Positions 1 to 29,121 of a stretch of DNA of 29,121 nt are shown piece after piece. The notes beneath the pieces are model-generated. The model searched no databases. It was not told the DNA's origin and saw only the letters and a list, made by a program, of their open reading frames with translations. The DNA comes from a virus. A program made the translations under genes and the position numbers. Positions within the stretch are counted from its first letter, which is position 1; the number at the start of each line of letters is the position of its first letter. The stretch is from positions 1 through 29,121 of the IMG/VR virus record IMGVR_UViG_3300043788_000236. One strand, given 5' to 3'.

Positions 1-1
1 T

Positions 2-898
2 GCTATACCAAAAGAACCGGGGCCGCTTCTTATCGTTGGTCTTCGTGGTTTAGGCGATAACATTCACCAAAGAGCTTTTGTTCGGGACTTAAAACGGCCC
101 CTTTATCTAAATACCCCCTGGCCCGAGTTGTATGAGGATCTTCCAAACGTAACTTTTGTTCCTTGCAGAACTTACCTTCGGACACAAATCAAAAACTTAA
201 TGCGACAAAAGGCGGACCGGTTTAAGGATGCTCCTTTTGGTTGTAGGATGGTAACCATCTCCTATAATGAAAACGACTTGATTATGGGTTCTGCTTTTTC
301 CCGGATTAGTCAATTATTTGGCGGGGTTCATCCAACCTATTTGGATTTACCATGGTTTAATCCACCTGCTTTAACAGGTTTAAATTTAGAAGATAAACCA
401 ATTGCCATAATTCGGCCCCCCACTGTTCGCCGGGAATGGATGAATATTTCCCGCAATCCTAAATCTCAATATATAAATGATGTCGCTGGTTGGCTTTTGG
501 ATGCCGGTTATTGTGTTATTTCCATTTGTGATCTCACTGAAGAAGACGAATGGTTGGCCGGAGAACCTCCTCCTGCAAGTATTCATCTTCATAAAGGGGA
601 GTTGACAGTAACAGAGTTGTTGGGTCTTGTCCAAAATTCAAGCGCTTTGGTTGGGGGTGTTGGATTTCTTTTATCTGCGGCTTTGGCCACTGGCAAGCCT
701 ATGTTGCTTGTAGCGGGTGGTTATGGCGGGCAAAACGATGTTCACCAAGTGGCGGACCCTTCCTATTGTGATAATTCTAAGGTAACTTGGATTTATCCGG
801 ATAACTTTTGCCAGTGCATAGAAATGATTCATCCTTGTGATAAGACAATTTCCAATTTTGATGAAAAGGTACAAGCGTGGATCAAAAATATAAGCTAG
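2..898 (+). CDS. GT9-like glycosyltransferase, 5' end cut by the window edge
   Basis: The frame is open from base 2, so the N-terminus lies outside the window; 298 residues are visible. A TTG at 128 could be misread as a start, but the codons before it read as protein with a glycine-rich GLRGLGDNIHQ segment. That is the kind of N-terminal loop seen in heptosyltransferase (GT9, GT-B fold) enzymes. The C-terminal part has ALVGGVGFLLSAALATGKP, matching the donor-binding region where GT9 proteins have a conserved 'G..H.A.A.G.P' stretch. It overlaps the methyltransferase gene by 22 bases, and a second GT-like gene follows. Family membership rests on motif shape only and the sugar and acceptor are unknown. 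Its place just before the connector genes suggests modification of a virion protein or surface glycan, which is inference. Confidence 0.6.
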   Translation, partial: AIPKEPGPLLIVGLRGLGDNIHQRAFVRDLKRPLYLNTPWPELYEDLPNVTFVPCRTYLRTQIKNLMRQKADRFKDAPFGCRMVTISYNENDLIMGSAFSRISQLFGGVHPTYLDLPWFNPPALTGLNLEDKPIAIIRPPTVRREWMNISRNPKSQYINDVAGWLLDAGYCVISICDLTEEDEWLAGEPPPASIHLHKGELTVTELLGLVQNSSALVGGVGFLLSAALATGKPMLLVAGGYGGQNDVHQVADPSYCDNSKVTWIYPDNFCQCIEMIHPCDKTISNFDEKVQAWIKNIS

Positions 899-1521
899 AT
901 GAATTTGGTGTTCTTCACCAGGAAAACCCGGAACCTTTTGTTTATGACATGGAATATGCCAAACAAAGGTATGACGCTCTTCCAGATCGGGGAAGGTTTA
1001 TGGCTTATTATCGTTTAGGGGCTCTTCTTCAACATACAACGATGGACGTTTTGGATATTCTAGACGTGGGTTATGGTAATGGGGCTTTTTTGGATGCCAC
1101 TTGGAATGCCGGTTTAAGAACCTATGGACATGATGTAAGTAATTATCCCCTCGAGGAAATGCATACCTTTTTGGGTCTAGACCAACTTTTAAGCGGAGAA
1201 TGGAAATTTGATATAGTAACTTTTTTTGATTCTTTGGAACATATGTCCTTTCCTTTAAATTTTTTAAGCGCTTTAAAAACAACCTATATCATGATTTCTG
1301 TTCCTTGGTATCATCCAGAAAAAGGAGAAGCTTGGTTTGAAAAGTGGAAACATCGCCGGCCGAATGAACACTTACACCACTTTTCAAAGGAAGCTTTGGA
1401 AAAAATGTTAAATTCCATAGGGTATAAGTTGGAACACCATAGTGATATGGAGGACGCCCTTCGATTAACAGAAGAGTATCAGGTTCCCAATATTTTAACT
1501 TGTATTTTTAAGAAAATATAA
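877..1521 (+). CDS. Class I SAM-dependent methyltransferase
   Basis: The gene encodes 214 residues. Motif I of Rossmann-fold methyltransferases is clear as ILDVGYGNG (residues 61-69). A strand ending in FDIVTFFDSLEHM has the position and form of motif IV in small-molecule or sugar methyltransferases of the Methyltransf_11/23 type. The start is a GTG inside the end of the previous gene, preceded by AAGG about 8 bases upstream. Its stop overlaps the ATG of the next gene (TAATG), so the three genes are probably translated together. Sitting between two glycosyltransferase-like genes, it most plausibly methylates a sugar or the same glycan; this is inferred from context. A DNA or protein methyltransferase is less likely because no DPPY or NPPY-type motif is visible. 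Confidence 0.72.
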   Translation: MDQKYKLDEFGVLHQENPEPFVYDMEYAKQRYDALPDRGRFMAYYRLGALLQHTTMDVLDILDVGYGNGAFLDATWNAGLRTYGHDVSNYPLEEMHTFLGLDQLLSGEWKFDIVTFFDSLEHMSFPLNFLSALKTTYIMISVPWYHPEKGEAWFEKWKHRRPNEHLHHFSKEALEKMLNSIGYKLEHHSDMEDALRLTEEYQVPNILTCIFKKI

Positions 1522-2369
1522 TGGCCCATTATTCCCTCTGTTTTGACGGTGGTCTTGGGGATGTTTTTCGACGTGCCTTTGAGGGTGGTTGGTATAGTGC
1601 TTTGGATTTTTTAAATCCGGAAGACACCGTAGACATTCATATTGTTTCCCATAATCCTTTTGCCCATGAATTTTTTGAATTTCATCCAAAAAGAAATCAG
1701 TTTAATATAAAAACATATCCTTTTAAAATTGTTCAAAAACATGAACAAATAAAAGAGTGGAATAATATTCCTCAGGATAGTTTACTTCCAAAAAGTTCCA
1801 GTCAAATAAACATTTATCCTTCAGCGGTGGATATAATTACAGTTCGGGAAACTATAAAGGAACTTGGTTATTCCCCCTATATAGTTATATCCGCAAATGC
1901 CGGAAGTAATGGAAGAAATATTCCAGTTAATATTTTAAAAGAAATTTGTCGCACAGCCCATAGCCAGGGGGTTCGGGTGGTGGGAGTTGGCCGTTCCTAT
2001 GTTCGGGTTGGAATGAATTCCGACAATAACGAGAATGTTTATGGGTTTGATAATAACGTGGTTGACCTTGTGGATAAATTAACGGTTCAGGGGGTAGCTT
2101 ACCTTATTTCAAGGTCTAAAGCATTGGTAGCTTGTCATTCTTCCGTTTGTTTAATGAATTGGTATATGTTGCGCAAGCCTAACCTTATTTTATTTCCTAA
2201 TGGTTACGCTAAAACGCCGGCCTTTATTGATGTTTATGATCCAAAGGAAATTCCAATGGTAAGTGAAGAAGTTTTTCTTTTTGGAAAATACTTTAAGGAA
2301 ACTATTTTTTCTTTTTTTAGAACTTACAAAAACGAACTTATGACAAGGCTATTAACCGGGGTACAATAG
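1521..2369 (+). CDS. GT9-like glycosyltransferase (second of the cassette)
   Basis: The gene encodes 282 residues. The N-terminus has a GGLGDVFRRAF loop similar to the GLGD loop of the gene at 2-898. The middle has a strand-loop VISANAGSNGRNIP followed by VRVVGVG, the layout of the GT-B C-terminal domain. LISRSKALVACHSSVCLMNW resembles the region where GT9 enzymes bind the nucleotide-sugar ('a...v..dsg..h.A'). The product is probably a soluble cytoplasmic enzyme. Its ATG overlaps the methyltransferase stop. The family is assigned from weak, fold-level motifs. It could be another GT-B enzyme or a non-catalytic relative. The donor and acceptor cannot be read from sequence. Confidence 0.5.
   Translation: MAHYSLCFDGGLGDVFRRAFEGGWYSALDFLNPEDTVDIHIVSHNPFAHEFFEFHPKRNQFNIKTYPFKIVQKHEQIKEWNNIPQDSLLPKSSSQINIYPSAVDIITVRETIKELGYSPYIVISANAGSNGRNIPVNILKEICRTAHSQGVRVVGVGRSYVRVGMNSDNNENVYGFDNNVVDLVDKLTVQGVAYLISRSKALVACHSSVCLMNWYMLRKPNLILFPNGYAKTPAFIDVYDPKEIPMVSEEVFLFGKYFKETIFSFFRTYKNELMTRLLTGVQ
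2340..2367 (+). promoter_or_regulatory. Candidate promoter before the connector genes
   Basis: ATGACA (2340-2345), a 16-base spacer and TACAAT (2362-2367) resemble a sigma70-type -35/-10 pair. It overlaps the last codons of the glycosyltransferase gene, 6 bases before the next ATG, so any transcript from it would be nearly leaderless for the first connector gene. The core GGTACAATAG recurs with small changes at 3177 and 12635. The call rests on sequence only. Confidence 0.35.
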
Positions 2370-2372
2370 GGT

Positions 2373-2735
2373 ATGACCTTTTCTTTGGACTTTCAGGATA
2401 TGTGTACGGCCCAAATTGTGTGGGCTCCCTTGACTGGGCGGGATGAATTTACAAAACCCACCTATGGAACACAAACAACTTATTTCGCCCGTAAGTTTAG
2501 AAAAAATAAACTTATAACGACTAAAGATGGAAAAATTGTTCCCACTACTGCTCAAGTGTGGGTAATTGGTTTACCATCCTCTGCCCAATACCCAAACGGT
2601 CTTCCTCCTCCCCCTATTGATCCTCAGGATTATTTTATGTTTTTAGATGATAACACTGTTCCCGTTATTGCGGGAGTTGATCGTCCGGAAGATGAAACAG
2701 CAGAAGATGCCGTTACGAAAGTGTATCTTCTTTAA
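2373..2735 (+). CDS. Head closure / head-tail connector protein (probable)
   Basis: The gene encodes 120 residues, rich in beta strands and proline, with no transmembrane segment. It contains KDGKIVPTTAQVWVIG followed by a PPPPIDPQDYFMF loop and an acidic C-terminal stretch. Size, composition and position fit a neck protein of the siphovirus head completion set: it lies immediately before an HK97 gp10-like gene and two genes before a tail-terminator-like gene. The start ATG has only a weak GG-rich ribosome site (TAGGGT). The stop overlaps the ATG at 2735 (TAATG). The functional call comes mainly from gene order and is therefore tentative. Confidence 0.5.
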   Translation: MTFSLDFQDMCTAQIVWAPLTGRDEFTKPTYGTQTTYFARKFRKNKLITTKDGKIVPTTAQVWVIGLPSSAQYPNGLPPPPIDPQDYFMFLDDNTVPVIAGVDRPEDETAEDAVTKVYLL

Positions 2736-3169
2736 TGGCCGGGGTTAATTGGTCCTGGCAAGGGTTGGATTCTCTCTTAAGCAAATTAGCTAATTATCCA
2801 GAATTTTTAAAACAGGGATTGGCTTCTGCCTTGTTTGTGGAAGGGCAGGAACTTATAGGCGAGGCTAAACAGGAAGTACCCGTTCGTTATGGGCATTTAA
2901 GGGATTCCGGATTTTCCACTATTCCAGAAGAGGATAATAATGGTGCCCTTGTTGTAACTGCCGGATTTGGTGGGCCTGCTGGTACTGGTAACCAAGAAGG
3001 GGAAACAAATGACGAGGATGTAGGTTACGCTATTTATGTTCACGAAAACTTGGAAGCCCACCACGAAGTTGGAAAAGCAAAATTTTTGGAAGATCCTTTT
3101 AACGCCCGCAAAGAAGGTATCCCGGAACGTCTAGCAGAACGTTCCAAAAATTACGACCCACTTCAATAA
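2735..3169 (+). CDS. HK97 gp10-like neck/tail protein
   Basis: The gene encodes 144 residues. The N-terminal GLDSLLSKLANYPEFLKQGL helix, the EGQELIGEAKQEVPVRYGHLRDS segment and the later YAIYVHE and FLEDPF are the familiar pattern of the HK97 gp10 / lambda gpZ-like family, which joins head and tail. The order is usual: a helix over which the 'akk.vPv.tG.Lr.S' motif sits, then a strand containing 'Ya.yvE.Gt', then 'fl.pa'. It is translationally coupled to the preceding gene. A short linker rich in G, N and E (about residues 85-105) is inserted before the YAIYVHE strand, so this member is a little longer than usual. Confidence 0.75.
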   Translation: MAGVNWSWQGLDSLLSKLANYPEFLKQGLASALFVEGQELIGEAKQEVPVRYGHLRDSGFSTIPEEDNNGALVVTAGFGGPAGTGNQEGETNDEDVGYAIYVHENLEAHHEVGKAKFLEDPFNARKEGIPERLAERSKNYDPLQ

Positions 3170-3175
3170 CCTTTT

Positions 3176-3184
3176 TGGTATAAT
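3176..3184 (+). promoter_or_regulatory. Candidate extended -10 promoter
   Basis: TGGTATAAT gives a perfect -10 hexamer (3179-3184) with the TGn extension, in a 65-base non-coding gap. No good -35 is seen at 16-18 bases, which is normal for extended -10 promoters. It would transcribe the gene at 3235, whose ribosome site GAGGAG lies 6 bases upstream of its ATG. Confidence 0.5.
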
Positions 3185-3234
3185 AAACCAACCCCTAAAC
3201 AACTAAACAGAGGCGACATTTCCGAGGAGACGAA

Positions 3235-3714
3235 ATGCCCCTGGCCCCTGTGAACATTACCACAAGCGGCGGATTTACTATGTTTCATCTTTTTTTAGTT
3301 TTTCTTGGTTCCTTTGCAACTTTTTTAACGGCCTTGGTTCCTTTTCTTCAATGGAGGGATAAAAAAAGAGCGGAAGAAAAAAAAGAACAGCCAGTTTATG
3401 CAACGGAAACTTCCCTTAAAGTATTTCAAAGCGAGATTCGTGGAAATATGGATCTCCATGGAAAAATTGTTAATGCGGCGGCGATTGAAGCAAGTAACGC
3501 CTGTCAAAGGATAGAAGCAACCGCAGAAAAGATTGAGGACCAGTTGGATGCCAATGCAAAGGAACAGAGGGAAACACTGCTTGCTTTTAAGATGGGTGTG
3601 GATACAAGTTTGGGTCAAGTTCATGATAAAGCAAATGAGGCTATAACGAAAGTGGCTACATTAGAAGGCCGTGTAGATACTCTTCAGGAATTGCTACCAA
3701 GGAAAATAGGGTAA
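3235..3714 (+). CDS. Membrane-anchored coiled-coil protein
   Basis: The gene encodes 159 residues. One strong hydrophobic segment lies at about residues 16-37 (MFHLFLVFLGSFATFLTALVPF), then a lysine/arginine/glutamate-rich stop-transfer stretch. From residue 60 to the end the protein is a long charged helix with regular hydrophobic spacing that predicts a coiled coil. The layout is like XhlA-type or other phage single-pass proteins, but no family is recognised. It is preceded by an extended -10 promoter and a strong GAGGAG site, which choose the ATG at 3235; an internal ATG at residue 16 would start right at the membrane segment. It sits between neck and tail-terminator genes, an odd place for a membrane protein. 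A role at the cell envelope or in superinfection is possible but unsupported. Confidence 0.6.
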   Translation: MPLAPVNITTSGGFTMFHLFLVFLGSFATFLTALVPFLQWRDKKRAEEKKEQPVYATETSLKVFQSEIRGNMDLHGKIVNAAAIEASNACQRIEATAEKIEDQLDANAKEQRETLLAFKMGVDTSLGQVHDKANEAITKVATLEGRVDTLQELLPRKIG

Positions 3715-4151
3715 TGCCTTCAACTTATTTACAGGATATTGCGGCATGGTTTACCTTGTTACAAATTGCGGATGCGCCAAATGGTGTCCTTACCGGATGG
3801 GGTTTATCTTTGGGGCAACAACCTAATACACCGGATCAGTGCGTAACTATTTACGAAACAGGGGGAATGCCACCGGATATAAAAAGAACGGGTTCTTTAG
3901 AAAAACAATATGACCGGATAGGTTTACAAGTTCGGGTAAGAGGACCATTACAGCAGGACTACATGACACCACGGAATAAAATCCAGGACGTCTTTAAAGC
4001 TTTACACGAAAACGAACCCCCTCGGTCCCTTACCCAAAAAAGAATAGTAGCTTGTTATGCGGTTAATTCAGGGGCTTTACCAATGGGGTTAGATAAAAAG
4101 GATCGTATGGAGTTTGTTTGGAATTTTAAAATAATTCGGGAACGGGAATAA
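3714..4151 (+). CDS. Tail terminator-like / minor capsid family protein
   Basis: The gene encodes 145 residues. The middle contains QCVTIYETGGMPPD, then YDRIGLQVRVRGPLQQDY, then a helix ending in FKALHEN. This alternation of 'v.i..tgG.p', 'iqv.vRg..y' and 'a...l' matches small phage proteins of the lambda gpU / tail terminator type and the PF12691-like minor capsid family. These form the ring that stops tail tube growth and joins tail to head. Start and stop overlap neighbours (ATG at 3714 over the previous stop, TAATG at the end). Position directly before the tail tube genes supports the assignment. Confidence 0.62.
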   Translation: MPSTYLQDIAAWFTLLQIADAPNGVLTGWGLSLGQQPNTPDQCVTIYETGGMPPDIKRTGSLEKQYDRIGLQVRVRGPLQQDYMTPRNKIQDVFKALHENEPPRSLTQKRIVACYAVNSGALPMGLDKKDRMEFVWNFKIIRERE

Positions 4152-5386
4152 TGGCCCAACGATTTAACCCAATTTATCTTTCTTCCTTTAACCTAACTGG
4201 TTACAACTTTAATAATTTTGTAGCGGGTTTTGTGTGCCAGGATTCTTCCGGAAACTTTTGGGTTACGGATACAAAAAATCCAAATATTTTAAAATTTAAT
4301 TCCCAAGGTGTTTTTGTTTCTTATTTTACTAACAGCGTTTTTAATTCTTCTGAACCGGCATGTATAGCCATTTCTCCATTGACAGGTAATTTATGTGTTA
4401 GCAATGATACTCCTAACATTTACGAATTTTCTTTTTCCGGAACACTTTTAAACACATACATAACAGCCGCCGCTATTGTTAGCGGTTTCTCTTTTGATAA
4501 TTCTGGTTACTGTTTTTTAGGGGATTTGGAACACGGCGTTGTCTATGTTTATACTCCTAATTTTGTTTCTATTCAAAATAGTTTTACTCAAGCGGCCGGG
4601 GTTATTGATGTTTTTATAAGTATTTCTCTTGGGCTTGTTTACATTACAAATGCTTTTTCAAATCAAGTTTTTGTTTATTCAATTAACAATTATGTGTTTA
4701 CATTTTCTTTTATTTTAAAAAATGTTCCAATTTCTTATAGCGCTCCTTTTTCTGCACGTCCTGATTTCCTTGGTTACATATACACGACACCCCAAAGTAA
4801 TAATCATAATATTTATGTTTTTGATTCTTCCGGTAATTTTTTATTGGAAATAAATAATCCTTCTAATTCTTTAAGAGGAATGTTAATTATAGGAAATAAT
4901 TTATATGTAGCCTCTTCCCAAATTACGGTGTTCAGTTTATATACACAAATTATAAACAACCCTCCAGCTCCCAACGTTGGAGAAGCACAAAAAGGGCGTT
5001 CCTTTACGCTGTCTGTAATTGATCCTTCTACAAACGGTTACGATGTAATAGGCGGTTTTTCTTTAACTAGTTTAAAAGGAAATAATAAATTAGCCGATGT
5101 AACGGACAAAGACAGTGAAAGTTGGGAGGAGTTTTTAGCTACTCTTACTTCCGTTTTAATAACAGGCCAAGGAACATTTAAAGGAACTGCTGGGGAAATT
5201 TTAGTGGAAAAATATTTTTGGGTCGGTTCTTCCAATCCTTTTCAAGTTTCATTTGAAAATGGAAGTACCCTAACGGCTGCTTTCATTGTAAAAGATTTTG
5301 AATATTTGGGAAATGTAAATGATTTAAGGAAATACAACGTAACACTTCAATCAAGTTTTAAAATAACTTACGCTTCGGCGCAGTAA
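4151..5386 (+). CDS. Tail tube-like protein with N-terminal beta-propeller
   Basis: The gene encodes 411 residues in two parts. Residues 1 to about 265 hold repeated 40-45 residue units of the NHL / strictosidine-synthase-like type, each with a G-(N/Y)-x-(F/L/I) strand and an I-x-x-(F/Y) strand (for example SGNFWVTDTKNPNILKFNSQ and TGNLCVSNDTPNIYEFSFSG), about six blades. Residues 270 to 411 look like a TP901-1/HK97-type major tail tube domain: GGFSLTSLKGNNKLADVTDKD, SESWEEFLATL, a GTFKGTAGE segment and a long C-terminal strand pair. The next gene is a plain tail tube protein, so this one is probably a decorated minor tube subunit or a receptor-facing variant. The domain split is seen in sequence; the virion location is inference. 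Confidence 0.62.
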   Translation: MAQRFNPIYLSSFNLTGYNFNNFVAGFVCQDSSGNFWVTDTKNPNILKFNSQGVFVSYFTNSVFNSSEPACIAISPLTGNLCVSNDTPNIYEFSFSGTLLNTYITAAAIVSGFSFDNSGYCFLGDLEHGVVYVYTPNFVSIQNSFTQAAGVIDVFISISLGLVYITNAFSNQVFVYSINNYVFTFSFILKNVPISYSAPFSARPDFLGYIYTTPQSNNHNIYVFDSSGNFLLEINNPSNSLRGMLIIGNNLYVASSQITVFSLYTQIINNPPAPNVGEAQKGRSFTLSVIDPSTNGYDVIGGFSLTSLKGNNKLADVTDKDSESWEEFLATLTSVLITGQGTFKGTAGEILVEKYFWVGSSNPFQVSFENGSTLTAAFIVKDFEYLGNVNDLRKYNVTLQSSFKITYASAQ

Positions 5387-5395
5387 AGGAGATTT

Positions 5396-5827
5396 ATGGG
5401 AGCCAGTAATGCAACAAAAACTAAAGGTGATTTGTGGGTTGTAGCCATTAACCCGGGCGGTTATAGTGCAACCCCGAATTGGATAACAATTGTTTCCCAG
5501 TCCACATGCAAATTTTCGTTTAAGAATAAAACGGAAGATGTGACGGGGAAAGAGGATAATGGCTGGGATGCAACAATTCCCGGGAACACAGGTTGGACCC
5601 TGGCCATGGATGGTTTTATTGTTTTGTCGGATACTGGTTATCAAACAATAGAAACCGCTTTGCAACAAACCCAAGCCTGTTATATTCAGGTAACACGGCC
5701 GGATGGAAAGGCTTACCAGGGTAATGCCGTGTTGGCCGGTTTTGATTTGGATTTATCCGTTGGAAAGGTGGCGGCATTTTCCGTTTCCTTTACGGGGGAC
5801 CAAGCATTAACCAGTTTCCCTATTTAA
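5396..5827 (+). CDS. Major tail tube protein (TP901-1-like)
   Basis: The gene encodes 143 residues. STCKFSFKNKTEDVTGKEDNGWDATIPG carries the hallmark 'd.T.k.s.gW.e.l.G' of phage major tail proteins. It is followed by a strand with GWTLAMDGFIVLSD, a helix TIETALQ, and a closing GFDLDLSVGKVAAFSVSFTGDQALT pattern, the usual C-terminal strands of this family. The ribosome site AAAGGAG lies 5 bases before the ATG at 5396. The following chaperone pair and tape measure gene give the standard siphovirus order. The protein probably self-assembles into the tail tube. It shows faint similarity in layout to the C-terminal half of the preceding gene, suggesting a duplication. Confidence 0.78.
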   Translation: MGASNATKTKGDLWVVAINPGGYSATPNWITIVSQSTCKFSFKNKTEDVTGKEDNGWDATIPGNTGWTLAMDGFIVLSDTGYQTIETALQQTQACYIQVTRPDGKAYQGNAVLAGFDLDLSVGKVAAFSVSFTGDQALTSFPI

Positions 5828-5864
5828 TAAAATAGGGGAATAAAAATTTAATTAGGAGGAGTAT

Positions 5865-6251
5865 ATGAGTGCAACTACGATAACGCCGGTTTCTTTGACT
5901 CGGAGTGGGGTCGTTGTAGCCCCGGTTGGTTCCGATGTTAATAACGGAAATCAAATTCCGTTAACGGGTTTTGAGCAAGTGGAAATTATTAACGGGGACA
6001 GTGTGACGCGCACTGTTACTTTTGTTTGTCAATCCAAAAATAGCAGGGGACAAGCAAATCCGAACATAGTGGCACCCGTGGCGGCCGCTACCACTTTGGT
6101 TTTCGGACCTTTTCAAAAAGCGGATTGGGCGGACGCCAATAGTAACTTACAGTTAACTTGGTCGGCGGGAACATCTTCCACGCTAACCACCGTAAGGGCT
6201 TCCAAGAATTTGGTTAGTAACCCCTCCTCGGATACGGAAGGTTCCTTGTAA
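5865..6251 (+). CDS. Small beta-rich virion-type protein
   Basis: The gene encodes 128 residues. It contains LTRSGVVVAPVGSDVNNGNQIPLTGFEQVEIINGDSVTRTVTFVC and later TLVFGPF. This pattern ('t..g......a.d..nGn...n.G...l.v.N.....tvtf') is common in small phage structural or decoration-like proteins, usually about 110 residues. I recognise the pattern, not a named family. It has no signal peptide or membrane segment, and its C-terminus is serine/asparagine-rich. A very strong ribosome site (AGGAGG, 6 bases before the ATG) and its own intergenic spacing suggest high expression. It may be a tail tube decoration or accessory subunit given its place between tube and chaperone genes. Confidence 0.55.
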   Translation: MSATTITPVSLTRSGVVVAPVGSDVNNGNQIPLTGFEQVEIINGDSVTRTVTFVCQSKNSRGQANPNIVAPVAAATTLVFGPFQKADWADANSNLQLTWSAGTSSTLTTVRASKNLVSNPSSDTEGSL

Positions 6252-6286
6252 TAGCTAGTTAGTAAATTTTAAACAGGAGCAAAGAA

Positions 6287-6676
6287 ATGGTAACAGTAAC
6301 ATTGCCGGATAATGAGGATAATTCTAAAAGTAAAGAATATAAACTTCACTTTGGAATCAAGGAACTTGCAATGATTGAGAAGTTCCATGGTTGCAATTTG
6401 AGTACCCTAGCCAGCAAAGAAAGGTTTGGAATTGATAGTTTGATAACTTCCCTTTGGGCTGGAATGACAAGACTTCAACCGGAGTTTTTAGAACCAGAAA
6501 ACCGGGAAGATGTCTTAATGCTTTTGGATTATTATCAAAGTCACGGCGGGGATGTGGCCCTTGTTCGAAAGGCCGTAATGGAAGCCTTGGTGGTTGGTGG
6601 TGCAATGGGAAAAAAGAAGGGGGAAGAGGAACCACCTACCTCTTCCCCGCAAATTTCAGCGCAGGCCAATTCCTAA
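6287..6676 (+). CDS. Tail assembly chaperone, short form (gpG-like)
   Basis: The gene encodes 129 residues. The body is predicted helical (LHFGIKELAMIEKFHG, then DSLITSLWAGMTRL, then a Q/S/H-rich helix), which fits the small tail assembly chaperones that precede tape measure genes. The C-terminal 20 residues after KKKGEEE are low-complexity and are encoded downstream of a -1 frameshift site, so they are the unshifted tail. Ribosome site AGGAG is 7 bases before the ATG. In lambda the equivalent proteins gpG and gpGT are made in a fixed ratio and load onto the tape measure protein during tail assembly. Sequence similarity to gpG itself is not visible; the assignment rests on position and recoding site. 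Confidence 0.75.
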   Translation: MVTVTLPDNEDNSKSKEYKLHFGIKELAMIEKFHGCNLSTLASKERFGIDSLITSLWAGMTRLQPEFLEPENREDVLMLLDYYQSHGGDVALVRKAVMEALVVGGAMGKKKGEEEPPTSSPQISAQANS

Positions 6677-6981
6677 AGGATTGGGAAGAAATTGCAGAAG
6701 AGTATGAAATAAATCTTCCTGAATTAACCATTCCGGAATTTAAAAAGTCCTTGGAAAAGGCTAGAAAAAAAGAAAAGCGGGAAGCCTTACGGTTTGCCGC
6801 TTTAGCTTTTCTTTTAATGAAAGCCTTGGGTGTTAAAAAAATAAAAAAACCACAAGATTTAATTCACTTCTTTTTAACTAGTTTGCCGGAAGACCCAAAC
6901 AAGGACAAAGATCTTTTAACCCAAGCAAAGGCCGCCTTGGAAAGGCATAGGAGAATTCATGGCAGAAGCAACGGGCGATGA
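6287..6981 (+). CDS. Tail assembly chaperone, -1 frameshifted long form (gpGT-like)
   Basis: This is the predicted fusion of about 231 residues: zero frame from 6287 to the slippery site at 6607-6616, then the -1 frame to the stop at 6979-6981. The T part (from about 6613) reads DWEEIAEEYEINLPELTIPEF, then a lysine-rich helix and ALRFAALAFLLMKALGVKKI, and has no ribosome site or start codon near its beginning. It overlaps the tape measure start by 23 bases. The G-T extension is known from lambda and many other siphoviruses, where the T domain recruits the tape measure protein. The unshifted frame stops at 6674-6676, inside the T frame. Confidence 0.8.
6607..6648 (+). promoter_or_regulatory. 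Programmed -1 frameshift signal
   Basis: GGGAAAAAAG (6607-6616) holds two overlapping slippery heptamers, both correctly phased to the zero frame: G GGA AAA and A AAA AAG, the latter being the dnaX type. A perfect 10-bp hairpin follows, GGGGAAGAGG (6620-6629) pairing with CCTCTTCCCC (6639-6648) around a 9-base loop. The spacer is 3 bases from the second heptamer or 6 from the first, close to the usual range. Confidence 0.85.
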
Positions 6982-8428
6982 TACATTTGCACAAGTAATG
7001 GTAAAAATTGGTGCAGATATTTCCGGACTTAAGGATGGACTTTCCCAGGTTGGGTCCATGTTTAAGGACCTTACTTCCTTGATGGGTTTATCCTTGGGTA
7101 TTGGAGGTTTGCTCGAACTTGGTAAAGCCTCCATAGAAGCGGCTTCTGATGCCCAACAAGCGGAAGTAATGTTTGCCGCCGCCTTGGGTAGTATTGGGGT
7201 GAGTTACGTTGAAGTAAGTGGAGAGGCTAACCAGTATTTAGAAAAAATTCAAGAAATAGATGGTTTTCACAAAAGTGAAGCTCAACCGGCTTTAACTAAG
7301 TTAATTCAGATGACGGGTAATTACATTGAATCCTTAAAGCTTTTATCCTTGGCGGCTAATGTGGCCAGGGGTAGCGGTCAAGATCTTATGCAGGCCTCTA
7401 CTATGTTGGGACGTGTGTATGATGGTAATACCACCATGCTAAAAAGATTTGGAATGCAGGTGGATAAATCCACATCCTCTGTGGATGCCCTAGCTATGGT
7501 TCAGAAACGTTTTGCAGGGGACGGGGCGGCTTACATGCGCACATATGCCGGCCAGGTTCAAAACTTTACAAACCAATGGACAACGGCCAAGGAAGTTATA
7601 GGAAAGGTTCTTATTGTTATTTTAAAAATGGCCGAAGACCAGTTTATGATCGAAATGGACGCCTTGAAAATGATTTACTTTTCTTTTTTAAGTTATTATC
7701 AAATGACTGTTAGATGGTTGGAAGAACATATCCCTGGATTAAAAAAAATATTTGGGGACGTAGCTGATGACGCCGGCGTTAAATTTGATGGTGCTTTTGC
7801 GGACATGAAAAAACATTTTCACGATATCCTAAATCCAACTAGTTTCGACTCTCAAACAAAGGCTATTGCCGCTTCCGTAAATGCGAACACAAAAAAAGCT
7901 TCTGATGACTTTGATGCCCTTGGAAAAGTTATAGGGGACATAGCCCAACAAGGAGCCTTGGATTTTGCAAATGATTTTTCTGCTTCCTTTTCTTTATTTG
8001 AAAAAGGAACTATTCAAATAGGTACCGCCTTTAAAAAAATGTTGGATCAAATGGTTCAACAAATTATTAAATCCGGCATTTTAAACTTTATTGGTCTTAT
8101 CTTTGGTGGTACTCCGACAGGTGGTTTTGGAATATTGGGAAATATTTTTGGAGGGGGAAAAGGCGGTGGGGGTGCGGCGGATGTTCCCAAAATGGCAAGC
8201 GGTGGAATAGTAAATTCCCCCACCCTGGCCATGATTGGGGAAGCCGGTCCAGAAGCAGTTATTCCCCTGAACCAACTACAGGGAAACGGGGTGGGTGGGG
8301 GTTCTTCAACTACTAATTACATCACGGTTTCCTTGCCGTCCCTTATAAATGTAATGGACCCTAGTTCTTACAATCAGGCCTTACAGTTTATTGGGAATGG
8401 GTTAAAAGCCAAAGGAATCATTTCTTAA
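6959..8428 (+). CDS. Tape measure protein
   Basis: The gene encodes 489 residues. The start follows the classic beginning of tape measure proteins, a short strand (VMVKIGADISGLKDGLSQVGSMF) and long alanine/lysine-rich helices. The C-terminal end has the usual MASGGIVNSPTLAMIGEAGPEAVIPL signature. Glycine-rich and hydrophobic stretches in the middle and near residues 365-395 are typical. At about 0.15 nm per residue the tail would be near 70 nm, so this is a short siphovirus-type tail. The ATG has a GGAG site 6 bases upstream and overlaps the chaperone T frame by 23 bases. It governs tail length and probably helps DNA entry. Confidence 0.9.
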   Translation: MAEATGDDTFAQVMVKIGADISGLKDGLSQVGSMFKDLTSLMGLSLGIGGLLELGKASIEAASDAQQAEVMFAAALGSIGVSYVEVSGEANQYLEKIQEIDGFHKSEAQPALTKLIQMTGNYIESLKLLSLAANVARGSGQDLMQASTMLGRVYDGNTTMLKRFGMQVDKSTSSVDALAMVQKRFAGDGAAYMRTYAGQVQNFTNQWTTAKEVIGKVLIVILKMAEDQFMIEMDALKMIYFSFLSYYQMTVRWLEEHIPGLKKIFGDVADDAGVKFDGAFADMKKHFHDILNPTSFDSQTKAIAASVNANTKKASDDFDALGKVIGDIAQQGALDFANDFSASFSLFEKGTIQIGTAFKKMLDQMVQQIIKSGILNFIGLIFGGTPTGGFGILGNIFGGGKGGGGAADVPKMASGGIVNSPTLAMIGEAGPEAVIPLNQLQGNGVGGGSSTTNYITVSLPSLINVMDPSSYNQALQFIGNGLKAKGIIS

Positions 8429-8859
8429 TGGCACTTCTTACACAGTCAATTTTAAATATAGATAATCAATTTCAAGTCCAAAAGAATTTTTCTTGGATTC
8501 CTAAGGCTTACAGAACTAACGATATTCTAGTTCCCACCTATTTTGGAAATCTTTATGTAAACGCTCTTTATCGTAAAGAAATGTTCCAACTTCAAATAAA
8601 TAACCTTGGGGAACATTTAACAGAATTATTGGAACAGTTATTTAACCAAACAGGCGTAGGGATATTTCATACCGTTCAGGTTATAACGCCGAAGGTTAAT
8701 CGTATTTGGGATGGGGTTACAACCCCTTCCGGCGGTACCAACACGGACATTAACCGGGTTCGTAATCAAATTTATTTTACGGGTGGTTCCTTTGTAAAAA
8801 CCAGTTACGATGGAAATCCTAATATTTATCAAGTTACGCTAGACTGTCAGGAAACTTAA
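8428..8859 (+). CDS. Tail protein, distal-tail-like position
   Basis: The gene encodes 143 residues. It follows the tape measure gene with a TAATG overlap and is beta-rich (FQVQKNFSWIPKAYRTND, then VPTYFGNLYVNALYRKEMF, ending in IYFTGGSFVKTSYDGNPNIYQVTL). No signal peptide or membrane segment is seen. Genes in this place in siphoviruses encode the distal tail protein or a small tail-tip subunit. This one is shorter than Dit proteins (200-300 residues) and has no motif I can name, so the call is by position only. The next gene starts 2 bases after its stop, consistent with a tail-tip operon. Confidence 0.45.
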   Translation: MALLTQSILNIDNQFQVQKNFSWIPKAYRTNDILVPTYFGNLYVNALYRKEMFQLQINNLGEHLTELLEQLFNQTGVGIFHTVQVITPKVNRIWDGVTTPSGGTNTDINRVRNQIYFTGGSFVKTSYDGNPNIYQVTLDCQET

Positions 8860-8861
8860 AA

Positions 8862-9701
8862 ATGGCCTTGACCGCAGATCAAATTCTTCGTGTTCAAAAC
8901 ACCGTAAAATCCTACAAAGCAGAATTTGCCTGGGGCAATAACCTATGCTTGACATTAAATTCCACAGGAAGCCCCCTGGCCAGTGCAACGGCAGTTGATG
9001 CTTCTTTAAACCCCGCATCCAGTATTATTTCCGGAAGCAAGGTTCATTATAATCCTGTTTTGGATTTAGATAATAATTGGTGGGGTGGATATGGAAACGA
9101 AACTTCTTTAGGTTTTTCAAATATTTCTGGATCTCAAGCAGAAACCCCAAATAATTCAATCATGAATTTTGGTTCCCCCACTAAATTTACTGCCCGGGGT
9201 TGGGTTAATATTGTTTATAATCCTAGTGGAGCGACTTATTCTGTTTTTTCTCAACAAGGTTCAGGAAATTCTTCTTGGATTGTTGGTTATACAACTTCTG
9301 TCGGTGCTAATATATTTGTTATTTTAAATAATACTTTTCTTTTGGTGGGTCTTACTACTCTCAGTGCCGGCATTTGGTATTTTGTGGAAGTTTCTTACGA
9401 TTCTAGTTTAGGTTCAGATAATGTAAAAATTTTTGTAAACGGTGTTTTAGATGTTACTGGTAATTATTCTACTGTAATCTCTAATACTGGTGAAAATTTA
9501 TATATAGGTAATGGGGTATCCACAGTTTATACAATAGAACCGTATGATGGTTATGTTTCCGAGTTTGAATTTTGTTCTAACTTTATTCGTAATACAGTTA
9601 ATTATACTCCTCCAGATCATTTAGTTTCGGATTCACATACTACTACACTTTACTATTGTAATCAATTTCCCGGTCCACCCTTTACGCTTCAGGATTCTTG
9701 A
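8862..9701 (+). CDS. LamG-like tail-tip protein, ending at an in-frame TGA
   Basis: 279 residues precede the TGA. Residues from about 90 to 270 form a laminin-G / concanavalin A-like lectin domain: FTARGWVNIVYNPSG, IWYFVEVSYDSS, VKIFVNGVLDVTG, LYIGNG and YDGYVSEFEFCSNF all match the strand pattern of LamG_3 domains, which bind carbohydrate. At the end, TLYYCNQFPGPPFTLQDS is followed directly by the stop and then PNSLNATLSG in the same frame. LamG-domain proteins typically continue at that point ('DSsgngl.atl.g'). The gene is therefore probably the first part of one protein continuing into the frame at 9741-12626. It starts two bases after the previous gene with no clear ribosome site, suggesting coupling. 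Confidence 0.75.
   Translation: MALTADQILRVQNTVKSYKAEFAWGNNLCLTLNSTGSPLASATAVDASLNPASSIISGSKVHYNPVLDLDNNWWGGYGNETSLGFSNISGSQAETPNNSIMNFGSPTKFTARGWVNIVYNPSGATYSVFSQQGSGNSSWIVGYTTSVGANIFVILNNTFLLVGLTTLSAGIWYFVEVSYDSSLGSDNVKIFVNGVLDVTGNYSTVISNTGENLYIGNGVSTVYTIEPYDGYVSEFEFCSNFIRNTVNYTPPDHLVSDSHTTTLYYCNQFPGPPFTLQDS
9699..9701 (+). other. In-frame TGA, possible read-through or nonsense site
   Basis: The frame from 8862 to 12626 is open except for this one TGA (context TCT TGA CCA). If it is read through the product is 1254 residues. UGA followed by C is the leakiest stop context described in bacteria. The only start codons near the next segment are a TTG at 9741 without a good ribosome site, and the first ATG is about 36 codons later. 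Confidence 0.75.
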
Positions 9702-9740
9702 CCAAACTCCTTAAATGCAACTCTAAGCGGATCTTATACT

Positions 9741-12626
9741 TTGGGTCAAATTTCTTCCCTCCGGGGTTTTGGAGGTACTAATTGGACTCCCAATTCTTTA
9801 ACGATAAATTTAGGTGGAACAATTAGTGTAACGGAAATTTGGTTGTTTATGCATCCTTTTTTACCCACCTGTTCGGCATATGCTATTCAATTTTCCTTGG
9901 ATGGGGTAACTTGGGATACTTTAGAAAATGTAACAAACGCCGATCAAATCCAACTTCAGGATTTTAACATTGGAACAACTTCTGTTGCTTATGTAAAACT
10001 TATTCCAATGAACGCAGGTTCCGATTTCAATGTTCGTTTTGTTCAGCTGGAACTATATAATTTTGTGGATGAAACTTCAAACGTTGTAGATAAAAAAGGT
10101 TCCGGACCGGATATTACTATTACTGCAAAAGAAGATCCTACTCAAAATGCCTCCCCCACACCTTCCCAACTTCAAATAGGTTTAAATAATGTTACTAATC
10201 GATTTTCCAATTCAAATACATCTAGTCCCATTTACGGTACAACTCAAGTGGATGGCCGGGGGTCCGGAGTTAGAAGTAATGTTCCTGTTCGTATAACCGC
10301 TTCCGGGTTAGCCCCGACTGAGGACACGTTTTCCCAAAAATGTTTTTATGGTTTTATTTCCTGCGATGACAATCCAGCCGGGTCCACGGGTATTACTTAT
10401 GATGATTCTACCGGAACAGTTATGTTTACTTGTAAAAGTCTTTATGATCTTTTTAACCAGACCATAGAACCGCCTGTTTATGTGGGTTATTTCTTTTTTC
10501 AAATAGTTCAGGACTTGGCTTGGCGTTGTGGGGTACCCCAACAATTTCTTAATATAGACCCGGTCCTTCAAATGGTACCTTTTGTTACCTTTGATGAAGA
10601 TACAGGAACAGACTGTGTTCAGCAGATTTTGGAAGTAATGCCCTTTGCCCGTTGTTTTGAAACGTTTGATCCTTTGCCTACTTTAAATTTTATCAATTAT
10701 GGTCGTAACAGAATGAACGTGGATTTTAGCCTTTACCTTAGTAACCTTTACGGTTATGCCTTTAGCGGTAATCTTCTTTATTTAATAGGTAATTTAACGG
10801 TAGATGGCGAAAACAACATATATTTGGATGTGTGGGTATGGGACACAACACAACCCCTGGATAAATCTATTAAACAACTTATTAACCAACAAAATTTCGG
10901 AGCTTCCAACGCACCTGTGGACACTGTTTATTTTCCAGGTTGTGCCTTTGTTACTTCCAACGGAAATCTTGTTTTTCAATTTGGATATGTTTGTAATACG
11001 CAAGGGAATGAGCATTATGTTATTTCTGTAAATTTAGAAAGTTTAGCTTGGACAACTAATATTGTCCCTCACGGTGCCGGTACGGGCGGTTTAGCCCCGC
11101 AGGATTATTTTTCCCAAAGTTTTTCTAATCGTTATATATTTATGATTGTTTATTGTGCGGAAACAGGGTTTGCCGATTATAGAATGGTTTCCTACGATGG
11201 TAACACAGGGAATATGTATGATTTGGGAGCCGTTCCTAGTTCCCCAATGATAACATGGATGGGTGGAGACAGTGAATATTATATTCAAACGATTGAGGAT
11301 GTTTTACAAGTGGCTCATTATAATGGAAATATATCAAGTTCCTTGTCCCTTACTACTATAACAGGTTGTACGGGAGCAGATTTTGAACCTGGCAACACTT
11401 TTTATGAACCAACCGGACAAAATCTTTACTGGATAGGTAAAAAACCAGTAGATGATGGTTTTCTTCATTTATATAAAATAAATATTCTGGCCGCTTTTGC
11501 TAGTCCTTCCCTAACTCCTACGGACATAAGTGGACAACTAGTTCCGGAATCCACATATAACATTGTAAATGAAATTTTTACGGATGGAAATTATGTGATT
11601 TATACCTTAAATGTGGGTTCTAGATATGTTCTTAATATTACAAATTCTGGAAATTTACCATTTTTCTTAGGCGATGGAAACCTAACCGTATTGAATGGAA
11701 ATACGGGTTCAACGCCTGGCCTGGCTACACTGGAAACACTTTTTCAAAAATGGGCGTTAATGGAATATACGGATGCCCTGGGGGTAACCCAATCCTTTTT
11801 TCTAAACATTTGTTTTCCAATGAATGAAATGTACGGATTTGTATTGAAACCCTCCAGGCCTTTTAACCCTTCTCCGGAAGTGGCATTTTCCCTCAGCTCT
11901 TTTTTAACAAGTTCTCAAGTTTCAGATGGAAATCCATCCGCTAATCGGGTAACCATAGCCGCTACACCTAATTCCTTAAACACTTCCCGGGTTCATCTTT
12001 GGGATCAACCTACGGATAGGGTTCTTTCCTATCCAGCCGGCCTTATAACTAAGTTATCCATTCCCGTTACTTCTTCAGTAAGGGGACCCGTGGAAGCTAC
12101 TGTTCGCCTGTTTAATTGGACTTCCCTTAATATAGGGGAAAGTCAAGGAGCGATTTCTCAGGATATTACAATTAACGGAACAACTTATCCATGTTATTTT
12201 TGGGGTGAGGGGGATATTATGTATCTCCAATTCGACTGCACTGGTCGCCCCGGCCTTTCTTTTGGAGGGGCTAATATTACAGGCTGTGAAGTATCTACCA
12301 GGGATCAGGCCGAATTGGAACAAGATGAAAGTGATTTAATAAGTCAAGCCCTTTATGGCAGAATTTTTCTTCTGGCCATCACTTCTTCCCTATATAATGA
12401 TCCTTCCTTTTATCAGGATTTATTACTAAACGGTAAATATGCAAAATATTATATCAACTCCATGGAAATGCCCTGGTATCCCATTATTGAACTTTCTGAA
12501 TTAACTACATTTACAAATTTGAACTGTGGTTTTAGCGGTATCCTTTTTGAAGTGGTGGGTTACACCATAACAGGATTTAAAACAACACTTCAACTAAAGC
12601 AATATTATACTCTTTACAATATTTAA
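9741..12626 (+). CDS. Tail hub/tip protein with F5/8-C-like and propeller-like parts
   Basis: 961 residues from the TTG at 9741, but the frame is open from 9702 and the coding sequence probably begins there or upstream. Residues 1-110 resemble an F5/8 type C (discoidin) domain: [30 protein letters not shown] and FVQLELYNF. Residues 115-310 have a tail-hub look ([42 protein letters not shown]). Residues 330-650 contain repeated beta-propeller-like units ([50 protein letters not shown]). The C-terminal 250 residues return to hub-like strands and helices. It likely forms the tip complex that contacts the host receptor. The domain boundaries are estimates from pattern alone. Confidence 0.65.
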
Positions 12627-12642
12627 GGAATTTAGGTACAAT
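12613..12642 (+). promoter_or_regulatory. Candidate promoter for the cold-shock gene
   Basis: TTTACA (12613-12618), an 18-base spacer and TACAAT (12637-12642) overlap the end of the tail-tip gene and its gap. The cold-shock ATG is 41 bases downstream with an AGGAG site. The GGTACAATAA core matches those at 2361 and, with one change, at 3177. Confidence 0.45.
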
Positions 12643-12682
12643 AAAGTCTGTTGCAGGGGACATAAAATCAAAGGAGCAGGAA

Positions 12683-12907
12683 ATGGAACCAGGTTTTGTC
12701 AAGTGGTTTAATTCTCAAAAAGGCTATGGTTTTATTACCTCAGACAAGGATAAAAAGGACTACTTCGCCCATTTTTCCAGTATTAAAGCAGAAGGTTATA
12801 AGAAATTAAACACAGGGGATAAGGTTACGTTTGACATCGGAAACGGACCCAAAGGGCCTCAGGCTAATAACATACAAGTAACGCAACCGGCCGGGTCTAA
12901 TGCTTAA
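12683..12907 (+). CDS. Cold-shock domain protein
   Basis: The gene encodes 74 residues, the usual CspA length. All landmarks are present: FVKWFN (residues 5-10), RNP1 as KGYGFIT (13-19) and RNP2 as YFAHFSSI (27-34, with YFA replacing the common VFV), then the DKVTFD strand. CspA-type proteins bind single-stranded RNA or DNA and melt RNA structure, acting in the cytoplasm. It has its own candidate promoter and an AGGAG site 6 bases before the ATG, and stands between tail-tip and lysis genes. It may act as an RNA chaperone or antiterminator for late transcripts, which is inference. Phage copies of csp genes are known but uncommon. Confidence 0.9.
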
Positions 12908-13394
12908 TCTTACCCTTATAAGGGACACCAATGGCCCGGACGGTTGTTTTGGGGTACTTACCAACCCGGCCACGGGTCACACTTGGCAAACAGCCGAATT
13001 GGAATGCCAAAACAACCAGCCGGATATTTCCAGCATCCCACCCGTTAACGGGGATGATGGAAATATTACCTACCTTGTGGAAATGCAACCACACCCTCTT
13101 CATGGTTCCCTTGGGGAAGCTATTGGATTCCCTGGTATGTGTTATGAAATTATGGATGTGGTTGATAGGTTTAACATTCTAATGCATATCGTTAATTATG
13201 CCGGCCAAGTGGCAGATGGGGAAAGAACAGACGTTCTTGGTTGTATGGGATTAGGAACAGATCGGGGTAAAATGTTACCCCCTGGCTATAACCAACCACA
13301 AGAAGTAATTGAACATTCTACCCAAGCCATTCTAGATTTTTATAAGGAAATGGGTGGACAACCGTTTTATCTTTCCATTCAGAATAAATTTTAA
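12900..13394 (+). CDS. DUF5675-like protein
   Basis: The gene encodes 164 residues. The order [71 protein letters not shown] and a C-terminal [14 protein letters not shown] matches the DUF5675 pattern ('T.G.l', 'tlE....n', 's.iP.G.Y', 'v..v.gR..i.iH.gN', 'GCi.lG'). That family is frequent near phage lysis and tail genes and its activity is not established; the H...GC pair recalls L,D-transpeptidase active sites. The ATG lies inside the end of the cold-shock gene with no good ribosome site, implying coupled translation. Confidence 0.65.
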
Positions 13395-13396
13395 CA

Positions 13397-14332
13397 ATGG
13401 AAACAAAGAATAAACCAATGTTTCAAGGATGGGGGCACAAACTCATAATGCTTTGGCTTATGGCCTCTTTTTTCTTATTCATTGGTTTTTTGTTTGCTTT
13501 TGTTCCAAAACCACATATTGAAAAAACAAAAACATACAAAGCATTGGAACAAAGCCTTACTCGACCGGATAAATGGATAAATCTTACTACAGACAGATTA
13601 TTTAATATCCTGGCAAAACGCCATGAACTTTCCTATTGGACGGAAGATGGAAAAAAACACCCTACTAATTGGTCTAAACTAAGAAGAAATATTGTAAACG
13701 CTTATGACGCTTCCGAGTTAAACCCTTCCAGCGGTTCCAGGAAACAAACCACTATTAAACTTTTAGACAATCAATATATAGAAAGCCGGTTTAACCAATA
13801 CGCCTTTCACTTAAATTCTGACGGTTCTTGGGACATTGGTTTAGGTGGGATAAATTCCTGTAATTGGTTTGATAAAGTAGGGGCTCAAATTTGGGAGAAT
13901 TTCTGTATTAAACAGGGTCTTGACCCTAAAAATATTTCCCTTCTTTATGATTCCAGGGTAAACACTTTTTATATGGCCTATCTTATGGAGTTATATGGAA
14001 AAAAGCATTGGCGTTTGTATACAAGAAAGAAGAGTTTAAATAATCACTATGTTTATAAAAACCTGAAAAGCGTTGTACCCCGGGAAACCGGAGGAAATAA
14101 AGGAGGTAGTAATGAAAAATTTTCTGCTGGTATTTCTTTTAGCTTCGCTGGGTTGGGCGCAAACACCTACCCAAAAAATAGTGGCAACGGCTACGCCGGC
14201 CCTGTCCGTGGTTTCGGATGGCATTACCTTAGTGATAGATGGGGGTTATACCTGGGACCAGCATGCCGCCAAGTTCAAATTCGGTACTCCGGAATTCAAA
14301 CAAGCCCGGTTAGAAGTTATTGCCTACGCTGA
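13397..14332 (+). CDS. Lytic transglycosylase-like protein with N-terminal anchor
   Basis: The gene encodes 311 residues. One hydrophobic segment (about 15-36) could anchor it in the inner membrane. The catalytic region resembles SLT/goose-type transglycosylases: LLDNQYIESRFNQYAF with the likely acid Glu129, SDGSWDIGLGGIN, then DPKNISLLYDSRVNTFYMAYLMELYG. Such enzymes cut the MurNAc-GlcNAc bond of peptidoglycan. The last 73 residues (from about 14112) overlap a clearly real secreted-protein gene in another frame and look unlike the domain, so the native end may be near 14070-14110 with a lost stop. There is no good ribosome site at the ATG. Confidence 0.6.
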   Translation: METKNKPMFQGWGHKLIMLWLMASFFLFIGFLFAFVPKPHIEKTKTYKALEQSLTRPDKWINLTTDRLFNILAKRHELSYWTEDGKKHPTNWSKLRRNIVNAYDASELNPSSGSRKQTTIKLLDNQYIESRFNQYAFHLNSDGSWDIGLGGINSCNWFDKVGAQIWENFCIKQGLDPKNISLLYDSRVNTFYMAYLMELYGKKHWRLYTRKKSLNNHYVYKNLKSVVPRETGGNKGGSNEKFSAGISFSFAGLGANTYPKNSGNGYAGPVRGFGWHYLSDRWGLYLGPACRQVQIRYSGIQTSPVRSYCLR

Positions 14333-14693
14333 CGCCGTAGCGGCCGCTCAAGCCGCCAACAAAAAGGGGGATTACGTTACCGCCGAATCCATTTCCCCGG
14401 AATATGTTACAAGGGCCTTTTACGGTCTGTCCGTTCTTCGAACTTTAATGGGAGGAAAACGTAAGGCGGATCGTAGTTGGGGAAGTTATCCAGCAGATGC
14501 AAAAGGCGTTTTGGATTCTTCCAAAGTGGACCCCCTGGCTATCCAAGTAAAATTTAATTATGTTCAGAAGTGGGTTAATGGAGCCCTGGCCAGTGGAAAA
14601 ACAAAAGATAGCCAGGGGAATGACGTAGCCTTGGTTCAGTCCTATTTGGACGCCTATGCCAAGGGATTATTGAAAAATATTTTAAAGCCGTAA
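14112..14693 (+). CDS. Secreted protein of unknown function
   Basis: The gene encodes 193 residues from the ATG at 14112, chosen because AAAGGAGG lies 5 bases upstream; an earlier start at 14073 has no such site. The first 16 residues (MKNFLLVFLLASLGWA) are a clear Sec signal peptide with an A-Q-T cleavage region, so the product is exported to the periplasm or outside. The mature part is alanine/lysine-rich and helical (EFKQARLEVIAYADAVAAAQAANKKGDY). It has no cysteine and no catalytic motif that I recognise. The stop is followed by a terminator. Its position beside the transglycosylase and holin-like genes suggests a lysis or envelope role, which is inference. Confidence 0.72.
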   Translation: MKNFLLVFLLASLGWAQTPTQKIVATATPALSVVSDGITLVIDGGYTWDQHAAKFKFGTPEFKQARLEVIAYADAVAAAQAANKKGDYVTAESISPEYVTRAFYGLSVLRTLMGGKRKADRSWGSYPADAKGVLDSSKVDPLAIQVKFNYVQKWVNGALASGKTKDSQGNDVALVQSYLDAYAKGLLKNILKP

Positions 14694-14699
14694 GGAAAC

Positions 14700-14731
14700 A
14701 AGGGGGGTTCTAGGACCCCCCTTAACTTTTT
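14700..14731 (+). terminator. Rho-independent terminator
   Basis: AAGGGGGGT (14700-14708) and ACCCCCCTT (14715-14723) form a 9-bp stem with a 6-base loop, followed by a T run (14727-14731). It sits 7 bases after the stop of the secreted-protein gene and 16 bases before the next ATG, so it may partly limit transcription into the holin-like gene. Confidence 0.8.
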
Positions 14732-14746
14732 GTAAGGAGAAATAAC

Positions 14747-15190
14747 ATGCCTAAACCAGTTGGACTTTTCCAAGACCCGCATTTTATTGGTATTTTAACT
14801 CAACTTGCCGGGGTGGCCGTGTGGGGTTCTTCCCATTTGGCTTTGATTCCTTCACCTGCTCAACCTTATTTTGCTCTCGCAGGTGAGTTGGTGGTTTTAG
14901 TGGGTTCCGTGTTTCATATCAAAGGTTTAATGGACCCAGCCTCTACCCAAACCCCTCCTCCCGTTGTGGCCGATGTAACTGCGGAGGTTACCGGAGTTCA
15001 AAATGTGGTAAGCGCCACGGAGGCCTTGTTACAAGCGCAAAAAACTATCCAAGGTCATATTGACAGTTTAACGGCGGTTCAAGCCACTTTGGCACAGGCT
15101 AGCACGGTTGTAACGGCTAACACGCCTTCCCCCGTGGTGGTTATTCCTCCCGCTGTCACTGTGGTCCCACCTTCGGTGAAACCACAGTGA
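14747..15190 (+). CDS. Holin-like membrane protein
   Basis: The gene encodes 147 residues. Two hydrophobic segments lie in the N-terminal half: about residues 12-32 (FIGILTQLAGVAVWGSSHLAL) and 40-60 (YFALAGELVVLVGSVFHI). A helical region with alternating V/A/Q/T follows, and the C-terminus is proline/valine-rich (VVVIPPAVTVVPPSV). Two-span proteins of this kind next to phage envelope-degrading genes are usually holins, although this one is longer than most class II holins because of its tail. AAGGAG is 8 bases before the ATG. The stop overlaps the GTG of the next gene (GTGA), so the two are coupled. Confidence 0.55.
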   Translation: MPKPVGLFQDPHFIGILTQLAGVAVWGSSHLALIPSPAQPYFALAGELVVLVGSVFHIKGLMDPASTQTPPPVVADVTAEVTGVQNVVSATEALLQAQKTIQGHIDSLTAVQATLAQASTVVTANTPSPVVVIPPAVTVVPPSVKPQ

Positions 15191-16065
15191 GGGCCGTTGT
15201 TTATTTTGGGGGCGGTCCGAAAATAGCTGTTCATGCCGGTTATTCAAAGGGGGCCTTGGCCTCTATAATACCTACAGCAGATCACCTTTATGGCGTGTCC
15301 GCAGGTAGCCTTTGGGCCTTAATTGAGGCTACTATCGGCACGGATGCTGGTATTGCCTTACTGGGCACCATAACCAGCAATGATTCCATATATGCTACCA
15401 AGGATAAGGTGGCCTTGGCGGGGGACTTATTGTTCCGTGCGGGGGATGGTTTCATTCTTGGTTATGCCCCATTATTGGAATTGCTCAAAACAAAAATTCC
15501 TCCCGGAGTAAAAAAACCCGTTACCGTTGGGCGTGTTCAAAACAATACCATGCGTCTTCAACATGTAACCGCTTGGCCGGATGGTACCTTTACAACGGAT
15601 GCTGACGACCTTGGACCTATTACCACTTGGGAAGAGTTTTTATTGGCTGTTCTTTCCTCGTGTTTAACCTACCCCATTGTTGATATGTATGTGGACCCTG
15701 CTGGAAAGTTCTGGCAAGATGGGGGATTCCGGGAAGGTGGTCCCGTGGTTCGGGCTATTCTTGATGGTGCAACCGAACTGCATATTTGTATGACAGGGGA
15801 ATATTCCTCCAACTGCGCTTTTGACAATACTACGGGAGGAGACCCCATTAACTGTTCGACCCGTACCCTGGAGGGTATGGCTAATCAAAATGTTATTGGT
15901 TCCGTAAACGATGCCGTGGAAAACCCAGCCCTTTCCGTGTTTGTTTATAAATGCACACCCCAAGGGTCCGGAACCGTTTTTGATCAGGTGGACATTCAAG
16001 CCAACATCAAAATCGGACAAGCAGTTACGGCCATAGCCGGTAAAGATTTAGTTTTACAGGAGTAA
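15187..16065 (+). CDS. Patatin-like phospholipase
   Basis: The gene encodes 292 residues from a GTG whose last two bases are part of the preceding stop. The three patatin elements are all present: the glycine-rich oxyanion loop GGGPK (residues 8-12), the nucleophile elbow GVSAG with Ser38, and the catalytic dyad DGG with Asp178. Patatin-family enzymes are lipid acyl hydrolases. Here the gene is paired by overlap with a holin-like gene, which suggests attack on host membrane lipids at lysis, or delivery with the virion; both are inference. No signal peptide is visible. Confidence 0.82.
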   Translation: MRAVVYFGGGPKIAVHAGYSKGALASIIPTADHLYGVSAGSLWALIEATIGTDAGIALLGTITSNDSIYATKDKVALAGDLLFRAGDGFILGYAPLLELLKTKIPPGVKKPVTVGRVQNNTMRLQHVTAWPDGTFTTDADDLGPITTWEEFLLAVLSSCLTYPIVDMYVDPAGKFWQDGGFREGGPVVRAILDGATELHICMTGEYSSNCAFDNTTGGDPINCSTRTLEGMANQNVIGSVNDAVENPALSVFVYKCTPQGSGTVFDQVDIQANIKIGQAVTAIAGKDLVLQE

Positions 16066-16067
16066 AC

Positions 16068-16352
16068 ATGAAACCAACTGCCGGAAGGATCTTACATTAC
16101 GTTATGAAGGACGGTTCCAACCGTCCTTTTCAAGTCACTAATATTTTTAGTGACATTACTCAAGTTAACGGGGTCTTGATTGTAGATGGAAAAAATGACG
16201 CCGAAAATTTTCCAGACCCTAACCCAGGACCTATTTACCAGGATGATCAACTTCATTATTGGTTAACCAGTGTGAAGGAAGATAAGATGGGTAAAATTCC
16301 TGGGACTTGGCATTGGCCTATTGGATTAACCGTACCGGAAGCAACCGCTTAA
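16068..16352 (+). CDS. Small conserved phage protein of unknown function
   Basis: The gene encodes 94 residues. It begins GRILHYVMKDGS and closes with KIPGTWHWPIGL. This frame ('GRI.HYV', an 'a.v' strand, then 'GTWHWP') recurs in many phage small proteins and is familiar to me, but no activity is known. It starts 2 bases after the patatin stop with an AGGAG site at 16058. It is the last gene of the rightward module; the leftward module ends 5 bases beyond its stop, so there is almost no room for a shared terminator. Confidence 0.7.
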   Translation: MKPTAGRILHYVMKDGSNRPFQVTNIFSDITQVNGVLIVDGKNDAENFPDPNPGPIYQDDQLHYWLTSVKEDKMGKIPGTWHWPIGLTVPEATA

Positions 16353-16357
16353 TTGGG

Positions 16358-16783
16358 TCAAGCCCCACAAATAACATCAAGAAATTCGTTAGGTGTGGGG
16401 TTTCCCCCTTGGCAAACATAATCCGCCCGTTCCAGCATTTGTAGCCGGGTTAGACCACCTACCTCTTGGGCAACTATCCAGTTAAACAGCATCCATGTAT
16501 TTGTTTCCTTAACCACTACCAAAAGCCAACACCTTGCCCCCTGCCGGCCCCGTCCAAATAGCCAAGCCTTTTGTTCCTGTGTGTAATGGTGTATGGATAC
16601 GGGGCTATCCTTGCGTTTGGGCCATGTGGGAAGGGCTTTAAGCTCAATCCAACCCTGAACCCCCCTGGCCCCAAACGACCTGTCCGGTATGCCCTGGGTC
16701 ATAAGATCTTCGTGGCGGGTGGCATGCCAATGGTTAGACATGATTCTTGTGAGGATAGCGGAAGTTTGTTGTTCCAGTTTCAT
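16358..16783 (-). CDS. VRR-NUC-type nuclease
   Basis: The gene encodes 141 residues. GIPDRSFGARGVQGWIELKA (residues 31-50) is the PD-(D/E)xK signature of VRR-NUC domains: Asp34, Glu47 and Lys49. A helix with HYTQEQKAWLF follows, where the family has 'l...Q..wl..l...G'. Phage VRR-NUC proteins are structure-specific or Holliday junction nucleases that act on replicated DNA, which may fit a role in clearing branches before packaging. The ATG overlaps the previous gene's stop by four bases. It is the most distal gene of the leftward transcript. Confidence 0.8.
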   Translation of the reverse strand: MKLEQQTSAILTRIMSNHWHATRHEDLMTQGIPDRSFGARGVQGWIELKALPTWPKRKDSPVSIHHYTQEQKAWLFGRGRQGARCWLLVVVKETNTWMLFNWIVAQEVGGLTRLQMLERADYVCQGGNPTPNEFLDVICGA

Positions 16784-17058
16784 GTTTGAGGATTTTCCGG
16801 AACCATAACATTTCCTACTTTTCTTTTTTGGATAAACTTATTTCTGGTGGCTTCCCGTTTTTGGGCCGCTTTCAAAAGTTCCATTCCCCGTTTATAACCG
16901 TGTTGCCTTATAAATTCCTGAATTTGTCTTTTCTTTTCGTTACGACCAAGGACTATGGGAAGGGTAGGTAGTTTAGAGTCTTTTTCATTGGCTTGATAAA
17001 TATGGTTCACCATACGAATATCCTCTTGTTTATTTTCCCTTTTAATGTCTTTTCCCAT
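16780..17058 (-). CDS. Small basic protein of unknown function
   Basis: The gene encodes 92 residues, highly charged and lysine/arginine-rich (IQEFIRQHGYKRGMELLKAAQKREATRNKFIQKRK), with a helical middle. No cysteine, membrane segment or recognised motif is seen. Its composition would suit nucleic-acid binding. The ATG is embedded in the predicted native stop of the DUF1643 gene (TAATG at 17060-17056) and its stop overlaps the nuclease start. It might assist the adjacent nuclease, which is inference. Confidence 0.6.
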   Translation of the reverse strand: MGKDIKRENKQEDIRMVNHIYQANEKDSKLPTLPIVLGRNEKKRQIQEFIRQHGYKRGMELLKAAQKREATRNKFIQKRKVGNVMVPENPQT

Positions 17059-17153
17059 TATAAAATTATCCTTTCAAGTTTTCGTGTATTGGGTACATAT
17101 AACGGATGCCTTGGGTACCCTGTAGCAGTTATTCCAAGGCAAAAGGTGCTACG
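17058..17153 (-). pseudogene. Displaced C-terminal part of the DUF1643 gene
   Basis: 31 codons in the +1 frame relative to 17526-17149 restore the family's conserved end (GYPRHPLYV). It has no start of its own. The stop TAA shares its last A with the next gene's ATG, as expected for the native gene end in this tightly packed operon. Confidence 0.65.
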
Positions 17154-17526
17154 CCCTTGTCAACATACGAACTTCATTTACCCGCCATTGGGGACCACCA
17201 GCTCCCCAAGCACAAACAACGGTTTTATTAAGACAGTTTTGAAGAATGTGATGGTCGTTGGCTGGGCCTATGTAGGGAGGGGACCAATGGGACTGCGGTA
17301 CGGGCTTGGAAGATCGCCATGCAAAAAGGTTTACAACAACCAGGCCGCCATATTCAAACCGTTGTGAAAATCCAATACAGCGCCGGATGGTGGCATCATC
17401 CTTTTCCGCATCAGCGGTGGAAGGATTTAACATTATCCAAATTAAGTCTGGTTTAGTGTTGTCCCATACCCGGCGAAGCGTGTAGCGATAAATTTTGTTT
17501 GGGGAGATTAGGGCATCCTTTTCCAT
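17149..17526 (-). CDS. DUF1643 protein, C-terminus displaced by a +1 shift
   Basis: 125 residues are in this frame. YRYTLRRVWDN, IWIMLNPSTADAEKDDATIRRCIGF, VVVNLFAWRS and VVCAWG are hallmarks of DUF1643. The frame ends early in a TAG at 17151-17149. The family normally continues with a 'CLG.T..G.PRHPLYV' motif, and exactly that (CLGITATGYPRHPLYV) is present just after, one frame over, ending in a TAA at 17060-17058 that overlaps the next ATG. A single extra base near 17154-17156 explains the shift; corrected, the protein would be about 155 residues. AGGAG lies 9 bases before the ATG. The function of the family is unknown. Confidence 0.75.
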   Translation of the reverse strand: MEKDALISPNKIYRYTLRRVWDNTKPDLIWIMLNPSTADAEKDDATIRRCIGFSQRFEYGGLVVVNLFAWRSSKPVPQSHWSPPYIGPANDHHILQNCLNKTVVCAWGAGGPQWRVNEVRMLTRA

Positions 17527-17629
17527 GGTATGTGACTCCTAAAAGAAAATATAACAATCCAAAAACAACAAACCAAAATGAAAAGTAGTCAAATTTGACT
17601 AATTCCACCAGAAAAATTCCTGCCGGCAT
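17453..17629 (-). CDS. Possible small membrane protein
   Basis: 58 residues from the ATG at 17629. One strongly hydrophobic span (FDYFSFWFVVFGLLYFLLGV) could cross the membrane. It would fill an otherwise empty 118-base gap but overlaps the DUF1643 start by 74 bases, and its ribosome site is weak (AAGG about 15 bases upstream). It could be real or a chance frame. A 16-bp palindrome lies inside it. Confidence 0.3.
   Translation of the reverse strand: MPAGIFLVELVKFDYFSFWFVVFGLLYFLLGVTYHGKGCPNLPKQNLSLHASPGMGQH
17586..17601. repeat. 16-bp perfect palindrome
   Basis: TAGTCAAATTTGACTA reads the same on both strands. It lies about 60 bases upstream of the DUF1643 ATG. It could be an operator, or a chance result in AT-rich DNA. 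Confidence 0.4.
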
Positions 17630-17644
17630 AACCAATCAAAAACC

Positions 17645-17836
17645 TTAGAGGGGTCTGTGATCATTTTGTAAGGTCTCCTTTGCATGGTTTAAAAGCTTAA
17701 GCCTTTTTTTCCTCCAATTAACAGCACAGGCGTTTTTACAAGTGGCCTTGTTTAACCGTGTTATGAGATACGGTTTCCCACAGTTAGCACAAATACCAAT
17801 CGGTATGGATAAACCTTTTACGATAATATTTTCCAT
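17645..17836 (-). CDS. Small zinc-finger-like protein
   Basis: 63 residues from the ATG at 17836, which overlaps the stop of the lipoprotein-like gene (TAATG). It carries CANCGKPYLITRLNKATCKNAC (broken here as C-x2-C, then C-x3-C), probably a zinc ribbon, followed by a basic helix WRKKRLKLLNHAKE that could contact nucleic acid. A longer reading that begins at 17911 would overlap the neighbour by 75 bases and lacks a ribosome site, so I prefer the shorter one. Confidence 0.6.
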   Translation of the reverse strand: MENIIVKGLSIPIGICANCGKPYLITRLNKATCKNACAVNWRKKRLKLLNHAKETLQNDHRPL

Positions 17837-18180
17837 TAAGGAACCTTTACAGTAAGGGTTCCGCCCGTTTCGGAAGAAGCCAATACCCCTTGTGAACTTG
17901 AGATTTGGCAACTTGTTACACCAGCCAGGGGGGTTGTTAAGGAAACATTATTCCCAACATAAAAAATGCCCTGAAATGTGCAGGGAAGAGTTTCCTGACC
18001 CCCGGCATTGACTAAACCCCCGTTCAACATAACCTTGGCTTCAATAACCCCTGTTCCTTGTATGGAAAAGGTTAGCTGAACCGGTTGTACCGGGTAGGGT
18101 GGGTCTAGGGGGTTGATTTTATAAGAACAACCTCCTCCCAGTACCAGCGCCAATAGCAAAATTAAAGCTTTATTCCCCAT
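17836..18180 (-). CDS. Secreted, lipoprotein-like small protein
   Basis: The gene encodes 114 residues. The N-terminus (MGNKALILLLALVLGGGCSYK) has a basic start, a hydrophobic core and a cysteine preceded by GGG. The lipobox is imperfect, as Leu is at -4 and not -3. The mature part is beta-rich with three further cysteines or cysteine pairs, and an Ig-like alternation (VQLTFSIQGTGVIEAKVML). A phage lipoprotein encoded among early genes could act in superinfection exclusion; this is inference. It overlaps the preceding stop by 11 bases. Confidence 0.6.
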   Translation of the reverse strand: MGNKALILLLALVLGGGCSYKINPLDPPYPVQPVQLTFSIQGTGVIEAKVMLNGGLVNAGGQETLPCTFQGIFYVGNNVSLTTPLAGVTSCQISSSQGVLASSETGGTLTVKVP

Positions 18181-18649
18181 TGTAACTCACCCCCTTTAAT
18201 TCTTCCAAAGCCGCTTCGCGGTCGGAAACATCATCGTCATCCCCAACTTCAACATCCAAATCCATGGCCTCCAACTCATCCACTAGGGTACCCACTTCAT
18301 CTATCCTGTTTTGAAGAAGTTCCCCGGTTGGGCCTTGTTGTAGGGACTCCGGCATGTTATTTAATTTATCATCCGTATCATCCCTTAACTGGCAAAGTTC
18401 GGTCACTACGCTTTCCCTGGTAGATTGTACCTCATCCCAATCGTTTACGTCCAGGTCTTCAATAGATTCCATACAACTTAACAGGGTGGACATAAATTCG
18501 GATTGGGTTAACTGGCTTGGCCGTGGTGGAAGTTCACTTATTTGTTTGGAACCATAAGGAAATTTCCACCAATAGTAGAGATTTCCTTTTTTAATATTGG
18601 TTCCTGGGATATCCTTACGGGCACGTTTGACAATGTGAACTTTAGCCAT
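18170..18649 (-). CDS. Conserved phage protein with acidic C-terminus
   Basis: The gene encodes 159 residues. The basic N-terminus with KVHIVKRARKDIPG, then YYWWKFPYGSKQISELPPRPSQLTQSEF, is a segment I have seen in many phage early proteins without known role. The second half is strongly acidic (DLDVEVGDDDDVSDREAALEEL) with helical stretches. The opposite charges at the two ends suggest binding to nucleic acid or a protein partner. AGGAGG lies 6 bases before the ATG, a strong site. Confidence 0.7.
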   Translation of the reverse strand: MAKVHIVKRARKDIPGTNIKKGNLYYWWKFPYGSKQISELPPRPSQLTQSEFMSTLLSCMESIEDLDVNDWDEVQSTRESVVTELCQLRDDTDDKLNNMPESLQQGPTGELLQNRIDEVGTLVDELEAMDLDVEVGDDDDVSDREAALEELKGVSYNGE

Positions 18650-18659
18650 GTGATTCCTC

Positions 18660-18825
18660 CTATAACGCCTGTCGAAGAGCCTTAGTAAAATCCAGTTCCC
18701 CTTCCGTTGGTTTAGAGGAAAATGTTACCAGAATACCGTTGGCAATGGCTTGGGTAACTTTTTCCTTGGCCTTTTGGGCGTTAAGCCGGCGCCGTTCTTC
18801 CCAATATTGATGTTTTTTGATCCAT
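18660..18825 (-). pseudogene. Small gene interrupted by a homopolymer shift
   Basis: An ATG at 18825 with GGAGG 11 bases upstream starts a reading MDQK, but the frame stops 11 codons later. Removing one A from the A6 run (18818-18813) gives an open frame of about 54 residues (MDQKHQYWEERRR, then a K/A/Q-rich helix and LDFTKALRQAL) that ends at 18660, 11 bases before the next ATG. The 166-base length is 3n+1. It may be transcriptional slippage, decay or a sequencing error. Confidence 0.5.
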
Positions 18826-18828
18826 GGT

Positions 18829-19290
18829 TTACCTAACCTCCGCTAGTTTCTTTGCACAGTCTTCATTTAAAAAGATAAACTCCACTGTGCAAACATAAGC
18901 CTTTTTAATCCGGGCCGATTGGGCGTTAATGGTTGCCGGGGAATAGTTTTTTTCTTCCATAAGGGATTTTAATTTAACCCAAGAGATTTTTTCGTCCTTA
19001 AAGATTATTTCTTGGAGCCAGCCAATAACCCCGGCCTTTTTGGGATCTATAGGGGCGGTTGGGGCCACTCGGGCTGTGCGAATACGGGATTTCTCCTCGG
19101 TGTTGTAAATGTCCAATTCCTTGGAACAAGCAGGACAGACCTCACCCATACCGGGAACCTTTTGGTATTTCGCCACGGTACTAACAACATGACAACCAAC
19201 CTCACACCATAGGGCGCTTGAGGATTCCCCGTGGCCTGTAATGATACGGGCAAAATGGATAAAACTTTTTGAAAGTCCTACGTTTTCCAA
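18829..19290 (-). CDS. Protein with a probable zinc site and helical C-terminus
   Basis: 153 residues from a TTG at 19290, supported by AAGGAGA 7 bases upstream. An N-terminal half with CEVGCHVVSTVAKYQKV and CPACSKELDIY suggests a four-cysteine zinc site (C-x3-C, C-x2-C). The C-terminal half is helical (WLQEIIFKDEKISWVKLKSLMEEKNYSPATINAQSARIKK) and might be a DNA-binding winged helix, though I do not recognise a family. It stops 3 bases before the interrupted gene at 18825. It could be a transcription factor of the early region; that is speculation. Confidence 0.6.
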   Translation of the reverse strand: MENVGLSKSFIHFARIITGHGESSSALWCEVGCHVVSTVAKYQKVPGMGEVCPACSKELDIYNTEEKSRIRTARVAPTAPIDPKKAGVIGWLQEIIFKDEKISWVKLKSLMEEKNYSPATINAQSARIKKAYVCTVEFIFLNEDCAKKLAEVR

Positions 19291-19408
19291 TTTAATTCTC
19301 CTTGTTTAGTGTTTAAGTTGTTATGGTTGGAAAGGCCAACCGGCCACTCCTAGAAAGTGAGTTTGCTTTGTGCTTCCCCTGCCATACACCCTTTAGGCTG
19401 TTAGTGGT

Positions 19409-19591
19409 TCAATGACCCACCGGAAAAAAGATGTTGCAAATTTCATCTTCGATACTTTCGGCGAAACCGTGCTGATCTTGAAAATCCGGCAACGAATCCG
19501 TTATCCAAACTCTGGGCTTGCCCGCCACGAAACGAACCGTTAAAGACCGCTTGCCGTCAGTGGTGGTGTAAACCTTAACTCTTGCGTCCAT
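19409..19591 (-). CDS. Small protein of unknown function
   Basis: 60 residues, mixed alpha/beta, with a basic first half (RVKVYTTTDGKRSLTVRF) and an acidic second half. GGAGGGG lies 5 bases before the ATG, a strong site that supports real expression. No motif is recognised. It is flanked by 118 bases before the next gene in which I see only short frames. Confidence 0.55.
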   Translation of the reverse strand: MDARVKVYTTTDGKRSLTVRFVAGKPRVWITDSLPDFQDQHGFAESIEDEICNIFFPVGH

Positions 19592-19631
19592 CGTCCCCTC
19601 CGTCTGGTTTATTGGTGGTGAGTTTGTGTGG

Positions 19632-19826
19632 TTAAGCCTTAACTATGCGGCAACGTATTTCAACATCTTGGACATCGTGATTCCTGAATTCGACATCAGC
19701 TTGTTTTAACGCCTTGGCTAAAGTCATTTCTTCGGAAGCTTCCGTGTGTTAAATTTTAGAAAAGTGGCTTGTTACGATCACGCTGTAAACTCGTTTGAAA
19801 CCTTCTTGAAACTTTGGATTCGCCAT
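19632..19826 (-). pseudogene. Small gene with an in-frame TAA
   Basis: An ATG at 19826 with a strong AGGGGGG site begins MANPKFQEGFKRVYSVIVTS and is stopped by TAA at 19751-19749 after 25 codons. The same frame then continues without interruption to 19632, reading EASEEMTLAKALKQADVEF and a valine/arginine strand end. The whole (64 codons) looks like one small alpha/beta protein. The stop could be a nonsense mutation, a read error, or a real short peptide followed by a relic. Confidence 0.5.
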
Positions 19827-19891
19827 GTCATCCCCCCTACATGAATTTAGTTTTGTGGGGCCTGGTTACCTCAACCCCTTAACTACCATCT

Positions 19892-19934
19892 GAAATAAGT
19901 ATACAGGTCATTTTAAAATGAGTCAACTTATTTC
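19892..19934 (-). promoter_or_regulatory. Strong sigma70-type promoter with nested palindromes
   Basis: On the - strand TTGACT (19926-19921), 17 bases, TATACT (19903-19898) is a near-perfect sigma70 promoter. The spacer is filled by the 14-bp palindrome TCATTTTAAAATGA (19908-19921). The element is flanked by a 9-bp inverted repeat, GAAATAAGT (19892-19900) and ACTTATTTC (19926-19934), which covers the -10 and -35. It points at the small-gene group below 19826. Confidence 0.8.
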
Positions 19935-19976
19935 TTAAATTATTTTCGGGTGTAAAATAAGGGTTTTTTGATATTT

Positions 19977-21923
19977 TTAAATGGAAATTTGTTTCGCCTC
20001 CCCCCAGCTAGGGCCACAATCCACGTCCACAATAGTTGGAACTTTTAATTCCACTGCATGAACCATTATTTCCACTGCCTTTTTGGCCTTTTCCGGACCA
20101 TCAAAGGAAAAACCAAGTTCATCGTGGACTTGAACCAACATATTATTTCCAAGGCCAACATTCAAAATTCCCTGCATTGCCATTTTTGTTTGATCTGCGG
20201 CACTACCCTGAATCAACCTGTTTAATTTTTTATGAAGCCAAGCCCGCCGCAAGGGTTTACCGGGCCATTGTTTTTGAGCCTTCCAAAGAGGAACAGGAGT
20301 TAAATTCCTGGCCATGACCCAATCTGCCGGTTCCCACAAAGGAAAACGACATTGCCTTCCCCCCAATGTTTTAATAAAACCATTTTTTTCAACCTGAACA
20401 CCCAACATAAAATCCAGGGCTTTCACAAAAGGAACTCTTTCATGATATTTTGCAATATAGGCTTTGGCTTCTTCCAGGGAAACACCCAATTCCACGGCCG
20501 TGCTTTGAGCGCCTCTCCCGTAAGTAAGGGCTAGGTTTAAAATTTTGGCATCCTTGTAATCCAAACCGGTTTCAGCGGCCACCATTTTATGAAAATTTGT
20601 TTTTGGGTCCGTGTTGTATTGTTCAACTGCCTTAAGTGCCCCTGGCAAATGCTGGTTCATCCGTTTGGTTATGGCGGCATAGTGAACCGTCAAACGTGGT
20701 TCCTGCTGAGAATAATCAAGGCTATACCACTGCTCCCCTTCTTCCGGTAAAAAACATTCCCGAATCATTTGACCGCTTTCTGTTCTTGTTGGAATTTGTT
20801 GAAGGTTGGGATTGGAAGAAGATAAACGTCCAGAAATTGTTCCCCCATCTTCTCCACGAAGGGGATGGAATTCCGCGTGAATACGACCATTGTGGGAATG
20901 TCCTAAAAGATGACCGTCTATAAAAGTACCGCTTAACTTATCCAGTTCACGGGATTGGGAAATAAGCTTGGTTAACCAATGGTCCTGGCTTTCCAACCAT
21001 TCCCCCGTGACGGATGGTTGGTTTGATTTTGATGTAAGGTTATATTTTAAACCTTCCTTATCTAGGGCTCTAGCCAAGGAACCGGCGGACCATAGGTCAA
21101 CTTCCACTCCCGTGCGGCGTTTTATTTCTGCAATGTTGCCTTGAACGGTTTTGCCCCACATTTCCTTAAGTTGTTCCACTTTGGGAATATCTATGCGCAC
21201 TCCCCGCCAACGCATGGAAAGATAAAGGGGTAATAAGGAACATTCCAGTTCGAACAATTTCCATAAACCTGCGGCTTCTAAAATTGGTATTTGTTTTTGG
21301 AAAACACGGCGGGTTCGGTTGGCATCCGCTTCGGCGTAAGGTCCCACAAAAGCGGCGGGTAACTGCCAGAGACCCCCTTTAGCATCCACTCCCCAGGCAG
21401 AAGCGGCACTTTTTAAAAGGGTTTCATCCTTGCCTTCCTGCAAATAAGACTTGGCCAAAGAATCTAAACTATAACCAAAACGATGTTCATCCAAAAGGGC
21501 TTCGGCCCATTGGATATCAAAACAAGGCCCCACAACTTCCACGCCATCCCTTTTAGCCCAACCTAAATCATAAAGAATGTTGGCCCCTACTTTGCGTTGG
21601 TTAGGGTTGGAAAGCCAACGGCGTATGATATCACGGGCGTGTGTGGCATTTACATTACCCCCGGATTCGTGGGCTATGGGTAAATAACCTTCCCAATTAT
21701 CCGCAGAAAAAGAATACCCAACCACACGGCCGCCACCTACCCAAGCCCAGGAAGGGCCTTGTTTGGCTTGAATACCGTCATCCCTTGTTTCTAAGTCAAA
21801 TGCTATATCCCCTTCTAACATGTGGGGAAGTTTTGCTAGGTCTGGTTCTATCCAAGTTTGGGGAAGTTTTTCTACTTCTTCAAAAGTAGGGCCATCTCCT
21901 TCCTTCCAAAAAAGGGAGCTCAT
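19977..21923 (-). CDS. DNA polymerase I, family A, with 3'-5' exonuclease
   Basis: The gene encodes 648 residues. Exonuclease: ExoI DLE (Asp43, Glu45), ExoII NILYD (Asn115, Asp119), ExoIII YAEAD (Tyr196, Asp200). Polymerase: motif A DYSQQEPR (Asp403), motif B KILNLALTYG (Lys460, Tyr468), motif C HDE (600-602). The E. coli Phe762 position is Leu464, a variant common in viral polymerases. The usual arginine ahead of motif B (Arg754) appears replaced by Tyr in LDYKDAK. There is no 5'-nuclease domain. It replicates the phage genome. The start is the ATG in the TAATG overlap with the QueE stop; AGGA lies 9 bases upstream. Confidence 0.95.
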   Translation of the reverse strand: MSSLFWKEGDGPTFEEVEKLPQTWIEPDLAKLPHMLEGDIAFDLETRDDGIQAKQGPSWAWVGGGRVVGYSFSADNWEGYLPIAHESGGNVNATHARDIIRRWLSNPNQRKVGANILYDLGWAKRDGVEVVGPCFDIQWAEALLDEHRFGYSLDSLAKSYLQEGKDETLLKSAASAWGVDAKGGLWQLPAAFVGPYAEADANRTRRVFQKQIPILEAAGLWKLFELECSLLPLYLSMRWRGVRIDIPKVEQLKEMWGKTVQGNIAEIKRRTGVEVDLWSAGSLARALDKEGLKYNLTSKSNQPSVTGEWLESQDHWLTKLISQSRELDKLSGTFIDGHLLGHSHNGRIHAEFHPLRGEDGGTISGRLSSSNPNLQQIPTRTESGQMIRECFLPEEGEQWYSLDYSQQEPRLTVHYAAITKRMNQHLPGALKAVEQYNTDPKTNFHKMVAAETGLDYKDAKILNLALTYGRGAQSTAVELGVSLEEAKAYIAKYHERVPFVKALDFMLGVQVEKNGFIKTLGGRQCRFPLWEPADWVMARNLTPVPLWKAQKQWPGKPLRRAWLHKKLNRLIQGSAADQTKMAMQGILNVGLGNNMLVQVHDELGFSFDGPEKAKKAVEIMVHAVELKVPTIVDVDCGPSWGEAKQISI

Positions 21924-22615
21924 TATTGTAATCCTAAATATTTATGTAACTGAATCCCGACTATGTACCCATGCTGAATTCCCCTGGCTATACAGGCCTG
22001 AAGGTTAGCCTTATTTTTTGTTACATCGTATTCGTCACAAGGGGATAAAAATATTGGTATTTCAGGATATTTTGGACGGGCTAGTTTTATTTTTTCTTCT
22101 TTTTTTTGTGTGGAAGACAGAGGCAAACCATCTTCACTAGCAAATAAATCTGTGCAACGAATAATATATTTAAATGCAAATGCAACCTCCTGGATTTTTT
22201 CATTTAGGATTGCGGTTTTTGGAGAAACAACCACTTTACAAAGGCGAAGGCACTCATTCCAGAGTGTGCCGGCGGTTTCTACTTGTACGGTGAAACCTTT
22301 GCTGATCAGGTGAATAACTAAAAGGTGAATAGGTTGTCTTACTGGTTCACCACCTGTTAGAACAACCAACCCAATTTGATCTTTGCCTCTTTCCTTTAAA
22401 ACGGAATCAATAATTTGGTCTAGATCCATTTCGGTCCCCGTATCAAAATCCGTATCACAAAAGGTACAAGCAAGATTGCAACCTTGGAGACGGATAAAGA
22501 TTGCGGGCCAACCGGAATAAGGCCCCTCCCCCTGGATAGTTTTAAAAATAGAAACGACCTTTAAGGTTGAACCGTCTCCCGTGTCTGGAGGGAGTTGGGG
22601 GTTTTTGCCGAACAT
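21923..22615 (-). CDS. queE: 7-carboxy-7-deazaguanine synthase QueE (radical SAM)
   Basis: The gene encodes 230 residues. FKTIQGEGPYSGWPAIFIRLQGC is the family start, followed by the radical SAM CX3CX2C as GCNLACTFCDTDFD (Cys46, Cys50, Cys53), VVLTGGEPVRQP, and the later VVSPKTA, ILSPCDEYDVTKN. QueE rearranges 6-carboxytetrahydropterin to 7-carboxy-7-deazaguanine with a [4Fe-4S] cluster and SAM. AAGGAG is 8 bases before the ATG, which fixes the start even though it overlaps the YkgJ-like gene by 55 bases. It belongs with FolE, QueD, QueC and DpdA in the same operon. Confidence 0.94.
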   Translation of the reverse strand: MFGKNPQLPPDTGDGSTLKVVSIFKTIQGEGPYSGWPAIFIRLQGCNLACTFCDTDFDTGTEMDLDQIIDSVLKERGKDQIGLVVLTGGEPVRQPIHLLVIHLISKGFTVQVETAGTLWNECLRLCKVVVSPKTAILNEKIQEVAFAFKYIIRCTDLFASEDGLPLSSTQKKEEKIKLARPKYPEIPIFLSPCDEYDVTKNKANLQACIARGIQHGYIVGIQLHKYLGLQ

Positions 22616-22902
22616 GTCAGGGGCTCCTTACAATTTTGTTTTGCACAGGGTACAGAAACCGGATGTTGTTTACAAACAATAGGCCTTTCTTTGTAATTCA
22701 TACAAAGTTTTGTTTCCTTATTAAAATATTTACAATTAAATATTTTTGAAATTTTCCCTGTAGAAATTAACATATCCACTAATTTTGGATATTCTTCTAT
22801 GGAACCATTTCCTTTTTCTTTTTTTAAAGCTTTAACTTTTATTTCTTCTAAAGTAAAAGGTAATGTAAAATTTTCACAACATTCTCCAATACAACCAGCC
22901 AT
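22561..22902 (-). CDS. YkgJ-like cysteine-cluster protein
   Basis: The gene encodes 113 residues. The pattern C-x3-CC (Cys4, Cys8, Cys9) then C57, C67, RPIVCKQHP (Cys77) fits the YkgJ family, in which the cysteines bind an iron-sulfur cluster or a zinc ion. Cysteines 86, 91 and 97 are additional. It starts at the TAATG overlap with the clamp stop. The stretch past residue 95 overlaps the QueE gene in another frame. Its neighbour QueE needs an Fe-S cluster, so a supportive role is possible but not shown. Confidence 0.72.
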   Translation of the reverse strand: MAGCIGECCENFTLPFTLEEIKVKALKKEKGNGSIEEYPKLVDMLISTGKISKIFNCKYFNKETKLCMNYKERPIVCKQHPVSVPCAKQNCKEPLTCSAKTPNSLQTRETVQP

Positions 22903-23879
22903 TAACTAACCCTCCCCACCACCACACCCGCAACCCGTTCCCCCCTAAATATGGAAGGTTTTGGCCAAGCGGATGGACTCCAACTATTTGAATTATTGAT
23001 AATGGGTATTAAATTTTCAAAATTCCAAATGGTGTAATCCCGGCTTGGCGGAATTTCGCATATTACAGTTTCCTCTAATTCAGTGTCACGTAACCTGGCC
23101 CAAAGCCTATCCCCGTAAATTCTTAAGGGTTCTTCCGCTATACCCCGCAACCGTTCAAAGGCATCCCGGAACTCCTCTGTTATAATTTGAGATGGGTTGC
23201 TTTTAGCGGCATCCTGCACCATTTTAAAAGCTGAAACAGGGAACTGGCCCATCACAACTTGGGTGCGCATCCAGGCCCCATTCTCCCATTGAAAGGCAAT
23301 ATAGTTATCCATAATCTGCCAAGACTTAACCCCCGGCCTTTTTAAAATAAAATCAATAGCCCACAACGGAAGAAGAACTTCCTTTTCCACTTGTAACCCC
23401 TGGCAAGGCAATCCGGCCACTGCCACGTTATTTGTGGCATACATCCAATCCCCATTTAGACAAACGCAATTGGCCCAAGGTTGAGTAGCATTTTGCGAAA
23501 TAAAAGGATGAAGGTCTTTAAGACTTTGAACAAAGTCCTTTGGCAATTCATAAAACTGGTTAAGTTTTACCCCTGGATAAGCCCACTGGTTTAAATCCGC
23601 AACGGTTGGAATTTTTGCCTTAAAATTTTGAGCTTTAATAAGAACATTTTTTTCGGTACACACTAAATCAATTTCCTGGTCTTCCGGAACTCTACTCACA
23701 ACTTTTTCCAATTCCATACCAGGGACAAGAACATCCCCTTCATAGGGCCAGGGGTGGCAGGCGATCATGCGCCCATCCGTGGCGGAAATGGTTTTGTCAA
23801 CAATACGGTACCATGTCATAGAAACGACAATTTCCTTGGCGGCGAGAGCACCCTTAAGCCAATTGATTTCTTGTTTCAT
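22902..23879 (-). CDS. DNA polymerase III beta-like sliding clamp
   Basis: The gene encodes 325 residues, somewhat shorter than bacterial DnaN (about 366). Resemblance is seen in KTISATDGRMIACHPWPYEGDVLVPGMELEKVV, which matches DnaN's 'l.atDg.r......... .ffvp...l..il..l', and in LVCTEKNVLIKAQNFKAKIPTVADLNQWAYPG, which matches the 'G.f.f.l....d..fP' strand. Later QFPVSAFKMV and TVICEIPPSRDYTIWNFENL also align by pattern. A clamp tethers the family A polymerase to DNA. Phages with their own DnaN-like clamp are uncommon. ATG overlaps the zinc gene stop (ATGA). Confidence 0.72.
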   Translation of the reverse strand: MKQEINWLKGALAAKEIVVSMTWYRIVDKTISATDGRMIACHPWPYEGDVLVPGMELEKVVSRVPEDQEIDLVCTEKNVLIKAQNFKAKIPTVADLNQWAYPGVKLNQFYELPKDFVQSLKDLHPFISQNATQPWANCVCLNGDWMYATNNVAVAGLPCQGLQVEKEVLLPLWAIDFILKRPGVKSWQIMDNYIAFQWENGAWMRTQVVMGQFPVSAFKMVQDAAKSNPSQIITEEFRDAFERLRGIAEEPLRIYGDRLWARLRDTELEETVICEIPPSRDYTIWNFENLIPIINNSNSWSPSAWPKPSIFRGERVAGVVVGRVS

Positions 23880-24040
23880 GGGAGTAATGTCCTATTACAA
23901 ATGTTCACCACTGTCTTAATTTTATCAAATAATTCTTTCATTAAAACAAGACAGCCCTGGCATACCCACCCAGTTAAAAAAATGGCGCCTGTTTTGGAAT
24001 CCCCCTTGGCTTTGTTACAATAAAGGCAATGTTCCCCCAT
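23876..24040 (-). CDS. Small zinc-ribbon protein
   Basis: 54 residues from the ATG at 24040. Four cysteines in two C-x2-C pairs (Cys5/Cys8 and Cys27/Cys30) enclose a beta hairpin, then a helix LVLMKELFDKIKTVVNICN. GGGAG lies 9 bases upstream and the stop is shared with the clamp start (ATGA), so it is a real link in the operon. It probably binds zinc and might be a polymerase or clamp accessory, which is inference. Confidence 0.65.
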   Translation of the reverse strand: MGEHCLYCNKAKGDSKTGAIFLTGWVCQGCLVLMKELFDKIKTVVNICNRTLLP

Positions 24041-24051
24041 TTCATTTCTCC

Positions 24052-24981
24052 CTAAAAAAGAGTTTGATGCTCTCTAACAAATATTTCAGCCCCAAGTATT
24101 TCCATCTGCTGAAACATCGCTGCATTGATTGTGTCCCTAAAGGAATAGTGCTCAGCACACTGTTCCGGGGTTATGTTGTACGGTTCCATTAGTTCACGAA
24201 TTTCGTCTTTTTCCACTGCTTTAAGTGTTGAAAAATGCCACCCATTTATTTTCTTTCGTGTCGGGCTGTCCTTTGAAAACATAATTTTTAAAACCCTTTT
24301 GTCCGGGGTTACCAATAAGCAACCACCAAAAATCCCAGTCATAAGCCAGCTCGTACTGTCCACTGAATACCAAGGGTATCGGAACATAAGTTTTTGGTCC
24401 GTAAGACCAAATCCATGCGTTTTGACTTTGGGCCGGCCCTCTTTGTCGGCTAATACCTTGTCCCACAACCCATCCAACCGATCCTTTAGCCAAACAGTTG
24501 TTTCCGGCACCATGCCTCCAATAAAAATATAATCCCAACCTTCCGCCATATATTGCTCCAAATACTTATCCGGTTCCCTTACGTGAAAAACGGGTTGTAT
24601 CTTTGCTCCTGTATTTCGTAGCCAGTCAAAATTCTTTTTGGAACCAATAGCGGACTCTTCCCCCTGGCCGATATGGTCTAGGGAAGAACAGGTTGTCCAC
24701 ATGGTTTGTGTTTTTTTCACAAACTCGGAAAAATCGTTTATGTTAATCAAGGCCCCTTTGCTAAAAGCGGAAAATGCTCCGGAGTCTAAAAATAGGTCTA
24801 GACCTAATTTGTGGGAGGCGAGAATATCCTCGCTTGGTTTATTATTTTTGTTATGGTAGAAATATGAAAAAAGTCTCCGCTTAACATGGGTTAACCAAAT
24901 TGGGGAATCCCATCGTTCCTCCCCTTGGCGCTCAACTTTTGCTTCAGCACCGGAGCGTTCCCCGGCGAGGTAAACTTTCAT
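24052..24981 (-). CDS. dpdA: DpdA-like DNA deazaguanine transglycosylase
   Basis: The gene encodes 309 residues, TGT-fold. DSGAFSAFSKG (Asp66) matches the general acid motif DSGGF of tRNA-guanine transglycosylases. A second catalytic Asp is suggested in YSVDSTSW (Asp208). Also typical of DpdA are SLDHIG (Asp102), PVFHVRE, YIFIGGMVPE and THGFGLT. DpdA enzymes replace guanine in DNA by preQ0 (and derivatives); in phages they protect the genome from restriction. It shares an operon with QueC, QueD, QueE and FolE. The ATG overlaps the preceding stop (ATGA). The zinc site of bacterial TGT is not seen. Confidence 0.82.
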   Translation of the reverse strand: MKVYLAGERSGAEAKVERQGEERWDSPIWLTHVKRRLFSYFYHNKNNKPSEDILASHKLGLDLFLDSGAFSAFSKGALININDFSEFVKKTQTMWTTCSSLDHIGQGEESAIGSKKNFDWLRNTGAKIQPVFHVREPDKYLEQYMAEGWDYIFIGGMVPETTVWLKDRLDGLWDKVLADKEGRPKVKTHGFGLTDQKLMFRYPWYSVDSTSWLMTGIFGGCLLVTPDKRVLKIMFSKDSPTRKKINGWHFSTLKAVEKDEIRELMEPYNITPEQCAEHYSFRDTINAAMFQQMEILGAEIFVREHQTLF

Positions 24982-25157
24982 TTAAGCACCCATTGAAGTG
25001 CTTCAAGTTGACCTACTAAGTATTTTTTCTTATCAGCCATTTTTCTTACATCATAAAAAACTTTTTCTTTTATTTTTCGTTGAATAACAGTATCCAAAGA
25101 TTCAACCTCACATTGGAGATATTCTATTTGTTTTCGAATCTCCGGTGTTAATTTCAT
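24978..25157 (-). CDS. Small helical coiled-coil protein
   Basis: 59 residues from the ATG at 25157, which overlaps the previous stop (ATGA). Reading starts KLTPEIRKQIEYLQCEVESLD and continues as a single charged helix with heptad spacing, ending in LVGQLEALQWVLK. A longer reading starting at 25193 runs into the neighbour. No family is recognised. It is coupled to the DpdA gene by the same overlap pattern (ATGA at 24981), which hints at a partner role. Confidence 0.6.
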   Translation of the reverse strand: MKLTPEIRKQIEYLQCEVESLDTVIQRKIKEKVFYDVRKMADKKKYLVGQLEALQWVLK

Positions 25158-25381
25158 TCCGTTTTTTCCTTCGGCAAATAAGACCGCTCCCAAATTTCAA
25201 TTGCGCCGGAATCTTTGTATTCTTCCTTTATATCCACGGCCTTTGTATCCTCTGCAATAAGATAAATAATTAAACAGGCGGGATGAAAATACCCATACAG
25301 TTTAATACTAAAGGCATAGTAGTCGTCCAATTTAGTATCTTTGCAAAAAAGGCATTTACCATTTTCCAAAATTTCAGCCAT
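25154..25381 (-). CDS. Small cysteine/histidine protein
   Basis: 75 residues from the ATG at 25381, chosen because GAGGA lies 6 bases upstream. CLFC (C-x2-C) near residue 10 and FHPACL (His, Cys) about 25 residues later would bind one zinc ion. The rest is mixed, with an acidic stretch at the end. It overlaps the membrane-protein gene by 8 bases. No family is recognised. Confidence 0.55.
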   Translation of the reverse strand: MAEILENGKCLFCKDTKLDDYYAFSIKLYGYFHPACLIIYLIAEDTKAVDIKEEYKDSGAIEIWERSYLPKEKTE

Positions 25382-25571
25382 GTGGGTCCTCATCCATATC
25401 TGTAACTTGATTTATTAACATGTCAAAAGTAAAGGCAGTGATTAAAAGGGCTGTAAAGCCTGCAACTTCCCATTCGTGGGAAAAAGCATAACCAATAAAT
25501 TCCCCGCAAATAATACAAATAAAAAAAGCGGCAAATAAGTTACGGTCTTTTGTGAAACTAAGAAATTTCAT
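25374..25571 (-). CDS. Small two-span membrane protein
   Basis: 65 residues with two hydrophobic spans, about residues 12-30 (LFAAFFICIICGEFIGYAF) and 37-56 (AGFTALLITAFTFDMLI), separated by a short charged loop, then an acidic end. ATG overlaps the MazG stop (ATGA). It probably sits in the inner membrane. The role is unknown; it is odd inside a nucleotide-modification operon. Confidence 0.6.
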   Translation of the reverse strand: MKFLSFTKDRNLFAAFFICIICGEFIGYAFSHEWEVAGFTALLITAFTFDMLINQVTDMDEDPHG

Positions 25572-25957
25572 AACTTAATATTCGTTCCTTTTTTATCACT
25601 TGTTTCATTGAATTTTTTAATAATAGATTTTCCAATGTGTCCACCTAAACGGGTAGCCAATAAATCTGCGTAAATTACAGTATCTGCAAGTTCGTCTAAG
25701 ATTTTTCCAATTAGGATATCCTTTTGAATTTCAAATTCTTTTGTTCCCCACAACTGTTTATCATCCATTAACCGGCGGAGTTTTTTAACTTCATTACAAG
25801 CTTCCCCCATTTCCCCCGCCATGGCACAAGCCCAATCGGTAGGGGACCAATTATCCAAGCGGTGATAAACCTGTTCACAACGAGTAAAATTTTTTATTTC
25901 TAAAGTTTCAAATGTTAGGGGTAATCTTTGTTCCCATGCGTATTCTTGAGGATTCAT
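25568..25957 (-). CDS. MazG-like nucleotide pyrophosphohydrolase
   Basis: 129 residues, all helical. The metal-binding pattern ExxE...ExxD of the MazG/iMazG superfamily is present: GEMGEACNEVKK (Glu49, Glu52) and DELADTVIY (Glu89, Asp92). Such enzymes hydrolyse NTPs or dNTPs to the monophosphate and pyrophosphate. In this operon it might trim GTP or (d)NTP pools, or remove dGTP variants, while the phage modifies DNA; this is inference. ATG overlaps the FolE stop by ATGA. Confidence 0.85.
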   Translation of the reverse strand: MNPQEYAWEQRLPLTFETLEIKNFTRCEQVYHRLDNWSPTDWACAMAGEMGEACNEVKKLRRLMDDKQLWGTKEFEIQKDILIGKILDELADTVIYADLLATRLGGHIGKSIIKKFNETSDKKGTNIKL

Positions 25958-26835
25958 AAGGATAAAAATTCCGCCCTTGCCGCCCCTTTACTTCTAAACA
26001 CCCCTCTTAACACACAGGAAACCGTCTGGTGGCCCCGCTGGCTTACACCACGGGATTCACAGCATAGATGACGGGCTGTAAGGCGAACCCCAACACCCAA
26101 GGGTTTAAGGTTGTCCTGTAAAGCATCCGCAATTTGAACGGTCATTCTTTCTTGAACCTGTAAACGCCTGGCAAAGGCATTTACCAAACGGTTAATTTTG
26201 GATAACCCCACTATTCTCCCTTTTGGAATATAGGCAACGGTAGCCACACCAAAAAAAGGAGCTAAATGATGTTCACAGTGGGAATAAAAAGGAATGTCTT
26301 TAACCACCACCATCTCATCGTAGCCGTTTGCCCCATCCTTAAAAGTTTTAAGAATATCTTCCGGATGTTGTTTGTACCCGGAACACCATTCCTGCCAGGC
26401 TTTAGCCACACGGGATGGGGTTTCCTTAAGTCCCTCACGAGTCGGGTCTTCCCCAATAAATTGGAGAAGGCGGACAATGTTATCTTCAAAGGAGCCTTGT
26501 TCATTTTGTTCCCAGGGAAAGACAAGCCATTGGCCTTTATAGATTTTACGTTTATCAAAAAGGGCAAAAAAGGGTTTGGGATATTTTGTTTGCCATTGTT
26601 TTTGGGTATGTCCGGAATCCACCAAGTCATCCACTAAAGCATGGGCTTCCAGAATATTATCTGTTACTTTAATTTTTCCATGACTCGCCACGGAACCCGC
26701 TATGGCATAAGCGGCCGGAACCCCTCCACGAGGAATGCCATAGATAAAGATTTTTTTTGCCACTACATTTTCCAAAATTTCTGCGGCTTGATATGTTGCG
26801 GCGTTTTCAATTTGTTGTTGAGTTAGGCGAATCAA
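25954..26835 (-). CDS. folE: Phosphoribosyltransferase-GTP cyclohydrolase I fusion
   Basis: 293 residues from a TTG at 26835 that overlaps the QueD stop (TTGA). Residues 1-110 look like a type I PRTase: IYGIPRGGVP and the PRPP loop LVDDLVDSGHT (67-77). Residues 115-293 are GTP cyclohydrolase I: IGEDPTREGLKETPSRVAKAW, SHCEHHLAPF (Cys187, His190), GLSKINRLVNAFARRLQVQE and ARHLCCESRGV (Cys258), the expected zinc ligands. FolE makes dihydroneopterin triphosphate from GTP, the first step to preQ0. The PRTase half could recycle guanine released by DpdA, which is speculation. Confidence 0.9.
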   Translation of the reverse strand: MIRLTQQQIENAATYQAAEILENVVAKKIFIYGIPRGGVPAAYAIAGSVASHGKIKVTDNILEAHALVDDLVDSGHTQKQWQTKYPKPFFALFDKRKIYKGQWLVFPWEQNEQGSFEDNIVRLLQFIGEDPTREGLKETPSRVAKAWQEWCSGYKQHPEDILKTFKDGANGYDEMVVVKDIPFYSHCEHHLAPFFGVATVAYIPKGRIVGLSKINRLVNAFARRLQVQERMTVQIADALQDNLKPLGVGVRLTARHLCCESRGVSQRGHQTVSCVLRGVFRSKGAARAEFLSL

Positions 26836-27281
26836 AATTTCCCCCCTATTTCATAACTGGCAGAACATTTACGGGTTTCTTCAACGACAACTTTTACCAG
26901 GGTAACACCTGTTCCTTTTAAATTTTCTGGTCCTACCACGGTCACAAGATAAATAGCCATATTTTCGGCGGTTGGGTTAAAAGGAACTATCCTTACCCCA
27001 AAATTTCCCCAAAGATGAGTAAGGTCTGTTTTATATTCATCCTTTTCCCAAATTAAAAACTTATGATCCCAAAAAGTTTCCAACCACTCACAAAGATTTT
27101 CCTTAATAGCCGAAAAATCCAGCACCCGGCCCACACTGTCTAAATTCTCCGCCTGAACCGTAAAATGGACTCTGTAGTTATGTCCATGTAGATTTGCGCA
27201 TTTAGATTCATGGCCCGCTACCCGATGACCTGCGGAAAAATCATGGTAGCGGGTGGTCTGGACTTTACTTGGTATTGGCAT
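26832..27281 (-). CDS. queD: 6-carboxytetrahydropterin synthase QueD
   Basis: 149 residues. The family signature is complete: FSAGHRVAGHESKCANLHGHNYRV (zinc His19, His32, His34; catalytic Cys28), WDHKFLI (His73) and NPTAENMAIY (Glu106), and VVVEET near the end. QueD converts dihydroneopterin triphosphate to 6-carboxy-5,6,7,8-tetrahydropterin, the second step of the pathway. The gene starts one base after the stop of a small gene and its stop is embedded in the FolE start. Confidence 0.95.
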   Translation of the reverse strand: MPIPSKVQTTRYHDFSAGHRVAGHESKCANLHGHNYRVHFTVQAENLDSVGRVLDFSAIKENLCEWLETFWDHKFLIWEKDEYKTDLTHLWGNFGVRIVPFNPTAENMAIYLVTVVGPENLKGTGVTLVKVVVEETRKCSASYEIGGKF

Positions 27282-27458
27282 TTAAATTGTATCCCCACTT
27301 TTCCTAAAAATATGAATAGAAGGAATTCCTTTATTAGGATTTTCTTTTATAGTGTCAAAGTGCATTAAACCCTTTACTTGATAATCTTTTAAAGAAGTAC
27401 GAATAGCCTTTAATTCAATTAAAAGTTTATTTTTCTTTTTTGTCAAATCCTCTAACAT
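27282..27458 (-). CDS. Small helical protein between queC and queD
   Basis: 58 residues from the ATG at 27458, which has GGAAG 9 bases upstream. A lysine-rich helix (LEDLTKKKNKLLIELKAIR) is followed by a mixed stretch. The frame is open further upstream to the QueC stop but contains no good start. The stop is directly adjacent to the QueD ATG (TAAATG). No motif is recognised. Note the gap 27459-27527 holds only this upstream extension. Confidence 0.5.
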   Translation of the reverse strand: MLEDLTKKKNKLLIELKAIRTSLKDYQVKGLMHFDTIKENPNKGIPSIHIFRKSGDTI

Positions 27459-27527
27459 AGTATAAGCTTCCGCTTTTACCCCCGCAGTTTTTGTATAGAT
27501 AGTTTCCCCCTGTTTATTGTTTTTTAG

Positions 27528-28172
27528 TTAAGCCAAATACTTCGTTGGATCATTCAACCCTTGCAAGGCCTCTTTACGCTCTACGCAAGTCCCACAAACC
27601 CCACAATGCACATCTCCCCCCTTATAACATGAATAGGTATGGGAAAAGTTCACTTTAAGCCGGATACCCAGTTCCGCAATTTGACGCTTGGAAAACAGGG
27701 TATAAGGCGCAAAAATGCCTGTTTTATCATATGTTCCCTTAATAGAGGCCAAGGAAAAGGCCTCCACAAACTCTTGCCGGCAGTCGGGGTATATAGCGTG
27801 ATCCCCGGCATGGTTGGCAAGCATAACGTTTTGGAGGCCATTACTTTCGGCTAACCCAACGGCAATCGCCAACATAATACCGTTACGAAAAGGAACCACG
27901 GTCCTTTTCATGGAAGGGTCTTCATAATGGCCCTCCGGAATTTCCCCACCGGATTTCAAAAGATCACTTTTGAAATATTCCCCCACAAAGGGAAGGTCGA
28001 TCCGAATATGTTTAATTTTTAAACTTTCCGTATTAACCAAGGCCCTTTTATACTCCTGATCATTATGTTTGGAACCGTAGTTAAAAGATACCGCCAACTT
28101 GATATCCTTGGCCCGTTGGTACAACAAAACAGTCGAATCCATACCACCGGAATAGATTAAAAGTGAATTCAC
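27528..28172 (-). CDS. queC: 7-cyano-7-deazaguanine synthase QueC
   Basis: 214 residues from a GTG at 28172 with AGGAGG 6 bases upstream. SGGMDST (residues 8-14) is the PP-loop ATP-binding motif; VPFRNGIML and HAIYPDCR are typical; the zinc site is Cys182, Cys190, Cys193, Cys196 (SCYKGGDVHCGVCGTC). QueC makes preQ0 from 7-carboxy-7-deazaguanine, ATP and ammonia. There is no fused amidotransferase (GAT) domain, unlike phages that make archaeosine-type DNA bases. Confidence 0.95.
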   Translation of the reverse strand: MNSLLIYSGGMDSTVLLYQRAKDIKLAVSFNYGSKHNDQEYKRALVNTESLKIKHIRIDLPFVGEYFKSDLLKSGGEIPEGHYEDPSMKRTVVPFRNGIMLAIAVGLAESNGLQNVMLANHAGDHAIYPDCRQEFVEAFSLASIKGTYDKTGIFAPYTLFSKRQIAELGIRLKVNFSHTYSCYKGGDVHCGVCGTCVERKEALQGLNDPTKYLA

Positions 28173-28189
28173 AAAACACCTCCTAAATT

Positions 28190-29113
28190 TTACTTTAACT
28201 TCTTCCCCGCATTCAAAATCTTCTTCTTTCCCTGCTCCTCCCTTTTAGCCTGGGCGTTCCAAAGGCTATTATCATCAATTAGTTTTGTAACTTCTTCTTG
28301 AACTAATTCCGCCAAGGTTTTTGGTTCCAAAGCATCCAGTTCCCAGGATTTTTTCCCAAACTGGGCAATATAGCCAGGGGTCCTGGAATCCGTAATCTTT
28401 GCAGGGTTGGGGGGCGGCTTGTACTGTCGAACTTGATTCATGTTCAAAGCCACCCGCTTAATTTCCAAAACATCATTTTCCGTTAAATCCTCGTCCGGAT
28501 CAGTTTTTTCCCCGTTAGTAAACATTAAAAGGCGGGAAAAAATATCCCTGGACATATCCATCCCGGAAGGGTCATGGTCTCCAAAATGCAGGATAATTGT
28601 TTTTTGGTTGGTGGTGTTATACCGGTTAAGCATTCTTTGGCCGGCGCCCCACATTTCGGATTGACTGGTATATCCCCGGCAGGAAAAATAATCCACGTCC
28701 AATGAGGAACACACACCTTCAAAGGGGCCTAACAAGGCATCCTTTTCAATCCAGACTTCCGGGCGACATTCCTGGCCTTTCCACCTGTCCAAATGGTATT
28801 GTTTGGCGGCGGCTTGGACAATTTGGCCAGGGGTGTTCCAATGGGTACGGCCCCTTAGTTCCCTGGTTCGGTCGGTTATGGCATCCCAGTCAATAACGCC
28901 GGCAAGACGGGCATCATTGATAATAATACCCAGCCGTTTATAGGAACGCATATTGTTGGGTAAAATATCCCTAGCAACAAATTGGTAGTAGAGTTGGCGA
29001 AGGGTGAGTGTGAATCCCTGATTTTTATAAATTTCGATAATTTCTTGGGCCTTGTGGATAATGGCCAAGTTTCCTGGGTGGAAGGCTTTGGGGATATAAC
29101 AAATAGTGGGCAT
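28190..29113 (-). CDS. Topoisomerase VI A-like Toprim protein
   Basis: 307 residues. The N-terminal part has TLTLRQLYYQFVARDI, where the paired Tyr (42/43) has the place and shape of the catalytic tyrosine in the winged-helix domain of Spo11 / TopoVI-A. The Toprim part has VWIEKDALLG (Glu123) and HFGDHDPSGMD (Asp179, Asp181), the acidic metal-binding residues. No ATPase B subunit is present here. It resembles the stand-alone 'Mini-A' class of the topoisomerase VI family found in mobile elements. It may cut or relax phage DNA during replication. The ribosome site is cut by the window edge. Confidence 0.65.
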   Translation of the reverse strand: MPTICYIPKAFHPGNLAIIHKAQEIIEIYKNQGFTLTLRQLYYQFVARDILPNNMRSYKRLGIIINDARLAGVIDWDAITDRTRELRGRTHWNTPGQIVQAAAKQYHLDRWKGQECRPEVWIEKDALLGPFEGVCSSLDVDYFSCRGYTSQSEMWGAGQRMLNRYNTTNQKTIILHFGDHDPSGMDMSRDIFSRLLMFTNGEKTDPDEDLTENDVLEIKRVALNMNQVRQYKPPPNPAKITDSRTPGYIAQFGKKSWELDALEPKTLAELVQEEVTKLIDDNSLWNAQAKREEQGKKKILNAGKKLK

Positions 29114-29121
29114 TTGTTTCT

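Follow-up and report, generated by a model that had tools for sequence, protein, structure and literature searches.

A tail chaperone-like gene with a tandem slippery site and a strong downstream stem-loop, read as a probable lambda-like G/G-T frameshift

The gene at positions 6287-6676 raises the question of whether programmed -1 frameshifting near its end produces a lambda-like pair of tail assembly chaperones, G and G-T, and whether the two slippery heptamers and the hairpin found there make the site unusual. The window is the whole 29,121-base viral record IMGVR_UViG_3300043788_000236, positions 1-29,121. A preliminary description had proposed a tail chaperone frameshift of the G/GT type, and this proposal is well supported by the gene order, the family match, the open and coding -1 frame, the phased slippery site and the stem, making a frameshifted G/G-T pair very likely.

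The G-like tail assembly chaperone gene (6287-6676, + strand) encodes 129 aa in frame 0, has an AGGAG ribosome-binding site upstream and matches phrog_2115 (tail protein, E 8.8e-6). That family is labelled 'tail protein' and not 'chaperone'; VD13 gp30, which occupies the same place, matches phrog_2115 weakly. The Pfam search of G matched no chaperone family, and the single-sequence structure prediction was poor, with a pLDDT of 54. Upstream lie a tail terminator (PF12691) and then two tail tube genes (PF06199 / phrog_1407), including the major tail (tube) protein gene at 5396-5827 (+; phrog_1407 major tail protein, E 2e-20), with a small gene (5865-6251) filling the interval between tube and G. 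Downstream, the tape measure protein gene at 6959-8428 (+; phrog_1535 tail length tape measure protein, E 9.6e-17) has a start that overlaps the end of the T-like frame. G thus has the tail tube genes before it and the tape measure gene after it, as in the G/G-T chaperone layout. The two adjoining genes at 4151-5827 (+) have a tail tube domain in common (phrog_1407); in the first it is accompanied by a long N-terminal extension with an NHL-repeat match.

Relatives were sought in viral contigs for G, the tail tube, the tape measure and the 128-895 protein, in bacterial genomes for G, and in phage records for G, the fusion and the terminator, with nothing usable for the slip site; close relatives of G, tube or tape measure were not found in the collections scanned. 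EBPR siphovirus 6, with a weak tape measure match, has no phased heptamer by the rules used. Topoisomerase-sharing records (L002-L004) contain no detectable relative of the G family or the tape measure. The phage topoisomerase of the window and a DNA polymerase I-like gene lie near a set of minus-strand genes (21923-28172) with matches to QueE, queuine tRNA-ribosyltransferase (DpdA-like), GTP cyclohydrolase and QueC, which on these matches are likely to form a 7-deazaguanine DNA-modification cluster. The 128-895 (+) protein shows 37-38% identity to Pseudomonas and Klebsiella phage products, and some phage products of this kind are annotated as glycosyltransferase family 9 (heptosyltransferase).

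The T-like extension occupies the -1 frame at 6616-6981 (+), open as far as 6981, so that its last 23 bases lie inside the tape measure gene. Codon log-odds over 6677-6958 are +10 for the -1 frame versus -62 and -37 for the other frames, and the first ATG, GTG or TTG past the slip site is at 6751; the frame has coding character and lacks a good start of its own. The T part matches PF06223 Phage_tail_T at E 0.02, below the family cut-off, and the predicted G-T fusion comprises 231 aa. The overlap at 6617-6676 has a poor codon score in every frame, and a -2 product would be short because the third frame closes at 6707. Elsewhere, a +1-phase open frame at 14073-14693 (+) overlaps the end of gene 13397-14332, with the codon signal over 14073-14332 favouring the +1 frame (4.9 vs -9.4) and a signal-peptide-like start MKNFLLVFLLASLGWA; it is either an overlapping gene or a frame change.

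Examination of the slip site confirmed base for base the coordinates and phases of the two heptamers that had been described, G_GGA_AAA (6607-6613, +) and A_AAA_AAG (6610-6616, +), both in the X_XXY_YYZ phase. The G-frame codons at 6605-6649 read ATG GGA AAA AAG AAG GGG GAA GAG GAA CCA CCT ACC TCT TCC CCG. The combined sequence GGGAAAAAAG occurs once in the window, both strands scanned, and in-phase A_AAA_AAG occurs twice among 8,615 codons of the window, the other occurrence, at 13999, being without a downstream fold. At least one such double site appeared in the window's genes in 2.2% of codon-shuffle trials, and within gene 6287-6676 in 0.14%. The 100 heptamers in the main genes of the window form 10 adjacent tandem phased pairs of any kind; tandem pairs in this broad sense are common here and can arise by chance.

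Slipping at G_GGA_AAA or at A_AAA_AAG would give one and the same 231-aa fusion protein. The best motifs in E. coli are C_CC.A_AA.G, G_GG.A_AA.G and A_AA.A_AA.G, while G_GG.A_AA.A was inefficient in earlier work yet belongs to the broad good class V_VV.A_AA.R (PMC4066793). By this measure the second heptamer, which is of the dnaX type, is the expected main slip site. The suggestion that two heptamers make the site special was therefore not upheld: the fusion is the same from both, A_AAA_AAG ranks with the best motifs of E. coli, the other being reported as weaker (PMC4066793), tandems occur in 10 of 36 surveyed genes, and an identical, in-phase GGGAAAAAAG is found in the chaperone gene of an unrelated phage, L195.

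A candidate internal Shine-Dalgarno-like stretch, GGTGGTTGGTGG, lies at 6589-6600 (+), 6 nt before the first heptamer and 9 nt before the second. Pairing of its GGTGG with the anti-SD gives a duplex of -8 to -9 kcal/mol, inside the range of the window's gene starts, anti-SD use being assumed ordinary. This stretch may be a chance product of Gly/Val codons and is weak evidence; with its GGTGG 9 nt ahead of A_AAA_AAG, it may favour slipping a little. The heptanucleotide GGTGGTT (6589-6595) is fully complementary to AACCACC (6630-6636) in the hairpin loop, a pairing that is probably due to chance, with a contact between loop and upstream stretch possible.

The stem-loop at 6620-6648 (+), a candidate stimulator, is formed by the arms GGGGAAGAGG (6620-6629) and CCTCTTCCCC (6639-6648), which pair perfectly over 10 bp around a 9-nt loop, AACCACCTA (6630-6638), with a stability of -19.4 kcal/mol. 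The perfect 10-bp stem reported 3-6 bases downstream was thus verified, the spacers being 6 nt from G_GGA_AAA and 3 nt from A_AAA_AAG, or 12 nt and 9 nt when counted from the respective P codons. Shuffling gave z-scores of -3.7 (dinucleotide) and about -6 (mononucleotide). None of the other in-phase XXXYYYZ heptamers of the window, 118 in all, is followed by a fold as strong as that after the pair at 6607-6616 (-19 to -20 kcal/mol in a 45-nt stretch; runner-up -16.6), and the stem belongs to the small group of strongest 34-nt hairpins there. When the G frame was recoded synonymously, 0.36% of trials attained the stability of the stem, showing that the G protein sequence alone does not account for it. 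Recoding that keeps the amino acids of both frames leaves four sequences, all strong-stemmed, so the stem is perhaps partly a by-product of dual coding. Rfam placed no family at the site at its cut-off. A separate, very stable inverted repeat, TCACTGTGGT...ACCACAGTGA (15151-15195, -28.8 kcal/mol), lies where genes 14747-15190 and 15187-16065 meet.

To place the site among comparable genes, 100 loci with related tail tubes were surveyed, mainly from one tail-tube family and with some related sequences counted separately; the search alignment used five sequences, since one of nine proved too heterogeneous for the purpose. Of the 100 loci, 47 had a phased heptamer together with a -1 extension, representing 36 distinct genes, nearly all immediately preceding a long tape-measure-like frame, and 53 loci had no candidate by the rules used. 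Tandem phased heptamers were found in 10 of these 36 genes, including G_GGT_TTT_TTG, the U analogue of the window site. The best 40-nt fold was -19.5 at the window site and at most -16.6 among the 36, none of which had a mononucleotide-shuffle z beyond -3.5 (window site about -6); the window stem is stronger than those at all 36 sites, in lambda and in Phobos. A viral-contig scan for GGGAAAAAAG followed by a G run returned at least 80 loci. One locus among the matches listed, L195 (IMG/VR phage 3300000969_000007), carries GGGAAAAAAG in the phase of the window site, close to the end of a phrog_344 tail assembly chaperone gene; the -1 frame there matches a phrog_337 tail protein and overlaps the tape measure, which comes next. 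It differs from the window in its weak downstream fold (-6.5) and in the PHROG families of its proteins. The double slippery sequence therefore has an independent precedent. Within the sample of 36 sites, lambda and Phobos, the strong stem is without precedent, a real but quantitative oddity and an outlying candidate stimulator.

The same gene order with a slippery heptamer at the same place is found in lambda, Phobos, PBL1c, Jacopo, GR1 and the 36 distinct surveyed genes. Lambda gpG/gpGT (G_GGA_AAG) shares with the window the gene order, the -1 phase, the slip site near the G end, the overlap of T with the tape measure gene and similar product sizes. It differs, as had been described, in having a single heptamer (GGGAAAG) and no strong stem, with a best 40-nt fold of -6.6 versus -19.5 in the window. 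The Paenibacillus larvae Fernvirus phages PBL1c and Jacopo, with a distantly related tail tube and the same gene order, carry tandem phased A_AAA_AAA and A_AAA_AAG near the G end but no strong stem at the site (an identical site in locus L020 has a best 40-nt fold of -5.9). The Jacopo record annotates the frameshift product as a joined CDS, and a description of P. larvae phage genomes gives AAAAAAG as a tentative slip site (PMC6003738). Geobacillus GR1 has a phased A_AAA_AAC at the same place. In Phobos (Casjensviridae), the pre-tape-measure gene shows GGGAAAG, a -1 extension and a fold 6 nt downstream; it differs in having one heptamer, a G of another family and a fold (z -1) not clearly above shuffles.

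The E. coli dnaX cassette, in which A_AAA_AAG is followed by a 10-bp stem (PMC7282821), shares with the window this heptamer, the stem-loop and possibly an upstream SD-like stretch, expected about 10 nt ahead in dnaX-type sites and weak in the window. The spacer is 5 nt in dnaX versus 3 nt in the window, and slipping shortens the dnaX product whereas it would extend that of the window. The window site shows the dnaX-type succession of A_AAA_AAG and a stem-loop in the range of about 10-12 bp. A stimulator typically begins 5-8 nt (PMC4066793) or 5-9 nt (PMC7618472) downstream, and the dnaX and HIV stems, near 10-12 bp plus loop, act at 11-12 nt from the P-site codon (PMC7282821, PMC8861025). That distance fits only G_GGA_AAA (12 nt), A_AAA_AAG lying outside it at 9 nt.

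On this geometry, and assuming an ordinary lysine tRNA set and anti-SD use, the majority of ribosomes would pass 6607-6616 in frame and stop at 6676, yielding G of 129 aa. With the G_GGA_AAA codons in the P and A sites, the stem would stand at the mRNA entry, 12 nt from the P codon, and would have to open before the ribosome advances to A_AAA_AAG. While the ribosome is delayed in this way, the two lysine tRNAs on A_AAA_AAG could re-pair one base back, the Gly/Lys pair on G_GGA_AAA doing so less often, and the slipped ribosomes would continue to 6981, yielding G-T of 231 aa. Because the stem lies 12 nt from one P codon and 9 nt from the other, ribosomes would meet it and slow down while still on the weaker motif and would have unwound part of it by the time they reach the stronger one. 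We infer that A_AAA_AAG, aided by the stem, would account for most of the slipping and G_GGA_AAA for a small part. If the products work as in lambda, G would coat the tape measure protein and the T part would recruit the tail tube protein, and the G:G-T ratio would matter for assembly. No value can be predicted for the efficiency: motif and stem point to a high one, but the short 3-nt spacer behind A_AAA_AAG points to a lower one, and high efficiency should not be taken for granted. For reference, G and G-T stand at about 30:1 in lambda (PMC5009743), and two HK97-like chaperone genes show 6-7% frameshifting (PMC3711429).

A stronger reading holds that both heptamers and the stem are tuned together, giving two chances to slip and an unusually high or adjustable output. 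The stem is the strongest of the surveyed sample, and its distances of 12 nt and 9 nt from the two P codons would, under the 11-12 nt rule (PMC7282821, PMC8861025), let it contact the ribosome across both registers. Yet the weaker motif is the better spaced and the better motif the worse spaced, tandem phased heptamers arise by chance and are present in 10 of the 36 genes surveyed, L195 has the same double site with a weak fold only, and lambda-type assembly uses a low G-T share (30:1, PMC5009743), so such joint tuning is unlikely. Slightly less probable is the further reading that a stem engaging two successive slippery registers lifts the G-T share far above lambda's few per cent, with a different tail-assembly stoichiometry.

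The remaining explanations dispense with ribosomal slipping. The stem could be a transcription terminator or a chance feature, with T translated separately or not at all, and a few comparably strong hairpins do exist elsewhere in the window; however, it has no following T run, lies inside two overlapping frames and is unlike the window's terminator-like hairpin near 14702-14731, while T has no in-frame start codon from the slip site to 6751, making this very improbable. The hairpin at 14702-14731 (+), GGGGGGTTCTAGGACCCCCC then TTAACTTTTT, has the look of an intrinsic terminator between gene blocks. That RNA polymerase slippage on the A6 run, and not the ribosome, opens the -1 frame is most improbable: the six-A run does coincide with the point where the frames join, but evidence of selection against A runs comes mostly from runs of nine nucleotides (PMC1088944), and this reading offers no account of the strong stem that follows so closely. 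An assembly or sequencing error splitting one chaperone gene might be suspected, given that this viral contig comes from a public collection and has a homopolymer where the frames meet, but the split, the phase and the tape measure overlap fit the G/T layout of many phages, and we give such an error equally scant probability.

Read as a programmed G/G-T frameshift, the locus provides a clear further example of this mechanism, by which many tailed phages produce a shorter and a longer version of a tail assembly chaperone, in a phage for which no close relative was found, and not a new kind of signal. For annotation, 6287-6981 should be treated as encoding two products from one start. If dnaX-like efficiency proved true, the site would test how strictly tail assembly needs a low G-T share.

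Follow-up and report, generated by a model that had tools for sequence, protein, structure and literature searches.

The window analysed here is the whole 29,121-base virus record of an uncultured phage, with a GC content of 41%. On its plus strand, the ORF reading places a frame of 1255 codons at 8862-12626, running from ATG 8862 to TAA 12624-12626, whose sole internal stop is the TGA at 9699-9701 (codon 280). The sequence-only reading had described this frame as open except for one TGA, and we likewise found no other internal stop; the remainder of the 3.7-kb gene is intact. The frame length given there also holds, but its figure of 1254 residues includes the TGA as if it were an amino acid. 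The peptide flanking the stop, LQDS-stop-PNSLNATLSG, is identical to the one reported earlier. Because an open frame of 974 codons at 41% GC cannot be the product of chance, coding resumes in the same frame after the TGA and continues to 12626. The features discussed below are as follows.

8862..9701, plus strand: first 279 aa of the interrupted tail protein, up to TGA 9699-9701 (ORF reading)
9099..9611, plus strand: LamG/pentraxin-like lectin domain, residues about 80-250 (AF2, Foldseek, PF13385, tblastn)
9546..9737, plus strand: LamG exit/linker motif DGYVSEF...YTPP...TLYYC...FTLQDS-stop-PNSLNATLSG, interrupted by the stop (aligned with cyanophage S-RIM32, DSL-LC04 and others)
9699..9701, plus strand: in-frame TGA, codon 280 (ORF reading)
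9702..12626, plus strand: downstream part, 974 codons, same frame (ORF reading)
9741..9743, plus strand: first possible downstream start, TTG, lacking a convincing ribosome site (anti-SD pairing energy)
9792..10016, plus strand: F5/8 type C (galactose-binding-like) domain, matched core residues 311-385 (PF00754)
10110..10244, plus strand: tail-hub N-terminal domain motif, residues 417-461, DITITAKED... (hub profile, tblastn to Dubu)
17058-17526, minus strand: DUF1643 gene with an apparent frameshift (profile search, frames joined)

Several other genes of the window deserve mention. The adjacent genes at 4151-5386 and 5396-5827 both encode major tail proteins of PHROG 1407, and the first is longer at its N-terminus by about 270 residues, which perhaps form a beta-propeller and could decorate the tail tube. 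At 6287-6981, an ORF (6287-6676) that carries a GGGAAAAAAG stretch close to its end is overlapped by a frame that stops at TGA 6979-6981; this is likely a tail assembly chaperone pair of the gpG/gpGT type. A small cold-shock-like protein, assigned by eye only, is encoded at 12683-12907 directly after the tail protein, and a patatin-like phospholipase gene (15187-16065; PF01734, E 3e-9) lies downstream of the tail genes. On the minus strand, 21923-28172 holds a 7-deazaguanine set comprising a radical-SAM QueE-like gene, a QueD-like gene, QueC, FolE fused to a phosphoribosyltransferase-like N-terminus and, at 24052, a queuine tRNA-ribosyltransferase-like gene (PHROG 887, E 3e-52). From its gene content, this set suggests that the phage DNA is modified.

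The interrupted gene comes after the tape-measure gene (6959-8428, with PHROG tape-measure matches) and a 143-aa gene (8428-8859). An AlphaFold model built from a 38-sequence alignment shows a LamG jelly roll at residues 80-250, with a pLDDT of 73-97 for the block, and its matches in the PDB by Foldseek are pentraxins, laminin LG and PAPP-A. The same region matches phage LamG domains by tblastn; both the jelly-roll fold and the LamG exit motif of LamG-domain phage tail proteins are thus present, and the Pfam profile PF13385 stays below its cut-off (E 0.0022). Beyond the stop, PF00754 matches an F5/8C region with an E of 7e-6 and, for a sub-fragment, 8e-7, which is above the cut-off. Further on, a profile built from seven Streptomyces and Thermobifida phage hub proteins detects a hub motif with an i-Evalue of 2e-7 in a 3-sequence search, the match being partial (positions 30-73 of 92). 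By tblastn, the hub segment is 39% identical to Streptomyces phage Dubu. In the model of residues 1-623, the LamG domain is confident, F5/8C has a pLDDT of about 50 and most of the hub part falls below 45; the F5/8C segment modelled alone reaches 32.

Dubu gp16 and its relatives, which are hub or minor tail proteins, share with this protein the hub motif LNN..GRYSPRN..SPLYG and a position just past the tape-measure region. However, Dubu-type proteins start with the hub domain, whereas here about 400 residues containing LamG and F5/8C come first, and one small gene separates the tape measure and the hub, which in the Dubu type lie side by side. The name "tail-tip protein" given earlier is a fair one. 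In terms of predicted domains, the protein is a LamG plus F5/8C adhesin on a Dubu-like hub, kinds that are already known. A single tail-tip or hub protein would consist, in order, of an N-terminal segment, the LamG lectin, a linker, F5/8C, the hub domain and a long C-terminal part.

The stop lies within the linker that follows the LamG domain. This linker, TPP...TxLLxC...DxSxN...T..G, recurs in cyanophages, in phage DSL-LC04 and in many IMG/VR contigs. In the structural proteins of cyanophages (S-RIM32, Syn1, ACG-2014h) and in DSL-LC04, as here, a LamG core is followed by the linker; in those proteins no stop breaks the linker and a further LamG usually comes after it, whereas here F5/8C comes next and the usual Ser column is occupied by a stop. 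The motif had earlier been described as continuous across the stop, and our alignment bears this out: on the 3' side, the conserved N (D+4), T (D+9) and G (D+12) are all kept, and this stretch ranks in the top 1.7% of the 3406 11-mers of the window. The residues after the stop bring no net gain in the score of a motif HMM run with and without the read-through tail. The length of the upstream chain bears on the same point. In 52 of the 56 copies in which a protein naturally ends with LamG, the last residue lies 6-12 residues past TPP; here, the chain extends 28 residues beyond the LamG TPP, into the linker. Moreover, because the F5/8C match begins at profile position 35, which corresponds to residue 311, the missing N-terminus of this domain, as judged from the match geometry, should occupy about residues 277-310, so that the domain should begin right at the stop.

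Could a natural split nevertheless have produced two genes, one for a LamG protein that is secreted or part of the virion and one for a hub protein re-initiated at TTG 9741 or a later codon? The hub domain lies entirely downstream of the stop, as such a split would have it, and the Streptomyces phage hubs begin right at this domain. Gene coupling is common in the operon, and the codon-usage score of the 39 nt at 9702-9740 is neutral (-0.06), a value as low as that being seen in 3% of true in-frame segments. However, the next in-frame ATG, GTG or TTG after the stop is TTG 9741 (codon 294), where anti-SD pairing amounts to -3.3 kcal/mol, the 25th percentile of random positions in the window. The median for the genes of the window is -5.95, and its two TTG-started genes reach -8.5 and -11.0. 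No good SD was found by anti-SD energy at 9741, 9843, 9849 or 10065. Both earlier statements about this codon, that it has no good ribosome site and that starting there would remove the beginning of the F5/8-like domain, thus agree with our measurements, since the conserved linker anchors and the F5/8C N-terminus sit between the stop and TTG 9741. The upstream chain also stops partway through the linker and not where a LamG protein normally ends, which fits poorly with a natural split, a reading that we consider unlikely. Taken together, the linker motif on both sides of the stop, the overlong LamG chain, the start of F5/8C at the stop and the lack of a convincing restart SD lead us to conclude that the two sides probably once formed one polypeptide.

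Why, then, is the stop there? We favour the view, to which we assign a probability of roughly 0.64, that the TGA is a premature stop arising from a base error in the contig or from a private mutation, and not a programmed signal; this weight, like those behind our wording for the other three readings, is a judgement and was not computed. On this view, a sense codon of the exit linker would have become TGA, either because the metagenomic contig carries a wrong base at this point or because the strain recently acquired a nonsense mutation of its own. In the first case, the phage would simply make the full protein; in the second, the genome would be defective or reliant on basal leakage at UGA. 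Weighing against this view are the flat motif-HMM score after the stop, the neutral codon usage of 9702-9740 and the intactness of the rest of the gene. Comparison of homologues at codon 280, proposed in the sequence-only reading, was feasible at the level of the motif, where the stop column (D+2) is a sense residue, Ser, in 91 of 118 distinct phage motif strings. Queries with the part after the stop, the LamG part, the hub segment and the polymerase found no relative of the whole protein in viral contigs, and none was found among phages (by tblastn) or genome contigs. No relative matched the exact DNA pattern across the stop. Among the 74 virus records reached via the LamG and polymerase loci, plus Dubu, only Dubu matched, and none of these searches returned a relative sharing the stop codon. 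We infer that the stop is not fixed among the phages of this population and that the functional product is the long one.

A second broken gene in the same contig lends weight to the two options of this kind, nonsense mutation and read error, that had been raised before. On the minus strand, the DUF1643 gene at 17149-17526 follows its profile only as far as position 112 of 134, and the C-terminal remainder is encoded in the next frame. When both frames are joined, the match extends to 134 of 134 positions (E 4e-33 to 1e-38) and its score grows from 114.7 to 132.5 bits, pointing to an apparent one-base frameshift near 17155. Judging from the coordinates, a TAA closes the second frame and overlaps the ATG of the following gene at 17058, a type of coupling that occurs elsewhere in the same contig. 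Given two disrupted genes in 29 kb, base errors or decay are likelier than a special signal in one of them. Because an indel and a substitution-type stop are different classes of change, the DUF1643 break is suggestive, and no more, of a base error or private mutation at TGA 9699. As a separate observation, ORF 13397-14332 overruns the next gene (14112-14693, in another frame, with its ATG 14112 behind AAGGAGG) by 220 nt, possibly through a lost stop or a frameshift.

A programmed or tolerated read-through of the UGA has also to be considered. Most ribosomes would stop after LamG, and a few would insert Trp or Cys and proceed to a long, hub-containing protein. Such a site would show one in-frame stop followed by a long stretch of open frame, and here a single UGA is followed by 974 open codons. 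The RNA phage Q-beta obtains short and long forms of a virion protein, coat and A1, by UGA read-through. Q-beta shares the in-frame UGA with this locus but is a model only, since here we see no sign of conservation, of a product or of a stimulatory context. A stimulatory RNA structure is not required at every read-through site. In E. coli reporters, the premature-stop signal at one site ranged over 0.7-6% depending on the identity of the stop, with TGA the highest and thus the most error-prone, and with Trp as the favoured insertion (PMC11126739). UGA-C belongs to the weak prfB stop signal; misreading by E. coli tRNA-Trp is noted with +4A, and the quoted +4C effect comes from yeast (PMC5289835). 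Leakage at UGA is thus a real phenomenon and makes read-through conceivable in principle, but UGA-C, described earlier as leaky, is only moderately so. Tail modules are known to recode for fixed short/long ratios, as in SPP1 gp17.1/gp17.1* and lambda gpG/gpGT (PMC6316719, PMC5009743), and a likely G/GT frameshift occurs in this contig. However, the SPP1 and lambda cases are frameshifts that are conserved or shown at the protein level, whereas here we have an in-frame stop lacking either kind of support.

The RNA around the stop gives little encouragement to a programmed event. Folds around and after it were no better than those of shuffled sequences (z -0.30, -0.25, 0.15 and 0.58, the first three being the downstream folds), and an imperfect inverted repeat (9698-9706/9741-9749, with a 34-nt loop) gives no significant fold. 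No stimulatory 3' structure or element was found; a search of the window yielded no tRNA, and hence no suppressor tRNA, and an Rfam search of the window returned no element. In addition, the stop occupies a motif column at which relatives carry a sense residue. The whole hub domain is encoded after the stop, so that a short form would be a lectin that lacks its anchor and has no evident place in the virion. The option of programmed read-through raised in the sequence-only reading is thus unsupported, with no fold, tRNA, Rfam element or relative sharing the stop behind it, and we regard read-through, programmed or tolerated, as quite improbable. Still more doubtful is the specific proposal that, by UGA read-through in the linker after LamG, a single gene of a tailed DNA phage yields many free LamG lectins together with a few long adhesins anchored by the hub. 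As a regulatory feature, the stop is probably not real.

That UGA is a sense codon in this phage, through code 4 or as selenocysteine, is a hardly credible reading that we reject: there is one in-frame UGA, as it would need, but under code 4 many in-frame TGA codons and no gene ending in TGA would be expected, whereas TGA ends about a dozen other ORFs of the window, several of which overlap the next gene tightly; no tRNA, SECIS-like hairpin near the UGA (by fold and Rfam search) or Rfam match was found, and the stop column in relatives is mostly Ser, not Cys. Because other genes end in TGA with ordinary overlaps, the code is standard; the structural genes at 877-12626 otherwise stop at TAA or TAG, except for the presumed -1 frame product ending at 6981.

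If the stop were programmed, it would represent an in-frame read-through switch in a tailed-phage adhesin, within a module whose cited recoding cases are frameshifts. More likely, under the favoured view of a base error or private mutation, the case illustrates how a single base of a metagenomic phage contig can break up a large receptor-binding protein, so that it is annotated as two genes and its domain order is hidden.
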